NCBI GenBank assembly: GCA_017470425.1
Contig: JAFUYT010000021.1
Location: 62,001-126,000 of the forward strand
From: Bacteroidaceae bacterium
Lineage (GTDB): Bacteria; Bacteroidota; Bacteroidia; Bacteroidales; Bacteroidaceae
Length of the DNA: 64,000 bases
Reading direction: 5' to 3'
The position numbers and the translations under genes are program-made. The notes beneath the pieces were generated by a model. The model was not told the origin of the DNA. It made no database searches and saw only the letters and a list, made by a program, of their open reading frames with translations. Position 1 is the first letter of the stretch. Every line of letters begins with the position of its first letter. Positions 1 through 64,000 of the stretch are shown piece by piece.

Positions 1-522
1 CTCACGGCCGCGCAGCTGAACAAGGAGCGCAGCGACTGGGCGGCCGAGATCGCGAACAAGAAGCGCAAGCAGAAGTCGGAGTGCACTGCCGACGGCGAGG
101 ACGGTCTGGCGGAGATGGGGACGGCGACGACACCGCGGACGGCGGCGGACGGGGCGCCGGGGCAGCTCCCGGGAGACCGCATCGCAGGGGCCATCCGGCG
201 CCTGAAGGAGGAGGGACTGCTGCGCTTCAGCTATGACCATGCGTGGCTGATGGCGGCGATGAACGAGCGGCCGGACATGCCGCACTTCGCGCTGACGAAC
301 GACTTCATCGCGTGGCTCCGCGCCGAGGGCGTGGAGGCGGACGCCTGCAAGTCGCAGGTGAACCGCTTCCGCAACCAGGTCCGCGGCCACCTGCCGAACT
401 GGCAGTTCGGGGACTCGAAGGGGCAGAACGCCGACGAGCGCCGCCGGCGCACGACGCTGGCGGAGACGTTCATCGCGTGGGCCACGGCGGGCACGGGAAC
501 AGCGCCGGAGAGTGCGCCGTGA
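1..522 (+). CDS. Unknown protein, C-terminal part (cut by window start)
   Basis: The reading frame is open from base 1 and ends at TGA 520-522, so only the last 173 residues are visible; the true start lies outside the window. The visible part begins with a lysine/arginine-rich stretch (NKKRKQK), followed by a linker and then a compact domain rich in aromatic and basic residues (about residues 60-160 of the fragment). I do not recognise the family. It is followed by two more small unknown genes on the same strand, a layout typical of replication or accessory modules of integrated elements in Bacteroidales; that is inference. A C-terminal tail of a VapE/primase-like protein is one possibility, but no motif proves it. 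Confidence 0.6.
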   Translation, partial: LTAAQLNKERSDWAAEIANKKRKQKSECTADGEDGLAEMGTATTPRTAADGAPGQLPGDRIAGAIRRLKEEGLLRFSYDHAWLMAAMNERPDMPHFALTNDFIAWLRAEGVEADACKSQVNRFRNQVRGHLPNWQFGDSKGQNADERRRRTTLAETFIAWATAGTGTAPESAP

Positions 523-585
523 GTGCGCCGCTGCGGCCGGAAGCGAGCGCGCCGCGCCCGTAAGTGCGCCCCGCTGCGTGGATGC

Positions 586-616
586 TTTGCCACGCCAGCG
601 GGGCGCACTACCTTTG
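586..616 (+). promoter_or_regulatory. Bacteroidota promoter for the 648 gene
   Basis: TTG at 586-588 and TACCTTTG at 609-616, spaced 20 bases, match the Bacteroidota -33/-7 pattern. The start codon follows 32 bases downstream. Confidence 0.65.
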
Positions 617-647
617 CGCTGTCTCACCAAACAACGTACAGACAGCA

Positions 648-1094
648 ATGAAACCACAGATCAACACTCTCCTGCTTGCCGCCCGCCAGGCGGAGCTGCA
701 AGCCACCGAAGCGCACCGCACGCTCGCCACCGCATGTCAAACCCTGCAGGAAGCCCTCGCCGGAGCCTTCCGCCGCCGGCTGTGCCACGGCACCGTGTGG
801 ACGGTGAACGCCGTGGAGTGGAGCGTGGCGGCGCTGGAGGTGTGGGTGACGGACAACGTGGAGTTCTCGCGCCCCACGCTGAAGCTCTTCCTGCGCCTGC
901 GCCCCACGGACGACACGCCGCTGCTCTCCATCCTCCTGGAGGCCTCGCTGCCGCTCACGGCCGCCGACCTCACGCACGAACTGCCCTGCGACCTCACCCT
1001 GCCCACGACGATGCCGATGAACCAGCCCGTCACCCTCTACCCCCACTACCGCGCCCGCGCCTGGAAGACATTCCCGGAAGTGACGATGCGATAA
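648..1094 (+). CDS. Hypothetical protein (148 aa)
   Basis: A 148-residue protein starting at ATG 648, chosen because a good promoter box ends at 616; the longer open frame to 564 would start upstream of that promoter. The N-terminal 35 residues look like an amphipathic helix rich in Ala, Glu and Gln, followed by a beta-rich region with repeated Leu/Val and Pro. No signal peptide or known motif is seen and I do not recognise the family. It sits between two other unknown genes, with a 62-base gap to the next. The three probably belong to one accessory unit. Confidence 0.6.
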   Translation: MKPQINTLLLAARQAELQATEAHRTLATACQTLQEALAGAFRRRLCHGTVWTVNAVEWSVAALEVWVTDNVEFSRPTLKLFLRLRPTDDTPLLSILLEASLPLTAADLTHELPCDLTLPTTMPMNQPVTLYPHYRARAWKTFPEVTMR

Positions 1095-1156
1095 GGCGCC
1101 CGCAGACAACCACGAAAGCCATCACGAAAACGAACGAAAACCACCACCCGTCTATC

Positions 1157-1780
1157 ATGAAAGAGAACGAAAGAAACGAAAGCGAAGGGTTCCTCTTCCC
1201 TGCACTCTTCTCTTCCCAAGAGAAAGAAAATAAAGAAAGAGAAAGGGACGACTCTGACGACGACGACAAAGCTTACGCACCTGCGCGCGAGGAGACCGTG
1301 TCCGCTCCGGCAGGCTCCGAAGACATCGATGTCGGCCGGTTCATCCAATTCTTCAACAGCCGTATGCCCCCGGGCGGCATCCCTAAGATCGTGACCGTGC
1401 GGGGCAGCCGCCTGAGCTGCCTCCACGCCCGCTGCCGGGAGTACGGCAAGAGCGCCGTCGTGGCCATGGTGGAGCGCGCCTCGCGCAGCTTCTTCCTCAA
1501 CGGCGGCGGTGCCACGGGCTGGCACGCCGACATCGACTGGCTGCTGCGCCCCAACATCTTCCCCCGCGTCGTGGAGGGCATCTACGATGACTACAACGCC
1601 TATTCGCCCAAACACGATGCGCAGGCCGCCCGACGCGCCCGCAACCGCGAGCTCTACGAAGCGATCTGCCGCGAGCAGCGCCAGGCGCGCGAGCAGATGT
1701 CCCAAGGCGCCGTGACCTACGAGGAGTACCAGCGCCTGAAGGCCCAGGGCCTCGTCCCCGACGCCCCGCCCGAGGCCTGA
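1157..1780 (+). CDS. Hypothetical protein with acidic N-terminus, DUF7833-like
   Basis: A 207-residue protein from ATG 1157. The first 55 residues are charged and probably disordered, with a run of Asp (DDSDDDDK). Residues about 60-145 form the conserved-looking part: RFIQFFNSRM, then a Cys/His/Arg segment, then an aromatic stretch around WHADIDWLLRPNIF. This resembles domains found in small replication or mobile-element proteins of Bacteroides (the DUF7833 type), recalled from memory and not verified. The C-terminal third is a charged helix. A strong hairpin terminator follows, so this is the last gene of the unit. Confidence 0.6.
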   Translation: MKENERNESEGFLFPALFSSQEKENKERERDDSDDDDKAYAPAREETVSAPAGSEDIDVGRFIQFFNSRMPPGGIPKIVTVRGSRLSCLHARCREYGKSAVVAMVERASRSFFLNGGGATGWHADIDWLLRPNIFPRVVEGIYDDYNAYSPKHDAQAARRARNRELYEAICREQRQAREQMSQGAVTYEEYQRLKAQGLVPDAPPEA

Positions 1781-1828
1781 GCCCTGCCCACCACCGGCCA
1801 CGCCGCACACAGCAAGCTCCATCACCCT

Positions 1829-1876
1829 ACGCAGCAGGCTGCATCACCCGATGCAGCCTGCTGCGTAAGTTTTTTC
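1829..1876 (+). terminator. Rho-independent terminator after the 1157 gene
   Basis: A perfect 17-bp inverted repeat (1829-1845 and 1850-1866, loop ACCC) is followed by AAG and six T on the + strand. Confidence 0.85.
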
Positions 1877-1950
1877 AGCAAAAAGGCGGGGAAGATTGAG
1901 CTATTTACAGAAAAAACGGAAGGAGGCAGCTGTCTTTCGGGATTTTTGCG

Positions 1951-1958
1951 TACCTTTG
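1951..1958 (+). promoter_or_regulatory. Promoter -7 box of the DUF362-ClC-fmt unit
   Basis: TACCTTTG at 1951-1958, 22-43 bases ahead of the two candidate start codons of the next gene. Confidence 0.65.
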
Positions 1959-2000
1959 CGCTCGAAAACTGAAACAACAATGACACAAAAGAGGATCACT

Positions 2001-2960
2001 ATGAAGAAGTATCTGTTTATCGCGTGTGCCCTGATGGCCTCACTGATGGCCTCAGCACAGAGCAAGGTGTATTTCACGAAGGAGATTACGCCGGAGTCAC
2101 TCGTAAGGATCTACAAGGCGCTGGGCGTGAAGCCCACAGGGCGCGTGGCAGTGAAGATCTCGACCGGCGAGGGCGGCAACACACACTACCTGAAGCCTCC
2201 GTTCATCCGTCCGCTGGTGGAGGAGGTGAACGGCACGATCGTGGAGTGCTGCACCGCCTACGGCGGCACGCGGCAGGATCCCAGGAAGCACTGGGCGACC
2301 ATCCACGACCACGGCTTCGACTCGATCTTCGCCGTGGATCTGATGGATGAGTTCGGCGAGATCCGCATCCCCGTCAAGGACCACAAGCATCTGAGATATG
2401 ACATCGTGGGCGCGCATCTGGCCAACTACGACTTCATGATCAACCTGGCCCACTTCAAGGGTCACGCGATGGGCGGCTTCGGCGGTGTCATGAAGAACGC
2501 CTCCATCGGCGTCGCCTCTACGGGCGGCAAGGCCTATATCCACTCCGCCGGCAAGACGACGGACCCGAAGCTGACGTGGACTCCCGACTACATCGCCGCC
2601 GGTCCCACGCAGGACCTCTTCCTGGAGTCGATGGCAGCCGCTGCCCAGGCCGTGCACAACTACTTCGGCGGCCACGTGATCTACATCAATGTGATGAACA
2701 ATATGTCCGTCGATTGCGACTGCGACGGTCACCCCGCCAAGCCGCAGCTGAAGGACATGGGCATCATGGCCAGCCTCGACCCCGTGGCGGTCGATCAGGC
2801 CTGCCTGGACAAGGTGTTCAACTATCAGGGCCGCCCCGGCGATGACAACAAACCGCTCATCCAGCGCATCAACCGCCAGCACGGCACCTACATCACGGAC
2901 TATGCCGAGCAGATCGGCTTCGGTTCGAAGAAATACAAACTGATCGACATCGACCGGTAA
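2001..2960 (+). CDS. DUF362 domain-containing exported protein
   Basis: The start at 2001 gives 319 residues with a clean signal peptide (MKKYLFIACALMASLMASAQ, cleavage probably after AQ). An upstream in-frame ATG at 1980 would add MTQKRIT and remains possible. The mature part carries features of the DUF362 family: an N-terminal KISTGE segment followed by NTHYLKP, a glycine-rich GGFGGVMKNASIG loop in the middle, and a DPVAVDQACLD segment near the end that in this family lies close to conserved acidic residues. DUF362 proteins have no settled function. It is encoded 4 bases ahead of the ClC channel gene, so the two are co-transcribed. Confidence 0.8.
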   Translation: MKKYLFIACALMASLMASAQSKVYFTKEITPESLVRIYKALGVKPTGRVAVKISTGEGGNTHYLKPPFIRPLVEEVNGTIVECCTAYGGTRQDPRKHWATIHDHGFDSIFAVDLMDEFGEIRIPVKDHKHLRYDIVGAHLANYDFMINLAHFKGHAMGGFGGVMKNASIGVASTGGKAYIHSAGKTTDPKLTWTPDYIAAGPTQDLFLESMAAAAQAVHNYFGGHVIYINVMNNMSVDCDCDGHPAKPQLKDMGIMASLDPVAVDQACLDKVFNYQGRPGDDNKPLIQRINRQHGTYITDYAEQIGFGSKKYKLIDIDR

Positions 2961-2964
2961 ACCG

Positions 2965-4743
2965 ATGAACATCTTCCCCTATATCCTCCGCTGGCGGGCG
3001 GCACACATCAAGGACAAGCAGTTCATGCTGCTGCTGGCGCTGGTCATCGGCGTGCTGACGGCGCTGTCGGGCCTGTTGCTGAAGTGGCTGATCCACCAGA
3101 TTGAATACCTGCTGACGCATCATTTCTCCATCACGGGCGCCAACTGGCTGTACCTGCTCTATCCGGTGGTGGGCATCCTGCTGACGGGTCTGTTCGTGCG
3201 CTATGTCGTGCGCGACGACATCGGGCACGGCATCACGAAGATCCTCTACGCCATCGCCCGCAAGCAGAACCGCATCAAGGGGCACAACACGTGGTCGTCG
3301 GTCATCGCCTCGGCCATCACCATCGGCTTCGGCGGTTCCGTGGGTGCCGAGGCACCGATTGTGCTGACGGGCTCCGCCATCGGCTCCAACCTGGGGTCGC
3401 TGTTCCGTCTGGACTCCAAGCAGCTGATGCTGCTGGTGGGCTGCGGCGCGGCGGGTGCCGTCTCGGGCATCTTCAAAGCACCGATTGCGGGTCTGGTGTT
3501 CACGCTGGAGGTCCTGATGATCGACTTCACGCTGGGCAGCCTGCTGCCGCTGCTGGTGTCGTGCGTGACGGCGGCTGCCGTCACCTTCGCCATCTCCGGG
3601 ACGGGGAACCTCTTCGAGTTCCATCTGACGAATGCCTTCGCCATCGAGCGCCTGCCGGCGTACATCCTGCTGGGGGTGTTCTGCGGCTTCATCTCGCTGT
3701 ACTTCACGCGCGTCATGAACTGGCTCGAGGACCAGTTCCGCCGCGTGGGCGGCCCGTGGAAGCGCTTCCTGGTGGCGAGCCCCATCCTGAGCGTACTGAT
3801 CTTCCTCTTCCCCTCGCTCTACGGCGAAGGCTACGAGATGATCAGCCTGCTCCTGAACGGCCGGGGCACTGCCGACTGGAACCAAGTCCTCGAGGGCTCC
3901 CTCTTCTACGGCGCGCCGCAGCTGTTGCTGTTGTATCTGGCCGGCATCATCGTCTTCAAGGTCTTCGCCACGACGGCTACGAACAGCGGCGGCGGATGCG
4001 GCGGTACGTTTGCGCCCTCGCTGTTCCTGGGCTGCGTGGCGGGTTTCCTCTTCGCCTCGCTGTGGAACCTGCTGCCGGGCAACACGATTGTCGTGCCTGA
4101 GAACAATTTCTCGCTCCTGGGCATGGCGGGCCTGATGAGCGGCGTGATGCACGCCCCGCTGACGGGCATCTTCCTGATTGCGGAGCTGACGGGCGGCTAC
4201 GGCCTGTTCCTGCCGCTGATGATCGTGGCCGTGGCCTCCTACCTGACCATCATCATCTTCGAACCTCATAGCATCTACACGATGCGCCTGGCGCGCAAGG
4301 GCGAGCTCGTCACCCACAACAAGGACCACGCCATCCTGACGCTCATGTCGATGGACTCCGTCATCGAGCGCTACGAGGAACACCTGCACCCGGGCGATGA
4401 CCTGGGCGAGGTGGTGCGCCAGATTTCCTCCTCGGAGCGCGACATCTTCCCCGTCGTGGATGACGCGGGACGGCTGCTGGCAGTGCTGGTGCTGGACCGC
4501 GTGCGCCACGTGATGTTCCGCACCGAGCTGTACCACCGCCTCCACGTGAGCGATCTGATGTCGCAGTGTGCGGCACGGCTGACCACGCGCGACCCGATGG
4601 ACGTGGTCATGAGCGCCTTCGACCGCACGAAGGCGTGGACGCTGCCGGTGGTCGATGAGGGCGGGCTGTTCGTGGGCTTCATCCGCCGCAGCCATGTCTT
4701 TGCGATGTACCGCACGATGTTACACGATTTAAGTGAAGAATAA
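2965..4743 (+). CDS. ClC-family chloride channel/transporter with CBS pair
   Basis: A 592-residue inner-membrane protein with about ten or more hydrophobic segments in residues 20-440 and a soluble tail of two CBS domains (about 455-590). Family motifs are visible: the ion-path loop GSVGAEAP with the gating glutamate at residue 129 intact, and GGTFAP (about 346-351), the GxFxP motif that forms the anion site. The retained gating glutamate suggests proton-coupled anion exchange, but that is inference. The CBS pair probably senses nucleotides or ionic strength. It follows the DUF362 gene by 4 bases and precedes fmt by 6, forming an operon. Confidence 0.93.
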   Translation: MNIFPYILRWRAAHIKDKQFMLLLALVIGVLTALSGLLLKWLIHQIEYLLTHHFSITGANWLYLLYPVVGILLTGLFVRYVVRDDIGHGITKILYAIARKQNRIKGHNTWSSVIASAITIGFGGSVGAEAPIVLTGSAIGSNLGSLFRLDSKQLMLLVGCGAAGAVSGIFKAPIAGLVFTLEVLMIDFTLGSLLPLLVSCVTAAAVTFAISGTGNLFEFHLTNAFAIERLPAYILLGVFCGFISLYFTRVMNWLEDQFRRVGGPWKRFLVASPILSVLIFLFPSLYGEGYEMISLLLNGRGTADWNQVLEGSLFYGAPQLLLLYLAGIIVFKVFATTATNSGGGCGGTFAPSLFLGCVAGFLFASLWNLLPGNTIVVPENNFSLLGMAGLMSGVMHAPLTGIFLIAELTGGYGLFLPLMIVAVASYLTIIIFEPHSIYTMRLARKGELVTHNKDHAILTLMSMDSVIERYEEHLHPGDDLGEVVRQISSSERDIFPVVDDAGRLLAVLVLDRVRHVMFRTELYHRLHVSDLMSQCAARLTTRDPMDVVMSAFDRTKAWTLPVVDEGGLFVGFIRRSHVFAMYRTMLHDLSEE

Positions 4744-4749
4744 GACCTG

Positions 4750-5838
4750 ATGAAAGATTTGAGAATCATCTTCATGGGGACTCCCGAGTTCGCGGTAGAG
4801 TCTCTGCGCAAGCTGGTAGAGAACGGCTACCAGGTCGTGGCCGTCGTCACGATGCCCGACAAACCCGTGGGGCGCCACCACGACACGCTGCAGGCGTCGC
4901 CCGTCAAGCAATATGCCGCCGAGCGCGGCATCCCCGTCCTGCAGCCCGAGCGGCTGAAGGACGAGCAGTTCCTGGAGGAGCTGCGCAGCTACAAGGCCGA
5001 CCTCCAGGTGGTCGTAGCCTTCAGGATGCTGCCGGAGGTGGTGTGGGCGATGCCCCCGAAGGGCACCTTCAATCTCCACGCCGCCCTGCTGCCGCAGTAC
5101 CGCGGCGCGGCACCCATCAACTGGGCCGTCATCAACGGCGAGACGGAGACGGGCGTCACCACCTTCTTCCTCGACCACGACATCGACACGGGGCGCATCA
5201 TCCACCGCGTGGCGGCGCCCATCGGCGAGCGCGACACCGTGGGCGATGTCTATGACCGCCTCATGTACCTCGGTGCCGACCTCGTCGTGAAGACCGTCGA
5301 TGACATCGAAGCTGGTCGCATCGCGCCCGTAGAACAAAGCTCGCTGCTCCCCGCCCCCAGCTCAGAGCCCAGCAGCCCCTGCCCGCTGCCCGGCACCCCC
5401 TGTTTGCAGCCCGGTGAGCAGTGTTCGGTGCTCGGCGACTGTGTCGCCGAGTCCCCCCTCCGCCCCGCGCCGAAGCTCTTCAAGGAGACCTGCGAGATCC
5501 GCTGGAGCCAGCACACGGTGAAGAGCGCCTACGACTTCATCCGCGGCCTCTCGCCCTACCCCGCCGCATGGACCACGCTGCGCACAGCCGACGGCAAGGA
5601 GACGCAGCTCAAGGTCTTCTTCGCCGAGAAAGCACCAGAGCACGCCGAGGGAGCCATGAACCATGAGAAAGGCGCCGGCATGGCAGTAGCGCTGCCCGGC
5701 GGCCGCCTCCGCCTGACCGACGTGCAGCTGGCCGGCAAGCGGCGGATGCCCGTAGCGGACTTCCTGCGCGGCGCACGCCTGGAGGGAGCCGTCCTCGTGG
5801 AAAGCGGGACGGAAGAGACACGGCCCGTCATCCTATAA
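4750..5838 (+). CDS. fmt: Methionyl-tRNA formyltransferase
   Basis: Transfers a formyl group from 10-formyl-THF to initiator Met-tRNA. The N-terminus FMGTPEFAV, the catalytic trio Asn108, His110 (in NLHAALLPQYRGAAPINW) and Asp146 (in DHDIDTG), and the C-terminal RGLSPYPAAW segment are all present. At 362 residues it is about 40 longer than usual: residues about 195-236 are a Pro/Ser/Cys-rich insert between the catalytic and C-terminal domains, encoded by C-rich DNA holding a 21-bp palindrome (5431-5451). The frame and the flanking domains are intact, so the enzyme should work. The gene follows ClC by 6 bases. Confidence 0.96.
   Translation: MKDLRIIFMGTPEFAVESLRKLVENGYQVVAVVTMPDKPVGRHHDTLQASPVKQYAAERGIPVLQPERLKDEQFLEELRSYKADLQVVVAFRMLPEVVWAMPPKGTFNLHAALLPQYRGAAPINWAVINGETETGVTTFFLDHDIDTGRIIHRVAAPIGERDTVGDVYDRLMYLGADLVVKTVDDIEAGRIAPVEQSSLLPAPSSEPSSPCPLPGTPCLQPGEQCSVLGDCVAESPLRPAPKLFKETCEIRWSQHTVKSAYDFIRGLSPYPAAWTTLRTADGKETQLKVFFAEKAPEHAEGAMNHEKGAGMAVALPGGRLRLTDVQLAGKRRMPVADFLRGARLEGAVLVESGTEETRPVIL
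5431..5451. repeat. Short palindrome inside the fmt insert
   Basis: CTCGGCGAC, loop TGT, GTCGCCGAG: perfect 9-bp arms. It encodes GDCVAE in the extra segment of Fmt. The GH97 gene holds a close relative (30699-30719). Confidence 0.7.
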
Positions 5839-5868
5839 CCCACAACACACTACACACCCCACCACATC

Positions 5869-8313
5869 ATGACGAAACGGATCTGCCTGATGGCCCTCGC
5901 AGCCATCTTCCTGCTGCCCGCCACGAGCGAGGCCGGCCTGTTCAAGAAGAATAAGAAGAAAGCCAAGACCGAGACACCCGCCAAGCCCGAAGCCAAGAAG
6001 GAACCGCGGCCGGCACCGGTGGAAGGACTGTTCAACGTGCAGAAGTTCAAGGAGGACTGGTTCTTCCAGATCCCCGACACGCTGCTGGGGCGCCCCTTCC
6101 TGTGCACCACGCGCTTCGTGGCCACGCCCGTGAACATGGGCACCTACGGCGGCGAGCTCGTCAGCAGCCATGTCCTCTATTTCGAGAGACAGGACGACAA
6201 GATCATGCTGCGCGCGATGGCCTACGACGCCACCGCCGACAGCACCGACCAGATTCACCGTGCCATCCTGGCATCGACGGAGAACCCCATCGTGGCCAGC
6301 TTCAAGATCGACAAGGAGACTGCCGACACGCTGCATCCGCGCCACATCAGCGTGAAGATGACGGACTTCCTCAGAGGCGACAACCTCGTGACCGCCATCC
6401 CCGAGCGCAGCAAGGAGCGCTACGGCGTGACGGGGCTGAAAGCGGACCAGAGCTACATCGCCTCCGTGCACACCTACCCCATCAACACGGAGATCCAGAC
6501 CGTGAAGACCTTCGGCGCGCGCGCCGCCAGCCAGCAGAACCAGAACCTGGCCGGGATGCTGACGGGACAGGTGACGTTCCGCCTGAACACCTCCTTCGTG
6601 CTGCTGCCGGAGGAGCCCATGCGCCCGCGCTACTTCGACAGCCGCGTGGGTTACTTCACCGAGAGCCACCGCGAATACAGCGACCGCCAGCAGCAGGTGC
6701 GCCGCCGCAGCATGGCCACCCGCTGGCGCCTGGAGCCCAAGAGCGAGGAAGACATCGAGCGCATGAAGCGTGGCGAGCTCGTGGAGCCCCGGAAGCCCAT
6801 CGTCTATTACATCGACCCCGCCACGCCGAAGCAGTGGCGCAAGTACCTGATCCAGGGCGTCAACGACTGGAACGTGGCCTTCGAGCAGGCCGGTTGGAAG
6901 AATGCCATCCGCGCTGAGGAGTGGCCCGAGAACGCCGACTCGCTCGGCATGAGCCTCGAGGATGCCCGCTACTCCGTCATCCGCTATCTCGCATCGCCCA
7001 TCTCCAATGCCTACGGCCCCCACGTCAGCGACCCCCGTTCGGGCGAGATCATCGAGACGCACATTGGATGGTACCACAATGTGATGCAGCTCATCCACGA
7101 CTGGTACATGACACAGGCCGGAGCCATCGACCCACGCACCCACCAGATGCAGTTCGACGAGGCACTGATGGGCGAGCTCATCCGCTTCGTCAGCAGCCAC
7201 GAGGTGGGCCACACGCTGGGCCTGCGCCACAATATGGGTGCCAGCTCGGCCACGCCCGTGGATAGCCTGCGCGACAAGGCGTGGGTGGAAGCCAACGGCC
7301 ACACGGCCAGCATCATGGACTACGCGCGCTTCAACTACGTGGCACAGCCCGAGGACGGCATCGGCACCAGCGGCATCTTCCCCCGCATCAACACCTACGA
7401 CAAGTGGGCCATCGAATGGGGCTACCGCTACTTCCCCGAGGTGGATGAAGAGCTGAAAGGCGGAGAAAAGGCGCGCCTGGCAGCGGCCGATGCAGAGCGC
7501 CTGCTGCTCAACGAGATGACCGTCAGGAAGCTGGCAGCAAGCCGCCGCTACTGGTTCGGCGGAGAGGGCAACGACAATGACCCGCGCGCACAGACCGAGG
7601 ACCTCGGCGACGACCAGATGCGCGCCAACACCTACGGCATACAGAACCTCAAGCGCATCATCGGACAGCTGCCCGCATGGGTGCGCGAGGAGGGCGACCT
7701 CGACCTGAACCTCAGCCAGATGTACGGCAGCGTCGTAGGACAGATGCGCCGCTACGTGGGCCACGTAGGCCGCAACATCGGCGGCCTCTACCGGACCTAC
7801 AAGAGCGTGGAGGAGAACGGCGACGTCTTCGTGCCCGAAGAGAAGGAACGCGTGCAGCGCGCCATGCGATGGCTCGACGAGCAGGTGCTCACGGAGCCCA
7901 CCTGGCTCATCAACGTGCCCTACATCCAGCGCCTGACGAGTGAGCCGCAAGCCACCATCCGCCCGCTCGCCGACCAGGCGGTAGCCGCACTCTGCTCTGC
8001 CGCCACGTTCAACAACGTCGTGCGCTACAGCTATGCCGCCAACGCCTACCAGCCTGCCGACTACACCCGCGATGTGGTGCGCCTGCTGTTCAGCGACCTG
8101 CGCCCCAGCCGCTGGCACCGCTACGTGCAGGCCCGCACGGTGGCTGTGCTCTCAGAAGCCTGGAAAACGGGCTCCACGGTGGAGGCACGACCCTATATCA
8201 CGCAGGCGCTGCAGCTCATCCAGCAGCGCGCCCGCAGCGCCGGCGGCGACGCCGCCACGCAGGCCCACTTCCGCGACATCGACCTGCAAATCCGTCTCCT
8301 GTTCGAAAAGTAA
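5869..8313 (+). CDS. Zinc-dependent metalloprotease, DUF5117/DUF5118 type
   Basis: An 814-residue exported protein. The signal peptide MTKRICLMALAAIFLLPATSEA is followed by a basic linker and then long regions matching the DUF5118/DUF5117/DUF4953 arrangement common in Bacteroidota. The active site HEVGHTLGLRH occupies residues 444-454, with His444, His448 and His454 as expected zinc ligands and Glu445 as the catalytic base. The downstream SIMDYARFNY supplies the Met-turn region of metzincin-like enzymes. Substrates are unknown. It starts 30 bases after fmt, so it may be read through, and 22 bases precede the next gene. Confidence 0.92.
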   Translation: MTKRICLMALAAIFLLPATSEAGLFKKNKKKAKTETPAKPEAKKEPRPAPVEGLFNVQKFKEDWFFQIPDTLLGRPFLCTTRFVATPVNMGTYGGELVSSHVLYFERQDDKIMLRAMAYDATADSTDQIHRAILASTENPIVASFKIDKETADTLHPRHISVKMTDFLRGDNLVTAIPERSKERYGVTGLKADQSYIASVHTYPINTEIQTVKTFGARAASQQNQNLAGMLTGQVTFRLNTSFVLLPEEPMRPRYFDSRVGYFTESHREYSDRQQQVRRRSMATRWRLEPKSEEDIERMKRGELVEPRKPIVYYIDPATPKQWRKYLIQGVNDWNVAFEQAGWKNAIRAEEWPENADSLGMSLEDARYSVIRYLASPISNAYGPHVSDPRSGEIIETHIGWYHNVMQLIHDWYMTQAGAIDPRTHQMQFDEALMGELIRFVSSHEVGHTLGLRHNMGASSATPVDSLRDKAWVEANGHTASIMDYARFNYVAQPEDGIGTSGIFPRINTYDKWAIEWGYRYFPEVDEELKGGEKARLAAADAERLLLNEMTVRKLAASRRYWFGGEGNDNDPRAQTEDLGDDQMRANTYGIQNLKRIIGQLPAWVREEGDLDLNLSQMYGSVVGQMRRYVGHVGRNIGGLYRTYKSVEENGDVFVPEEKERVQRAMRWLDEQVLTEPTWLINVPYIQRLTSEPQATIRPLADQAVAALCSAATFNNVVRYSYAANAYQPADYTRDVVRLLFSDLRPSRWHRYVQARTVAVLSEAWKTGSTVEARPYITQALQLIQQRARSAGGDAATQAHFRDIDLQIRLLFEK

Positions 8314-8335
8314 ACACCTCTGATACAGCATCCCT

Positions 8336-10600
8336 ATGGAACCGATGATTGCCGACCTTGCGCTCATCCTGATCTGCGCAGGCGTGATGACCCTCATCTT
8401 CAAGAAACTCAAGCAGCCCCTCGTACTGGGCTACATCGTTGCGGGCTTCCTGGCCTCGCCCAATATGCCGTATATGCCGAGCGTCTCGGACCTCGACGGC
8501 GTCCATCTCTGGAGTGACATCGGCGTCATCTTCCTGCTCTTCGCCCTCGGCCTGGAGTTCTCGTTCAAGAAAATCATGAAGATGGGTTCGGCGCCCATCA
8601 TCGCCGCCGGCACCATCATCGCGTGCATGATGACGGTGGGCTACACGACGGGCTACCTCTTCGGATGGAGCCAGATGGACAGCATCTTCCTGGGCGGTAT
8701 GCTGGCGATGTCCTCCACGACCATCATCTTCAAGGCGTTCGACGACATGGGGCTGCGGCAGCAGCAGTTCGCGAGCATGGTGCTGAGCGTGCTCATCATC
8801 GAGGACATCCTGGCCATCGTGCTCATGGTGATGCTCTCGACGCTGGCCGTGAGCCAGCAGTTCGAGGGGATGCAGATGGTCACGAGCATCGCCAAGCTGG
8901 TGTTCTTCCTGGTGCTGTGGTTCGTGGTGGGCATCTACCTGATTCCGCTGTTCCTGAAAAAGGCGAAGTCGCTCATGAGCGAGGAGACGATGCTCATCGT
9001 GGCCCTCGGCCTGTGCTTCGGCATGGTGGTGCTGGCCTCTACGGTGGGCTTCTCGCCCGCCTTCGGCGCCTTCATCATGGGCAGCATCCTGGCCGAGACG
9101 GTCGAGGCGGAGCGCATCGAGCATCTGGTCTCTCCCGTCAAGGACCTCTTCGGTGCCATCTTCTTCGTGTCGGTCGGCATGATGGTGGATGTGCAGCTGA
9201 TTGCCCAGTACATCGTACCCATCCTGTGCATCATCGCGGCCATCATGGTGGGCCAGACGGTGTTCAGCACGCTGGGCTTCCTGCTCTCCGGCCAGTCGCT
9301 GAAGACGTCGATGCAGTGCAGCTTCTCGCTGACGCAGATCGGCGAGTTCGCCTTCATCCTAGCCACGCTGGGCACGTCGCTGGGCGTGACGAGCGACTTC
9401 CTCTACCCGATTGTCGTGGCCGTGTCGGTGTTCACCACCTTCACGACACCCTATATGATCCGCCTCGCCGTGCCCGCCTACAACGTCCTCTACAAGCACC
9501 TCCCCGACCGGTGGAAGAGCTTCCTGGACCGCTACGCCTCCGGCACACCGAGCATGGCGGAGCACGACAGCCACTGGCGTGCCTATCTCGTGCAGGTGGG
9601 TCGCGTGCTGCTCATCTACGGCGTGCTGTGCATTGCCGTCGTGAGCGTGATGCTGGGCATCGTGGAGCCCACCCTGGAGTCATTCATCCCGGGTTCGTGG
9701 CTCGCCCTCGCCACGGCCATCCTGACGCTGCTCGTCGTCTCGCCCTTCCTGCGTCCGCTGATGATGAAGGAGAATCATAGCGCAGAGTTCCAGGCACTCT
9801 GGAACGACAGCACTTTCAACCGCGCTCCGCTCGTGGCCGTGCAGCTGCTGCGCATCCTGCTGGGTGCTATGGTCGTGAGCTATGTGCTGGGCCGCACCGT
9901 GAACTGGAGCGGCACGCTGGGCATCCTGGTCATCGTCTGCGTGGTCTTCGCCATCATCTCCAGCCGCGGCCTGCGGAAGCAGTCGGCGCGCATGGAGGAG
10001 ACGTTCACGGCCAACCTGAACCAGCGTGAGCGGCAGGCCGCACGCCAGCGGCAACGTCCGAAGTACGCAGGCCGATTGGTGGAGCGCGACGTCCACCTCT
10101 CGGACTTCACCATCCCCGTGGGCATCGACTGGGCGGGCAAGACGCTTGCCGAGCTGAATCTGGGCCGCAGCTACGGCGTCCACGTAGCCTCCGTGCTCCG
10201 CGGCCACAAGCGATTGAATATTCCGTCGGGGCAGACGCCCATCCTGCCCGGTGACCGCCTGCAGGTGATCGGCAGCGACGACCAGCTGGCCACCTTCGCC
10301 CATGCACTGGAGACGAAGTCGCTGGAAGCCGCCCGCGTGGAGGAGCGCAGCGAGGAGGAGATGAAGCTGCGCCGCGTGGTCATCGATGCGGCATCGCCCT
10401 TCGTGGGACAGAGCCTCCAGCAGAGCGGCATCCGACAGGAGTACCGCTGCCTGGTCGTAGGCCTCGAAGCGGAGGACAACCCCAGCCTCGTCTCCCCCAA
10501 CCCGAAGAAACCGCTCCACGCCGGAGACATCATCTGGGTCGTAGGCGAGGAGAAAGACATCACCGCTCTTGAACAAGCCTGCCATGCAACCTCTCTTTGA
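8336..10600 (+). CDS. CPA2-family cation:proton antiporter with TrkA-C domains
   Basis: A 754-residue inner-membrane protein. Residues 1-385 hold about 12 hydrophobic segments typical of KefB/YbaL-type exchangers, including LLFALGLEFSFKK and SILAETVEAERIEHLVSPVKDLFGA-like loops. A second hydrophobic block (about 415-545) is unusual for KefB and resembles some Bacteroidota homologues. The C-terminus carries two RCK-C (TrkA-C) domains (about 580-660 and 675-750) with IPVGIDWAGKTLAELNLG and LPGDRLQVIG. Likely role: K+ or Na+ export in exchange for protons, gated by a ligand. Its 3' end overlaps the next gene by 17 bases. Confidence 0.9.
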   Translation: MEPMIADLALILICAGVMTLIFKKLKQPLVLGYIVAGFLASPNMPYMPSVSDLDGVHLWSDIGVIFLLFALGLEFSFKKIMKMGSAPIIAAGTIIACMMTVGYTTGYLFGWSQMDSIFLGGMLAMSSTTIIFKAFDDMGLRQQQFASMVLSVLIIEDILAIVLMVMLSTLAVSQQFEGMQMVTSIAKLVFFLVLWFVVGIYLIPLFLKKAKSLMSEETMLIVALGLCFGMVVLASTVGFSPAFGAFIMGSILAETVEAERIEHLVSPVKDLFGAIFFVSVGMMVDVQLIAQYIVPILCIIAAIMVGQTVFSTLGFLLSGQSLKTSMQCSFSLTQIGEFAFILATLGTSLGVTSDFLYPIVVAVSVFTTFTTPYMIRLAVPAYNVLYKHLPDRWKSFLDRYASGTPSMAEHDSHWRAYLVQVGRVLLIYGVLCIAVVSVMLGIVEPTLESFIPGSWLALATAILTLLVVSPFLRPLMMKENHSAEFQALWNDSTFNRAPLVAVQLLRILLGAMVVSYVLGRTVNWSGTLGILVIVCVVFAIISSRGLRKQSARMEETFTANLNQRERQAARQRQRPKYAGRLVERDVHLSDFTIPVGIDWAGKTLAELNLGRSYGVHVASVLRGHKRLNIPSGQTPILPGDRLQVIGSDDQLATFAHALETKSLEAARVEERSEEEMKLRRVVIDAASPFVGQSLQQSGIRQEYRCLVVGLEAEDNPSLVSPNPKKPLHAGDIIWVVGEEKDITALEQACHATSL

Positions 10601-11294
10601 CCCCCACACCCACACCATCGCCAGCGGCCACGCCTACTCCACGATTCAGGAGATGGCGCAGATGGCCGCACAGAAAGGCATCGAGGTGCTGGGCATCACG
10701 GAGCACGCGCCCGGCATCCCGGGCACGTGTGATCCTATCTACTTCCGGAATATGCACGTCATCCCGCGCGAGATGTACGGCGTGCGCCTGCTGATGGGCG
10801 TGGAGCTGAACATCCTCGACACCACGGGGCGCCTGGACCTCGACGAGCACCACTACCGCTGCTGCGACATCCGCATCGCGGGGATGCACCTGCTATGCTG
10901 GCAGGGCGGCACACGCAGCCAGAACACCGACGCCATGCTGGCGGCCATCCACAACCCCTGGACACATATCATCAGCCACCCCGGCGACGGCACGGCGGAG
11001 CTCCTCTTCGAGCCCATCGTGCTGGCAGCCCGCGAGACGCAGACACTGCTGGAAATCAACTCCTCGAGCATGATTCCCTCGCGCCACAAGGAGGTGGCAC
11101 GCCCTAATAACCTGGAAATCCTGCGCCTCTGCCGCAAGTACGACGTCCCCGTCATCCTGGGCAGCGACGCTCATATCGCCCACTCCATCGCCGACTACCG
11201 CTATGCCCTCCCCCTGCTCGCCGAGACGGATTTCCCCGACGAGCTGGTGATGAACTACTGGCCGCGGCAGGCGCTGGAGTACTTGGGGATTTAA
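10584..11294 (+). CDS. PHP-domain phosphoesterase (YcdX-like)
   Basis: A 236-residue cytoplasmic protein. It begins MQPLFDPHTHTIASGHAYSTI, where DPHTHT is the metal-binding DxHxH motif of PHP phosphoesterases; ITEHAPG, a mid-protein SHPGDG, and GSDAH near the end complete the metal-ligand pattern of the YcdX type. Substrate unknown; members act on small phosphoesters. The ATG at 10584 overlaps the antiporter gene by 17 bases; a TTG at 10569 would add five residues and is less likely. Co-transcribed with the antiporter. Confidence 0.88.
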   Translation: MQPLFDPHTHTIASGHAYSTIQEMAQMAAQKGIEVLGITEHAPGIPGTCDPIYFRNMHVIPREMYGVRLLMGVELNILDTTGRLDLDEHHYRCCDIRIAGMHLLCWQGGTRSQNTDAMLAAIHNPWTHIISHPGDGTAELLFEPIVLAARETQTLLEINSSSMIPSRHKEVARPNNLEILRLCRKYDVPVILGSDAHIAHSIADYRYALPLLAETDFPDELVMNYWPRQALEYLGI

Positions 11295-11319
11295 TCCTAC
11301 AGAGAAAAGAAGCTACTGC

Positions 11320-11355
11320 GCATTGGGAAGAAGTTACTTGACTTCTTCCCAATGC
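11320..11355. terminator. Hairpin spanning the GH43 stop codon, convergent junction
   Basis: Perfect 15-bp arms (11320-11334 and 11341-11355) around a 6-base loop. It covers the stop and last codons of GH43 and lies 25 bases after the PHP gene. T-rich runs are weak on both strands, so bidirectional termination is a probable, not proven, role. Confidence 0.6.
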
Positions 11356-13502
11356 AGTACGGCGCCGTTGCGACGGGCAGGATCCGCACCGGGATAGTCC
11401 ATGCTGTAGGGGCTGCCGGTGGTGGGTGACTTGCCGATATAGCGGTGGTTCCGGAGCGAGAAGAGCATGAAGTCGCCGCCGAGGTAGTCCTGCCAGAGGA
11501 ACACTTCGGCTTCTTCTGCTTTGTCGGTGAAGCGGACATCGCCGGGGAGCCCTTGTCCATAGACTTTGAGGTAGCGCCCGTCGAGGCACTGCAGGGAGAC
11601 CATTCCCTGACCGCGGTCAAGGATGCGGAACTGGGTGCGGGCACTCATGTCGTCGGTGCGGGTGTCATAGAGGACACCGTGGGGATCGCAGACGGCGGGG
11701 CGGCCATTGGCAAGGTTGATGATGCGGAAGGTCTTGCCGTAGGGGATGTTGCCGCTGCGGTCGGCATCGGGTTCCTCGACGGTGAAGTTATCGAACTCGG
11801 CATAGCCGCCCTTCTTGCCGCTTACGTTGAAGGCGAAGAGGGCATGGCGCGAGCCTTGGAAGGTGGTGAGCTGGTAGCTCAGAGGCATCATGCGGCCGAG
11901 GGTCGTAAACTCTTTTCCATCTGTGCTATAGGCATACTGCGCCTGGTTGTTGTCGTAGTCGCCGATGCAGCGGAGCCAGATTTTCCCGTCGGACAAACCG
12001 ACGGGCACATCAGTGGTATCGTTGGTGAGTTGTTCGAAGCAACGAAGAGTGAGCGCCTTGCCGCTCTTGACAATGCCGATCCACGAGCACGGAATGTTGA
12101 TATTTCCGAGGCCGGCGACGTCGCCGTCCTTGAGGCCCTTGGTGCTAAGTTCAACGGTGGCCACGGATGTAGGGCCGATGACGCGCTGTGTCAGGCTGTT
12201 GCGAGCCCACATCAACTGCTCGGCGGGGGAGGATTGGATGCGCAGGCGCCCGTTCTTGAGAGACCACATCTTGTCGTCGGGGTTGTGGTTCCACTGCCAT
12301 ACGCGGCCCAGCTGCTTGCCGTCGAAGTTGTCGCTGCGGTTGTAGGGGGAGGTTGCCTGCGATGATATCGCAGGCTCTACGACGGCCGAGGGGGAGGGGG
12401 AAGAAATGGAAGAGGAAGAGGGAGATATGGAAGAGGGGGAAGAAACGGGGGAGGGGGCGAGGCCGGGCTTGAACCAGGTGCGGGGGGCGCGGCCGAGGTT
12501 GCCGGGGAGGCCGACCATGGGCCAGCCATCGACCCAGGTCATGGGCATCAGGCAGACGGTGCGACCGATGCTGTGGAAGTCCTGCATGAAGAGTGCCCAC
12601 CATGAGCCGTCGGCATACTGGACGATGCCGCCCTGATGGGCGTTGGTGCAGGCGGTGGCATCCTGATTGACAGGGCCGAGGCGGAAGGGGTAGCCGTCGG
12701 GCTGGATGCGGCCACGGAACTGGGTGAGAGAGGCGGCATGGTAGCCGTAGGTCTCATCGGCGGTGATGACGCGCGTCTCGTAGGGTCCCCAGATGTTGTC
12801 AGCGCGCGAGCAGAGCGTGCGGCCGTTGGGCTTGTAGTCGGTGGAGATGAGGTAGTAGCGGCCATCGATCTTGTACATGTGATGCCCCTCGCCAACGCCA
12901 TTCCCCTCGGGAATGATGAGGCGCTCGGTGCCCTCCACGGGGCCGCTCATATCGGGCTTGAGCTCGGTGCACTTGACGTTGCCGTAGCCGTGGATGGCAT
13001 AGACCTTGCCATCGTCATCGAAGAGCACGCCGAGGTCGTAGATATTGCCCTGCATGTTGTGGTGGGTCCAAGGGCCCCGGATGTCCTTGGCAGTGTAGCA
13101 CTGGAGCCCTTTCCCGTTGATGTTGGAGAAGACATAGAACTGCCCATTGGCATAGCGGATGGCAGGTGCCCAGATGCCTTGTCCGTAGATTTCCTGATGG
13201 TTGCGGAGCGAGAAGGCATCGTCGGCGAAGTCGAAGCGGTCGAAACAGTAGCTGATGTTCTCCCAGTTCACGAGATCCTTGGAGTGCAGGATGACGAGGC
13301 CGGGGACGGCATGCATGGTCGTGCCAGCAAGGTAGTAGTCGTCGCCGACGCGCAGGATGTCGGGGTCGGAGAACTCATCGTAGAAGAGCGGGTTGGTGAA
13401 GGTGCCGTTGCCGTTGTCGGCAGTCCAGGAGGTCGTGGTCTGTGCCTGTGCGCCGAGGGCGCAGGCGACGGTGAGGAGGAGGGTGTTCAGAATCCGTTTC
13501 AT
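11334..13502 (-). CDS. Secreted glycoside hydrolase family 43 protein
   Basis: A 722-residue protein with signal peptide (MKRILNTLLLTVACALGAQAQ). The five-blade propeller begins with NPLFYDEFSDPDILRVGDDYYLAGTT; the Asp in SDPDIL is the expected catalytic base of GH43, which mostly contains arabinofuranosidases, arabinanases and xylosidases. Residues about 390-590 form a beta-sandwich accessory domain, and the last 125 residues (FRIINLANGRPA to the end) look like a beta-trefoil with repeated RYLKVY/RYIGKS-type segments. Between propeller and sandwich, residues about 346-384 are a Ser/Pro-rich insert coded by a purine tract plus a 21-bp palindrome (12355-12375). The exact substrate cannot be read; arabinan is plausible given GH51 and PL11 in the window. 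Confidence 0.9.
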   Translation of the reverse strand: MKRILNTLLLTVACALGAQAQTTTSWTADNGNGTFTNPLFYDEFSDPDILRVGDDYYLAGTTMHAVPGLVILHSKDLVNWENISYCFDRFDFADDAFSLRNHQEIYGQGIWAPAIRYANGQFYVFSNINGKGLQCYTAKDIRGPWTHHNMQGNIYDLGVLFDDDGKVYAIHGYGNVKCTELKPDMSGPVEGTERLIIPEGNGVGEGHHMYKIDGRYYLISTDYKPNGRTLCSRADNIWGPYETRVITADETYGYHAASLTQFRGRIQPDGYPFRLGPVNQDATACTNAHQGGIVQYADGSWWALFMQDFHSIGRTVCLMPMTWVDGWPMVGLPGNLGRAPRTWFKPGLAPSPVSSPSSISPSSSSISSPSPSAVVEPAISSQATSPYNRSDNFDGKQLGRVWQWNHNPDDKMWSLKNGRLRIQSSPAEQLMWARNSLTQRVIGPTSVATVELSTKGLKDGDVAGLGNINIPCSWIGIVKSGKALTLRCFEQLTNDTTDVPVGLSDGKIWLRCIGDYDNNQAQYAYSTDGKEFTTLGRMMPLSYQLTTFQGSRHALFAFNVSGKKGGYAEFDNFTVEEPDADRSGNIPYGKTFRIINLANGRPAVCDPHGVLYDTRTDDMSARTQFRILDRGQGMVSLQCLDGRYLKVYGQGLPGDVRFTDKAEEAEVFLWQDYLGGDFMLFSLRNHRYIGKSPTTGSPYSMDYPGADPARRNGAVLHWEEVK
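12355..12465 (-). repeat. Palindrome plus purine-rich repeat inside GH43
   Basis: 12355-12375 is a palindrome (GCCTGCGAT, loop GAT, ATCGCAGGC). It is followed by a run of nearly pure A/G on the + strand to about 12460, with two copies of a ~21-bp ATGGAAGAG-type unit. It encodes the Ser/Pro-rich linker of GH43 and stays in frame. Confidence 0.65.
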
Positions 13503-13523
13503 GTGCCTATATTATATAAGGAA

Positions 13524-13553
13524 CGCGCGAGAGGACTGTTATCCCCTCGCGCG
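13524..13553 (-). terminator. Hairpin downstream of tRNA-Arg
   Basis: CGCGCGAG (13524-13531) pairs with CTCGCGCG (13546-13553). It lies just 3' of the tRNA on the minus strand and is followed on that strand by a T/A-rich run, so it probably ends the tRNA transcript. Confidence 0.5.
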
Positions 13554-13567
13554 CCTTGGTTGAACAA

Positions 13568-13644
13568 TGGTGACCCCGCTGGGATTCTAACCCAGGACCT
13601 TCAGAACCGGAATCTGACGCTCTATACAGCTAAGCTACGGAGCC
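13568..13644 (-). tRNA. tRNA-Arg (anticodon CCG)
   Basis: On the minus strand a full cloverleaf can be folded: a seven-pair acceptor stem (GGCTCCG with CGGGGTC), D stem GCTT/GAGC, anticodon stem TCAGA/TCTGA with loop TTCCGGT giving anticodon CCG, and T stem CTGGG/CCCAG. The 3' CCA is encoded. It reads CGG codons. A TAACTTTG box lies 33 bases upstream. Confidence 0.93.
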
Positions 13645-13676
13645 AAAGAAGCAACAGCCATTCAGCTTTGCGGCTG

Positions 13677-13684
13677 CAAAGTTA
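13677..13684 (-). promoter_or_regulatory. Promoter -7 box for tRNA-Arg
   Basis: CAAAGTTA on + is TAACTTTG on the minus strand, 33 bases ahead of the tRNA 5' end. Confidence 0.6.
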
Positions 13685-13832
13685 GTCTTTTCTGTTGAGG
13701 ATGCCAAGTTTTCGGGCAAAATATTTTTGCTTGCAGGCGATTTCGGGGTCACGGCGCCTGCTTTTCACGCGCTACCACGTCAAGTCGCTCGTCAATTTCC
13801 GTTACACATTGCCGTTTTCTTTCCTGTTTTTG

Positions 13833-13863
13833 TTTGCCATTTGACAGAAAGTTTGTACCTTTG
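13833..13863 (+). promoter_or_regulatory. Promoter of asnA
   Basis: TTTG near 13833 and TACCTTTG at 13856-13863 with about 19 bases between. The box ends only 9 bases before ATG 13873, which supports the next ATG (13897) as the true start. The remainder of 13685-13832 shows nothing coding. Confidence 0.7.
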
Positions 13864-13896
13864 CCGCGCAAAATGACAAAACAAGGAATAGAAAAC

Positions 13897-14934
13897 ATGT
13901 CGCAACTCATCAAGCCGCAAGGCTATACCCCCGTGCTCGACCTCCAGCAGACGGAGCTGGCCATCAAGAAAATCAAGGACTTCTTCCTGAGCAACCTCTC
14001 ATCGGAACTGCGCCTGCGCCGCGTGACGGCGCCGCTGTTCGTGCTGAAGGGCCTCGGCCTGAACGATGACCTGAACGGTGTGGAGCGTCCCGTCACGTTT
14101 CCTATCAAGTGCATGGGCGACGCGCCCGCCGAGATCGTACACTCCCTGGCTAAGTGGAAGCGCAACACGCTGGCTGAGTACCATGTCCCCAGCGGCTTCG
14201 GTATCATCACGGACATGAATGCCGTCCGCGCCGACGAGGAACTGGACAACATCCACAGCATCTATGTCGATCAGTGGGACTGGGAGCGCACCATGTCGCG
14301 CGAGGAACGCACGCTGGCGTTCCTGCGTAAGACGGTGGAGCGCATCTACGGCGCTATCCTGCGCACGGAATATTATCTGAGCGAGATGTACCCGCAGCTG
14401 CAGCCCTTCCTGCCGGAGGAGATTCACTTCGTGCACAGCGAGGAACTGCGCCGCCAGTACCCCGACCTCACGCCGAAGGAGCGCGAGCACGCCATCTGCA
14501 AGGCGTACGGCGCAGTGTTCATCATCGGCATCGGCGGCAAGCTGGGCGACGGCAAGGAGCACGACCTGCGGGCGCCGGACTACGATGACTGGTCCACGCC
14601 GAACGAGGACGGCTTCGAGGGCTTGAACGGCGATCTGCTCGTCTGGTATCCGTTGCTGAACCGCAGCATCGAGCTTTCGTCGATGGGCATCCGCGTGGAT
14701 CGCGAAGCGCTGGAGCGCCAGCTGGCGTTGCAGGGCAAGGAAGACCGCAAGCAGCTGTTCTTCCACCAGCGATTGCTGAAGGGCGAGCTGCCCCTGAGCA
14801 TCGGCGGCGGTATCGGGCAGAGCCGGCTGTGCATGATCCTTCTGCACAAGGCACATATCGGCGAGACGCAGTCAAGCATCTGGCCAGACGCGATGCGAGC
14901 GGAGTGCCGCGCTGCCGGTTTCCAGCTTATCTGA
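13897..14934 (+). CDS. asnA: Aspartate--ammonia ligase (asparagine synthetase A)
   Basis: A 345-residue cytoplasmic enzyme that makes asparagine from aspartate and ammonia with ATP, and has a class II tRNA-synthetase fold. Starting at MSQLIKPQGY it aligns from memory along its whole length with Bacteroides AsnA: LSSELRLRRVTAPLFVLKG, YVDQWDWE, IHFVHSEELR, GLNGDLL and the final SIGGGIGQSRLCM motif. The start at 13897 was chosen because the promoter box ends at 13863 and family members begin here; ATG 13873 would add eight residues. It stands alone and a strong hairpin follows. Confidence 0.96.
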   Translation: MSQLIKPQGYTPVLDLQQTELAIKKIKDFFLSNLSSELRLRRVTAPLFVLKGLGLNDDLNGVERPVTFPIKCMGDAPAEIVHSLAKWKRNTLAEYHVPSGFGIITDMNAVRADEELDNIHSIYVDQWDWERTMSREERTLAFLRKTVERIYGAILRTEYYLSEMYPQLQPFLPEEIHFVHSEELRRQYPDLTPKEREHAICKAYGAVFIIGIGGKLGDGKEHDLRAPDYDDWSTPNEDGFEGLNGDLLVWYPLLNRSIELSSMGIRVDREALERQLALQGKEDRKQLFFHQRLLKGELPLSIGGGIGQSRLCMILLHKAHIGETQSSIWPDAMRAECRAAGFQLI

Positions 14935-14940
14935 ATCACA

Positions 14941-14981
14941 TCAGCGGGCGCCTCTCAATGAGGCGCCCGCTGAGTTTTATT
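14941..14981. terminator. Terminator between convergent asnA and murF-alr
   Basis: 14-bp perfect arms (14941-14954, 14960-14973), loop TCAAT, followed on + by GTTTTATT. The far end touches the stop codon of the minus-strand gene, so it may serve both directions. Confidence 0.82.
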
Positions 14982-17460
14982 AGTCCACATAGTAGATTCG
15001 TTTCACGCGCGGCGAGACGGAGGTGAGGATTTCGTAGGGGATGGTGCCGATGGCATCGGAGAGCACCGACGGGGGCAGGTCCGGCCCGAAGATGACGGCG
15101 GTGTCGCCTTCACGGCAGTCGATGTCGGTGACGTCGATCATGCAGACATCCATGCAGATGTTGCCCACGTAGGGCGCTTTCTGCCCGTTCACGAGACAAT
15201 AGCCATTGCCGCAGCCAAGATGGCGGTCAAGTCCGTCGGCATAGCCGATGGGGAGCGCCGCGATGCGGCTGTCCCGCGACAGGTGGCCCTTGCGGGAGTA
15301 GCCCACGGTGTCGGTGGCCGGCACGTCGTGGATCTGCAGGATGGTGGTCTTGAGCGTAGAGATGCAGGAGAGCATCTCGTTGTTGCGGGCATTGATGCCA
15401 TATAGCCCCAGTCCGAGACGCACCATGTCGCAGTGGCGCTCGGGGAAGTGTTCGATGCCGGCGCTATTGCAGATATGGCGCAGGATGCGATGCGGGAAGG
15501 CAGCCTGCAAGCGGTCGGCAGCCTCGCTGAAGAGCGTCCACTGGTGTTCAGAGAAGGCGTCGAAGTCGTCGCTGTCGGAGCCCACGAAGTGCGAGAACAC
15601 CGAGCGCACGATGAGCGCCTTCTGCGCCTGCAGGCGTCGGATGAGCTCGTCGAGGTCCTTCTGCGGTTCGAAGCCGAGGCGATGCATACCCGTGTCAAGC
15701 TTCACGTGGATGGGGAAGTTCGTGATGCCCTCGCGCTCCGCTGCGTGGGAGAGCGCATCGAGCAGGCGGAAGCTATATACCTCCGGTTCGAGGCCATATT
15801 CAAAGAGGGTGCGGAACGACGACATCTCGGGATTCATCACCATGATGTTGGCCGTGATGCCGGCGCGGCGCAGCTCCACGCCCTCATCGGCCACTGCCAC
15901 GGCGAGGTAATCGACGCGGTGGTCCTGCAGCGTGCGCGCAATCTCCACAGCTCCGGCACCGTAGGCCGATGCCTTGACCATGCAGACCATCTTTGTCTCG
16001 GGACGCATGAAGGCGCGATAGTAGTTGAGGTTATCTACGACGGCCGAGAGGTTGACCTCGAGAATGGTCTCGTGGACCTTCTGCACGAGGGCGTCGGCGA
16101 TGCGGTCGAAGCGGGCCTGACGGGCACCCTTGATGAGGACGATGCAGTCCTTCAAGTCTCCGACGAGAGAAGAGGCAAGGAAGGTGTCGATGCCTGAGAA
16201 GGTATGAGTGGGCAAGGTAGATGGTCCATTGTCCACGTTCGCCATGCCCGCGCTGACCTCCGGTCCGATGCCGATGAACTCATCCACGCCGTACTGGCGG
16301 ATGAGGTCGGCGACCTGACGGTAGAGGTCGGTGAGGGTGAGACCCGTCTGCTTGATGTCGGAGAGGATGAGGACGCGGCGACGGCCGGCGGCCTCGGGGC
16401 GGCGACGCATGAAGTCGAGGGCAATCTCGAGCGAGCCGAGGTCGCTGTTGCAGGTGTCGGTGATGAGGGTGCAGCCATTGCGCCCCTCCTTCACTTCCAG
16501 GCGCATCGCGACGGGTTCCAGGCGCTGTATGCGCTCGCGGATGACTGCGTCGGGGAGACCAAGGTAGCGGCAGACGCAGATGCACGTGCAGACGTTCTCG
16601 ATTCCAGCGAGGGACTCTCCCCCCAGCCCCTCCTTATAAGGGAGGGGAGTAGTCACTGTTGTCCCCTGAACGCTGTCTGTCACGGAAAGTATATACTCTC
16701 CTCCCTCAGAGGGAGAGGCAGGGGGGAGAGTCCTCCACCCGATGAGCTGTCCCTTGAAACCACTGCGGGCGATGCAGTCGCTGACGAGCTCATCGTCGGC
16801 GTGGTAGATGAGCACCTCGGCATCGCGGAAGAGGCGCAGCTTCTCCATGCATTTCTCGCGACGGTCGGCGAAGTTCTCGTCGTGGGCGGAACCAAGATGT
16901 GTGAGTACACCGATAGTAGGCTGGATGATGCCCTGCAGGGCGTCCATCTCCCCCGACTCACTGATACCGGCCTCGAAGATGCCCAGCTGCGTCTGCTCCG
17001 AGAGGCGCCACACGGAGAGGGGCACACCAATCTGCGAGTTCCAGGAGCGCGGCGAGCGCGTGATGTTGAAGTCCGGGGCAAGAAGCTGGTAGAGCCACTC
17101 CTTGACAATGGTCTTGCCGTTGGAGCCGGTGATGCCGATGACGGGGATGTTCAGTTCCTCGCGGTGGCGCTCTGCCAGGCGCTGTAGCGCCTTCAGGGGG
17201 GAGGGCACCTGCAAGTAGTTGGCATCCGCCTCGGGGTGTTCGGGGAGCTGGCTGACGACGAAGTTGCGCACGCCGCGGCCGTAGAGTTCAGGGATATAGC
17301 GATGACCGTCGTTCTTCGCCGTGCGGATGGCAAAGAAGAGCGAGTCCTCGGGAAAAACGAGGGAACGGCTGTCGGTGAGCAGCCAGTTGATACGGCTGTC
17401 AGCCGTACCGATGCGATGGGCACCTATGAGGGTGGCGATGGTGACGATGGAATAGGTCAT
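14980..17460 (-). CDS. Bifunctional MurF ligase / alanine racemase
   Basis: An 826-residue fusion typical of Bacteroidota. The N-terminal half (about 1-455) is UDP-MurNAc-tripeptide:D-Ala-D-Ala ligase, with the ATP loop GITGSNGKTIVKEW. The C-terminal half is a PLP alanine racemase with VKASAYGAG (PLP lysine at residue 496), DTGMHRLGFEP and the late GNICMDVCMIDV. It supplies D-Ala and joins D-Ala-D-Ala to the peptidoglycan precursor in the cytoplasm. Residues about 242-283 are an in-frame palindromic insert (16612-16733). The start overlaps the stop of the GSCFA gene by 4 bases, so they form an operon. Confidence 0.95.
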   Translation of the reverse strand: MTYSIVTIATLIGAHRIGTADSRINWLLTDSRSLVFPEDSLFFAIRTAKNDGHRYIPELYGRGVRNFVVSQLPEHPEADANYLQVPSPLKALQRLAERHREELNIPVIGITGSNGKTIVKEWLYQLLAPDFNITRSPRSWNSQIGVPLSVWRLSEQTQLGIFEAGISESGEMDALQGIIQPTIGVLTHLGSAHDENFADRREKCMEKLRLFRDAEVLIYHADDELVSDCIARSGFKGQLIGWRTLPPASPSEGGEYILSVTDSVQGTTVTTPLPYKEGLGGESLAGIENVCTCICVCRYLGLPDAVIRERIQRLEPVAMRLEVKEGRNGCTLITDTCNSDLGSLEIALDFMRRRPEAAGRRRVLILSDIKQTGLTLTDLYRQVADLIRQYGVDEFIGIGPEVSAGMANVDNGPSTLPTHTFSGIDTFLASSLVGDLKDCIVLIKGARQARFDRIADALVQKVHETILEVNLSAVVDNLNYYRAFMRPETKMVCMVKASAYGAGAVEIARTLQDHRVDYLAVAVADEGVELRRAGITANIMVMNPEMSSFRTLFEYGLEPEVYSFRLLDALSHAAEREGITNFPIHVKLDTGMHRLGFEPQKDLDELIRRLQAQKALIVRSVFSHFVGSDSDDFDAFSEHQWTLFSEAADRLQAAFPHRILRHICNSAGIEHFPERHCDMVRLGLGLYGINARNNEMLSCISTLKTTILQIHDVPATDTVGYSRKGHLSRDSRIAALPIGYADGLDRHLGCGNGYCLVNGQKAPYVGNICMDVCMIDVTDIDCREGDTAVIFGPDLPPSVLSDAIGTIPYEILTSVSPRVKRIYYVD
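16612..16733. repeat. Inverted-pair palindromic element inside murF-alr
   Basis: About 122 bp bounded by GGACTCTCCCCCC and its inverse GGGGGGAGAGTCC. Each end has an inner palindrome (for example CCCCTCC-TTATAA-GGGAGGGG). The core between the ends has no repeats. It encodes the segment from LPPASPSEGGEY to PLPYKEGLGGES, which has no place in the MurF fold. The reading frame is kept. Confidence 0.85.
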
Positions 17461-18377
17461 GGTTCTAAATTGTATTTAGTCATGAGCTCGCGTAAGCGTT
17501 CCTGCGTCTGCTCGCGGAAACGGCGGGCAGCGGGAGAGTCGGGATCATCGGGACGATGCTGGAGAGCCTTGCGGATAGGTTCGTAATCAACCAGGTAGCG
17601 ACGTGTCTCGGCATCGAACCAGCGATCCGAGAAGCGCTCCCAGATGTAATCAACGGCCTGCTCCGAGGGGTGCAGGAGGTCAGGGGCATAGAAGCGGTAG
17701 TCGCGGAGCTCGTCGAGCTGGATCTCGTAGGCAGGGAAGTAGCAGACTTGTGCCGGGAACTTCTGTCGCACGGCCTCCACGGCCATGAGCAGCGTAGCCT
17801 TGGCGAGCTGGCTGTCATGAAACCCGTATTTGACATAGCGGAAGGGCGACACGGTGAAGATGATGCGTGCGCGGGGGAAGAGCTCGCAGAGGGTCTCGAG
17901 CGTCGCCGTGCACTGCGTCAGCCCCATCGTCTTCTCGGTGAACTCCGCCTGCGGCCGCTTGTGGCAGTTGCCCACGATGAGGCGGCTGTCGGTGCGCTCG
18001 TAGTAGCGGTTGGTGCCGAGCGTGATGACGAGCGTGTCCGGCGCCCAGCTGAAGAGCCGTCCGCGGGCGGCGAGGAACGCCGAGCGACAGGCATCCAGCG
18101 TAGTGGCGCTGAAGTGGGTGTCGAGGAGCCAGCAGTGCCAGCGCTGCTCCTCGTCCTCGAAATAGAGGGATTTGCACATAGGGTCCTGCGTGAGCACTTG
18201 CAGGATGCTCAGCGGATTGTACAGCACGCCCATCGGGTTCACGAGGGCGGGGAGGCCGCTTTGCCGCATCTTGGCGCCGATGTACTCTGCGAAGCAGGAG
18301 CCGATGAACGCCACGCGGTTATGAAGTCCAAGGGGATGTTCCAGTGACGGAATCTCTACGGGAGTCATGAGTTTCAT
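17457..18377 (-). CDS. GSCFA domain protein
   Basis: A 306-residue protein with the family signature FIGSCFAEYIG near residue 29 and later NPMGVLYNP, VITLGTNRYYE and LLHPSEQAVDYIW, a pattern like SGNH/GDSL hydrolases (Ser in GSCF, final Asp/His in DLLHPS). Function is not established; in Bacteroidota it commonly precedes murF-alr, as here with a 4-base overlap, suggesting a cell-wall role. The start is uncertain: the minus-strand TACCTTTG box (18382-18389) ends 4 bases before the ATG at 18377, so the transcript is nearly leaderless or starts translation at ATG 18368. Confidence 0.88.
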   Translation of the reverse strand: MKLMTPVEIPSLEHPLGLHNRVAFIGSCFAEYIGAKMRQSGLPALVNPMGVLYNPLSILQVLTQDPMCKSLYFEDEEQRWHCWLLDTHFSATTLDACRSAFLAARGRLFSWAPDTLVITLGTNRYYERTDSRLIVGNCHKRPQAEFTEKTMGLTQCTATLETLCELFPRARIIFTVSPFRYVKYGFHDSQLAKATLLMAVEAVRQKFPAQVCYFPAYEIQLDELRDYRFYAPDLLHPSEQAVDYIWERFSDRWFDAETRRYLVDYEPIRKALQHRPDDPDSPAARRFREQTQERLRELMTKYNLEP

Positions 18378-18381
18378 ACTG

Positions 18382-18389
18382 CAAAGGTA
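18382..18389 (-). promoter_or_regulatory. Promoter -7 box of GSCFA/murF-alr
   Basis: CAAAGGTA on + equals TACCTTTG on the minus strand, unusually close to the start codon. Confidence 0.65.
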
Positions 18390-18431
18390 CATTATTTTTG
18401 GAATTTGAGCACGCAAATCATGAATTTAATG

Positions 18432-18439
18432 TATCTTTG
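18432..18439 (+). promoter_or_regulatory. Promoter -7 box of dxs
   Basis: TATCTTTG, 17 bases before the ATG; divergent from the GSCFA promoter 43 bases away. Confidence 0.7.
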
Positions 18440-18456
18440 CCGCGAAAAACTGACTC

Positions 18457-20361
18457 ATGACAGAAAAGAACCTACAAGAATACCCGCTGCTGGAGCAGAT
18501 TCCACTGCCCGCCTACCTGCGCCAGCTGCCGCTGGAGCAACTGCCGGAGGTGTGCCGCGAGCTGCGGCAGAACCTGATTGCGGAGCTCTCCGACAACCCC
18601 GGCCATTTCGCGTCGAGCCTCGGCGTGGTAGAGCTGACGGTGGCGCTGCACTATGTCTATGACACGCCCTACGACCGCCTCGTCTGGGACGTAGGGCATC
18701 AGGCCTATGCCCACAAGCTGCTGACAGGCCGCCGCGCCACATTCTCCACGAACCGCCACTTCCACGGCCTGCGTCCCTTCCCGTCGCCCGCCGAGAGCGA
18801 GTACGACAGCTTCACGGCTGGCCACGCCTCCAACAGCATCAGCGCCGCGCTGGGCATGGCCCTCGCCGCCAAGGCCAAGGGGGAGACGAAGCGCCACGTG
18901 GTGGCCGTCATCGGCGACGGTGCCATGAGCGGAGGTCTCGCCTTCGAGGGTCTGAACAACGCCGCCAACACGCCCAACGACGTGCTCATCATCCTGAACG
19001 ACAACAATATGAGCATCGACCGCAGCGTCGGCGGTATGAAGAACCTGCTGCACCAGCTGCAGATCAATCCCACCTACAATCGCTTGCGCTACAAGGCGGC
19101 ACGCAAGCTGCTCTCGTGGGGATTCATCAGCGAGCGGAGCAAGAAGAGCATCCTGCGCTTCAACAACTCACTGAAGAGCCTCATCAACCACCAGCAGAAC
19201 GTGTTCGAGGGCATGGACATCCGCTACTTCGGCCCCACCGACGGCCACGATGTCATCGAGCTCGTGCGCACGTTGCGCGTCATCAAGGACATGGAAGGCC
19301 CGAAGCTGCTGCACATCCACACCGTCAAGGGCAAGGGCTTCGAGCCTGCGGAGCACGGCGGTGCCGTCTGGCACGCCCCCGGCAAGTTCGATCCCCAAAC
19401 AGGCGAGCGGCTGCAATGCGACGAGACAGGGCTCCCGCCGAAGTTCCAGGACGTGTTCGGTAACACCTTATTAGAACTCGCGCGCGCGAACGATCGCATC
19501 GTCGGCGTGACACCCGCCATGCCCACGGGCTGCTCCATGAGCATCATGATGAACGCCATGCCCGAGCGTGCCTACGACGTGGGCATCGCCGAGGGCCACG
19601 CCGTGACCTTCTCCGCAGGCATGGCCAAGGACGGCCTCATACCTTTCTGCAACATCTACAGTTCGTTTGCGCAGCGCGCCTACGACAACCTGATCCACGA
19701 CGTCTGCATCTCACGCCTCAATGTGGTGCTGTGCCTGGACCGCGCCGGTCTCGTCGGCGAGGACGGCCCCACGCATCATGGCGCCTTCGACCTGGCCTAC
19801 CTGCGCCCCATCCCGGGGCTGACCATTGCCTCGCCGATGGACGAGCACGAGCTGCGCCACCTGATGTACACAGCCCAGCTGCCCGAGAAGGGTCCCTTCG
19901 TGATCCGCTACCCGCGCGGCCGCGGCTCGCTCGCCGACTGGGAGTGTCCGATGCACGAGATTCCCGTGGGCCGCGGGCGACGCCTGAAGGACGGCCACGA
20001 CGTGGCCGTGCTGACCATCGGTCCCATCGGCGTGGCCGCACGGGAAGCCATCCGCCAGGCCGAAGCGGAGCACCCGGGCTGGAGCGTGGCACACTACGAC
20101 ATGCGCTTCCTGAAGCCTCTGGACGAGACATTGCTCACGGAGGTGGCCGCACGCTTCCGCCGCATCGTGACGGTGGAGGACGGCGTGCGCACGGGCGGCC
20201 TAGGCACAGCGGTGCTGGAGTGGCTCTCGGACCACGGCATGAGCATCCCCGTGACGCGGCTGGGGCTCCCGGACGCGTTCGTGGAACACGGCTCCCTGAA
20301 AGAACTCCACCACCTCTGCGGCATCGATATCGAAGGCATCAAGCGTGCGCTGGTATTATGA
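18457..20361 (+). CDS. dxs: 1-Deoxy-D-xylulose-5-phosphate synthase
   Basis: A 634-residue thiamine-diphosphate enzyme that joins pyruvate and glyceraldehyde 3-phosphate, the first step of the MEP isoprenoid pathway. Visible features: [15 protein letters not shown], the ThDP-binding segment [17 protein letters not shown] ending in [15 protein letters not shown], the transketolase central domain with [17 protein letters not shown], and the C-terminal domain ending with [11 protein letters not shown]. Length is normal. Its TGA stop lies inside the first unit of a 7-nt tandem repeat, so the last residues (VL) and the stop touch the repeat. Single-gene unit by position. Confidence 0.96.
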
Positions 20362-20435
20362 ATTGTGAATTATGAATTGTGAATTATGAATTGCGAATTG
20401 TGAATTATGAATTGTGAATTATGAATTATGAATTG
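20355..20435. repeat. 7-nt tandem repeat (AATTATG/AATTGTG), dxs-trkA spacer
   Basis: About eleven imperfect copies of AATTATG, AATTGTG or AATTGCG fill the whole 76-base spacer and include the dxs stop codon. AT-rich in strong contrast to both neighbours. Confidence 0.95.
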
Positions 20436-20437
20436 AC

Positions 20438-21817
20438 ATGAAAATAATCATCGCCGGTGCAGGAGCGGTCGGCAGCCATCTGGCAGCCCTGCTCACGAAA
20501 GAGAACCACGACATCGTCCTGCTGGATGAGGACAGCGCCAAGCTGGCCGCCATCAGCGACGGGCTGGATCTGATGACCCTGAACGTCTCGCCAACGAGCA
20601 TCAGCGGCCTGAAGGAAGCGGGGACGCCGCAGGCGGATCTGTTCATCGCCGTGACACCCTCCGAGACGAAGAACCTGACGTGCTCCATGCTGGCCCACAG
20701 CCTGGGCGCCAAGAAGACCGTGGCGCGCATCGACAATGCCGAGTACCTGAAGCCGGCGAACCGCGATTTCTTCACCTCGCTGGGCATCAGCTCCCTCATC
20801 TATCCCGAGGTGCTGGCAGCGCAGGAGATCGTGGCGGGCGTGCAACGCTCGTGGGTGCGGCAATGGTGGGAGGTGCACGGCGGCGCCCTCGTCATCCTGG
20901 GCATCAAGCTGCGCGAGGAGGCCGTGGCGCTCTTCGGACAGCCGCTCAAGGACCTGTGCAAACCCGACTCACCCTACCACATCGTGGCCATCAAGCGCGA
21001 CGAAGAGACGATCATCCCTGGCGGCTTCGACGAGCTGAAGTTGGGCGACATCGCCTACTTCATGACAACGAAGAAGTTCGTGCCCAGCATCCGGCAACTG
21101 GTGGGCAAGGACAGCTACCCCGACGTGAAGAAAGTCATGATCATGGGCGGCGGGCGCATCGCCGTACAGACCTGCCACCGGCTGCCTGACTACATGGACG
21201 TGAAGCTTATCGAGCAGGACGCCGACCGCAGCCGCAAGCTGACGGAGCTGCTCGACAACGACAACGTGCTCATCATCAACGGCGACGGCCGCGACACGCA
21301 GCTGCTGCTGGAGGAAGGCATCCGACAGACGCAGGCTTTCTGCGCCCTCACGGCCGAGACGGAGACGAACATCCTGGCGTGCCTCGCCGCCAAGCGCATG
21401 GGCGTGCGCAAGACGGTGGCGCTCGTGGAGAACTCGGAGTATATCACGATGGCAGAGAAGCTGGACATCGGCACCATCATCAACAAGAAGGCCATCGCCG
21501 CAGGCCACATCTACCAGATGCTGCTGGCGGCGGACGTGGCGAGCGTGAAGAGCCTCACCATCGCCGACGCCGACGTGGCGGAGTTCGATGTCAGCGAGGG
21601 CGCCCTCGTGACGCGGCAGCCGGTCATGAAGCTGGGTCTGCCGAAGGGCATCACCATCGGCGGCATCGTGCGGGGCGGCGAGGGGTTCCTCGTCAACGGC
21701 AGCACGCAGATCATGCCGGGCGACCGCGTCGTGGTGTTCTCGCGCACGGCGCTGTTCAAGCAGCTGGACCGCTTCTTCAAGAAGCCCGAGGGCGGTCTGT
21801 TCTCCATCTTCCATTAA
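20438..21817 (+). CDS. trkA: Trk potassium uptake regulator TrkA
   Basis: A 459-residue cytoplasmic protein with two Rossmann RCK-N/RCK-C halves. The N-terminal NAD(H) loop is IIAGAGAVGSHLAALL; the second half repeats the fold with VMIMGGGRIAVQTC and VALVENSEYI. Each half ends with a TrkA-C domain (LKLGDIAYFM and IMPGDRVVVFSR). It binds the membrane part TrkH and gates potassium uptake; no trkH is in the neighbourhood, which is unusual for Bacteroidales, where the two genes are often adjacent. No internal insert is seen. Confidence 0.94.
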   Translation: MKIIIAGAGAVGSHLAALLTKENHDIVLLDEDSAKLAAISDGLDLMTLNVSPTSISGLKEAGTPQADLFIAVTPSETKNLTCSMLAHSLGAKKTVARIDNAEYLKPANRDFFTSLGISSLIYPEVLAAQEIVAGVQRSWVRQWWEVHGGALVILGIKLREEAVALFGQPLKDLCKPDSPYHIVAIKRDEETIIPGGFDELKLGDIAYFMTTKKFVPSIRQLVGKDSYPDVKKVMIMGGGRIAVQTCHRLPDYMDVKLIEQDADRSRKLTELLDNDNVLIINGDGRDTQLLLEEGIRQTQAFCALTAETETNILACLAAKRMGVRKTVALVENSEYITMAEKLDIGTIINKKAIAAGHIYQMLLAADVASVKSLTIADADVAEFDVSEGALVTRQPVMKLGLPKGITIGGIVRGGEGFLVNGSTQIMPGDRVVVFSRTALFKQLDRFFKKPEGGLFSIFH

Positions 21818-21866
21818 AGGAAAACCCTTTTTATACACCTATTTATTCACCCTTAAAAAGAAAAGA

Positions 21867-24026
21867 ATGAAGAATTCAAGACAAAACGCACCCTCCCTCG
21901 CAGGGAGGGTGAGAGGCCGGACGGCCACCTTCCGCCGGTTCTCGCGCGGCGGCTACGCCATCTTTGCCAGCCTGCACCGCGAAGTGCGCATCGGCGTGCT
22001 CACGGTAGGGATGCTGGCCAGCGTGAACATCCCCAAGGCACAGGCGCTGCAAGTGAGCACCCACCCCGACACCGAGGACAGCGCCGACGAGAAGGAACTC
22101 GCGGAGGTCTCCGTAGCGGGCACGATGGCGCCGCTGACGGCCCTGCAGTCCGCCCGCATCGTGGGCGTCATCACCCGCCAGGAGATTGAATCGTCGGCGG
22201 CGCAAAGCGTCAACGACCTCTTGAAATTAGCCGTCGGCGTAGATGTCCGGCAGCGCGGCGGCTTTGGTATTCAGACGGACATCAGCATTGATGGCGGCAC
22301 GTTCGACCAAATCACTCTTCTGCTGAACGGCGTCAACATCAGTTCCCCCCACACAGGCCATCTGGCCGCAGACTTCCCCGTCAGCCTCTCCGACATCGAG
22401 CGCATCGAGGTGCTCGAGGGCGCTGCCTCACGCGTCTATGGCGCCTCCGCCTTCGGGGGAGCCATCAACATCGTGACAAAAAGACCCACCTCCAACCTCT
22501 CCCGTGAGGGAGGGGAGACCTCCGGTGAGGGAGGCAAGAACCATTTATTCTCCGTTGATGCCGGCGTGCACGGCGGCAGCTACCTGACCTTGGGCGGCGA
22601 TGCACGCGTGGCACTGTCTGCACGTCCGTCAAGCCCCTCCCTGACGGGAGGGGTATGGGGTGGGTCTTTATCTGCCACCTACCAGCGCAGCGACGGCGCC
22701 ACGACGAACTCCGACTTCCAGCGCGGCCAGGCCTACCTCAGCGGCGGCTACGATGCCGAGAGCTTCCGCATCGACCTGCAGGCGGGCTACAGCCAGAAGG
22801 CCTACGGCGCCAACACGTTCTACAGCGCCGCCTACCCGAATCAGTATGAGCGCAACCGCCGCTTTTTCGTCAGCCTCGGCGCCGAGACGAAAGGGCGCGT
22901 GCGCGTGCGTCCGGAAGTCTATTGGAACCGCCTCCTGGACAACTTCGAGCTCATCCGCGACACGCCCACGGGCGAGAACTTCCACCGCTCGGACGTGCAC
23001 GGAGCTCGCGTCAGCGCCGACCTGCGCTGGGCAGCAGGGCGCACCGCCCTCGGCGCAGAGGTGCGCGAGGAGGGCATCTACAGCACCGCCCTCGGCCTGC
23101 CACTGAACAACCCGACGACCCACAAGGTGCCGGGCGAGGACCTCTTCTACGCGAAGCACGACAACCGCACCAACTTCAGCATCAACGCAGAGCACAACAT
23201 CCTGCTGCCCCGCTTCACGGCCAGCATCGGCGTGCTGGCGAACTACAACACACGCTTCGACAGCCGCCTGCGCTTCTACCCCGGCGTAGATCTGGCCTAC
23301 ACGCCGGCAACCCACTGGCGCCTGTTCGCGTCCTACAACAAGGGCTTCCGCCTGCCCACCTTCACCGACCTCTACTACAAGAGTCCCACCCACGAGGGCA
23401 ACCAGGGCATGAGCGCCGAGGAGAGCCACAGCGTGCAGCTCGGCGCCACCTACCGCACGGAGGCCGTCGATGCCACCGTGAAGGCTTTCTACCACCGCGG
23501 CACGAACATGATCGACTGGGTGATGTACACGGCGGACGATGTCTTCCACAGCGCCAACTTCGACCTGGACAATATGGGCGTGCAGGCACAGGCCACCGTG
23601 CGCTTTGCGCCGCTCTTCGGGAAGGCGGACAGCTACCTCCAGCGCCTCAGCGTGGGCTACACCTATCTCCACCAGCAGCGGCGCGACGACACGGAGATCT
23701 ACAAGTCGAACTACGCCATGGAGTACCTGCGCCACAAGCTGGTGGCGACGCTCGATCACCGCATCGTCTCGCACCTCAGCGCCTCGTGGTGCGTGCGCTG
23801 GCAGGACCGCATGGGCGACTACATCCTCTACGAGGACGGGCGCTCCACGGGGCAGCTCGTCAGCTACTCGCCCTACGCCACGCTGGACCTGAAGCTGCGC
23901 TGGACGGATCGCCACTATGAGGTGTGGGTCGAGGGCACGAACCTCACCAACCACACCTACTACGACCTGGGCAACATCCCGCAGCCCGGCATCGTCGTGC
24001 TCGCCGGAGCACGGGTGAGGTTCTAA
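21867..24026 (+). CDS. TonB-dependent outer-membrane receptor
   Basis: A 719-residue receptor. After a palindrome-encoded N-terminus comes FSRGGYAIFASLHREVRIGVL, the extended signal region typical of BtuB-like receptors in Prevotella and Bacteroides, cleaved near QALQ. The plug (about 90-195) shows VNDLLKLAVGVDVRQRGG, IDGGTFDQITLLLNGV and VYGASAFGGAINIVTKRP; the barrel runs to the end with the final aromatic-like pattern ARVRF. There is no carboxypeptidase-like N-terminal domain, so it is not SusC-like; vitamin or metal-chelate uptake is likely, ligand unknown. Residues 8-15 and 205-267 are palindromic insert segments. It stands alone. Confidence 0.92.
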   Translation: MKNSRQNAPSLAGRVRGRTATFRRFSRGGYAIFASLHREVRIGVLTVGMLASVNIPKAQALQVSTHPDTEDSADEKELAEVSVAGTMAPLTALQSARIVGVITRQEIESSAAQSVNDLLKLAVGVDVRQRGGFGIQTDISIDGGTFDQITLLLNGVNISSPHTGHLAADFPVSLSDIERIEVLEGAASRVYGASAFGGAINIVTKRPTSNLSREGGETSGEGGKNHLFSVDAGVHGGSYLTLGGDARVALSARPSSPSLTGGVWGGSLSATYQRSDGATTNSDFQRGQAYLSGGYDAESFRIDLQAGYSQKAYGANTFYSAAYPNQYERNRRFFVSLGAETKGRVRVRPEVYWNRLLDNFELIRDTPTGENFHRSDVHGARVSADLRWAAGRTALGAEVREEGIYSTALGLPLNNPTTHKVPGEDLFYAKHDNRTNFSINAEHNILLPRFTASIGVLANYNTRFDSRLRFYPGVDLAYTPATHWRLFASYNKGFRLPTFTDLYYKSPTHEGNQGMSAEESHSVQLGATYRTEAVDATVKAFYHRGTNMIDWVMYTADDVFHSANFDLDNMGVQAQATVRFAPLFGKADSYLQRLSVGYTYLHQQRRDDTEIYKSNYAMEYLRHKLVATLDHRIVSHLSASWCVRWQDRMGDYILYEDGRSTGQLVSYSPYATLDLKLRWTDRHYEVWVEGTNLTNHTYYDLGNIPQPGIVVLAGARVRF
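21889..21911. repeat. Short palindrome at the start of the TonB receptor
   Basis: CACCCTCCCT, loop CGC, AGGGAGGGTG: perfect 10-bp arms 22 bases after the start codon, encoding part of APSLAGRVRG. Confidence 0.8.
22481..22667. repeat. Inverted-pair palindromic element inside the TonB receptor
   Basis: Starts AAGACCCACC and ends GGTGGGTCTT. The two ~35-bp ends are inverted copies of each other (six mismatches by eye), each with an inner CTCCCGTGAGGGAG-type palindrome. The core between them is ordinary barrel-like coding sequence (HLFSVDAGVHGG), so part may be original gene. In frame. Confidence 0.85.
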
Positions 24027-24069
24027 AGAACACTTTTCTCACCGTTCAGCACAAAATAATTCACCTTTC

Positions 24070-24110
24070 GTCGGGCGCAAGTCATAAATTATCACTAATT
24101 TTGCGCCCGA
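24070..24110 (+). promoter_or_regulatory. Promoter and hairpin of the amidase-MCE unit
   Basis: TAATTTTG at 24096-24103 is the -7 box, 9 bases before the ATG. Ten-base arms TCGGGCGCAA (24070-24079) and TTGCGCCCGA (24101-24110) flank it as an inverted repeat, a possible operator. Confidence 0.5.
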
Positions 24111-24111
24111 A

Positions 24112-24882
24112 ATGAGAAAGCTACTATTCCTTCTGGCACTGATGCTCGTGTGGTCTGCCGCTGTGCAGACCGCACGGGCACAGTCTGCCAAACCCTTCAC
24201 CCTCGTGCTTGACGCGGGCCACGGCGGCAAAGACCCCGGCGCACTCGGCACTGCGGGCAAGGAGAAGAACATCAACCTCGCCGTGGCACTCGCCGTGGGA
24301 CGGCTCGTGGAGCAGAACCTCAAGGACGTGAAAGTCATCTACACGCGCAAGACCGACGTCTTCGTGGAGCTCGACGAGCGCGCTGCCATCGCCAACCGCG
24401 CCAAGGCCAACCTCTTCGTGAGCATCCACACCAACGCCCTCCCCAAAGGAGCACAGGGACGCGGCTCCGAGACCTACACGCTCGGTATGCACCGCGCCGC
24501 CGACAACCTCGACGTGGCCAAGCGCGAGAACGCCGCCATCATGCTCGAGAAAGACTACGAGAGCCGCTACGAGGGTTTCGACCCCAAGAGCGCCGAGAGC
24601 TACATCATCTTCGAGTTCATGCAGGACAAGAACATGGAACAGAGCGTGAAGCTCGCCACCCTCATCCAGCAGCAGTTCCGTGCCGCAGGCCGCATCGACA
24701 AGGGCGTGCACCAGGCCGGCTTCCTCGTCCTGCGCGCCACCTCCATGCCCTCCTGCCTCGTGGAACTCGGTTACATCACCACCGCCTCCGAGCAGGCCTA
24801 CCTGACCAGCGACCGCGGTGTCAACGAGCTGGCCATGAGCATCTATCAAGCAATCAAGAAATATAAAGCCACACAACAATGA
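24112..24882 (+). CDS. N-acetylmuramoyl-L-alanine amidase (Amidase_3)
   Basis: A 256-residue exported enzyme that cuts the peptide from MurNAc in peptidoglycan. Signal peptide ends ARAQ. The zinc site is visible: LDAGHGGKDPGA (first His), the Glu of GRGSETYTLG, and SIHTNA (second His), and a late CLVELGYITT segment carries the catalytic Glu. Length is normal for a minimal AmiC-type catalytic domain, with no AMIN domain. Its last four bases overlap the start of the MCE gene, so they are co-expressed, an arrangement common in Bacteroidota. Confidence 0.94.
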   Translation: MRKLLFLLALMLVWSAAVQTARAQSAKPFTLVLDAGHGGKDPGALGTAGKEKNINLAVALAVGRLVEQNLKDVKVIYTRKTDVFVELDERAAIANRAKANLFVSIHTNALPKGAQGRGSETYTLGMHRAADNLDVAKRENAAIMLEKDYESRYEGFDPKSAESYIIFEFMQDKNMEQSVKLATLIQQQFRAAGRIDKGVHQAGFLVLRATSMPSCLVELGYITTASEQAYLTSDRGVNELAMSIYQAIKKYKATQQ

Positions 24883-25772
24883 AAATCCCCCGCGAAGCCA
24901 AGATCGGCGTGGCGGCCGTCATCGCCCTGGTGCTTCTCTACGCCACCATCAAGTTCCTACAGGGTGTCAACCTGTTCTCCACACAGGACACCTACTACAT
25001 CAACTTCCGCAACGCCAAGGCGCTCGCCAAGAGCAGCCCCGTCTATGCCGACGGCTACGACGTGGGCATCGTTGCCGACATCCGCTACGACTACGACCAC
25101 CCCGGCACGGGCGTCATCGTGCAGATCGCCGTGGAGCACGGTATGCGCATCCCCGCAGGCACCACCGCCGTCCTCGATGAGGCCATGCTCGGCGGCTGCT
25201 CACTGAACCTGCACATGGGTAACAGCCCCGTGGAGCGCTACAGCGTCGGCGACACCATCCCCTCCGCAGAGAACAACGGGCTCATGGCCCGCGCCGCAGA
25301 GATGATCCCCAAGCTCGAGGCCACCCTTGCCAAGGTAGATACCCTACTGACAACCCTCAACAAAGTCGTCGGAGACCCGCACATCCAGCAAGTCCTGGCT
25401 AACGCCGAGGCCCTCACCGCCAACCTCGACCAAAGCAGCCGACAGCTCAACCAGCTCCTGAGCCGCGACATCCCGCAGATGGCACAGACCTTCAACCAGG
25501 CCGGACAGAACGTGGTCACCCTCACCGACAACCTCAACCACCTCGACCTCGAGACCACCATGAGCCGTGTCAACCAGACCCTCGCCGACGTCAACCAGAC
25601 CACCGCACGCCTCACCTCCACGGACAACAATGTGGGCCTGCTGCTCAACGACACCACCCTCTACCACGACCTCAACCGCACCGCCACGGGAGCCGCCGAC
25701 CTCCTCGAGGACTTCAAGGCACACCCCAAACGCTACATCCACTTCTCCGTTTTCGGAAAGAAGGACAAATAA
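24879..25772 (+). CDS. MCE/MlaD family protein
   Basis: A 297-residue protein with one N-terminal membrane anchor (about 8-27) and an MlaD/MCE beta-barrel domain (about 38-115, with NAKALAKSSPVYADGYDVGIV). A long coiled-coil tail (about 145-285) has repeats of NQL/LNQ-type heptads. MCE proteins form hexameric lipid-shuttling rings between the membranes. No permease or ATPase of an Mla system is adjacent. The start overlaps the amidase stop by 4 bases. Confidence 0.9.
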   Translation: MKIPREAKIGVAAVIALVLLYATIKFLQGVNLFSTQDTYYINFRNAKALAKSSPVYADGYDVGIVADIRYDYDHPGTGVIVQIAVEHGMRIPAGTTAVLDEAMLGGCSLNLHMGNSPVERYSVGDTIPSAENNGLMARAAEMIPKLEATLAKVDTLLTTLNKVVGDPHIQQVLANAEALTANLDQSSRQLNQLLSRDIPQMAQTFNQAGQNVVTLTDNLNHLDLETTMSRVNQTLADVNQTTARLTSTDNNVGLLLNDTTLYHDLNRTATGAADLLEDFKAHPKRYIHFSVFGKKDK

Positions 25773-25874
25773 CACGTAATAAGAAAATTTTCCAAATAAG
25801 CACCCACTTCGGAGAGAACAACAACCGCCCGCGCCTAACCCTCTTAATTTAGGCCGCTTATACCCCGAATGAGA

Positions 25875-25916
25875 GACTTGGCTCCCGCGCATCACCGCGA
25901 GAGCCAAGTCTTTTTT
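25875..25916 (+). terminator. Rho-independent terminator after the MCE gene
   Basis: GACTTGGCTC (25875-25884) pairs with GAGCCAAGTC (25901-25910), extended by an inner CGCG pair, and followed by TTTTTT. The rest of 25773-26057 shows no gene and no DnaA-box cluster. Confidence 0.85.
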
Positions 25917-26057
25917 CATCAGCGAGTTAGACCGATGCAAGACTCCGCCGCAAGATGTTTCAAAGAGTGGTGCGCAAGAGGGTGAAAACGTGCCGCTTAG
26001 GAACCCATGCCCACATCTTTTTTCAGACGACCATTTGGCCATTCCGCGAAAAAGCTC

Positions 26058-26065
26058 TAACTTTG
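26058..26065 (+). promoter_or_regulatory. Promoter -7 box of dnaA
   Basis: TAACTTTG, 68 bases before the chosen ATG at 26134. Confidence 0.6.
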
Positions 26066-26133
26066 CACCGCAATTCGCCTCCGGACGAAACCTGCTCTTA
26101 CATTATATATATATAGACCACTTACCCAAAAGA

Positions 26134-27531
26134 ATGGAAAGCCACGCACCCATCGCCGACCCAAGATGGACTGAATGCCTACGGATGATCAGCCACAACA
26201 TCTCCGAGCAGCAGTTCAACACTTGGTTCTCCCCCATCCACTCCTCCGGCTTCGACGAGGAGCGGCGGGAGCTGACGCTCAGCGTGCCCAGCCCATTCGT
26301 CTATGAATACATCGAAGAGCACTTCGTCAACCTCCTCCGGCTCGTCCTCAAGCGCGTCTATGGTGAAGGCGTACGGCTCATGTACAAGGTGACCACCGAT
26401 GCCACCAACGACCTCACCGTCGAGTGGGAAGGCACCAAGGCCCAAGCCCCGAAAGTCAACGCCACCAGCCCCCTCAACCAGGCACCCCGGCCCCTTCAGG
26501 AGCTCGACTCACAGCTGCGACCCGGCTACACCTTCGACAACTTCATCGAAGGCCAGACCAATAAGCTGCCCCGCGCTGTAGGCCTCGCCATCGCACAGAA
26601 CCCCCATCAGAGCACCTTCAACCCCCTCTTCATCTACGGCGGCTCCGGCACTGGCAAGACACACCTCGTCAACGCTATCGGCCTCCGCCTGAAAGAGCTG
26701 CACCCCGAGCTGCGCGTCCTCTACGTCAGCGCACACCTCTTCCAGGTACAATACACCGACAGCGTGCGCCGCAACACCGTCAACGACTTCATCAGCTTCT
26801 ACCAGAGCATCGACGTCCTCATCATCGACGACATTCAGGAGTTCGCCACCCTCCAGAAGACACAGCTCGCCTTCTTCCACATCTTCAACCATCTCCACCA
26901 GAACGGCCGCCAGCTCATTCTCACCAGCGACCGTCCGCCCGTGGCCCTGCAAGGCATGGAAGAACGCCTGCTCACCCGCTTCAAGTGGGGTATGCTCGCC
27001 GAGCTCGAGAAAGCCGACAAAGCCCTGCGCCGCGACATCCTCCTGCACAAGATCCACCGCGACGGCCTCCACATCGAAGCACCCGTCGTAGAGTACATCG
27101 CCGAGCACGTCGATCAGAGCATCCGCGACCTCGAGGGCGTCGTCACATCCCTCATGGCTCACAGCGTCGTCAACAACTGCGACATCGACATCGAGCTCGC
27201 CCAGCGCGTCATCAGCCGCACCGTAGGCATCCGCCAGGCCGAGCCCATCACCGTCGAGCGCATCATCGAGCACACCGGCTACCAGTTCCAGCAGGACACC
27301 GACGAGATCCTCTCCTCCAGCCGCAAGGCACCCGTCGTCCTCGCCCGTCAGGTCGTCATGTACCTCGCCCAGAAGCACACCCGCCTGAGCACCACCCGCA
27401 TCGGCATGGCCGTAGGGCGCCGTGGCCACGCCACCGTCATCCACTCCTGTCAGGTCATCACCGACCGCCTCGCCACAGACCCCCAGCTCCGCCAGCAAAT
27501 CGCCGACATCGAAGCCGGCCTCCGCGGCTAA
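26134..27531 (+). CDS. dnaA: Chromosomal replication initiator DnaA
   Basis: A 465-residue AAA+ ATPase that opens the origin. Start at ATG 26134, where the family N-terminus begins (domain I with WFSPIHSSGF); the open frame runs further up but crosses the promoter. Walker A GGSGTGKTH at 169-177, Walker B VLIIDDIQEF, sensor II in domain III, and the domain IV helix-turn-helix ending RLSTTRIGMAVGRRGHATVIHSCQV. The usual GGRDHTT signature reads GRRGHATV, with Gly instead of the common Asp, a mild deviation. It stands alone, with the palindrome-rich spacer following. Confidence 0.96.
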   Translation: MESHAPIADPRWTECLRMISHNISEQQFNTWFSPIHSSGFDEERRELTLSVPSPFVYEYIEEHFVNLLRLVLKRVYGEGVRLMYKVTTDATNDLTVEWEGTKAQAPKVNATSPLNQAPRPLQELDSQLRPGYTFDNFIEGQTNKLPRAVGLAIAQNPHQSTFNPLFIYGGSGTGKTHLVNAIGLRLKELHPELRVLYVSAHLFQVQYTDSVRRNTVNDFISFYQSIDVLIIDDIQEFATLQKTQLAFFHIFNHLHQNGRQLILTSDRPPVALQGMEERLLTRFKWGMLAELEKADKALRRDILLHKIHRDGLHIEAPVVEYIAEHVDQSIRDLEGVVTSLMAHSVVNNCDIDIELAQRVISRTVGIRQAEPITVERIIEHTGYQFQQDTDEILSSSRKAPVVLARQVVMYLAQKHTRLSTTRIGMAVGRRGHATVIHSCQVITDRLATDPQLRQQIADIEAGLRG

Positions 27532-27570
27532 GCAAGATCACAAACCGCATTGTTAAAAAATGAATCCAGC

Positions 27571-27700
27571 TAGCTGCAAACAACGACACAGCCAGCTGCA
27601 AGCAGCAACACAGCAGGCTGAAGACAGAAGAACGCAGGGTAGAAAGCTGAAGAACGCAAGGTAGAAAGCTAAAGACCGCAGGGTGGAAGGCTGAAGGGCA
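27571..27700. repeat. ~22-nt tandem repeats after dnaA
   Basis: Several degenerate units such as GCTGAAGAACGCAAGGTAGA with period 22, one of them 29 (22+7). A second form, GCTGCAAGCAGCAACACAGC, makes the left part. No coding potential. Together with the palindromes at 27756-27853 they occupy the 357-base gap before cstA. Confidence 0.8.
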
Positions 27701-27755
27701 CGACGTATCGGGCAACAAGCCGGGGGATTCATCCAACAACATCACGACGAACGAA

Positions 27756-27853
27756 GTGGATCACCAAGGTGATCCACCTTAAAGCACGCGACCTTTAACG
27801 TCGAAGGACGCAACGTGTGGAGTGGATCACCAAGGTGATCCACTCCACACGTT
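27756..27853. repeat. Two related palindromes between dnaA and cstA
   Basis: GTGGATCACC-AA-GGTGATCCAC at 27756-27777, and the same core extended to perfect 20-bp arms at 27812-27831 / 27834-27853. A third, smaller inverted repeat (CGTTAC/GTAACG) follows at 27850-27866. No T-run follows on either strand. Could act as a terminator for cstA or as a protein-binding site. Confidence 0.8.
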
Positions 27854-27888
27854 ACGGCGTGTAACGCCCAAAGGCCGTATCAGAAAGC

Positions 27889-29394
27889 TTACAGCTGGCG
27901 TGCTTCTTGCCGCATCCACCAGACGAAGCGCGCCAGACATGCGGCGGTGAGGAGGGAAGCGACGAGGAGGGAGGGGGTGGCAGGAAGGCCGAGGGTGGTG
28001 GGTGAGGTGAGGAAGAAGTCGGTGACGACCATCGTCATGAAGAGGGCGGGGAGCAGCGTGAGCCAGTAGCACTTGTGCTCGCGCGCGAGATAGACGGTGC
28101 ACACCCACAGCGTCACGGCGGCCATCAGCTGGGTGCCCCACGCGACGTACTGCCAGACAGTGCCGAAACCGGACGGGTTGCCAATCTGCCACGCCAGCAG
28201 GGCGATGCCCACGGCAAAGACGGGGAGACTCAGCAGCAGGCGTGAGCGCGCGGAGGACTGCCCCAGATGGAAGGCCTCGGCCAGGATGAGGCGGGCGCTG
28301 CGGAAGGAGCTGCCGCCCGTGGTGATGGGGGCTGCGACGATGCCCAGAAGCGCCAGGATGCTGCCGAAGGTGCCGAGCCAACTGTGACAGACGATGTTGA
28401 CGACGGTGGGGGCATCGAAGTGCTGGATGAGCGTGTGGCCGTCGGCATCGGTGAGGATGCCTGCTGCGGAGGCGCTGAACTGCGCCACGACATCGGGGGA
28501 GCACACCTCGCGCCAGCCGTCGGCAAAGAAGAAATAGCTGGAGATGGTGGCCCAGACGAGAGCCACGACACCCTCGGTGATCATGGCACCGTAGAAGATG
28601 GGACGGCCCTGCCGCTCGCTCTTCATGCAGCGCGCCATCATGGGGGACTGGGTGGCGTGGAAGCCGCTGACGGCGCCGCAGGCGATGGTCACGAACAGGG
28701 CGGGGAAGATCTGCTGTTGCATACCGAAGCGCTTGGCACCCCAGTTGGAGAGCCCATCCCACACCTCGGGCAGCACGGGCTGCTTGATGCACAGCACGAC
28801 ACCCAGCGCCAGCACCATGAACAACATCGAGAGGGCGAAGACGGGATAGACGCGACCGATGACCTTGTCGATGGGCAGCATCGTCGTGGCGACATAGTAG
28901 AGGAAGATGATGAGCACCCACATCATGCGGTCGCCCCAGATGCCGGAGAGGATGATGGCGGGGCAATAGACGAAGAAGGCGCCCACGAGGACCATCATCA
29001 TCATCGTGAAGAGGACCATCGCCTTGCGGGCGGCGGAACCCAGGTAGAGCCCCGTCAGCTCGGCCTGTCCGCAGCCGTCGTGGCGCAGCGAGAGCATCCC
29101 GCTGATGTAGTCGTGGACGGCGCCGCCGAAGATGCAGCCGAAGACAATCCACAGATAAGCCGAAGGCCCGAACCACATCCCCATGATGGCTCCGAAGATG
29201 GGACCCGTGCCGGCGATGTTAAGAAACTGAATCATGAAGATGCGCCACCCGGGCAGCACGATGTAATCGACACCGTCGGCCTTGCGCAGCGCGGGTGTCT
29301 CGCGGTCGTCGGGACCGAACACGCGCTCTGCCACACGGCTGTACAGCATATAACCCAGGAAGAGAGCGAGAAGACTGATGAGAAAGGATACCAT
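27889..29394 (-). CDS. Carbon starvation CstA-family transporter
   Basis: A 501-residue membrane protein with 13 or more hydrophobic segments. Family features: the N-terminal YSRVAERVFGPDDRETPA, a FLNIAGTGPIFGAIMG stretch, the GAVHDYISGMLSLRH loop, and the GFHATQSPMMARCM motif. CstA-type carriers import peptides or pyruvate during nutrient limitation. It is shorter than E. coli CstA, as usual in Bacteroidota. The promoter box (29419-29426) lies just upstream, divergent from an Lrp-type gene, which might control it. Confidence 0.92.
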   Translation of the reverse strand: MVSFLISLLALFLGYMLYSRVAERVFGPDDRETPALRKADGVDYIVLPGWRIFMIQFLNIAGTGPIFGAIMGMWFGPSAYLWIVFGCIFGGAVHDYISGMLSLRHDGCGQAELTGLYLGSAARKAMVLFTMMMMVLVGAFFVYCPAIILSGIWGDRMMWVLIIFLYYVATTMLPIDKVIGRVYPVFALSMLFMVLALGVVLCIKQPVLPEVWDGLSNWGAKRFGMQQQIFPALFVTIACGAVSGFHATQSPMMARCMKSERQGRPIFYGAMITEGVVALVWATISSYFFFADGWREVCSPDVVAQFSASAAGILTDADGHTLIQHFDAPTVVNIVCHSWLGTFGSILALLGIVAAPITTGGSSFRSARLILAEAFHLGQSSARSRLLLSLPVFAVGIALLAWQIGNPSGFGTVWQYVAWGTQLMAAVTLWVCTVYLAREHKCYWLTLLPALFMTMVVTDFFLTSPTTLGLPATPSLLVASLLTAACLARFVWWMRQEARQL

Positions 29395-29418
29395 GTTCTA
29401 TTTCGTTATTTTCGGCGG

Positions 29419-29426
29419 CAAAGGTA
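29419..29426 (-). promoter_or_regulatory. Promoter -7 box of cstA
   Basis: CAAAGGTA on + is TACCTTTG on the minus strand, 25 bases before the start codon. Confidence 0.7.
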
Positions 29427-29468
29427 CAAAAAACACGGCAAACGGCACCACATTCCCTTCCTTTTTTG

Positions 29469-29476
29469 TACTTTTG
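29469..29476 (+). promoter_or_regulatory. Promoter -7 box of the Lrp-type gene
   Basis: TACTTTTG, 36 bases before ATG 29512. Confidence 0.6.
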
Positions 29477-29511
29477 CACCGTCATCAACCACTTCACAAA
29501 CAGAAATTCCC

Positions 29512-29976
29512 ATGAACGAGACCCTCGACCGCACCGACATCGCCATCCTGCGCACCTTGCAGAAGAACGCCAAGCTGACCACCAAGGAGCTGGCAGAAGC
29601 TGTACACCTGACCTCCACGCCCGTCTTCGAGCGGCAGAAGCGCCTGGAGCGGCAGGGAATCATCCGGGGGTATATCGCTGTGCTCGATGCTGCCAAGCTC
29701 GACCGCGCCTTCATCGTCTTCTGCAGTGTCAAGCTCTCCCGCATGAACCACGACATCGCCCTCGACTTCAACCGCCGCATCGCTGAGATCCCCGAGGTGA
29801 CCGAGTGCTACAACATCTCCGGCGACTACGACTATCTGCTGAAGATCAACGTGCGGGACATGGCGCAGTACCAGCAGATCCTGCTGGAGAAACTGGGAAC
29901 CATCGAGAGCCTCGGCTCGCTCAAGAGCTCCTTCGTCATGGGCGAGGTCAAGCACGAATACGGCATCTGCCTCTGA
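29512..29976 (+). CDS. Lrp/AsnC-family transcriptional regulator
   Basis: A 154-residue DNA-binding protein. Residues 4-62 form the winged helix-turn-helix (LDRTDIAILRTLQKNAKLT, then VHLTSTPVFERQKRLERQGI), and residues about 68-150 the RAM ligand domain (IAEIPEVTECYNISGDYDYLL). Such proteins sense amino acids and form octamers. Divergent from cstA across 117 bases, so regulation of cstA and of itself is a reasonable guess, not shown by a clear operator. Start chosen after the promoter box. Confidence 0.93.
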   Translation: MNETLDRTDIAILRTLQKNAKLTTKELAEAVHLTSTPVFERQKRLERQGIIRGYIAVLDAAKLDRAFIVFCSVKLSRMNHDIALDFNRRIAEIPEVTECYNISGDYDYLLKINVRDMAQYQQILLEKLGTIESLGSLKSSFVMGEVKHEYGICL

Positions 29977-30024
29977 CGGCAGAGCCGCTACGACATCCCC
30001 GGAGAGAGCGCTCACGGAAGAGCC

Positions 30025-30561
30025 TCACAGCGTGAGGCGCGTGATGCTGGCGTAGTCAGGGATATGGTTATAGACTTCCTGGAGGGGCACCACGCCGGCA
30101 TGGGCGAGGGCACACATGATGGGGCCTCCATGACAGAAGACGGCGACGCGGGCGTCGGCAGTTGCCGGGTCGGCACGCAGCTCTTCGATGAAGGCGGTGA
30201 CGCGGGCATAGAGGTCGCGGAAGCTCTCGCCGTTGCGCGTGGGATGGTCCAGGAAGTGGTCGAAGTACTTCTGCAGGTCGGGGTCGTGGATATCATCGAA
30301 GCGCAGCATCTCCCAGTCGCCCATGTGCATCTCCTTCATGCGCGGTTCCTCGATGGCGTCGGGGTAGCCGCAGAAGGCGGCCAGCTGCCGGGCACGAGTG
30401 AGGGGCGAGGTATAGACACGGTCAAAGGTGATGCCCTGCAGCTGCTCGCGGCACGCCGCGGCTTCCTCCTCGAAATGTTCCGAGACGGGCACGTCCGTCC
30501 ACCCGTAGCAGGTGCCACGGGGGACGGCGACGCTCGTGTGGCGTATTAGGAATAGTTCCAT
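30025..30561 (-). CDS. Histidine phosphatase family protein (CobC/GpmB-like)
   Basis: A 178-residue protein. It begins MELFLIRHTSVAVPRGTCYG; the RHT motif holds the phospho-accepting His, and the variant RHT rather than RHG is typical of alpha-ribazole phosphatases. VYTSPLTRARQLA, the catalytic Glu in MGDWEM, and the second His in VFCHGGPI are present. No cobalamin gene is nearby, so the substrate is left open. The start at 30561 lies inside the last codons of a longer frame and just beyond the GH97 stop on the same strand (30573), giving a short 11-base gap and probable co-transcription. Confidence 0.9.
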   Translation of the reverse strand: MELFLIRHTSVAVPRGTCYGWTDVPVSEHFEEEAAACREQLQGITFDRVYTSPLTRARQLAAFCGYPDAIEEPRMKEMHMGDWEMLRFDDIHDPDLQKYFDHFLDHPTRNGESFRDLYARVTAFIEELRADPATADARVAVFCHGGPIMCALAHAGVVPLQEVYNHIPDYASITRLTL

Positions 30562-30572
30562 TGCATGATGTC

Positions 30573-32738
30573 TTAATAGATGACGGCGGCGCACTGGGGC
30601 TGCAGGGTCAGCTGCACGCGGCCGCGCTTATCGGTCTTGAGGGGTGACTGCTGGGGTGTCTGGCCGTCGGCGCCGTCGTGGAGGAGGACTGTAAAGGACT
30701 CAGCGACTGAATCGCTGAGCGCACTCAGGTCGAGGGTGAGGGTCTTGGGCGTGGCTTCGGCGTTCATGGCGGCGATGTACCAGCGGTCGGCGTGGCGACG
30801 GGCAAGGACGATGTACTTGCCGGGATAGCCGTCGATGAAGCGGGTCTCGTCCCATGTGGTGGGCACCTGACGCATGAAGACGAGTTCGAACTGGGGCTGC
30901 TCCGTGAGGTTGCGGGGCGTGAGGGCGAAGTTCTGGCCGCTGCACTGGAAGGCGATGGCGGTGGCGAGCTCGAAGATGTCGCTGGTGCGGCGCGTGTTGC
31001 CCTTGCCGGGCTGGCGGTGGAGGCGGCGCTGGAGCACCGTGCCGCCGTACTCCATCGAACCTACGGCATTGCGCACGAAGGGATGCAGCGTGGCGTGGCG
31101 CGCCTCCATATCGCAGAACGCCTGTCCGAAGTAGAGGTTCTCGCTGGCGAGGACAGCCTCAGAGCCGCAGTAGTTGGGGTACATACGCTCCCAGCCGCGC
31201 GGCAGCGTGCAGCCGTGGAAGATGACCTGAATGCCGTAGTCGTTGGCATCGGAGAGGATGGCTTCGTAGAGGCGCAGGGTCTCCTGCTTGTCTCCGCCAA
31301 AGAAATCGACCTTGATGCCGGCTACGCCGCCGTCGCGCAACCATCGCATCTCCTGCTTGCGCACGATGGGGTTGTGCATGGCCTGACGGGCACACTGCGG
31401 GGCATCGTTCCAGCCGCCGTTGCTGTTGTACCACACCCAGGGGCGCACGCCTTTCTGCTTGCAATAGGCGAAGAGCTTCTCCATGCCTGCACGGCCGATG
31501 TGCTCGTACCATCCGCCGTCGATCAGACAGCCTTCCCAGCCGAGGGCGGCGGCGAGGTCGATGAACTGCACCTGGTCGTCGTAGTTGATGCTCTCGTCCT
31601 GCCAGAGGATCCATGACCACGTATTGCGCGAGCCTTGATAATTGATAGAGGGTTCATAGAGCTGATCGACGACATCCCATGTGACGGTGGTCTCCACGAT
31701 GGGCTTCAGCGAGGGGCCGAAGGTGAGGGTGCGCCAGGGGGTGAAGCCGGCGTGGTCGTCGTAGGCGTTGGTCTTGCAGTTGCCGAGGCCGAACTGTGCG
31801 CCGGTGCTGCCGAAGCCGTTGTTCTCACCCTCCATGGGGAAGGCGATGGTGAAGAGGCCGTCGGAGGTGGCGTCAGAGAGGTGCGTGCCGCAGTAATCGC
31901 CCGTGGTGCCGGTCTCGGAAATGAGGAGCCAAGAAGCCCCGCTCCCCGCTCCCCCCGTGGGGGGGAGGGCCGCCAAGCCTTTGCCGTCATTCAATTCCGA
32001 GGATAAGGAGTCCTCCCCCCCACGGGGGGAGTTAGAGAGGGGCTTTATCTTGAACAAACACGGGAAGGTCCAGCCGTGGCCGTACTGGCTGCGGGTGGTG
32101 ATGGGTTCATCCCAGATGTAGTATTCCTCATAGCTGGGCTTCGTGCGCTTCCACCCTATCTGCGCATCGCTCTGGGGGCAGATGAAGGCGGTGGCGTCGA
32201 TGGGCAGACGGAAGCCGGTGGCCTCGCCGGTGACGACGATGGAGCCGGCCTCGCCGCCTTGCAGGAAGCGGTAGCGGTAGGCGATGTTATTGTTGAAGAC
32301 GCTGAACTGCACGGTCATCAGCACGCCGCTCTTCTTGGCTTTCGGCGTGGTGAGCACGAGGCCGAGGCCGTTCTCCTCGCTGTTGACCTCGCTCTGCTTG
32401 CCCTGACGGAGGCGGTAGCTGTGCTTGATGGTGGCGTCGGGGCGCAGTGTCTCCACGAGGGTCAGGTCCTTGGAGAAGTCGGCCACGTCGGTATATACGC
32501 CGAGAGGCGAGTCGAGGAGTACAGGCACGTCGAGCGTATCTGCCTTCGCTCCTTTCTTCTTGGCTTTCACTACGGTGCGATAACCGGCGGAGTACGAGAG
32601 CCTGCCGTCCGTGAGCTTCACGTCGAGGTAGGTGAGGCCGTCGGGGGAGAGGACGCGGTGAGACTGCGCCATCGCTGGCGCAGAAATGATAAATAATAAA
32701 TAATAAATAACAAATGATAATTTTGCTACTTGCTTCAT
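30573..32738 (-). CDS. Secreted glycoside hydrolase family 97 protein
   Basis: A 721-residue enzyme starting at MKQVAKLSF (an in-frame ATG at 32750 would add MHKV). The N-terminal beta-sandwich (about 25-280), the (beta/alpha)8 barrel with WSWILWQDESINYDDQ, GWEGCLIDGGWYE and GIKVDFFGGDKQ, and the C-terminal sheet match GH97. The Asp of KVDFF is the likely nucleophile seen in the retaining alpha-galactosidase subgroup; the substrate is inferred. The hydrophobic core of the signal peptide (VIYYLLFIIS) is encoded by a 7-nt tandem repeat. Residues about 231-268 are a palindromic insert. The ATG 32750 would overlap the four-helix gene. Confidence 0.92.
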   Translation of the reverse strand: MKQVAKLSFVIYYLLFIISAPAMAQSHRVLSPDGLTYLDVKLTDGRLSYSAGYRTVVKAKKKGAKADTLDVPVLLDSPLGVYTDVADFSKDLTLVETLRPDATIKHSYRLRQGKQSEVNSEENGLGLVLTTPKAKKSGVLMTVQFSVFNNNIAYRYRFLQGGEAGSIVVTGEATGFRLPIDATAFICPQSDAQIGWKRTKPSYEEYYIWDEPITTRSQYGHGWTFPCLFKIKPLSNSPRGGEDSLSSELNDGKGLAALPPTGGAGSGASWLLISETGTTGDYCGTHLSDATSDGLFTIAFPMEGENNGFGSTGAQFGLGNCKTNAYDDHAGFTPWRTLTFGPSLKPIVETTVTWDVVDQLYEPSINYQGSRNTWSWILWQDESINYDDQVQFIDLAAALGWEGCLIDGGWYEHIGRAGMEKLFAYCKQKGVRPWVWYNSNGGWNDAPQCARQAMHNPIVRKQEMRWLRDGGVAGIKVDFFGGDKQETLRLYEAILSDANDYGIQVIFHGCTLPRGWERMYPNYCGSEAVLASENLYFGQAFCDMEARHATLHPFVRNAVGSMEYGGTVLQRRLHRQPGKGNTRRTSDIFELATAIAFQCSGQNFALTPRNLTEQPQFELVFMRQVPTTWDETRFIDGYPGKYIVLARRHADRWYIAAMNAEATPKTLTLDLSALSDSVAESFTVLLHDGADGQTPQQSPLKTDKRGRVQLTLQPQCAAVIY
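30699..30719. repeat. Short palindrome inside GH97
   Basis: CTCAGCGA, loop CTGAA, TCGCTGAG: 8-bp arms, differing at few positions from the fmt palindrome at 5431. It encodes LSDSVAES in the C-terminal sheet. Confidence 0.65.
31934..32045. repeat. Inverted-pair palindromic element inside GH97
   Basis: 112 bp starting AAGCCCC and ending GGGGCTT. Both ends carry CTCCCCCCGTGGGGGGGAG-type palindromes; the core reads GTCATTCAATTCCGAGGATA. It encodes KPLSNSPRGGEDSLSS to LPPTGGAGSGA in frame, the same peptide types as in the helicase gene. Confidence 0.92.
32690..32726. repeat. 7-nt tandem repeat in the GH97 signal-peptide region
   Basis: AAATAAT-type heptads (TTATTATTTA on the coding strand), about five units, inside the GH97 reading frame next to the four-helix gene end. 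Confidence 0.9.
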
Positions 32739-32742
32739 AACT

Positions 32743-33099
32743 TTATGCATTATCTTTTGATGATTTAATAGTTGCCGTTAATATTTTTATGAGCTCCTCA
32801 CAATCTTTATAGAGTGAACTAAACACATTCTCTTCTATATATTCTGTTCTGTATAGTAGCCTCAGCCAGTATGAAGTTTCTCCTGCTTCTTTAAGCGCTA
32901 TACCTAATTTTGAGAGAAAATCAGGTTTGCTCTGTGCATAAATACCCTCGTGGATATTAGCCCCTATACTTGTTCCACTGCGATAAATTTGTTTAGAAAT
33001 AATATATTCTTTCTTTTCCTTGCAAAGGAATTGATAGCATTTGATCATGCGAACTCCAAAGTCTATACTCTTCTCTGCAAGGACATTATTCTGCACCAT
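32743..33099 (-). CDS. Four-helix bundle protein (S23/Avd-like)
   Basis: A 118-residue all-helical protein of the small four-helix-bundle family (TIGR02436): DFGVRMIKCYQFL, IYRSGTSIGANIHEGIYAQS, FLSKLGIALKEAGETSYWLRLL and a Lys-rich tail. Known members sit in intervening sequences of 23S rRNA genes or act as the Avd helper of diversity-generating retroelements; most isolated members have no known role. The gene is very AT-rich, unlike its neighbours, and is bracketed by inverted 7-nt repeats (32690-32726 and 33099-33140), suggesting transfer. It interrupts the PL11-GH97 run; its stop lies 5 bases before the GH97 start. Confidence 0.93.
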   Translation of the reverse strand: MVQNNVLAEKSIDFGVRMIKCYQFLCKEKKEYIISKQIYRSGTSIGANIHEGIYAQSKPDFLSKLGIALKEAGETSYWLRLLYRTEYIEENVFSSLYKDCEELIKILTATIKSSKDNA

Positions 33100-33140
33100 A
33101 TCATTTATTATTTAATATTTATCATTTATCATTTATTATT
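33099..33140. repeat. 7-nt tandem repeat upstream of the four-helix gene
   Basis: TTATCAT/TTATTAT heptads filling the whole spacer to PL11. This is the inverse orientation of the repeat at 32690-32726. Confidence 0.92.
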
Positions 33141-35384
33141 CTAGAACTGCCATCCGCGGAAGAGGAGACCGCTGCCTTCGAGTTCGGCGCCAAAGTAGAA
33201 GCCGACGTTGGTGGGCTGATTGTAGCCGACATTCTGCATGGTCACACTGTGACGATAGACTGGTTCGGCAAGGAATGTATGGAAGCGGTACTTCGTGGGG
33301 ATGGGGGTGATGTAGAGACGGAGGTGCTGGTTGTCGGCGGTGCGGCAGAGCACTTCCTCGCGCCAGTCGCCAAGGACGTCGGCGCAGAGGGCGGGGTTGG
33401 ACTTGGTGCCGTTGTTGAAGGCGCAGCCTTCCATCTTAAAGAGCTCCACGACAGAGGAGGAGCCGGTGAAGTCGAAAGGTAAGCCCCTCTCCATCTCCCC
33501 CCGTGGGGGGGAGAGCGTCAAATCCTTTGGACTCTCTTTCTGAGGATGAAGAGTCCTCCCCCCCACGGGGGGAGTTAGAGAGGGGCCATAGGTCTTATAT
33601 TTTGTCACCCTCTCGTGATCCAGCAACTCTCTTAGGAGGTCGCCGTCCCACCAGATGCCGAAGTTGATGGGTATGCGGGCGGTGCTGTCAATGACCTCGC
33701 CGCGGACGTTGCAGATGCCGCCGGAAGCAGAGGACCACATCTCAAGGCCGGGGTTCGTGGGGTCGATGTCGGCGGCCATACAACGACCGACATCCTTATT
33801 GGAGAGAATCTGGAAGAGAACCTTGCCCGTGCGGGCGTCACGGAAGTCACTGCCGTCGCGCTTGTTCTCATGGCAGTCCCAGACCTGGAGGGGAGACCCA
33901 CACTCAGCAGACCCACCCCCCTGCCCCTCCCTTGTAGGGAGGGGAGTAGATACCTGTGAACGTTTGGTATCCTCCTCTACCAGAGATTCCTGTAAGCTTT
34001 TTGTATCAGCTACCACCCTTGATGGTGTTGGAGGATAGAACACCGTCAGGTGGATGGCATCGCCGTGGCCGAAGCCGGTGTTGTAGAGGGGTGAGCCGTC
34101 GTGATCCACGGCCATGGAGCCGTAGGTAATCTCATCGCAGCCGTCGCCATCGACGTCGCCGATGCGGAGGTTGTGGTTGCCCTGTCCGGCGTAGCTGCGC
34201 TTGTCTTCGTCGTTGGTGTCGAAGACCCAGCGGACGGAGAGGTCTTTGCCGTCGAAGTCGTAGGCGGCGATGACGGTGCGGGTGTAGTAGCCGCGGCAGA
34301 AGATGGCGGAGAGGTGCTCGCCGTCGAGGTAGCCGCAGGCGGCAAGGAAGCGGTCGCTGCGGTTGGCGTAGTTGTCGCCCCAGCTGCGTAGTTCGCCGCG
34401 CTCAGGGATGTAATCGACGGTGCTGAGGGCCTTACCCGTGCGGCCGTCGAAGCAAGTGACCCATTCGGGACCTTTATAGATGAAGCCGCCACGACGTGCC
34501 TTGCGGTCCATGTTATCGGGCCATCCCGGACCTCGGAACTGCTCGCGCGGGTTGCCGTTGGCCTGGTATTCACCGGTGTCGGGGTGGCGGACATGGTCGG
34601 CCTTGGGGTCGCCGAGGACGGTGCCTGTGCCGTCGATGGTGCCATCGGAGGTGCGCACGAGGAGCTCGGAGCGGCCGTCGCCGTCGAGGTCGGCGACGAT
34701 GAAGGGTGTGTAGTGGGCGCCGCTGCGGATGTTAGGGCCGAGGTTGACGCGCCAGAGGGAGGTGCCGTCGAGGCGGAGGGCTTCAAGGATGGTGGGCGAG
34801 GTGATGCCGCTCTGGCTGTTGTCGCGGGAGTTGGAGGGATCCCATTTGAGGATGATCTCCAGCTGGCCGTCGCCGTCGAGGTCGGCCATGGTGGCGTCGT
34901 TGGCGTTGTAGGTGACGGATCCGCCGGACGAACCGGCGGACACAGTGCCTTCGGGCGGAGTGAGGGGTATATCTATGTAGCCGAGGGGTGCGTGGGCAGG
35001 GAGGGTCCATTTGCCGGTGTATAAGGGCAGGGTCTCTTTCTTCAGGTCGGAGGGAACGCGGCCGTTCTTATAGACAGGGCGCACGGAATACTCGGCAGCC
35101 AGGCTCTCGGGGTTGTAATCCATGAGGAAGGTTGGCTCGTCGGCTCCGCGCGTGGCGATGAGACGGCCGTCGCGAAACACTTCAAAGCTGACATCTTCGG
35201 GCTCACTGGGCAGATAGCGCCACTGGATGCATACGCTGTCGGGTGTCGTGCGGAAAGCTACCACGCCGCGGTTTAGGCGCTCGCGCTGGAGGCGGGAGTA
35301 GTCGTAAGCGGTCTGCGCAGAGAGGGGGAGCGTTGATAGCATCAACGCATACAGAACGGCAGTTAGGGGGAGGAGACGCTTCAT
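33141..35384 (-). CDS. Rhamnogalacturonan lyase, PL11
   Basis: A 747-residue secreted lyase that cleaves the rhamnogalacturonan I backbone by beta-elimination. Signal peptide MKRLLPLTAVLYALMLSTLPLSAQ; then the N-terminal Ig-like part (ERLNRGVVAFRTTPDSVCIQWRYL) and the eight-blade propeller with repeated DLDGDG calcium-binding motifs (MADLDGDGQLEI, VADLDGDGRSEL, GDVDGDGCDEI) and GDWREEVLCR near the C-terminus. Two in-frame foreign segments occur, residues about 452-498 and 599-634. With the neighbours GH97 and GH43/GH51 elsewhere it fits pectin use. Confidence 0.93.
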   Translation of the reverse strand: MKRLLPLTAVLYALMLSTLPLSAQTAYDYSRLQRERLNRGVVAFRTTPDSVCIQWRYLPSEPEDVSFEVFRDGRLIATRGADEPTFLMDYNPESLAAEYSVRPVYKNGRVPSDLKKETLPLYTGKWTLPAHAPLGYIDIPLTPPEGTVSAGSSGGSVTYNANDATMADLDGDGQLEIILKWDPSNSRDNSQSGITSPTILEALRLDGTSLWRVNLGPNIRSGAHYTPFIVADLDGDGRSELLVRTSDGTIDGTGTVLGDPKADHVRHPDTGEYQANGNPREQFRGPGWPDNMDRKARRGGFIYKGPEWVTCFDGRTGKALSTVDYIPERGELRSWGDNYANRSDRFLAACGYLDGEHLSAIFCRGYYTRTVIAAYDFDGKDLSVRWVFDTNDEDKRSYAGQGNHNLRIGDVDGDGCDEITYGSMAVDHDGSPLYNTGFGHGDAIHLTVFYPPTPSRVVADTKSLQESLVEEDTKRSQVSTPLPTREGQGGGSAECGSPLQVWDCHENKRDGSDFRDARTGKVLFQILSNKDVGRCMAADIDPTNPGLEMWSSASGGICNVRGEVIDSTARIPINFGIWWDGDLLRELLDHERVTKYKTYGPSLTPPVGGRTLHPQKESPKDLTLSPPRGEMERGLPFDFTGSSSVVELFKMEGCAFNNGTKSNPALCADVLGDWREEVLCRTADNQHLRLYITPIPTKYRFHTFLAEPVYRHSVTMQNVGYNQPTNVGFYFGAELEGSGLLFRGWQF
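33481..33587. repeat. Inverted-pair palindromic element inside PL11 (first)
   Basis: 107 bp, AAGCCCCTCTCCATC... to ...AGTTAGAGAGGGGCC, both ends holding CCCCCCGTGGGGGG palindromes. It encodes PSLTPPVGGRT to LSPPRGEMERGL. Same family as the GH97 and helicase copies, read in another frame. Confidence 0.9.
33890..34028. repeat. Foreign segment with single palindrome inside PL11 (second)
   Basis: Contains one arm AGACCCACCCCCCTGCCCCT then TTGTAGGGAGGGG (33909-33945), the GACCCACC family; no second arm is found. It encodes STPLPTREGQGGGS and an adjoining unrelated stretch that is missing from the usual PL11 pattern. Confidence 0.7.
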
Positions 35385-35515
35385 TATTGGGGATTATTTG
35401 GGGATTAAAGATTAGAGATTAGAGATTAGAGATTAGGGATTAGGGAGCTGAGGGGTTACAGGAGGAGGGAGCTGAGGGGTTGCAGGAGGAGGGAGCTGAG
35501 GGGTTGAGGGCGAGG
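35385..35515. repeat. 7-nt and 21-nt tandem repeats, PL11-DUF4435 spacer
   Basis: 35385-35440 holds GATTAGA-type heptads; 35440-35515 continues as 28/21-nt AGCTGAGGGGTTGCAGGAGG units that are read as the C-terminal PSAPSSCN repeats of the DUF4435 protein. Confidence 0.9.
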
Positions 35516-36495
35516 AGGCGGTGGAGGGCGGCGCGGACTTGCTGGAAGGGGGCGGAGTCCTTGAAGGCGGTGTTCTTCTTGAGGACGGTGTCGATGGACA
35601 TGACGGCGTGCTGGTAGGCCGAGAGTTCACACTGGCGCTGCTGGGCATGGACGGCGAGCTGCTTGATCTCGCGCTCACGCTCCTTGCGGAGCTGCGTGCA
35701 GATGGGTTCGAGTAGGGGCACGACGACGTTCTCGAAGAGGGTATGCCCTTGGATATACAGGTAGGTGGTGTCGGGCGTCACGCCGAGGTCGCGCATCTTC
35801 TGCTTGACCTGCGCGTAGGATTTCTTGGCCTCAGGGTGGTGCTGCTGCATCCACGCCATCTTCTGGTTGACGCGCCGGCGCACCTTCATGAGCGCCTCCT
35901 CGGGGTGCGACGGGCTCACGTCGTGCAGGGAGATGAAGCCGCAGAAGTCGGTCATCGTGAAGCCTTTATAGTTCTCGTGGAGGTAGCCCCAGATATTCCA
36001 CAGGAAGAGGGGCCAGATGATCTGGCTGTACTCCCGCAGGAACGCCTCGTAGTCGAGTACGAGACGGTCGTTGAGCGTCGCCGTGACCACGGCGCGGTGC
36101 AGCGAGGGGGCGTAGCACTGGTAGTTCTCAATGGCATAGACGACGGTGTGGATGATATAGGGCGAGGCGTTGAACTCGCGACTCGCCTCGGTGGCATCCT
36201 GCATGAGGTAGTCGTAGTCGGCATCCACACAGGCAATCATCGCCTGACCGAACTGCTGGGAGGAGAAGAGGTTCATCAGCGCCTGCCGCTTGCCTTTCTG
36301 CAAGGAGTTGCGCCCGGGCAGCTGGATCTCGAAGTAGAGGTCTGAGGTCTCGAACTCATCCAGGATCTGTCGCCAGAACGCCACATCATCATAGCTCTCC
36401 ACATAAGCCACAATGCGCCGCCGCGCCTTCGACGGGCGGAGGCGGTTGGCAGCTTCGAAGTAGGCTGAGTTGAGGTTATGTGTCAGGCGCTTCAT
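35440..36495 (-). CDS. DUF4435 protein with TOPRIM-like residues (AriB-like)
   Basis: A 351-residue protein from MKRLTHNLN (an ATG at 36510 lies in the tandem repeat and would add MNSQR). TOPRIM-type residues are visible: Glu in YVESYDD (residue 33) and the DxD motif in MIACVDADYDYLM. DUF4435 is the effector nuclease fold of the PARIS anti-phage system (AriB). The C-terminal about 20 residues are PSAPSSCN repeats from repeat DNA and probably not functional. It follows an AAA ATPase on the same strand by a 181-base repeat-filled gap, matching AriA-AriB order. Nuclease activity and defence role are inference. Confidence 0.82.
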   Translation of the reverse strand: MKRLTHNLNSAYFEAANRLRPSKARRRIVAYVESYDDVAFWRQILDEFETSDLYFEIQLPGRNSLQKGKRQALMNLFSSQQFGQAMIACVDADYDYLMQDATEASREFNASPYIIHTVVYAIENYQCYAPSLHRAVVTATLNDRLVLDYEAFLREYSQIIWPLFLWNIWGYLHENYKGFTMTDFCGFISLHDVSPSHPEEALMKVRRRVNQKMAWMQQHHPEAKKSYAQVKQKMRDLGVTPDTTYLYIQGHTLFENVVVPLLEPICTQLRKEREREIKQLAVHAQQRQCELSAYQHAVMSIDTVLKKNTAFKDSAPFQQVRAALHRLLALNPSAPSSCNPSAPSSCNPSAP

Positions 36496-36502
36496 TCTTT
36501 GA

Positions 36503-36690
36503 GAATTCATAATTCACAATTCATAATTCATAATTGGAGTATCTCGTAACCATATCTCATTGCATTGTGCATTGTACATTATGAATTGTGAATTATGAAT
36601 TGTGCATTATGAATTATGCATTATGAATTATGCATTATGAATTGTGAATTATGAATTATGAATTATGAATTATGCATTATGAATTGACAA
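36503..36690. repeat. 7-nt tandem repeat (AATTCAT/AATTATG) between ATPase and DUF4435
   Basis: AATTATG/AATTGTG/CATTATG heptads in two blocks (36503-36536 and 36562-36690). They provide the last codons (NS) and stop of the ATPase, and an alternative start of DUF4435. Confidence 0.95.
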
Positions 36691-37501
36691 TGATGTCTTC
36701 GACATCCGTCACGCAGTCGCCCCAGCCGCTCATGATGACGGCGGGGGAGTGGGTGGTGAGAATGACTTGGGCGTTGGGGTTGAGGTCGGTGATGAGCTCG
36801 AGGAGGCGCTGCTGCCATTCGATATGGAGGCTGATCTCGGGTTCGTCCATCAGGAGGACATAGGGCTGGCGGTCTTCAACGAGGACGGTCAGCAGGATGA
36901 TGAGCATCTGCTTCTCGCCGGACGAGAGGAGGTAGGGCGTGATGCGCTCGCCGAGATGCAGGAAGAAGATCTCGTTGCTCGAGCGGTCGATGCGCTTACC
37001 CGTCGCTTTGAAGAGTTCATCCACGAGGTCCTGGAAATGTCCCTTCTCGGCAGCAATCTCGGCGGCCTTGGCCTGCGCCTCGGGATCGGCAGCGGTGAAG
37101 AGGGCCACGATGCGGTTGCTCTGGTTCACCTGGTAGTCGAGGAAGCGGCGCTGGAGCTGGTAGAGCTGCCAGTCGAGCTCGGTGGTGAGGCGCGCCTCGG
37201 TGACCCGCGCGAGGATGTCGGCACTGACGAGCGGACGATCGACACCGCGGATGACGTCGAAGCGCACGCTGTCGGCCTCCTCGGGAGAGAAGGTCAGATG
37301 TACGCCCAGCTTGTTGTAGTCGCGCTCCAGCTCGTCCTTGCCACGGGTGAGCTGTCGGATGGTCTTACGCAGGATGGTGCTCTTCCCCACCCCATTGATG
37401 CCGCTGAGGACGTTGACGCCCGGCTGCAGATCCCAGACGATATGGCGTACGCCCTTCCAGAGCGAATCAATCTCGATGCGTTTGATGTAGTTTCCGGTCA
37501 T
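36677..37501 (-). CDS. AAA ATPase, AriA-like
   Basis: A 274-residue ABC-type AAA ATPase (AAA_15/AAA_21). Walker A GINGVGKST at 34-42, the signature-like YLLSSGEKQMLIILLTVL, Walker B YVLLMDEPEISLH, and a late ILTTHSPAV switch region are present. Compact, with no long coiled-coil insert. Such ATPases team with DUF4435 proteins in PARIS, where AriA holds AriB inactive until a phage protein is sensed. The partner gene is downstream. It is smaller than the studied AriA, so a housekeeping or other role remains possible. The promoter box TATCTTTG lies at 37564-37571. Confidence 0.88.
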   Translation of the reverse strand: MTGNYIKRIEIDSLWKGVRHIVWDLQPGVNVLSGINGVGKSTILRKTIRQLTRGKDELERDYNKLGVHLTFSPEEADSVRFDVIRGVDRPLVSADILARVTEARLTTELDWQLYQLQRRFLDYQVNQSNRIVALFTAADPEAQAKAAEIAAEKGHFQDLVDELFKATGKRIDRSSNEIFFLHLGERITPYLLSSGEKQMLIILLTVLVEDRQPYVLLMDEPEISLHIEWQQRLLELITDLNPNAQVILTTHSPAVIMSGWGDCVTDVEDIIVNS

Positions 37502-37507
37502 ATATAG

Positions 37508-37612
37508 TTGACAGTTGAGAGTTGACAGTTGACAGATGACAGTTGACAGTTAATATCATGCGACAAAGATAGGAAAAAGTTGAAAGTTGGAAGTTGAAAG
37601 TTGAAAGTTTTT
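37508..37612. repeat. 7-nt tandem repeats in the ATPase leader
   Basis: TTGACAG units (37508-37551) lie between promoter and start of the ATPase, and GAAAGTT units (37578-37610) lie upstream of the promoter. Confidence 0.92.
37564..37571 (-). promoter_or_regulatory. Promoter -7 box of the ATPase/DUF4435 pair
   Basis: CAAAGATA on + is TATCTTTG on the minus strand, 63 bases before the ATPase start. Confidence 0.6.
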
Positions 37613-37687
37613 CCTCCTTCGCCATGCATTTTTCACGTTTCTTTCATTTTTCTACGGTCCGTCTTTCTCTTTTCACGCTGAAAGCAG

Positions 37688-37695
37688 TATCTTTG
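37688..37695 (+). promoter_or_regulatory. Promoter -7 box of the thioesterase
   Basis: TATCTTTG, 20 bases before the ATG. Confidence 0.65.
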
Positions 37696-37715
37696 TCGCC
37701 CAAAAGGACACGAAT

Positions 37716-38117
37716 ATGGACTACATCTTTGAGACCACGATGGAGGTGCGCGACTACGAGTGCGACATCGAAGGCATCGTGAACAACGCCAACTACCTCC
37801 ACTACGCCGAGCACACGCGCCACCTGTTCCTGCGCTCCATCGGCGTGAGCTTTGCCAAGCTGCACGAACAGGGGCAGGACGCCGTAGTGGCTCGCATGAA
37901 ACTGGACTTCAAGACGCCGCTGCGCTGCGACGACCGTTTCGTCTCGCGTCTGGCGCTGGAGAAGGACGGGGTCAAGTATATCTTCCATCAGGCCATCTAC
38001 CGCGAGTCGGACATGGCGCTCTGCTTCAAGGGCGATATCACGCTGGTGTGCCTCATCAACGGGCAGCTGGCACGCACATCAGCCTACGACGAAGCATTCG
38101 CACGCTTCATTTCCTGA
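37716..38117 (+). CDS. Hotdog-fold acyl-CoA thioesterase (YbgC/4HBT-like)
   Basis: A 133-residue protein with the 4HBT pattern: MEVRDYECDIEGIVNNANYLHYAEHTRHLFL, where the Asp-x-x-Gly-x-VNNANYL stretch is the substrate loop (usually DxxGxVNNxxY). FDCK-like core strands follow (MKLDFKTPL). It hydrolyses acyl- or hydroxybenzoyl-CoA; substrate unknown. It converges on the RND gene, and their last 11 bases overlap. Confidence 0.9.
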   Translation: MDYIFETTMEVRDYECDIEGIVNNANYLHYAEHTRHLFLRSIGVSFAKLHEQGQDAVVARMKLDFKTPLRCDDRFVSRLALEKDGVKYIFHQAIYRESDMALCFKGDITLVCLINGQLARTSAYDEAFARFIS

Positions 38118-41100
38118 AGACCTTCTCCTCAATCGTCTGGAAGACAACGAAGAGCGAGGGCACGAAAAGGATGAGGGCGAGGGTGCCGATGAGCATACCG
38201 CCCACGGTGCCTACGCCCAGCGAGATATTGCCGTTGGCACCGGCGCCCGTGGCAAACATCATGGGCAGCAGACCGAAGACCATCGTCAGCGAGGTCATCA
38301 GAATCGGGCGCAGGCGTACCTTGGCCGCTGAAAGGGCAGCACGGGGAATGGACATTCCAGCCCGACGGCGCTCCGAAGCGTACTCGGTCAACAGGATGGC
38401 GGTCTTCGAGAGCAGGCCGATAAGCATGATGACGCCCGTCTGCATGTAGATATTGTTCTCCAAACCGAACATCTTGGCAAAGAGGAAGGAGCCCATCAGG
38501 CCGAAGGGCACGCTGAGGATGATGGCCAAGGGTATGAAGAGGCTCTCGTACAAAGCGCAAAGAATCAAATAGATGAAGATGATGCAGATGGCGAAGACCA
38601 TCACCGTGTTCTGCCCTGCAGATGCTTCCTCGCGGCTCATGCCGGCAAACTCATAGCCATAGCCTTCGGGCAGGATGCGGGCAGCCTCCTCGCGTACCGC
38701 CTGCAGCGCCTGACCAGAGCTAAAGCCTTTCTCAGGCATACCGCTGACTTGAATGGCGGGGAAGAGGTTGAAGCGGGTGAGGTTGGCCGTGCCGAGGATG
38801 GGTTTCAGCTCTACGAAGCCCGAGACGGGAGCCATGGAGCCGTCGCTCGCGCGCACGTACATATTATTTAATGACTGCTCGTCGAGGCGCGCCGTCACCT
38901 CTGCCTGCACCATCACACGGTAGAGCTTCGAGAACTTGTTCATGTTGGACGAATACGAGCCGCCGATGTACCCCGAGAGACACGCGAGGACGTCGGAGGG
39001 CGAGACACCAGCCCGCTTGCAGCGGGCGGCATCGACGGTGAGGCGATACTGCGGATAGCGGTTGTTGAAGGAGGTCTGCGAGCGCGAGATCTCGGGGCGG
39101 GCCTGCAGGGCTGCTATCAGACGGTTGGTGACAGCCATGAGTGAATCGACGCCGCGGTCCTGATGGTCCTGCACCTGCAACTCGAAGCCATTGGTGGCGC
39201 CGTAGCCGCTGATCATAGGCTGCGTGAAAGCCATAATCTTAGCCTCGCTGATGTCCGCGAGCCGATGGTTGACCTCAGCCATGACGCTCTTCAAGTCGTC
39301 GCCCTTGCCCTTGCGCTCGTCCCAATTCTTCAGACGCAGCAGGAACATACCGTTGTTGGAACTCTGCCCTGCCATACGGCTGACGCCCACGCTCTTGGAG
39401 TAAGCCTTGATCTGCGGCAAATCCACGATGCGCTCCTCCACGCGGTTCATCATCTGATGCGTCGCGTCCTTGGTGCTGCCGGGCTGCGTCTGCACGGTGA
39501 CATAGATGACGCCCATATCCTCGTCGGGCACGAGTGCCGTCTTGGTGGTGCGCAGGAGGTAGAAGAAACTGATGAGGGCAGCGGCTACAAGCAGGAAGGT
39601 GAGCCAGGGACGGCGGATAAAACAACTGACCCACCCCCGGACTCCTCCCGTGAGGGAGGGGAGGCTTGAAGTGACCTTTGACCACAAGGAAGCAACCCCG
39701 CGCAGCCTTTCCCCTCCCTCACGGGCGGGGTTAGGGGTGGGTCTTTTCATCAGCCTCGCACACAGCGCCGGGCTGAGCGTCAAGGCATTAATCAATGAGA
39801 TGAGCACGGCCACGGCCATGGTCAGACCGAACTGCGTATAGAAAATGCCACTGGTGCCGCCCATGAAGCAGACCGGGATGAACACGGCCATGAAGACAAG
39901 CGTCGATGTGATGAGGGCGGTGGTGACTTCGTTCATGGCGGCGAGGGTGGCTGAGGAGCCGCTCGCGGCTCCCTTTTCCGTCTTCGCCTGCACAGCCTCT
40001 GCCACCACGATGGCATCATCCACCACCGTACCGATGACCAGCACCAAGGCAAAGAGCGTCAGGGTGTTGAGCGAAAAGCCAGCGATGTAGAGGAAGGCGA
40101 AGGTGCCGACGAGGGAGACGACGATGGCCACGAGGGGAACCAGCGTGGCACGCCATGAGCGCAGGAAGAGCAGCACGACGAGCACGACAAGGATAGCAGC
40201 TTCGAAGAGCGTGCGCTCGACACTGTTGATGCTGGCATCAAGAAAGTCCTTGGTGGACATCAGGTCGATCAGTTCCATGTCGGCAGGCAGGTCCTTGCGG
40301 ATTTCCTCGACGAGTTTGTCGATGGCGATGATGATCTCGTTGGCATTGGAGCCGGGCGTCTGCGAGATCATACACGTAGATCCCGGGTGACCATTGATCT
40401 CACCCTCGATGGCATAGCCTTGGAGGCCCATTTCCACGCGGGCGACGTCCTTCAGACGCAGCACGGTGCCGTCGGCATCTGCGCGGATAACAAGGTTCTC
40501 GTAGTCGGACTCTTCCTCGTAGCGGCCGCGATACTTCAGGACGTACTGGAACGTGTTCTCGCTCTCCTCGCCCAGCGTGCCTGCCGGGCTCTCGACGTTC
40601 TGCTCGGCCAGCACAGCGGTTATGTCGGAGGGCATCAGATGGTGCTGCGCCATCTTAGCGGGATCGAGCCAGATGCGCATGGAGTAGTTGCTGCCATAGA
40701 CATCCACCTCGCCCACGCCCGGCACACGCGACAGGCGCGGCTCGATGTTGATCTTGAAGTAGTTGTTCAGGAAAGCGAGGTCGTAGGTGCCGCCGGGGCT
40801 GTAGAGACCAAGGCTTTTCAGCGTAGAGGTCTGGCGGCGCATGACGGTGACACCCGTTCGGGTGACCTCGGCTGGCAGCAAGCCCTGCGCCTGTGCCACG
40901 CGGTTCTGCACGTTGACCGTCGCCATATCGGGGTCGGTGCCCTGCTTGAAGAAGACATTGATGCGTGCCGAACCGTTGTTGGAAGCGTTGGAGGTCATGT
41001 AGAGCATATTCTCCACACCATTGATGGCCTCCTCAAGCGGCACGACGACCGACTTCTGCAGCGTCTCGGCATTGGCGCCCGTATAGTTGGCCCCCACGCT

Positions 41101-41235
41101 CACCGTAGGTGGTGCGATGTCGGGGAACTGCTCAATGGGCAACTGTGTGAGGCCAATGGCACCCACAATGACAATCATCACGGAGATGACTCCAGCAAGT
41201 ATCGGACGGTCTATGAAAGTCTTGACGTTTAGCAT
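38107..41235 (-). CDS. RND efflux pump permease, HAE1 family (AcrB-like)
   Basis: A 1,042-residue inner-membrane pump. MLNVKTFIDRPILAGVISVM is the usual first helix, QLPIEQFPDIAPPTVSV the start of the porter domain; TM4 carries the proton-relay segment VVDDAIVVAEAVQ, and a late GLLSKTAILLTEYA segment is present. Drug or bile-salt export in exchange for protons is likely. Residues about 497-536 are a palindromic in-frame insert in the cytoplasmic linker between the two halves. The membrane-fusion and outer-membrane partners are not adjacent, so it needs partners coded elsewhere. Single-gene unit. Confidence 0.95.
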   Translation of the reverse strand: MLNVKTFIDRPILAGVISVMIVIVGAIGLTQLPIEQFPDIAPPTVSVGANYTGANAETLQKSVVVPLEEAINGVENMLYMTSNASNNGSARINVFFKQGTDPDMATVNVQNRVAQAQGLLPAEVTRTGVTVMRRQTSTLKSLGLYSPGGTYDLAFLNNYFKINIEPRLSRVPGVGEVDVYGSNYSMRIWLDPAKMAQHHLMPSDITAVLAEQNVESPAGTLGEESENTFQYVLKYRGRYEEESDYENLVIRADADGTVLRLKDVARVEMGLQGYAIEGEINGHPGSTCMISQTPGSNANEIIIAIDKLVEEIRKDLPADMELIDLMSTKDFLDASINSVERTLFEAAILVVLVVLLFLRSWRATLVPLVAIVVSLVGTFAFLYIAGFSLNTLTLFALVLVIGTVVDDAIVVAEAVQAKTEKGAASGSSATLAAMNEVTTALITSTLVFMAVFIPVCFMGGTSGIFYTQFGLTMAVAVLISLINALTLSPALCARLMKRPTPNPAREGGERLRGVASLWSKVTSSLPSLTGGVRGWVSCFIRRPWLTFLLVAAALISFFYLLRTTKTALVPDEDMGVIYVTVQTQPGSTKDATHQMMNRVEERIVDLPQIKAYSKSVGVSRMAGQSSNNGMFLLRLKNWDERKGKGDDLKSVMAEVNHRLADISEAKIMAFTQPMISGYGATNGFELQVQDHQDRGVDSLMAVTNRLIAALQARPEISRSQTSFNNRYPQYRLTVDAARCKRAGVSPSDVLACLSGYIGGSYSSNMNKFSKLYRVMVQAEVTARLDEQSLNNMYVRASDGSMAPVSGFVELKPILGTANLTRFNLFPAIQVSGMPEKGFSSGQALQAVREEAARILPEGYGYEFAGMSREEASAGQNTVMVFAICIIFIYLILCALYESLFIPLAIILSVPFGLMGSFLFAKMFGLENNIYMQTGVIMLIGLLSKTAILLTEYASERRRAGMSIPRAALSAAKVRLRPILMTSLTMVFGLLPMMFATGAGANGNISLGVGTVGGMLIGTLALILFVPSLFVVFQTIEEKVFRK
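39628..39745. repeat. Inverted-pair palindromic element inside the RND pump
   Basis: GACCCACCCCCGGACTCCTC... to ...GGGGTTAGGGGTGGGTC. Ends are inverse copies with CTCCCGTGAGGGAGGGG palindromes; the core codes RLRGVASLWSKVTSS. It encodes KRPTPNPAREGGE to LPSLTGGVRGWV in frame. Confidence 0.9.
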
Positions 41236-41255
41236 TTATTTCGTGTTTTCGGGTG

Positions 41256-41263
41256 CAAAGATA
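41256..41263 (-). promoter_or_regulatory. Promoter -7 box of the RND gene
   Basis: CAAAGATA on + is TATCTTTG on the minus strand, 20 bases before the start. Confidence 0.65.
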
Positions 41264-41265
41264 AT

Positions 41266-41305
41266 GAAAAATTGATCGTTGAAAGTTGATCGTTGAAAGT
41301 TTTTT
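41266..41305. repeat. 7-nt tandem repeat between RND and helicase genes
   Basis: TTGATCG and TTGAAAG heptads alternate four times, then a T-run. Confidence 0.9.
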
Positions 41306-41338
41306 AGTCAACGCCCTTTTTTTTAGCTTCTTTTTGCT

Positions 41339-41346
41339 TACCTTTG
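41339..41346 (+). promoter_or_regulatory. Promoter -7 box of the helicase gene
   Basis: TACCTTTG, 17 bases before the ATG at 41364. Confidence 0.7.
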
Positions 41347-41363
41347 CGGCCAAATAACAGGCC

Positions 41364-43502
41364 ATGTCAGAAAGTCCTATCACCATTCTCCAGCGTCAGC
41401 GTGCGCTCTTGCAGACAGAGTATGCCTACGAGAAAGCTGAGTTCCAACGTCTCACGGAAGCCACGGGCATCGAACAGAAGGTGCGCCGCGGCGTGGCGTG
41501 GTATCCGCTGACGCTCGGTAGGAGCTACCACAACTCGCTGGATCAGTTGGTGGTGGAGGTAAAGCCCCTCTCTAACTCCCCCCGTGGGGGGGAGGACGCT
41601 TTGTCCTCTGGCAAAGGAACTAAGACAACAAGCGGAAACGCAGCCCTCCCCCCCACGGGGGGAGCAGGGAGAGGGGCCGAAGAGCCGTCGCTCTTCGAGC
41701 CCGGCAAGCCCGTCTGCTTCTTCTCGCAGGATGCCAGCGGCGATCGCCACGGCACGGGTGGCTTGCTACATTATTATAAGTTCGTGGCACAGGTAAGCTA
41801 CGTCGAAGACAACCGGATGGTGATAGCACTGCCCTCACCCGATGCGTTAGAACAAATCCGCGATGCGTATCGACTCGGCGTGCAACTGTATTTAGACGAG
41901 CAGACCTACCGCCTGATGTTCGAGGCACTGGATGATGTCATCACCGCTAAGACGGGCCGCCTGGCTGACCTGCGCGAGATGTTCCACTCTACCCTACCCT
42001 GCGGCAGGTTCACCTTCGCGCCCGTCCGCTTCCCGTGGCTGAACACGAGCCAGCAGGCAGCTGTGAACGAGGTGCTTTGGGCCAAGGATGTAGCCGTGGT
42101 GCACGGCCCTCCGGGCACGGGCAAGACGACGACGCTGGTCGAGGCCATCTACGAGACGCTGCGACGCGAGAACCAAGTGCTGGTGTGTGCCCAGTCGAAC
42201 ATGGCGGTAGATTGGATTGCGGAAAAACTTGTCGATCGGGGCGTCAGCGTGCTGCGCATCGGCAACCCCACGCGTGTGACCGATAAGATGCTGGGGTTCA
42301 CCTATGAGCGCCGTTTCGAGAGCCACCCGCTCTACACCGAGCTGTGGGGCGTGCGCAAAGCCATCCGCGACATCTACGCCAGCAAGAGCGGCAGCAGCGA
42401 GAGCCGCCATCAGAAGATTGCGCGTCTGAAAGACCGTGCCACCGACCTCGAGTACACCATCAACCAGGCGCTCTTCGACGATGCCAAGGTCATCGCCAGC
42501 ACGCTTGCAGGTTCTGCCAACCGTCTGCTCACAGGCATGAAGTTCGGCACATTGTTCATCGACGAGGCGGCACAAGCCTTGGAAGCCGCGTGCTGGATTG
42601 CGATCCGCAAGGCACACCGCGTCATCCTCGCTGGCGACCACCGCCAGCTGCCGCCTACCATCAAGTCGCCCGAGGCGATGCACGGCGGGCTGGACAAGAC
42701 GCTGATGGAAGCCATCGTAGAGAACAAGCCGAAAGCTGTCTCGCTGCTGACGGTGCAGTACCGTATGTGCGACACGATTATGCAGTTCCCCAACCGCGAG
42801 TTCTACGAAGGGAAGCTGCAGAGCGCGCCAGAGGTGAAGTACCGCGGGATATTGGACTGGGATACGGCTGTGGAGTGGGTGGATAAGCCCCTCTCTAACT
42901 CCCCCCGTGGGGGGGAGAACAGGCCCCTCTCTAACTCCCCCCGTGGGGGGGAGAACTCCTTGTCCTCTGGCAAAGGAACTAAGACGACAAGCGGAAACGA
43001 AGCCCTCCCCCCCACGGGGGGAGCTGGAGAGGGGCTTACTCTCCCCCCCACGGGGGGAGCTGGAGAGGGGCTTGCCGGCCTCTCTCGCATCAATATTTCC
43101 GAAGCCCAACTCACGCTCGCCACACTCCAGCGCTACTTCGAGAAGATCGGGAAGGACAGGATTCTGGAGGAGCGCGTCGATGTGGGCATCATCTCACCCT
43201 ACAAGGCACAGGTGCAACTGCTCCGGCGCCTCTTGAAGCAAGACCGCTACTGGAAGCCCTTCCGCTCGCTCATCACCGTGAACTCCGTGGATGGCTTCCA
43301 GGGACAGGAGCGCGACGTCATCGTCATCAGCCTGGTGCGCAGCAACGAGCAGGGCGACATCGGTTTCCTGCGCGACCTGCGCCGCATGAATGTGGCCATC
43401 ACGCGCGCACGCATGAAACTTATTATTATAGGCGACCGCAGCACGATATGCCGTATGCCGTTCTACCGCCGCCTTGCAGAATATGTAGATGAGCAATGGT
43501 GA
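41364..43502 (+). CDS. DNA2/NAM7 (UPF1-like) superfamily 1 helicase
   Basis: A 712-residue helicase of the IGHMBP2/DNA2 type. Walker A is GPPGTGKTTTLVEA after the Q-motif LNTSQQAAVNEVL; the Walker B is LFIDEAAQALE; AGDHRQLPPTIKSP is motif III; ITVNSVDGFQGQERDVIV and NVAITRARMKLIIIG are motifs V and VI. Minus two inserts (residues about 66-105 and 507-570) it is about 610 residues, normal for the family. The second insert lies between motif IV and V, the first in the N-terminal beta-barrel region. All motifs survive, so activity is plausible. Its stop overlaps the next start. Confidence 0.93.
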   Translation: MSESPITILQRQRALLQTEYAYEKAEFQRLTEATGIEQKVRRGVAWYPLTLGRSYHNSLDQLVVEVKPLSNSPRGGEDALSSGKGTKTTSGNAALPPTGGAGRGAEEPSLFEPGKPVCFFSQDASGDRHGTGGLLHYYKFVAQVSYVEDNRMVIALPSPDALEQIRDAYRLGVQLYLDEQTYRLMFEALDDVITAKTGRLADLREMFHSTLPCGRFTFAPVRFPWLNTSQQAAVNEVLWAKDVAVVHGPPGTGKTTTLVEAIYETLRRENQVLVCAQSNMAVDWIAEKLVDRGVSVLRIGNPTRVTDKMLGFTYERRFESHPLYTELWGVRKAIRDIYASKSGSSESRHQKIARLKDRATDLEYTINQALFDDAKVIASTLAGSANRLLTGMKFGTLFIDEAAQALEAACWIAIRKAHRVILAGDHRQLPPTIKSPEAMHGGLDKTLMEAIVENKPKAVSLLTVQYRMCDTIMQFPNREFYEGKLQSAPEVKYRGILDWDTAVEWVDKPLSNSPRGGENRPLSNSPRGGENSLSSGKGTKTTSGNEALPPTGGAGEGLTLPPTGGAGEGLAGLSRINISEAQLTLATLQRYFEKIGKDRILEERVDVGIISPYKAQVQLLRRLLKQDRYWKPFRSLITVNSVDGFQGQERDVIVISLVRSNEQGDIGFLRDLRRMNVAITRARMKLIIIGDRSTICRMPFYRRLAEYVDEQW
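41562..41678. repeat. Inverted-pair palindromic element inside helicase (first)
   Basis: 117 bp, AAGCCCCTCTCTAACTC... to ...GAGCAGGGAGAGGGGCC. Ends carry CCCCCCGTGGGGGGG palindromes; core TTGTCCTCTGGCAAAGGAAC. Encodes KPLSNSPRGGEDALSSGKG to LPPTGGAGRGA. Confidence 0.95.
42885..43073. repeat. Nested double palindromic element inside helicase (second)
   Basis: 189 bp: two left arms in tandem (42885-42919, 42922-42953), a core nearly identical to the first copy, then two right arms (about 43003-43036, 43039-43073). It looks like one element inserted in, or recombined with, another. Encodes PLSNSPRGGE twice and LPPTGGAGEGL twice. Confidence 0.95.
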
Positions 43503-45562
43503 TCGTCCTCCATGACAGACTCCTCCTTTACACGGCGTTCATCTGCTTCCTCCTCGCCGCCTGTTCCACCGAGCTCCACGCGCAGGCCACCGGCGCCTGG
43601 GAGGAGCTGATGCAGGAGATGGCGGAGGAAGCATCCCCCGATGAAGAGGACGACCCGCAGTGGGAGGCACAACAGGAGCTCCTCAGCGACCTCCACGAAC
43701 ACCCCATTGACCTCAACAGCGTCACGCGCGAACAGTTGCTCGCGCTCCCCTTCCTGAGCGAGGAAGCCGTGGAGGGGATTCTCCATTATCTGCTCTTCAA
43801 CAGTCCCATGCGCACGCTCGGCGAGCTCCTGCTCATCCCGGAGCTCACCGCACGGGAACGGGAGTGGCTGCGGGCCTTTGCTGTAGTAAGCACGCCCGCC
43901 GATGAACATTCCACCTCCCGGAAGAACACCTTTCGGGGTGCCCGCCACGAACTCCTCACGCGCGCAGACGTTCCTCTTTATACCCGTGCGGGCTGGCCCT
44001 GGGCACGTGGCATCGCCCACCGCCTGCGCTACAGCTGGCAACAGGGAGACCGCTTCGATGCAGGCCTCCGCATGGAGAAAGACGCTGGCGAACAGCTCTT
44101 CACGCGCGAGGCTCCTTTCTGGGACAGCTACGGCGGCCACGTCCGACTCCAGAACATCGGTGTGCTCAGCCAGGCCATCGTCGGCGACTACAAGGCGGGC
44201 TTCGGCGAGGGTCTGGTGCTCAACAACGGGCTCCGCTTCGGGAAGCAGACCACCGCAGCGTGGCGCACCACCAATGACATCCGCCCGCACCGTTCCTTCG
44301 ACGAAGCCAACTTCCTGCGCGGCGCAGCGGCGACCCTCCGTTTCGGACAGGCGTGGAAGCTGACAGCCCTCTATTCCTTCCGGCAGCTCGACGCCAACGT
44401 CGCCGCCGACAACAGCGTCAGCAGCATCAACACCTCCGGGCTCCACCGCACCGCCACGGAGCGCGAGCGCAAAGGGAGTCTGGGCAGCCACACCACCGCC
44501 CTTCATGCCACAGGGGAGTTCCGGCTCGCTGCGGGCAGCCATCGCTTCCTGCCGTCAGCCCTCCGCCTGGGCGTCACGGCGATGTACCAATACTACGACC
44601 ATCAGTTCCGTCAGGGCACCGCCCTCTACCGCCAGCTCTACCCCACTGGCTACCAATTCGGGAACATCGGCATCGACTACGGTCTGCGCGCCGCACACCT
44701 CACCTTCAGCGGCGAGACCGCGCGCAGCTTCTCGCAGAACACTCGCGGCGACCGCGGCGGATGGGCAACCCTGAACCGCGCCGCCTGGCGCTTCTCGCCC
44801 AACACCAGCCTCAGCGTCATCCAGCGTTTCTATTCCATGAACTATTTCTCGCCCCACGCCTCTGCCTACGGCGAGAACAGCCGGGTGCAGAACGAGAGCG
44901 GCTTCACCCTGCTCTTCGACGCCGAGCGCCTCGGTCCGATAGCGCTCCGCGCCTTCTTCGACTACTTCTACTCCCCGTGGCCGCGCTATTCGATGAGTCG
45001 CACCTCCGACGGTTGGGAAGGTCTCCTGCAAGCGACCTATGCCCCACGGCGCGACCGCCAACTTCTGTTGCAGTACCGCGTCAAGAGCAAGGAACGCAGC
45101 AATCAGCGCCACCTCACGCACCGCCTGCGCGCCACCTACACCCACACCTTCTCCACCGCCTGGAGCGCACAGGCCACCGCCCTCTACACTCTTGTCGCCA
45201 CCCCCGGCAGCACCTCCACATCGGGCTATGCCCTTGCGCCGCGCCTCCACTACAGCAGCCGCGACCAGCGCCTGCGCGTGTCCCTGATGGGTGCCTGGTT
45301 CCATGCCGATGCCTACGACAGCCGCCTTTATCTCTACGAGCCCTCGCTGCTCCAGACCTTCGGGATGCTACAGCTCTACGGTCGCGGCGGCCGTCTCGCT
45401 GCCACGCTACGCCTTCGCAGCCGCAACCAACGCTGGACCCTACAAACAAAAGTCGGTGTAACGCGTTACACCGACCGTAATGAGATCTCCAGTGGCATCC
45501 TCCGCATCGGCTCGCCGTGGAAGGCGGATGTGCAGTTGCTGCTGCGGATGATGCTGAAGTAA
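43496..45562 (+). CDS. Helix-hairpin-helix protein with outer-membrane-like C-terminus
   Basis: A 688-residue exported protein. Its N-terminus has LLAACSTELHAQ, readable as a lipobox (LAAC) or an ordinary cleavage after HAQ. An acidic linker is followed by a ComEA/HHH-like pair (about 70-130, IDLNSVTREQLLALPFLSEEAVEGIL). The rest is aromatic and alternates polar/hydrophobic residues, as in a beta-barrel (YSWQQGDRF, YQYYDHQFRQG). Family members are common in Bacteroidales; no function known. The start overlaps the helicase end by 7 bases (ATGGTGA), so the two are co-translated. Confidence 0.85.
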   Translation: MVIVLHDRLLLYTAFICFLLAACSTELHAQATGAWEELMQEMAEEASPDEEDDPQWEAQQELLSDLHEHPIDLNSVTREQLLALPFLSEEAVEGILHYLLFNSPMRTLGELLLIPELTAREREWLRAFAVVSTPADEHSTSRKNTFRGARHELLTRADVPLYTRAGWPWARGIAHRLRYSWQQGDRFDAGLRMEKDAGEQLFTREAPFWDSYGGHVRLQNIGVLSQAIVGDYKAGFGEGLVLNNGLRFGKQTTAAWRTTNDIRPHRSFDEANFLRGAAATLRFGQAWKLTALYSFRQLDANVAADNSVSSINTSGLHRTATERERKGSLGSHTTALHATGEFRLAAGSHRFLPSALRLGVTAMYQYYDHQFRQGTALYRQLYPTGYQFGNIGIDYGLRAAHLTFSGETARSFSQNTRGDRGGWATLNRAAWRFSPNTSLSVIQRFYSMNYFSPHASAYGENSRVQNESGFTLLFDAERLGPIALRAFFDYFYSPWPRYSMSRTSDGWEGLLQATYAPRRDRQLLLQYRVKSKERSNQRHLTHRLRATYTHTFSTAWSAQATALYTLVATPGSTSTSGYALAPRLHYSSRDQRLRVSLMGAWFHADAYDSRLYLYEPSLLQTFGMLQLYGRGGRLAATLRLRSRNQRWTLQTKVGVTRYTDRNEISSGILRIGSPWKADVQLLLRMMLK

Positions 45563-45571
45563 AGATGTGGC

Positions 45572-47098
45572 TTAGGCCACCTTCTCCAACTTCTTCAGGA
45601 TAGAGAAGATGAAGAGGGCACTCACCAGACAGATGCCGGCGAGGACGGCCCAGATATAGACGAGCTCCACGTTGGCACCCCACAGCAGGCCGGGGATCTG
45701 GACGAGGAAGTTGCCGATGGCGGTGCTGGCAAACCAGAGACCCATCATCAGACCCGCATACTTCGGGGGAGCTACCTTCGAGACGAAGGAGATGCCGATG
45801 GGCGAGAGCAGCAGCTCGGCGAAGGTCAGTACGAGATAGGTGCTCACGAGCCAGTTGGCACTGACGCGCGTCACATCACCACCGGCTTCGATAGCTGCCG
45901 TCTGAGCATCGGGAGCAAGAAGCCCGATACTGGCACCGATCATGATAAAGAAGCCGCAGGCAGCTACCAGCATACCCAGACCAATCTTCTTGGGGCTCGA
46001 GGGCTCCAGCTTCTTCTTGGCCAGCCAGCTGAAGATGCCGACACTGACGGGCGTGAGCATCACCACGAAGCAGGGATTGAACTGCTGGAAGATAGGAGCA
46101 TAGACGGCCACCTCGCCGCTCAGGCTCGTGTACTGCCAGCCGAGATAGCCCGCAGCCGCAGCCAGGAGAACCACTGAAAGGCCCTTACCCTTGCCCGTCT
46201 TGCTCTGGAAGAAACCGAAGAGACCATAGACGATGAAGATGCAGGCCACGAGGTTCGTCACATCGAACATCATCGACTGGACACCCGTGGAGCTCGTCTG
46301 CGTATAGTCGCGGGCGAAGAATGTCAGCGTGAGCCCGTTCTGGTGGAACGCCATCCAGAAGAAGATGACCACGGCAAAGACCAGACAGAGACAGATGATG
46401 CGCTCCTTGGTCTCGGCAGGCGTCAGCGTATCCACGACCTGAGCCTTGTCGGCTTTCTTGCCCTCACCTTCGAGGACATGGCTGAACCAACCTTTGAAGG
46501 CATAATAAATAGCGATGCTGACAATCAGCGACACACAAGCCACGCCGAAGGCGAAGTGATAGCTGTCGGCCTCACTGATGCCCAAATCGGTCTGCGCCCA
46601 GTTCATGATAGCGATGGCTGCCGTGGGGGCAAACATGGCACCGATGTTGATGGCCATGTAGAAGAGCGAGAAGCCGGCATCGCGACGGTCCGAGAAGCGT
46701 GCCTCATCGTAGAGACGACCGACCATGACCTGTAGGTTTCCCTTGAACAGACCCGTGCCGAGACTCACCAACAGCAGCGCTGCAGACATGGCCAGAATGG
46801 CTGGCGTGCCGCTGCCCAGCGGGAAGGCAAGCAGCAGATAGCCCACGAACATGATGATGATACCCGTCGTGACCATACGGCCGAAGCCCCAGCGGTCAGC
46901 GGCGATGCCGCCAATCACGGGCAGGAAATAGACGAGCATGAGGAACGTGGAATAGATGGTGCTGGCAGTGCCCGTGGCAAAACCGAAGTTGGCCTGCAGG
47001 AACAGCGCGAAGACTGCGAGCATGGTGTAGTAGCCGAAGCGCTCGCCCGTGTTGGCCAGGGCGAGCGCCCAGAGGCCTTTAGGTTGGTTTTCAAACAT
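45572..47098 (-). CDS. POT-family peptide transporter
   Basis: A 508-residue membrane protein with about 12-14 hydrophobic segments. NTGERFGYYTML is the POT ExxERFxYY-type motif on TM1, with ADRWGFGRMV loop 2-3 and GTGLFKGNLQVMVGRLYDE. It imports di- and tripeptides with protons. The long central loop (about 205-230) with VLEGEGKKADKAQ fits bacterial members. Nothing unusual. Convergent with the HHH gene, 9 bases apart. Confidence 0.93.
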   Translation of the reverse strand: MFENQPKGLWALALANTGERFGYYTMLAVFALFLQANFGFATGTASTIYSTFLMLVYFLPVIGGIAADRWGFGRMVTTGIIIMFVGYLLLAFPLGSGTPAILAMSAALLLVSLGTGLFKGNLQVMVGRLYDEARFSDRRDAGFSLFYMAINIGAMFAPTAAIAIMNWAQTDLGISEADSYHFAFGVACVSLIVSIAIYYAFKGWFSHVLEGEGKKADKAQVVDTLTPAETKERIICLCLVFAVVIFFWMAFHQNGLTLTFFARDYTQTSSTGVQSMMFDVTNLVACIFIVYGLFGFFQSKTGKGKGLSVVLLAAAAGYLGWQYTSLSGEVAVYAPIFQQFNPCFVVMLTPVSVGIFSWLAKKKLEPSSPKKIGLGMLVAACGFFIMIGASIGLLAPDAQTAAIEAGGDVTRVSANWLVSTYLVLTFAELLLSPIGISFVSKVAPPKYAGLMMGLWFASTAIGNFLVQIPGLLWGANVELVYIWAVLAGICLVSALFIFSILKKLEKVA

Positions 47099-47147
47099 AG
47101 TTTTACGATTATATGATTTAACAATTTACTTCTCACGCTTTCGGGCA

Positions 47148-47155
47148 CAAAGTTA
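47148..47155 (-). promoter_or_regulatory. Promoter -7 box of the POT gene
   Basis: CAAAGTTA on + is TAACTTTG on the minus strand, 49 bases before the start. Confidence 0.6.
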
Positions 47156-47162
47156 CGAATAA

Positions 47163-47276
47163 TTCTGTTTCACGTTTCACGTTTCACTTTGAAAGTTGCT
47201 GCAGGAATCCAAATTTGATAAAAAAACATTGCCAGGGGCGCAAAAAGTTCCAACTTTCAACCTAAAACTTTAAACT
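47163..47276. repeat. Heptad-like repeats between POT and SulP genes
   Basis: TTCACGT units (47168-47186), then further loose CAACTTT/AAACTTT units to 47276. No gene in the 214-base spacer. Confidence 0.75.
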
Positions 47277-47282
47277 TTTCCG

Positions 47283-47290
47283 TAACTTTG
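47283..47290 (+). promoter_or_regulatory. Promoter -7 box of the SulP gene
   Basis: TAACTTTG, 22 bases before the ATG at 47313. Confidence 0.65.
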
Positions 47291-47312
47291 CGGCCTCAAA
47301 ACAGGCAATAGT

Positions 47313-49025
47313 ATGAAGCCAACCCTCCTCACCAGCCTCAAGAGTTACGACAAAGCAACATTTGTCAAAGACCTGCTTGCGGGCATCATCGTGGGTATCG
47401 TAGCCCTTCCGCTGGCCATCGCGTTTGGTATCGCGTCGGGCGTCACCCCAGAACAAGGTATTATCACGGCCATCGTAGCCGGCCTCATCATCTCGCTCCT
47501 CGGCGGTTCGCGCGTACAAATCGGCGGCCCCACGGGAGCGTTCATTGTTATTATAGCCGGCATCATCAGTCAGTACGGCACGCAGGGCCTGATGGTTGCC
47601 ACGCTCCTCGCGGGCGCGTTCCTTATATTATTAGGCGTCTTCCGCCTCGGCACCATCATCAAGTACATCCCCTACCCCATCGTCGTGGGCTTCACGAGCG
47701 GTATCGCCCTCACCATCTTCACCACGCAGGTGAAGGACCTCCTGGGCCTGACCATCGAGGGTGCGGTGCCCGCCGACTTCATCTCGAAGTGGGTGTGCTA
47801 TGCGCAGAACATCACGAGCATCGACGTCTGGAGCGCCATCGTGGGCATCGGCAGCGTCATCATCATCGCCTGCTGGCCCTATATCAACCGCGTGAAGTAC
47901 GTGAACGGCCACCTCTCGGCGCTCAATAAGATTCCTGGCTCGCTGGTTGCCATTCTGGTGATGACCATCGGCGTGCTCATCCTCAAGTACTACGGCCTCG
48001 CCGAGCACGTCGATACCATCGGCGACCGCTTCCGCATCAATGCGTCGATGCCCTCGCCCGAGGTGCCCGCGCTGTCATGGGAGGTCGTGCGCCAGCTCTT
48101 TGCGCCCGCAGTGACCATCGCCGTGCTGGGCGCCATCGAGTCACTCCTGTCCGCGACGGTGGCCGACGGTGTCATCGGCGACCGCCACGACAGCAATCAG
48201 GAGCTCATCGCTCAGGGCGTTGCCAACCTCGTCTCACCCCTCTTCGGCGGCATCCCCGCCACGGGCGCCATTGCCCGCACGATGACCAACATCAACAACG
48301 GTGGCCGCACGCCCGTAGCAGGCATCATCCACGCCGTCGTCCTGCTGCTCATCTTCCTCATCCTGATGCCCTACGCGCAGTACATCCCCATGGCCTGTCT
48401 GGCCGGCGTGCTGGTCATCGTGGCCTACAACATGTCGGGCTGGCGCACGTTCCGTCAGTTGCTGAAGAACCCGAAGTCGGACATCTCCGTGCTCCTCATC
48501 ACCTTCCTGCTCACCGTCATCTTCGACCTCACCGTGGCCATCGAGGTCGGCCTGATGCTCGCCTGCCTGCTCTGTATGCGGCGCATGGCTGAGACCACAC
48601 AGGTCAGCGTCCTCACCGATGAGATAGACCCGGCCAGCGAAGTCGATTTCCAGGCTACCAACCTCGAGCACTTCAAGATCCCCGACGGCTGTGAGGTCTA
48701 TGAGATCAACGGCCCCTTCTTCTTCGGCATTGCCAACCGCTTCGAGGAGATCATGGGACGGATGCCACACCGCCCGAAGGTGCGCATCATCCGTATGCGT
48801 AAGGTGCCGTTCGTAGATAGCACGGGTATGCACAACCTCCAGAACCTCGTGGAGATGTCCCGGAGCCAGGGCATCCACGTCATCCTCTCCGGCGTCAACC
48901 CCAAGGTACACGAGGTGCTGATGAAGAACGACTTCGGCACCATCGTGGGCGAGGAGAATATCCTGCCCCACATCAATCTCGCCTTGCAGCGAGCCCGCGA
49001 AGTGCTTGCTTCGAATTCGAAATAA
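47313..49025 (+). CDS. SulP-family anion transporter with STAS domain
   Basis: A 570-residue protein. About 10-12 membrane segments with ALPLAIAFGIASGVTPEQGI, GPTGAFIVIIAGI and FGGIPATGAIARTMTNI (typical SulP binding site), then a STAS domain (about 450-560: YEINGPFFFGIANRFEEI, and MRKVPFVDSTGMHNLQNL). It carries sulfate, bicarbonate or a dicarboxylate, not decidable here. Its last codons (NSK-stop) run directly into a repeat. Single-gene unit. Confidence 0.94.
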   Translation: MKPTLLTSLKSYDKATFVKDLLAGIIVGIVALPLAIAFGIASGVTPEQGIITAIVAGLIISLLGGSRVQIGGPTGAFIVIIAGIISQYGTQGLMVATLLAGAFLILLGVFRLGTIIKYIPYPIVVGFTSGIALTIFTTQVKDLLGLTIEGAVPADFISKWVCYAQNITSIDVWSAIVGIGSVIIIACWPYINRVKYVNGHLSALNKIPGSLVAILVMTIGVLILKYYGLAEHVDTIGDRFRINASMPSPEVPALSWEVVRQLFAPAVTIAVLGAIESLLSATVADGVIGDRHDSNQELIAQGVANLVSPLFGGIPATGAIARTMTNINNGGRTPVAGIIHAVVLLLIFLILMPYAQYIPMACLAGVLVIVAYNMSGWRTFRQLLKNPKSDISVLLITFLLTVIFDLTVAIEVGLMLACLLCMRRMAETTQVSVLTDEIDPASEVDFQATNLEHFKIPDGCEVYEINGPFFFGIANRFEEIMGRMPHRPKVRIIRMRKVPFVDSTGMHNLQNLVEMSRSQGIHVILSGVNPKVHEVLMKNDFGTIVGEENILPHINLALQRAREVLASNSK

Positions 49026-49126
49026 TAAATAAGAAATAAGAATGAAAAAATTAGAATGATAATTACGGCAACAGCTGTGTTCATTCTTCATTATTCATTC
49101 ATCATTATTCATTCATCATTAAATAG
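49020..49126. repeat. 7-nt tandem repeats after the SulP gene
   Basis: AAATAAT/AAATAAG units at 49020-49042 and ATTATTC/ATTCATC units (about six) at 49082-49122, just ahead of the PurF-like gene. Confidence 0.9.
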
Positions 49127-49129
49127 CTC

Positions 49130-50578
49130 ATGGGCGGCTTTTTCGGAACCATCTCTACACGTCCGGTCATCACCGACCTCTTCTACGGCACGGACTACAA
49201 CAGCCATCTCGGCACCAAGCGCGGCGGTCTGGCCACCTTCTCCAGCGAGAAGGGTTTCTTCCGCAGCATCCACAACCTCGAGAGCAACTACTTCCGCTCA
49301 CGCTTCGAGAAGGAGCTCAACCACTTCGAGGGCAACAGCGGCATCGGCATCATCTCCGACACGGACCCGCAGCCCATCGTCATCAACTCCCATCTGGGAA
49401 AGATGGCCGTCGTCACCGTCGGGAAGATCAATAACATCGACGAGCTCACCGCCGAGCTCCTGGCCAGCGGCGACCACTTCTCCGAGATGTCCAGCGGCAA
49501 GACCAACCCCACGGAGCTCATCACCCTCCTCATCGCGCGCGGCAAGGACTTCGTGGATGGCATTGAGAACGTCTATCGCAAGGTGAAAGGCTCGTGCTCC
49601 ATGCTCATCCTCACCGAAGACGGCATCATCGCCGCCCGCGACCGCCTCGGCCGCACCCCCATCATCATCGGTCACAAGGACGGCGCCTATGCCGCCACGA
49701 GCGAGAGCAGCAGTTTCCCCAACCTCGACTTCGAGATTACCCAATACGTAGGCCCCGGCGAGATCCTTCGCCTCAGGGCCGACGGCATCGAACAGCTGCG
49801 CGCACCCGAAGAGGAGATGCAGGTCTGTTCCTTCCTGTGGGTCTATTACGGCTTCCCCACCTCCAACTACGAGGGTCGCAACGTCGAGGCCATGCGCCAC
49901 ACCTGCGGCGTCCTCATGGGCGAGCAGGACCAGACAGAGGTCGATACCGTCAGCGGCATCCCCGACTCCGGTGTCGGCATGGCCACGGGCTACGCTGAGG
50001 GCATCGGGGCACCCTACCGCCGTGCGGTCTCGAAATACACGCCCACATGGCCGCGCTCCTTCATGCCCGGCAATCAGCTCACCCGCAACCTCGTGGCCAA
50101 GATGAAGCTCATCCCCAACCGCGATGCCCTCGTGGATAAGCGCTGCCTCTTCTGCGATGACAGCATCGTCCGCGGCACACAGCTGCGCGACAACGTGAAA
50201 GGGCTCTTTGACCTCGGCGCCAAGGAGGTGCACATGCGCATCGCCTGCCCGCCCCTCATCTACGGATGCCCCTTCATCAACTTCTCGGCATCGAAGAGCG
50301 ATATGGAGCTCCTCACGCGGCAGGTCATCCACGACCTCGAGAACGACCACGACAAGACACCCGGCGGCATCGGCGGCGAAGCCTCCACACCCAACGAGAT
50401 CCTGCAGGAGTACGCCAAGACCAACTCCGAGAAGTACCGCGCCATGGTCGAGGAGATGGGGCGCCGCCTCGGGCTCACCTCCCTGCAGTTCAACACGCTC
50501 GAGATCCTCGTCCGCGCCATCGGACTCCCCAAGTGCAAGGTCTGCACCCACTGCTTCGACGGCTCCAGCCACTTCTAA
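49130..50578 (+). CDS. PurF paralogue lacking the N-terminal cysteine
   Basis: A 482-residue protein with the two-domain plan of amidophosphoribosyltransferase. The glutaminase domain (1-230) shows GTKRGGLATFSS and RDRLGRTPIIIG, and the phosphoribosyl domain (250-440) the PRPP loop LFCDDSIVRGTQLRDN. CKVCTHCFDG near the C-terminus could bind an Fe-S cluster. Active PurF begins MCG after processing, with Cys as nucleophile; here it begins MGGFFG, so glutamine hydrolysis is unlikely. Paralogues of this kind are common in Bacteroidota beside a normal PurF. Ammonia-dependent activity or a regulatory role are guesses. Confidence 0.9.
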   Translation: MGGFFGTISTRPVITDLFYGTDYNSHLGTKRGGLATFSSEKGFFRSIHNLESNYFRSRFEKELNHFEGNSGIGIISDTDPQPIVINSHLGKMAVVTVGKINNIDELTAELLASGDHFSEMSSGKTNPTELITLLIARGKDFVDGIENVYRKVKGSCSMLILTEDGIIAARDRLGRTPIIIGHKDGAYAATSESSSFPNLDFEITQYVGPGEILRLRADGIEQLRAPEEEMQVCSFLWVYYGFPTSNYEGRNVEAMRHTCGVLMGEQDQTEVDTVSGIPDSGVGMATGYAEGIGAPYRRAVSKYTPTWPRSFMPGNQLTRNLVAKMKLIPNRDALVDKRCLFCDDSIVRGTQLRDNVKGLFDLGAKEVHMRIACPPLIYGCPFINFSASKSDMELLTRQVIHDLENDHDKTPGGIGGEASTPNEILQEYAKTNSEKYRAMVEEMGRRLGLTSLQFNTLEILVRAIGLPKCKVCTHCFDGSSHF

Positions 50579-50591
50579 AGCGGCAGGCGTC

Positions 50592-50642
50592 ACGACATAA
50601 GGAAGGGGGCAAGTCAATGACTTGCCCCCTTCCTTATGTCGT
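50592..50642. terminator. Long hairpin between convergent PurF-like and kbl genes
   Basis: Perfect 24-bp arms (50592-50615, 50619-50642) with a 3-base loop AAT. No T-run on either strand, but position suggests a bidirectional terminator. Confidence 0.72.
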
Positions 50643-50650
50643 AGCACCGA

Positions 50651-51838
50651 TTACTTCAGCACGCCGAGTTCCTTGCCGACCTTGATGAAGGCAGCGATGC
50701 ACTTGTCGAGCTGTGCGCGGTTGTGGCCGGCAGAGATCTGCACGCGGATGCGGGCCTGACCCTTCGGCACCACGGGATAGTAGAAGCCGGTGACGTAGAT
50801 GCCCTCTTCCTGCAGACGGGCAGCAAAGCGTTGCGAGAGCGGGGCGTCGTAGAGCATCACGGCGCAGATGGCGCTCTGCGTGGGCTTGATGTCGAAGCCG
50901 CTGGCCATCATCTTGTCGCGGAAGTAGGTGACGTTCTCCACGAGGCGGTCGTGCAGCTCGTTGCTCTCGTCGAGCATCTTGAAGGTCTCGAGGGCAGCGC
51001 CGACGATGCCGGGAGCCACGGAGTTGGAGAACAGATAGGGACGTGAGCGCTGGCGCAGCAGGTCGATGATCTCCTTGCGACCCGTCGTGAAGCCGCCCAT
51101 CGCACCGCCGAAGGCCTTGCCGAGCGTTCCCGTGTAGATATCCACGCGACCATAGGTATTGTAGAACTCGCTGACGCCACGGCCCGTAGCACCCACGACA
51201 CCTGCCGAGTGGCTCTCATCGACCATCACCAGCGCGTCGTACTTCTCGGCCAGGTCGCAGATCTTGTCCATCGGGGCGACGTTGCCGTCCATCGAGAAGA
51301 CGCCGTCGGTGACGACGATGCGGAAGCGCTGTTCCTGAGCAGCTTGCAGCTGGCGCTCCAGGTCTTCCATGTCAGCGTTGGCGTAGCGGTAGCGCTTGGC
51401 CTTGCAGAGGCGCACGCCGTCGATGATGGAGGCGTGGTTGAGGGCATCGCTGATGATGGCGTCCTCCTCGGTCAGCAGGGGTTCGAAGACACCGCCGTTG
51501 GCATCGAAGCAGGCGGCGTAGAGGATGGTGTCCTCCGTCTTGAAGAAGCGGCTGATGGCTGCCTCCAGCTCCTTGTGGATGTCCTGTGTACCGCAGATGA
51601 AGCGCACGCTGGACATACCGTAGCCGCGGCGGTCCATCATCTTCTTGGCTCCCTCGATGAGGCGGGGATGGTTGCTCAGGCCCAGATAGTTGTTGGCGCA
51701 GAAGTTCAGCACTTCCTTCCCGGCCACCTCGATGGCGGCGGCCTGCGGGCTCTCGATGAGGCGCTCTTCCTTGTAGAGGCCGGCCTCGCGGATTTCCTTC
51801 AGCGTCTGCTGAAGATGTTCTTGCATTTTACCGTACAT
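50651..51838 (-). CDS. kbl: Glycine C-acetyltransferase (2-amino-3-ketobutyrate CoA ligase)
   Basis: A 395-residue PLP enzyme (AOS family). Features: [49 protein letters not shown], the PLP lysine in [14 protein letters not shown] and [13 protein letters not shown]. It converts 2-amino-3-ketobutyrate with CoA to glycine and acetyl-CoA. An ATG at residue 5 (MQEHLQ) is a possible alternate start. It is divergent from the dehydrogenase that makes its substrate, so the two together break down threonine. Confidence 0.95.
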
Positions 51839-51903
51839 GATTGTTGTATAGTTTAAAGTTTAAAGGTTTAAAGTTTCATGTAAGAGGTTAAAGTATTTCG
51901 TGG

Positions 51904-51911
51904 CAAAGTTA
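51904..51911 (-). promoter_or_regulatory. Promoter -7 box of kbl
   Basis: CAAAGTTA on + is TAACTTTG on the minus strand, 65 bases before the start. Confidence 0.6.
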
Positions 51912-52018
51912 ATGCTTTTTGCGATGCGAAAGCACATAGAAGGGATAAAAACCACATTATTTATAGCTTTTTGGCAAAAAAACTATCATCTCTCAACACT
52001 CAACTCTCAACTTTTCCC

Positions 52019-52026
52019 TATCTTTG
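52019..52026 (+). promoter_or_regulatory. Promoter -7 box of the threonine dehydrogenase gene
   Basis: TATCTTTG, 60 bases before ATG 52087. Confidence 0.65.
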
Positions 52027-52086
52027 TCGCAGAAAACACCTAACTACTTACTTTCAACACACAACTTTCAACATTTAAACATAAGA

Positions 52087-53043
52087 ATGAAGAACATCCT
52101 TGTGATCGGTTCTACGGGTCAGATTGGCTCGGAACTCACGAATGAACTCCGTCAGCGCTATGGCGGTGCACACGTTGTTGCCGGTTACATCCCCGGCGCG
52201 GAGCCCAAGGGCGAGTTGGCAGAGGGCGGTCCTTCAGCCATCGCCGATGTCACCAACGGCGAGCAGCTGGCAGCCATCGTGCGCGAACATCAGATTGATA
52301 CCATCTACAACCTCGCCGCTCTCCTCAGCGTCGTGGCCGAGCAGAAGCCGCGCCTGGCGTGGAAGATCGGCATCGATGGCCTCTGGAACGTCCTCGAAGT
52401 GGCTCGCGAGAACCAGTGCGCGGTCTTCACGCCCTCCAGCATCGGCAGCTTCGGACTCAACACGCCCCATGAGCTCACGCCGCAGGACACCATCCAGCGC
52501 CCCAGGACGATCTACGGCGTCTCGAAGGTGACCACGGAGCTCCTCTCGGACTACTACTACACGAAGTACGGCGTCGATACGCGTTCCGTGCGCTTCCCCG
52601 GCCTCATCAGCTACGTGACCCCTCCGGGCGGCGGCACCACCGACTACGCCGTCGATATCTTCTATGCGGCTGTGCGCGGTGAGAAGTTCGTATGCCCCAT
52701 CGCCAAGGGCACACGCATGGATATGATGTACATGCCGGACGGCCTGCGCGCTGCCATCGAACTGATGGAGGCCGACCCCACCAAGCTCATCCACCGCAAC
52801 AGCTTCAACGTCACGGCCATGAGCTTCCCGCCCGAGAAGATCTACGCCGAGATCCGCAAGCGGATGCCCGACTTCAAGATGGTCTATGACGTGGATCCGC
52901 TCAAGCAGGCCATCGCCGAGAGCTGGCCCGACAGCCTCGACGACACCGCAGCCCGCGAGGAATGGGGCTGGCGGCCCGAGTACGGTCTCGCCACCATGAC
53001 GCGCGACATGCTCGAGAAGCTCAGCGAGAAACTGAACGCCTAA
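52087..53043 (+). CDS. SDR-type L-threonine 3-dehydrogenase (NAD-dependent epimerase family)
   Basis: A 318-residue NAD enzyme of the extended SDR/UDP-galactose epimerase-like type. ILVIGSTGQIGSELTNEL is the nucleotide loop; the catalytic Ser/Tyr/Lys are in TPSSIGSFG and YGVSKVTTEL. FPGLISYVTPPGGGTTDYAVD is characteristic of the short-chain threonine dehydrogenases found in Bacteroidota. It oxidises threonine to 2-amino-3-ketobutyrate, which Kbl (divergent) cleaves. Start at 52087; the open frame before it lies in repeat leader sequence. Confidence 0.92.
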   Translation: MKNILVIGSTGQIGSELTNELRQRYGGAHVVAGYIPGAEPKGELAEGGPSAIADVTNGEQLAAIVREHQIDTIYNLAALLSVVAEQKPRLAWKIGIDGLWNVLEVARENQCAVFTPSSIGSFGLNTPHELTPQDTIQRPRTIYGVSKVTTELLSDYYYTKYGVDTRSVRFPGLISYVTPPGGGTTDYAVDIFYAAVRGEKFVCPIAKGTRMDMMYMPDGLRAAIELMEADPTKLIHRNSFNVTAMSFPPEKIYAEIRKRMPDFKMVYDVDPLKQAIAESWPDSLDDTAAREEWGWRPEYGLATMTRDMLEKLSEKLNA

Positions 53044-53061
53044 GCCATCAGGCAACTAAAA

Positions 53062-53096
53062 AAGGGGCTATGCCATCATGCTCGGCATAGCCCCTT
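53062..53096. terminator. Terminator between convergent dehydrogenase and GH51 genes
   Basis: AAGGGGCTATGCC / GGCATAGCCCCTT with a nine-base loop, followed on + by ATTCTTTTC and preceded by A6 on the + strand (T-run on the minus). Confidence 0.82.
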
Positions 53097-53111
53097 ATTC
53101 TTTTCTGCTGT

Positions 53112-55160
53112 TTACAGCTTCACGCGGTAGAGCGCAAAGGTCTTGGCGGGGATGACGGCAGCGATGGCACCGTCAGCGATGGAGGCGGCACCCGCGACGG
53201 GGCAGACGACCTCAGGACAGCCGGGCATGTTCTCGGCATCGTAGTCGGAACAGTCGAGCGTCATGAGCTCCACCGTCGAGAGCGCTGCCAGCTGCTTCTT
53301 GGAGAGACCCGTGATCTGGATCTGCGCGGACTGCGCCTCGCCCTTCGTGTTGATGACCTTCACGATGATCTCGTTCTTCTGCTTGTCGATGACAGCGCTG
53401 GCGAAGACGCCGTCCTCACCCTCGGGAACGGGATTCACCACGCCCTTTGCGCCGTTGATGCTGATGGCGGTCGGCAGCACGTGGGTGCCACGGTTGAGCA
53501 TATACATCTGCTGGACGTAGTAGCTGGCGGTGCGGGCGGTGGAGAGGTTGTCGTACCAGATCAGGTCGGGACGCCACTGCCAGCCCTCGACGTGCGAGAA
53601 CAGCGGGGCGTAGGTGGCCATGTGCACGAGGTCGGCGTTGCGCTCGATGTTGGTCATGAAGGCAGCCTCGTAGATGGAGGCACCGGCGTGGTTGTACTTC
53701 TTGCCCTTGTCGTGGCACGCCCACTCGCCTGCGAAGACGCGGGGACCGTCCTTGGTGTAGAACTTGCGGTCGTCGTAGCGGTTCATGCTCTTCTTGAACC
53801 AGTCGATATTGCGGTAGTAGTGCTCATCCACGAGATCGGCCTTCAGCTCGCGCATCGCCTTCCAGCCGTTGAAGAAGTGATCATCCTCGGCATTGGGACC
53901 GCTGGTGCCCACAATCTTGATCTCGGGGTGTGCCTTGCGCACCTCGGGGGCGATGATGGCGAGGCGGTCGAAGTAGGGGCTCTCCCACTGCTCGTTGCCG
54001 ATGCCCAGGAACTTCAGGTTGAAGGGCGCGGGATGCCCCATGTCGGCGCGCAGCTTGGCCCACTCGTTGGTGGCGGGATCTCCGTTGGCGAAGTCGATGA
54101 GGTCGATGCAGTCGTCGATGAACTCCTGCAGGCCTTCCTTCGTGCAGGGAGCGTGCTGGTTGTCATGGTCGTTCTGGAACTGGCAGCTGAGGCCCACGCT
54201 GAGCACGGGCAGCGGCTCGGCACCGATCTCCTCGGCGAGCTGGAAGTACTCGAAAAAGCCGAGGCCGTAGCTCTGGAAATAGTCGGGGAAGTAACGGTAG
54301 GTGAAGGTATTCTCCCAGCGGTTCTTGTTGATGGGACGGTTCTCCACGGGGCCTACGGTGTTCTTCCACTTGTAGCGCAGGTCGAGGGTCGTGCCCTCCA
54401 CGATGCAGCCGCCGGGGAAGCGGAACACGCCGGGGTGCAGATCCTCGAGGGCCTGGGCGACATCCTTGCGCATACCGTTCTCATGACCTTTGTAGGTATC
54501 TACGGGGAAGAGGGAGATGTGCTCCACATCCATCACACCGCTGCCGGAGCGGCGCTTCTCATTGCAGAGGAACAGGCGCAGCTGAGCCTTCGCGATGGTG
54601 CGGGGCGACTTGATGGTCACGGTATATTTCCTCCACTCCTTCGAATCCACCTTCAGCTCGGTGTTGGTGAACTCCTGGTGCTCGGCCATCGTGTTCTGAT
54701 CGACGAACTGGATCCAGAGCCACTGCGGCTGACCATCGGGCACACGTGCCCACACGCTGAAGCGGTACTCGGCATCCTTCTGCAGTCCGATGCCGAAGTA
54801 GCCTTCGTTCTGCAGACCTGTCCACAGGTCGCGGTGGCCCATGGAGGAGAGGCGGGCGTAGTGCGGGTTCTTGTCGAAGGGGCCGTCATCACGGATCTCC
54901 ACCTTGCCAAAGGCCTGCCAGCCCATGAGGTGGTCGGGGGTGAACTCGAACGAGCGGTTCTTCAGCAGCTCGCCGTAGAGGCCGCCGTCGGCAGCGTAGT
55001 TGATGTCCTCGAAGAAGATGCCGTACATCGTCGGCTGAACCGGCGCCCCCGCCTTCTTGGCGTTGACGGTGATGACGGTCTGCTGCGCCGAGGCGGTAGA
55101 TAATGGACAATGGCCTGCGCCGAGGAGGGCGAGGGCGAGGAGGATGTGTCTGGTTTTCAT
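53112..55160 (-). CDS. Secreted alpha-L-arabinofuranosidase, GH51
   Basis: A 682-residue enzyme that removes arabinofuranosyl side groups from arabinan or arabinoxylan. A signal peptide ends TASAQ. N-terminal QPTMYGIFFEDINYAADGGLYGEL, then a carbohydrate-binding-like insert (about 85-200), then the barrel with GNEQWESP (acid/base Glu near residue 390) and FAGEWACHD (nucleophile Glu). The C-terminal beta-sandwich ends KTFALYRVKL. No palindromic insert. It lies next to a PL11 lyase on the same strand, so side-chain and backbone removal of rhamnogalacturonan I are coupled. Confidence 0.95.
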   Translation of the reverse strand: MKTRHILLALALLGAGHCPLSTASAQQTVITVNAKKAGAPVQPTMYGIFFEDINYAADGGLYGELLKNRSFEFTPDHLMGWQAFGKVEIRDDGPFDKNPHYARLSSMGHRDLWTGLQNEGYFGIGLQKDAEYRFSVWARVPDGQPQWLWIQFVDQNTMAEHQEFTNTELKVDSKEWRKYTVTIKSPRTIAKAQLRLFLCNEKRRSGSGVMDVEHISLFPVDTYKGHENGMRKDVAQALEDLHPGVFRFPGGCIVEGTTLDLRYKWKNTVGPVENRPINKNRWENTFTYRYFPDYFQSYGLGFFEYFQLAEEIGAEPLPVLSVGLSCQFQNDHDNQHAPCTKEGLQEFIDDCIDLIDFANGDPATNEWAKLRADMGHPAPFNLKFLGIGNEQWESPYFDRLAIIAPEVRKAHPEIKIVGTSGPNAEDDHFFNGWKAMRELKADLVDEHYYRNIDWFKKSMNRYDDRKFYTKDGPRVFAGEWACHDKGKKYNHAGASIYEAAFMTNIERNADLVHMATYAPLFSHVEGWQWRPDLIWYDNLSTARTASYYVQQMYMLNRGTHVLPTAISINGAKGVVNPVPEGEDGVFASAVIDKQKNEIIVKVINTKGEAQSAQIQITGLSKKQLAALSTVELMTLDCSDYDAENMPGCPEVVCPVAGAASIADGAIAAVIPAKTFALYRVKL

Positions 55161-55177
55161 TGTGATGTATGTGTGAT

Positions 55178-58100
55178 TTAGTAGATGATCTTTTCGCCGT
55201 TCACGATATAGACCCGGCCGCGTTGCATGGCGGCAGCAGGGACGCGGCGGCCGTCGAGGTCATAGGCGGTGGGCTCTGCCGGGAGGGCGGACGCGGAGGG
55301 CGAGGCGGGGAGCTCACGGATGGCGGTGGGGATGCCTTCCTTCGTGACAAAGTACTGCGGCAACGGGGGATTGGCGGCCGTGCCCTTCACGCGCAACCAG
55401 GGCGTGCCGGCCGGCATCTTGGTGGCATCCTGCAGCTTGTAGAAGGCCAGCGCGCCGGTCGTGGCATCGGAGCGGAACGTGTAGAAGTACTCGTAGGTGT
55501 CCTCATTGCACACCACGACGCTATCGACCGCACAGCCCTTGAGATAGGTGGAGGAGACGGTGGCCGGCGTGTTGGTGGTGGGCACGAACTTCAGCTGAGC
55601 GCCGGGCGCTGCCTTGTAGAGGACCGAGGCTCCGGCGGGCAGCGTGGCGCGCGCCGCCAGCTTGGTGATGCGCACGGTGTCGGCCACGGCGTTGATGCCC
55701 GTGAGGTTATAGGCTGTGACGCCCTCGGGCAGGCGCACGGGGTAGGACGTGTAGAGCACATCCCAACCGCTCGCGGGCGCCGTACGCTCGATGGTGTAGC
55801 GCGTGCGGAGGTCATAGCTGAGGTGGGGCGGCTGGTTGTAGCACACGTTCTGGCTGATGAGCTGTGCGCGATAGGCGGCATCGTCCATGAGGTGCGGCAC
55901 GCCGTAGGGTGTCTGATAGTCGGTGGCGCTGACGACGAGGCGGTAGTCGCTGCCCGACTGGTCCCACGTGACAATCTCCTCGCGCCAGTCGCCGAGCAGG
56001 TCGCCGGAGACGCAGGGATTCTGCTTCGAGGAGTTGTTGTAGTTGCCGGGCACGTAGTTGGTGCCGTTGATCTGCATACGCCAGAAGCCGTTCGCCGAGG
56101 CGTTCCAGAACTCGATGACGTTCTTGCCGTAGAAGTCGTCGGCGAGGTCGTCGTTCCAATAGATGCGGAAGCTCAGGCCGGCACCGCCGCCGTGGCTGCA
56201 GTCGGCGAGGATAGTGTTGCCGTCGGTATCATAGAGTCCTGCATCGGCGCTGCTCTGCCAGTAGGCGTTCTCGGCCTCGGGGTTGAAGTGGGCCATGATG
56301 CCGCGGCCCGTGTCACCGCCGGCAGTGCGGCGCAGCAGAATCTCGCCCGTGCGGGCATCGCGCAGGTCGCTGCCGTAGGGGCTGTGCTCGTGGACCATGA
56401 AGTATTCCTGTCCGGGGCGCGAGGGGATGAAGTCGCTGAGGTGGATGGCATCGCCGTGTCCCAGGCCGGTACGGTAGAGCGTGGTACCGTCGGAGTTCAG
56501 TGCGCCGGAGCCGTAGTGGATCTCCTGCTTGCCGTCGCCGGTGACATCGCCGATGCTGATCCAGTGGCAGCCCTCGCCATAGACCGACTTCGAGAGGTTC
56601 TTCACCGTGCCGTCGGCGTAGGTGACGCTGCCGCTGTTGGCGCCCGTGCCGCGGTGCAGCCAGCGCAGGGTCAGATTCGTGCCGTCCCAGTCGTAGGCGC
56701 CGATCTTGCAGCCGCTATAGTAGCCGCGGGCGAAGATGGCAGAGGGGTTGGCATCCTCGCCGTCGAGCCACGCGATGGCGGCCAGATAGCGCTCGGAGCG
56801 GTTCTGGCTGCTGTCGCCCCAGAAGCTGGTGGTCTCGTCGGCGTAGGCGGTGTGATAGGGGATGGTCTTGAGCTCGGCACCCGTCGTGCCGTCGAAGACG
56901 GTGATGTACTCGCCGCCGTGGTCTTGTTTGCCGCGACCGCTCTTGAGGTTGTCATTGGGGTTGTCGTTGCCCAGCAGGATATACTTGCCCTCGCCGTCGA
57001 TGGCGCCGGGGGCGGTCTTCACCATGAACTCGCCATAGCCGTCGCCGTCGAGGTCCCAGGCGATGAACATCGCCGTGTGGGCCGAATTGAACATATTCTG
57101 TCCGGTATGGAGCATCCACAGGCGCGTGCCGTCCATCTTGTAGCAGGCGTAGAAGGCGGGCGATGTGGTGCCGCTGCTGGCGGCGTCCTTCTCGTTGGAA
57201 GGTGCCCACTTCATGATGATCTCGTACTCGCCGTCGCCGTCCATGTCGCAGAACGAGGCGTCGTTGGGCGTGTAGGTGGCTCCGGCAGAGGTCGGATCGG
57301 TGGGCGCACCGCCCTGCAGGGTGATGTACATCGTCTGGCTGTCCCATGCCTTCACGCCTTCCTGACGATCGATGACGTTACCGCTGCCATCCACGACCTC
57401 CAGGGTATAGACGCTGGTGGCGGAGCCGCTGGTGTCGAGGTAGTTGGTCTTGCCCATGACGGGCGTCTTCGTGAGGAGCGTCTTGCCGCGATAGAGGCGG
57501 AAGCGGATGTCCTTGGGATTGTCGGCAGCGCGCAGGCGCCAGCTGACGAGCACGCCCGCACTGGTCTTCACCGCCAGCAGGCCGCGGTTCAGGGGCTTCG
57601 CGCCGGGGCGCGCCAGAGTGAAGCGGATCGTGACCGAGAAGACGGCATGGCCGTCCTGCAGCGCTGTCAGCGTGATGCAGCGGTCGGCATACGTGATGGT
57701 GGCGGTGTAGCCCTCGGCAGCGGTGACGCTGAGGTCGGTGGGCTCTTCGTAGAGCTTCGTGGGCCACGCGTAGCTCTCCCCGTCCTTCAGGCTGCCCACG
57801 GCAGCGAGCAGGTCGCCCGCCGAGCAGGAAGCGGCCGTGAAGTAGTGCGAGGCATCGTAGATGGGCTCGTCCGTGGCGCCGCTGATGGTGACGTTCGAGA
57901 AGGCGATGCTCTTCGGGTTCTCGGTGTCCTGACCATTGAAGTTATAGGCGTAGAGGATCAGCTGGAACGTGCGCCCGGCCTGCACCAGCTGGTCGGAGAT
58001 ACGATAGGCGTGGTGGCTCTTGCCCGTGCTGTTGTCCTTGCTCACCTTGTTGCGCAGAGGCGACACGGCCGTCTCCAGCGGGATCTCGGCACCGAGGCCG

Positions 58101-58516
58101 TTCTTGATATAGACGTCGAAGTTGCCGCCGTCGGTGCCGCACTTGGCAGCGTCGAACTCAATGAGCAGCGGCTTGAAGGTGTGCCCCGTCTTGGGCGTCA
58201 CCTTGAAGAGGACGTTGTGCCCGGCCGTCTTCGTCTCCACGCGCGTGGAGGGCGTCAGCAGCACCAGCTGCGGGTCGTAGGTCACGGCCGTATAGCCCGC
58301 ATCGGCATCCGAGGCGGTCTTCACGCCGGTGACCGACAGGCGGCCGCCCAGCGTGAGCGCGGGGGTGAGAAGGTCTTCGGCGCCTGCCGTCAGCGTGCTG
58401 GCGGCGAGGTTGTCCGGATCGCCCATCGGCCAGCGGACATCCACGGGGTCGGCGAGCAGCGATGGCGGACAAACCGCCATCAACAGGGCTACAATAGCAA
58501 ATAGTTTCTTCGTCAT
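55178..58516 (-). CDS. Large rhamnogalacturonan lyase, PL11, with sorting tail
   Basis: A 1,112-residue secreted lyase from MTKKLFAIV (the upstream ATG 58531 would add MHKTI). After the signal peptide, an extra N-terminal beta-rich region of about 310 residues with PKTGHTFKPLLIEFDAAK is absent in the other PL11. From about 330 the PL11 plan begins (NRGLLAVKTSAGVLVSW), with calcium-type motifs CDMDGDGEYEI, WDLDGDGYGEF, a GDVTGDGKQEI blade and GDWREEIVTW. The tail ends YDLDGRRVPAAAMQRG and VYIVNGEKIIY, like a type IX secretion signal. The gap to GH51 is 17 bases, an operon. Confidence 0.94.
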   Translation of the reverse strand: MTKKLFAIVALLMAVCPPSLLADPVDVRWPMGDPDNLAASTLTAGAEDLLTPALTLGGRLSVTGVKTASDADAGYTAVTYDPQLVLLTPSTRVETKTAGHNVLFKVTPKTGHTFKPLLIEFDAAKCGTDGGNFDVYIKNGLGAEIPLETAVSPLRNKVSKDNSTGKSHHAYRISDQLVQAGRTFQLILYAYNFNGQDTENPKSIAFSNVTISGATDEPIYDASHYFTAASCSAGDLLAAVGSLKDGESYAWPTKLYEEPTDLSVTAAEGYTATITYADRCITLTALQDGHAVFSVTIRFTLARPGAKPLNRGLLAVKTSAGVLVSWRLRAADNPKDIRFRLYRGKTLLTKTPVMGKTNYLDTSGSATSVYTLEVVDGSGNVIDRQEGVKAWDSQTMYITLQGGAPTDPTSAGATYTPNDASFCDMDGDGEYEIIMKWAPSNEKDAASSGTTSPAFYACYKMDGTRLWMLHTGQNMFNSAHTAMFIAWDLDGDGYGEFMVKTAPGAIDGEGKYILLGNDNPNDNLKSGRGKQDHGGEYITVFDGTTGAELKTIPYHTAYADETTSFWGDSSQNRSERYLAAIAWLDGEDANPSAIFARGYYSGCKIGAYDWDGTNLTLRWLHRGTGANSGSVTYADGTVKNLSKSVYGEGCHWISIGDVTGDGKQEIHYGSGALNSDGTTLYRTGLGHGDAIHLSDFIPSRPGQEYFMVHEHSPYGSDLRDARTGEILLRRTAGGDTGRGIMAHFNPEAENAYWQSSADAGLYDTDGNTILADCSHGGGAGLSFRIYWNDDLADDFYGKNVIEFWNASANGFWRMQINGTNYVPGNYNNSSKQNPCVSGDLLGDWREEIVTWDQSGSDYRLVVSATDYQTPYGVPHLMDDAAYRAQLISQNVCYNQPPHLSYDLRTRYTIERTAPASGWDVLYTSYPVRLPEGVTAYNLTGINAVADTVRITKLAARATLPAGASVLYKAAPGAQLKFVPTTNTPATVSSTYLKGCAVDSVVVCNEDTYEYFYTFRSDATTGALAFYKLQDATKMPAGTPWLRVKGTAANPPLPQYFVTKEGIPTAIRELPASPSASALPAEPTAYDLDGRRVPAAAMQRGRVYIVNGEKIIY

Positions 58517-58517
58517 G

Positions 58518-58612
58518 ATTGTTTTGTGCATGATTATCTTTTCCTTGATTGTCTTGTCCTGATTATCTTGTACCTAATTATCTTTTCCTTGATTCTCTTG
58601 TTAGTTAGTTTC
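58518..58612. repeat. ~15-nt repeats upstream of the large PL11
   Basis: Degenerate TGATTATCTTTTCC, TGATTGTCTTGTCC, TAATTATCTTTTCC units repeat about five times (period 14-15) between PL11 and the DUF2461 gene. Confidence 0.8.
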
Positions 58613-58706
58613 TTCAATCAGCTTGAAAGCCCTTCGGCTCCAGCTCTCGTTATCTCAGTGGCCTCAGTCGTCTTAGGAGTCTTAGAAGCTTCTGTCGCCT
58701 TCGGCC

Positions 58707-59366
58707 CTACTCCCATTCGTCGAAGACCTCGTTGAGGAACCCGTTGAAGGGCGCCATCGTGCGGAACATGTGCTCCAGACGGTCCTGGCTGTCCGGCTCG
58801 CTGACGAGCGAGTCGGGGATGGGCGACCAGACGGTGTAGAGGCGCGGACGCAGGTACTCCGGGTAGGCGAAGTCGCGGGGGAAGCCCTTGGGCATCGTCT
58901 TCACGGGGTCGGTGCCCACGACGGGATAGAGGCGCTTGAACTCCGGCTCCTCCACGATGTCGCGGAAGCGGTCGATGTCCTCCACAATAGCCTCGCGGAT
59001 GTGCTTCAGCAACGGTGCCGGGGGGCACCACGAGCCGCCGGCCACCATCGAGTCGCCGGGCTGCAGGTGCAGGTAGTAGCCGCCGCGGTAGCTCTTGCGG
59101 CCGTGCGAGCACACGAAAGCGCCGAAGTGCCGCTTGTACGGCGACTTATCCTCCGAGAACCGCGTATCGCGCGCGAACCTATATATACATGTCTTCGGCG
59201 ACTGGTACGCCACGCCCGGGTCGAAAGCCGCTATCCGCAGGATCATCTCCTGCACATACGCCTCGAACGACTGCCGCGCCGCCTTGTACTCCGCCTGATG
59301 AGCATGAAACCACTCGCGGTCGTTATGCTCCGCTATCTGCTGCAAGAACTGGTAGATATGTTGCAT
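58707..59366 (-). CDS. DUF2461 domain protein
   Basis: A 219-residue protein from MQHIYQFLQQIAEHNDREWFHAHQ, the typical DUF2461 start (Asn/Asp-Arg-Trp-Phe). YRFARDTRFSEDKSPYKRHFG and GGYYLHLQPGDSMVAGG are the signature middle part; the C-terminus holds RPRLYTVWSPI. Function unknown; no membrane segment. The start was placed at 59366 because a minus-strand TATCTTTG box (59394-59401) lies just upstream, while the longer frame would read through a C-rich repeat. Confidence 0.9.
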   Translation of the reverse strand: MQHIYQFLQQIAEHNDREWFHAHQAEYKAARQSFEAYVQEMILRIAAFDPGVAYQSPKTCIYRFARDTRFSEDKSPYKRHFGAFVCSHGRKSYRGGYYLHLQPGDSMVAGGSWCPPAPLLKHIREAIVEDIDRFRDIVEEPEFKRLYPVVGTDPVKTMPKGFPRDFAYPEYLRPRLYTVWSPIPDSLVSEPDSQDRLEHMFRTMAPFNGFLNEVFDEWE

Positions 59367-59393
59367 CGTGTCAAATTCAGTATAAATCCGCGA

Positions 59394-59401
59394 CAAAGAT
59401 A
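59394..59401 (-). promoter_or_regulatory. Promoter -7 box of the DUF2461 gene
   Basis: CAAAGATA on + is TATCTTTG on the minus strand, 28 bases before the start. Confidence 0.65.
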
Positions 59402-59479
59402 GCAAAAGTCTGCGCACGCCCCAAACAGATTGCACCGAATCTTCCATTTTCATGCAATTTTCGCGCTCCACAGCCCCTT

Positions 59480-59580
59480 CCGCCCCCCTCCACCCCACTA
59501 TCCTCAGCCCCGCACCTCGCAATCCTCAGCCCCACGCCTCCCTATCCTCTACCCCATGCCTCCCTATCCTCTGCCCCAAA
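59480..59580. repeat. 22-nt C-rich tandem repeat
   Basis: About four units of CCTCAGCCCCACGCCTCCCT-type sequence with period 22, in the 345-base gap between the DUF2461 and Cthe_2159-like genes. Confidence 0.85.
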
Positions 59581-59604
59581 GATTATAGGTGCCACGCTTA
59601 TTCC

Positions 59605-59662
59605 ATGATGATTGAATCATCATTCCATCATGATGGAACAATCATTCCATCATGATGGAATG
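59605..59662. repeat. CATTCCATCATGATGGAA repeats
   Basis: Two exact copies of the near-palindrome CATTCCATCATGATGGAA, 22 bases apart (59619-59658), plus a degenerate third to the left. Confidence 0.85.
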
Positions 59663-59684
59663 ACCAACGGATTAAGCATCATAA

Positions 59685-59727
59685 AAAGTCCACATCGTGT
59701 TCTTACGAGCAACACGATGTGGACTTT
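59685..59727 (-). terminator. Terminator of the Cthe_2159-like gene
   Basis: 17-bp arms (59685-59701, 59711-59727), loop nine bases, followed on the minus strand by a T-run (TTTTTAT). Confidence 0.85.
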
Positions 59728-59746
59728 CAAGCGAGACAATAAGATC

Positions 59747-62695
59747 CTACTGGGCCGTGAACGAGGTGACAGAGGTCGTGCCGGCGGCGGAGCTGCCGAG
59801 GTAGAGGCCGTGCCAGGCGGTGGTGGCATCGGTGGGTGCCGAGGTGCTGTACTTCACGGTGTAGCTGCTGCCCTTGACCATGCCGGTGGCAGTGAAGAGG
59901 GCGAGGGTGCTGCTGCACGAACCTTCGAAGCTGTAGGTGACCAGATTGGTGCCGGAGGCGTTGGCGAGGGTGTAGTAGCGGCCGCTGGTGTAGCTGATGC
60001 TGCTGGTGACGAAGGCGTAGCCCTGCTTGGCGTTGCTGATGGTGCTGCTGGAGCTGCTGCCGCCCCATCCGCCGCCACCGCCGCCCTGGGCGCCGCCGGC
60101 GCTGATGCCGATGCCCGTGCCGGTGATCTGGATGTAAGAATTGTTGTCGCAGTCGAGACCTTCCTCGGGCGAGCCTTGGGTGGTGTAGGCGAAGACCACG
60201 CCGTTGCCGATGGTGATGGCGCCCGTGCGGCCTGCGTTGCTATCTACGGAGTCGTTGCCGTAGCCGTAGCAGACGGTGACGCCGCCGTTGAAGTAGATGT
60301 TGCCGCTGGAGTTGATGCAGTCGTCGTAGCACTTGAAGTAGTGCTTGCCGCCCTCGATGTAGATGGCTGTCTTGGACTCAAGGCCCTCGGCGCCGTTGGT
60401 GCTGGTGTAGATCTCGCTGGTGCCGCCGTAGATGTAGATGGTGCCCTGCACCTTGATGCCCTTGGCGGAGCTGCCGCTGGACTGCTGGCCCCAGCCACCG
60501 CCACTGCTGCCGCCGAGGGAGCTGCCCTTGGTGGTGACGGTCAGCGTGGGACCGTCGCCGCCGCTGACGCCCTGCGTGTAGGTGCCGCTGCTCTTGATGC
60601 CCTTGCCGCCGGTGCCGGACATGGTGATGGTGATGGTGCCTCCGAGGAGCTTCAGGCTCGTGTCGGCCTTGATGCCTTTGGCGGTGTAGCTGTCGGCCGT
60701 GCCCTGCACACCGGCGCCGCTGTTGTCGATGGTGAGCGTGCCGCCGTTGGTGGTCACGGTGGTGGCGGTGATGCCGCGGCTGGCGTTGCCGGAAGCCGTG
60801 ATCTTCAGCGTGCCGCCGTTCTGCACGAAGTCGGCGGTCTTCACGCCGGAGCTGTAGCTGGCGTCGTTGTTGATGACCTGCATGGCGCCAGAGGGCGTGA
60901 GCGTCGTCGTGCCGCCGTTAATGGTTGTCGTGGCCTTGCTCTTGATGCTCTTGCTCATGGCACCGCTGTTGGAGATGTTCACCGTGCCAGCGTTGATGGT
61001 GAGGTTGCCGTCGGCCTTCATGCCGATGGCGTTGTAGGCCGTGCCCTCATCCTCGCTGATGTCACTGCTGCCGCCGTAGGTGCTGGTGACGTTGGTGAGC
61101 GAGTAGGTGCGGGTGGTGCCGCTCGTGGAGTAGCTGTTGGTGATGCTGTAGTAGATGTCGGTGCCCGAGGTGGGTGCCGAGAACGTGGCGGACTGGATGG
61201 CATAGGTGGTGCCGCTGCCGCCGCCCCAACCGCCGCCGCGGCTGGTGTAGTCGGCGCTCTTGAAGTAGTAGGTACCGTCGGTGGCCGCCTTGAAGTCGTA
61301 GTAGTAGAAGGTCACGGTGGAGTAGCCGCTGGACTTGCTGACGGTGGAGGTGAGCTGCTGCACGAGCGTGCCGTCGCTCTTGTAGAGGTAGAGCGTCGTC
61401 CAGGCATTGCTGCTGCCGCCGGGGCCCATGCCACCGCCGCCCGAGGTGGGCAGGCTGACATATACCTTATAGGAAGAAGTCTGCTCGCCGCTGTCGTCGC
61501 CGCCGGTGGTCTCGGCGGTGCCGCCCTTGCCGTTGGCCTTGATGGTCACGTTGGTGGAGACGTCGGCACTGGCCTCGTCGATGGTGAGCGTGCCCTCGGC
61601 ACTCATGCCCTTACCGCCGGCGCCGGTGTTGGTGATGTTCACCGTGCCGCCCGTGACGCTGATGTTGCCGTCGGCCTTAATGCTGGTGGGGTAGCTGATG
61701 TCGGAACCCTCCACTTCGATGCCGCCGGACTGCGTGACCGTCACGGAGCCTGCGCTGATGCTGATGTCGCCGTCGGCCTTGAGGCCCTTGGCCGCGTCGC
61801 CCGTGAGGGTCAGGTCGAGCGTGCCGCCCTCGATGTAGATGCTGCCGGAGTCCTCGCCGTCGTGACCCGCGAGGGTGCCGGTGCTCTCGGTGCCGTCGAT
61901 GCTGCACTGGATGCCGTCGGAGCCCACGCCCGTGATGGTGAGCGTGCCGCTTTCCATGAGGAAGTACTCGTTGCAGTTGATGCCGTCCTTGGCCGCCTTG
62001 GCCACGTTGATGGTGCAGTTCTTCATCTCGAGGTACTCACCACTCCAGATGCCGTGGCCCACGGCGCTGCTGACGGTGAGCGTGCCCTTACCCTTGAACT
62101 CGGTGTGCCCTTTGCTGACGAAGGCTGCCTTCTGCGTACTCGCGCTGCCGTCGGACAGCGTGTTCACGGTGCCGTTCTTCACGCTCACGGCGATGCGCTT
62201 GCCGTCCTGGATGTTGATGGCGGCGCCGGTGGGGTTCGTCAGCGTGAGACCGCGCAACTCCACGGTAGCCTTGTAGGAACCAGAGAGATAGAACTCGCCG
62301 TCGGTGCTGCTGCCCGAGAGGCTGTAGGTGATCTCACCCGTCGTGTCGTCGGCCACCTCGGCGCTCTGCATGACACTCACGTGGGCACCGCTGACGGCGA
62401 CGCTCACGTACTTGGCGATGCGGCCATCGACGAGGACGCGGGCGGCGTTGCCGTCGTAGGTGACATAGACCGCGGTATCGCCCACGACAGCGTCATCGAC
62501 ATAAATGCGCGTGATGTCGGCGATTGCATACGTGTTGTCGGCGATCGTGAGGCTGGTGCCGTCGGCGTAGAGCATCGAGCCGGCGTCAGCGGCGGGAATC
62601 TGATAGGTGACGCTGCCCACCTCGACGTTCAGCGTCTGCGCCATCGCGGCCACTGTGACCACGGCGGCGATGAGGAAAGAAGCAAGCCGTCTCAT
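59747..62695 (-). CDS. Cthe_2159-like carbohydrate-binding beta-helix protein
   Basis: A 982-residue exported protein (signal peptide MRRLASFLIAAVVTVAAMAQ). From about 120 to the end it is a run of right-handed-helix-like repeats: GITINCNEYF, TLTITGVGSDGIQCSIDG, SGSIYIEGGTLDLTLTGDAAKGLKADG and later VTTNGGTLTIDNSGAG. Gly/Ser-rich linkers (GGGWGGGSGTT, GGGGGWGGSSSSS) interrupt them. Known members bind cellulose or pectic polymers. It starts with a 4-base overlap (ATGA) of the preceding small secreted protein, so they are co-translated. Ca-like DGxN/DGI turns are numerous. Confidence 0.88.
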   Translation of the reverse strand: MRRLASFLIAAVVTVAAMAQTLNVEVGSVTYQIPAADAGSMLYADGTSLTIADNTYAIADITRIYVDDAVVGDTAVYVTYDGNAARVLVDGRIAKYVSVAVSGAHVSVMQSAEVADDTTGEITYSLSGSSTDGEFYLSGSYKATVELRGLTLTNPTGAAINIQDGKRIAVSVKNGTVNTLSDGSASTQKAAFVSKGHTEFKGKGTLTVSSAVGHGIWSGEYLEMKNCTINVAKAAKDGINCNEYFLMESGTLTITGVGSDGIQCSIDGTESTGTLAGHDGEDSGSIYIEGGTLDLTLTGDAAKGLKADGDISISAGSVTVTQSGGIEVEGSDISYPTSIKADGNISVTGGTVNITNTGAGGKGMSAEGTLTIDEASADVSTNVTIKANGKGGTAETTGGDDSGEQTSSYKVYVSLPTSGGGGMGPGGSSNAWTTLYLYKSDGTLVQQLTSTVSKSSGYSTVTFYYYDFKAATDGTYYFKSADYTSRGGGWGGGSGTTYAIQSATFSAPTSGTDIYYSITNSYSTSGTTRTYSLTNVTSTYGGSSDISEDEGTAYNAIGMKADGNLTINAGTVNISNSGAMSKSIKSKATTTINGGTTTLTPSGAMQVINNDASYSSGVKTADFVQNGGTLKITASGNASRGITATTVTTNGGTLTIDNSGAGVQGTADSYTAKGIKADTSLKLLGGTITITMSGTGGKGIKSSGTYTQGVSGGDGPTLTVTTKGSSLGGSSGGGWGQQSSGSSAKGIKVQGTIYIYGGTSEIYTSTNGAEGLESKTAIYIEGGKHYFKCYDDCINSSGNIYFNGGVTVCYGYGNDSVDSNAGRTGAITIGNGVVFAYTTQGSPEEGLDCDNNSYIQITGTGIGISAGGAQGGGGGGWGGSSSSSTISNAKQGYAFVTSSISYTSGRYYTLANASGTNLVTYSFEGSCSSTLALFTATGMVKGSSYTVKYSTSAPTDATTAWHGLYLGSSAAGTTSVTSFTAQ

Positions 62696-63117
62696 TTCAC
62701 TGCGATTTTAGAGGTGGAACCATCGGATTTACGGACCACATAGATGCCCTTGCGCACCAGCGTCCGCTCGTTCTTGCGCACCGCCTGACGGCCGCTGAGG
62801 TCATAGTAGGTGTCGCGCTGCGAGTTCAGTGCTGCGGGATTGACGGCCTGCACGCCGGTGGGCAGCTCCTCGGCGGTCGAGAACTGCATGGCAGCCAGGT
62901 CGGAGAGCTCCAGTGTCGTCTGCGTGCCCGTGGCGTTGGTGGCCACGAGCTTGCCGTCGCTGAATGTGATGACGAGCTGATCCACCGCCACAGCGCTCTG
63001 CGTGCCGTTGGCGCCCGTGAACACCAGATAAGGATAGGTGTAGTCTTCAGCAAAGATGACGAGGGCCACCATCGCGGCGCACATCGTCAACAAGTACTTC
63101 TTCATATTGTTCTTCAT
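62692..63117 (-). CDS. Small secreted protein with YDLSGR tail
   Basis: A 141-residue protein; MKNNMKKYLL is either start (63117 or 63105). The signal peptide ends IFA. The body YTYPYLVFTGANGTQSAVAVDQLVITFSDGKL is a repeat seen in Prevotella secreted proteins, and the tail YYDLSGRQAVRK...GIYVVRKSDGSTSKIAVK looks like a type IX sorting signal. No enzyme motif. It overlaps the Cthe_2159-like gene by 4 bases and probably acts with it at the surface. Confidence 0.75.
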   Translation of the reverse strand: MKNNMKKYLLTMCAAMVALVIFAEDYTYPYLVFTGANGTQSAVAVDQLVITFSDGKLVATNATGTQTTLELSDLAAMQFSTAEELPTGVQAVNPAALNSQRDTYYDLSGRQAVRKNERTLVRKGIYVVRKSDGSTSKIAVK

Positions 63118-63145
63118 TATGTGAATAATCTCTTATTTGCGCTTG

Positions 63146-63153
63146 CAAAAGTA
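63146..63153 (-). promoter_or_regulatory. Promoter -7 box of the small secreted protein
   Basis: CAAAAGTA on + is TACTTTTG on the minus strand, 28 bases before the start. Confidence 0.5.
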
Positions 63154-63176
63154 GGCAATTAATCCCATATAGGACG

Positions 63177-63208
63177 AAAAAAAGTGCCGTTTCTCAATGA
63201 AACGGCAC
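63177..63208 (-). terminator. Terminator after the partial secreted protein
   Basis: GTGCCGTTT (63184-63192) pairs with AAACGGCAC (63200-63208), and a T7 run follows on the minus strand (63177-63183). Confidence 0.85.
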
Positions 63209-63241
63209 AAAAAGACGATAAACAAAGGGGCTATAAAAGGT

Positions 63242-64000
63242 CTATTTCACCATCACCTTGCGAGTGGAGCCATCGCTCATCTGCAAGATATTGATGCCGC
63301 GTTGCGGAGCCGTCAGACGGCGACCGCTCAGGTCGTAGCGGGCCACCACGGAGAGTGTCGGAGACTGGATGCCATCGACGGCATCGGGGCAGACGGGCAG
63401 TTCCTCGCGAGGCTGGCAGAGGATGCCAAGGAGGGGAAAGGAAGTAATATAACCTTGACGGCGGAGTGAATTCGTGATCCTTACAGATGCTACCTCCAAA
63501 ACATTATACACATCCGAGATGACCTGCACGCCCTCAAACAAGAGGACAGTGTCCACTTTTTCGCTTTCATACAGGAGGTCAATGTTACCGCCTGACATGA
63601 TACTAGTCTTCCCTACCCCTGTCTCTTCATCGAACGCTGCGACATACGTCAGATAGGAACGAATGCGATTGCGGTAGGACTGAAGCTCCAACCCATTGTC
63701 ATCCGTAAATGGTGTAGGATGCACGGGCGGCACGATGGCATAGATGTCGTAGGTGACATTCGGTACCATGTGCAGAGCGAAATAAGCAGAGGGATAAAGT
63801 GTCTGTACGCTAAACAGGTATCCATTCTCTACAGGAAGGCCCCATGCTGGATCTGCTGCAAACGGCTCGGCGGTCGTCTGGGTATCCGTGTTAATAGGCA
63901 GTTCATTGGCACCAACATAGTCGCTGGCGGGAATGAACGGCGACTGCAGGAACCAGTTGGTGAAGTTGCCGGCATCGAAACCGGTGGCCAAGTGTATCTC
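63242..64000 (-). CDS. Secreted protein, C-terminal part (cut by window end)
   Basis: The frame is open to the last base, so the N-terminus is missing; the visible 252 residues end at TAA 63242-63244. The part is rich in aromatic and acidic residues (ANELPINTDTQ, YDIYAIVPPVHPTPF), resembling lipoproteins or surface proteins with repeated beta-sandwich domains of Prevotella. The end, ARYDLSGRRLTAPQRGINILQMSDG followed by basic residues, is a type IX-like sorting tail. Lower GC than the neighbours. I do not recognise the family. Confidence 0.7.
   Translation of the reverse strand, partial: EIHLATGFDAGNFTNWFLQSPFIPASDYVGANELPINTDTQTTAEPFAADPAWGLPVENGYLFSVQTLYPSAYFALHMVPNVTYDIYAIVPPVHPTPFTDDNGLELQSYRNRIRSYLTYVAAFDEETGVGKTSIMSGGNIDLLYESEKVDTVLLFEGVQVISDVYNVLEVASVRITNSLRRQGYITSFPLLGILCQPREELPVCPDAVDGIQSPTLSVVARYDLSGRRLTAPQRGINILQMSDGSTRKVMVK

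Follow-up and report, generated by a model that had tools for sequence, protein, structure and literature searches.

Palindromic inserts in a helicase gene and its surroundings

A gene for an IGHMBP2/Upf1-like superfamily 1 helicase, the ORF of which matched both AAA_11 and AAA_12 in a Pfam scan, lies in the 64-kb stretch of DNA that was analysed as a whole (hereafter the window), and carries two copies of a palindromic element that we named family A (Table 1). The sequence-only reading that preceded this work had described two copies in this gene, each with inverted palindromic arms around a core and the second with doubled arms, and these descriptions, with the coordinates given, were confirmed: the two copies have in common a 117-nt direct repeat (91%), the centre of copy 2 is flanked by 84-nt inverted arms (85% complementary), and the arm doubling of copy 2 has a 36-nt period on either side, its left arms being identical at 34 of 36 positions. 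Copy 1, folded as a single RNA strand, formed one long stem (about 30 pairs) that is closed by the core as its loop (-82.8 kcal/mol, z = -9.2).

The helicase ORF stays open across both inserts, in agreement with the in-frame, tolerated insertion that had been proposed. The predicted reading of family A is a Pro/Gly/Ser-rich linker, PLSNSPRGGED...ALPPTGGAGRGA. In an AlphaFold2 model of the helicase, obtained with 32 helicases as input (mean pLDDT 73.5), the two longest stretches with pLDDT < 50 (aa 71-106 and aa 512-573) were the two inserts, and both insert peptides are thus predicted to be disordered, as the earlier reading had suspected. Site 1 lies between strands predicted with confidence (block means pLDDT 87 and 84), and the flanks of site 2 are moderate in the model (pLDDT 68 and 62).

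Table 1 Helicase gene, its inserts and other palindromic inserts in the 64-kb window
Feature	Position in window	Strand	Basis
Host gene, IGHMBP2/Upf1-like superfamily 1 helicase, 712 aa	41364..43502	+	ORF, Pfam
Family A element copy 1, in frame, aa 67-105	41562..41678	+	
Left-arm palindrome, copy 1	41576..41594	+	
Right-arm palindrome, copy 1	41646..41664	-	
Family A element copy 2, two left and two right arms, in frame, aa 508-570	42885..43073	+	
Family A element, in frame, GH97 glycoside hydrolase gene	31936..32044	-	
Family A element, rhamnogalacturonan lyase gene, other open sense frame (SLTPPVGG)	33482..33587	-	
Family B (second palindromic family) insert, in frame, RND-efflux-like ORF	39628..39743	-	
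Family B arm pair, in frame, TonB-receptor-like ORF	22483..22666	+	
Other-family palindromic insert, in frame, MurF-Alr-like ORF	16613..16732	-	
Other-family single arm, in frame, rhamnogalacturonan lyase gene	33910..33946	-	weak model match E 1.5, hairpin stem 9

Searching the window with an arm 20-mer (up to three mismatches) gave 8 matches against 0.01 expected. Inserts of family A, of family B and of other families were found in further genes of the window; the names RND-efflux-like, MurF-Alr-like and TonB-receptor-like come from reading the ORF sequences.

Two other kinds of repeat were noted in the window. Arrays of 14-bp units (ATTATGAATTGTGA and variants), direct and inverted, lie at 20355-20452 and 36496-36717, about 16 kb apart. 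A third hairpin family (GTGGATCACCAAGGTGATCCAC), paired and outside gene calls, was seen at 27756-27853 and again at 5133-5220 of another locus (L221).

Family A across the source genome

In the source genome (G000; 2.4 Mb, 36 contigs, 72% complete), the 19-nt arm palindrome gave 116 matches (57 + 59) at up to two mismatches, and the reversed arm, used as a control in the same genome, gave 0. Loci were fetched from the 100 of these 116 arm matches that were listed, and 54 clusters were read among them: 33 simple inverted pairs, 12 lone arms and 9 complex clusters, with doubled arms or tandem cores; two of the 54 (L040 and L051) appear to be the same locus, seen at contig ends, which leaves 53. 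A family A unit, about 105 nt long and without genes of its own, consists of two palindromic arms in inverted orientation with a variable core between them, and folds into a single long hairpin. The commonest left arm is GCCCCTCTCTAACTCCCCCCGTGGGGGGGAGGAC, right arms end in ..GGGGGGAGCGGGGAGAGGGGC or a variant of it, and the arm-to-arm spacing was 58 to 70 nt in 31 of the 33 simple pairs. At L015, L040 and L051, the core and one palindrome are tandemly amplified in frame, in units of 63 or 69 nt, and the 36-nt arm doubling was also seen at lone arms (L289, L296 and L309). Since copies were recruited by near-perfect arms, arm conservation is biased upward in this set.

All 54 clusters lay within stop-to-stop ORFs of at least 206 aa. 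Because near-perfect arms select the copies that are found, the search was widened with two further patterns, one of them indel-tolerant and aimed at the outer arm, and with a covariance model. Matches to the indel-tolerant pattern numbered 90, against 1 in its control, the control of the 3-mismatch pattern gave 7, and one of the wider searches scored 150 of 954 first-look candidates. Fourteen extra loci were obtained, some of them only close kin of family A, of which 11 were in ORFs and three intergenic (a full element at L169, single arms at L176 and L178). Exclusive genic location, which had hinged on near-perfect arms, was therefore dropped. Among all loci read, family A or close kin, 64 of 67 were inside ORFs, a total that leaves out one 3-mismatch match (C26:25389, with a twin at C34:25441); the many copies that the earlier reading called for were thus found.

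Coding density, estimated with a crude gene caller over 464 kb (the window and 400 kb sampled without regard to elements), was 92%. Since 64/67 is close to this value, we do not claim a preference for genes, only the absence of the usual avoidance of them. In the unselected sample, look-alike arms were also present between genes (L228, L232 and L234), and GC-rich stems of any kind were denser intergenically (20 in about 35 kb vs 23 in 429 kb of genic sequence).

Pfam matches were obtained for 45 of the 49 host ORFs scanned; the other four (L013, L028, L052 and L058) had none, and strand and frame are unconfirmed there. The host genes, as named from these matches, include CysRS, MetRS, IleRS, ValRS, HisRS, ArgRS, PheT, TruA, TruB, TsaD, SpoU, Pth, a GyrB-type subunit, PurL, UvrA, a ClpB/C-type ATPase, FeoB and a carbamoyltransferase. 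Arm spacing equalled 1 modulo 3 in 28 of the 33 simple pairs, over seven different lengths, and the remaining 5 all measured 63. When sorted by arm type, 28 of the 33 simple pairs were in sense orientation and 5 were antisense; an exclusive sense orientation was rejected on this count, and one damaged copy (L021) fell on the opposite side in one of the sortings. Since the arms are inverted copies of each other, nearly the same arm peptides are read from both strands (P..SPRGGE / LPPTGG), and the antisense copies L009 and L011 show this likeness.

Empty, differently filled and decayed sites in related genomes

Arms with at most one mismatch were found in 24 of 101 genomes of the genus, G000 included (G015, 74; G088, 26; G097, 20; G016, 14). 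Exact arms occurred in 5 of 301 genomes of the family and, outside the genus, in 1 of 279, as a single match. At sites picked in G015, G088, G016 and G046, 43 of 47 clusters were within ORFs over 200 aa; the other four, all in G015, were outside long ORFs, and a few of the 43 were near an ORF end.

At some of these positions the inserts differ between related species. Site 1 of the outgroup helicases is a short loop; in congeners, sites 1 and 2 are occupied by a short loop, by a hairpin with a different sequence or by family A, the last at site 1 of G043 and G120 and, in decayed form, of G040. Element-free congeners exist at both helicase sites and at other sites, which bears out the empty sites expected in relatives. 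The outcomes named beforehand as contrary to insertion (the same segments in distant genera, or these copies alone and no empty sites) both failed to appear: sites were empty, copies were many, and the exact arm was in one of the 279 other-genus genomes.

In ValRS, most rows have the loop WEVADGEQPEAARIATQW or a similar one, hairpin inserts of four kinds replace loop codons in G000, G055, G119, G124 and G138, and a short extra stretch is present in G019, G134 and G136. Among the rows read for the MazG-like gene, G000, G105, G124 and G138 carry a hairpin insert. The filled ValRS, MazG and helicase loops lack host codons. In a ValRS/MazG tree built without the inserts, carriers were scattered among empty lineages (ValRS of G018 and G098 and MazG of G011 being labelled empty by default); G138 + G019 and G000 + G067 paired at full support, and the other nodes were weak (0.18 to 0.74). 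Common descent of the inserts in G000, G124 and G138 was not supported by this tree.

TruB carries family A or its decayed form in G000, G088, G105, G075 and G063, and family B in G138 and G019, with other or short loops elsewhere. The TruB arms are intact in G000 (116 arms genome-wide); in G088 (32 arms) there are two intact left arms and no intact right arm, and the arms are decayed in G105, G075 and G063 (0, 0 and 3 arms, respectively). These five genomes, a small set taken regardless of arm quality, fit homogenisation or re-insertion in a living family, and decay afterwards. Taking helicase site 1, site 2 and TruB together, 23 of 79 loops had a fold z <= -3 (20 of 76 without the three of G000) compared with 0 of 90 random control windows from the same helicase loci, the controls being uniformly 66 nt and placed anywhere in these loci and the loops spanning 33 to 279 nt.

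Some strong hairpins were observed in loops of short length. At L340-L343 (TruB of G119, G134, G125 and G136, respectively), the short loop alone forms a strong hairpin (z -7.9 to -11). At helicase site 1 of G105 (L182 1435-1530, reverse strand), a hairpin sits in a short natural loop (z -8.3); L200 has a similar hairpin (z -2.4) in which, by eye, both sides of the stem are changed.

Cores were more alike between neighbours than overall. In seven pairs of elements within 3.5 kb of each other, core similarity was 0.642 vs 0.16 overall, a value reached in 0 of 5000 permutations; one of the seven pairs reached only 0.30, and the helicase copies, another of the seven, 0.80. At four sites shared with a congener (PheT, ClpB/C-type, CysRS and SpoU), arms were identical at 258 of 272 positions, middles at 66, 66, 72 and 81%, and flanks at 73-90%, in pairs biased by the choice of each member for its good arms. 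In CysRS, the inter-arm stretch looks like host protein and is common to G016, so arms can act singly.

The sequence-only reading had also taken the doubled arms of copy 2 as one element inside another. Nesting of elements happens, as judged by eye at other loci: a family A element lies between apparent remnants of family B arms (L055:1514-1619), a family B arm stands at one side of a family A element (L044 and L054), and a decayed outer arm, 25/36 alike, adjoins a fresh arm (L055:4346). For the helicase copy this part of the claim is less secure, because lone arms too are doubled at 36 nt and doubled arms need not mean nesting; tandem 36-nt duplication is an alternative, and may be the source of other arm doublings as well.

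Likeness to known elements and mode of spread

The best-known in-frame palindromic inserts are those of intracellular Rickettsia, to which family A had been likened beforehand. The likeness held for the in-frame palindromic insert in a host protein whose family is still recognisable, and the inverted pair was rightly set apart; the closest architecture is instead that of REPIN/BIME. As Rickettsia palindromic elements are described in the available part of one paper (PMC3733652), they are in-frame palindromic inserts in unrelated proteins, TruB included; compared with that description, family A differs in having two inverted palindromes with a variable core between them, and in its Bacteroidales host.

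With MITEs, family A has terminal inverted repeats in common; with REPIN/BIME, as far as the accessible text describes them, it shares two conserved inverted palindromic ends, a variable spacer, a hairpin and the occurrence of singlets and doublets, at about 100 nt here. REPs are extragenic in that account, with 14 of 1,067 16-mers overlapping genes (PMC3116915), and tied to RAYT, whereas family A is mostly genic (64/67 loci in G000 and 43/47 congener clusters in ORFs), no Y1 gene was found in the incomplete source genome, and neither GTAG nor CGTC is present in the arm consensus of 27 aligned family A elements.

Intragenic GTAG/CGTC REP singles and dimers have been reported, in which dimers or groups code for 20-30 aa and which can occur twice in a gene; according to the portion of the paper at hand, their targets include tRNA synthetases and TruB, as well as recB of two Xanthomonas at about the same site, and CGTC repeats were reported from Bacteroidetes (PMC3733652). 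Those REPs, as portrayed there, are mostly intergenic with tagged ends, whereas here the consensus is tag-free, genes are the usual location and, across many congeners, a single loop is reused by several families. The RU-1/2/3 repeats of enterobacteria are small mobile repeats with open frames, inside some genes, described in the sections available as intergenic MITE-like units (PMC2759123); paired palindromic arms are the feature of family A here. A literature search over titles and abstract openings, covering few subscription papers, returned no description of such elements in Bacteroidales. Since in-frame REP dimers and Rickettsia palindromic elements are published, the kind is already known; what is new here is that genes are the usual home, that several families share loops, that stages range from fresh to decayed and that the consensus, tested for family A alone, holds no GTAG or CGTC.

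Family A is a high-copy family, REPIN-like in build, with most copies within genes, leaving the frame open and mainly pointing the same way; we consider it likely that it spreads as a folded strand, survives in permissive loops and later decays. The element would spread as a self-folding single strand, often across a few kilobases, and the survivors would be the copies in permissive protein loops with an open frame. Several families would reuse the same loops because, as we propose, a resident insert is safe DNA for the next insertion. In an abundant family, arms would be kept near-perfect through re-insertion or conversion; once the family is extinct, a copy would decay to an ordinary linker and the protein would retain an altered loop. 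For the copying step, replication-coupled template switching or arm-arm recombination would be favoured over a resident transposase, since Y1 was not found, host codons are missing and, by eye, the 33 junctions had no consistent target-site duplication, with no close empty allele fixing the ends.

Spread of the arms through template switching and ectopic recombination without any transposase, as a by-product of palindrome-driven replication errors, is a plausible alternative, which we place a little below even chances. The alike cores of near neighbours, the 36-nt arm doublings, the tandem cores in L015, L040 and L051, the missing host codons at filled sites and the lack of consistent end duplication all speak for it, as does the ClpB/C-type ATPase of G000 and G015, which has the same site and arms with different cores. 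However, most elements have no second copy within 3.5 kb, and arrival at an unrelated site requires more than short homology.

It appears unlikely that family A is a genuine REPIN and owes its movement to a trans-acting Y1 (RAYT-type) transposase, the gene of which was lost or lies in the unassembled part of the genome. The architecture (inverted conserved ends, variable spacer, hairpin) matches that of REPINs as given in the available part of PMC3116915, full-length Y1 genes exist in the genus, one of them in the arm-bearing G088, and a Bacteroidetes subclass of Y1 has atypical flanking structures with copies elsewhere in the genome, according to the accessible text of PMC6006769. Nevertheless, no PF01797 match was obtained in G000 (72% complete), nor in G015, G016 (92% complete) and G097 (94% complete), all of which bear arms; of the 8 among 101 genomes with at least 10 arms, only G088 has a full-length Y1, and G042 and G043 have weak partial ones; and the 8 Y1 loci other than that of G088 adjoin other hairpins (GTAG-tagged in L211 and L214), none of them family A-like. 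Phage carriage was also considered and set aside, the exact 27-mer not being found in viral contigs.

More doubtful still is a reading of core-protein loops in this genus as landing pads, in which unrelated hairpin cassettes replace one another, together with resident codons, through a DNA-level loop swap. If it were true, the core proteome would be continually provided with new disordered linkers, and invasion would be followed by homogenisation while the family is alive and then by decay to ordinary protein.

We find it very improbable that the hairpin acts at the RNA level (translational bypass, pausing or processing) and is retained for that. In its favour, the folds are very stable (-82.8 kcal/mol for copy 1) and arms are more alike than cores or flanks at the four shared sites, a biased sample; against it, frames are open through whole elements and spacing is in threes in 28/33 pairs, which bypass does not need, the arms have decayed where the family has disappeared from the genome, and many congeners have no insert. 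Ribosomal bypass and RNA splicing are likewise disfavoured by frames that are open throughout the elements. There is equally little to recommend inserts as selected linkers that improve host proteins: the same loops are longer in several congeners, but sequence and family are free to vary per loop, frame and orientation differ among copies, and many congeners keep short loops.

On the preferred account of a REPIN-built family surviving in permissive loops, the inserts should add floppy loops to core proteins. REPs are the textbook extragenic elements, and here in-frame palindromic inserts lie in aminoacyl-tRNA synthetases, TruB, a GyrB-type gene and many other core genes, in a lineage most closely related to gut and rumen genomes. 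For annotation and structure prediction this is a warning: in these genomes, some variable loops are mobile DNA. Congeners present sites that are empty, freshly hit, hit by another family, nested or decayed, and whether selfish palindromes make lasting segments of essential proteins is therefore testable across these stages; with family A arms in 24 of the 101 genomes, more than one species is open to such study.
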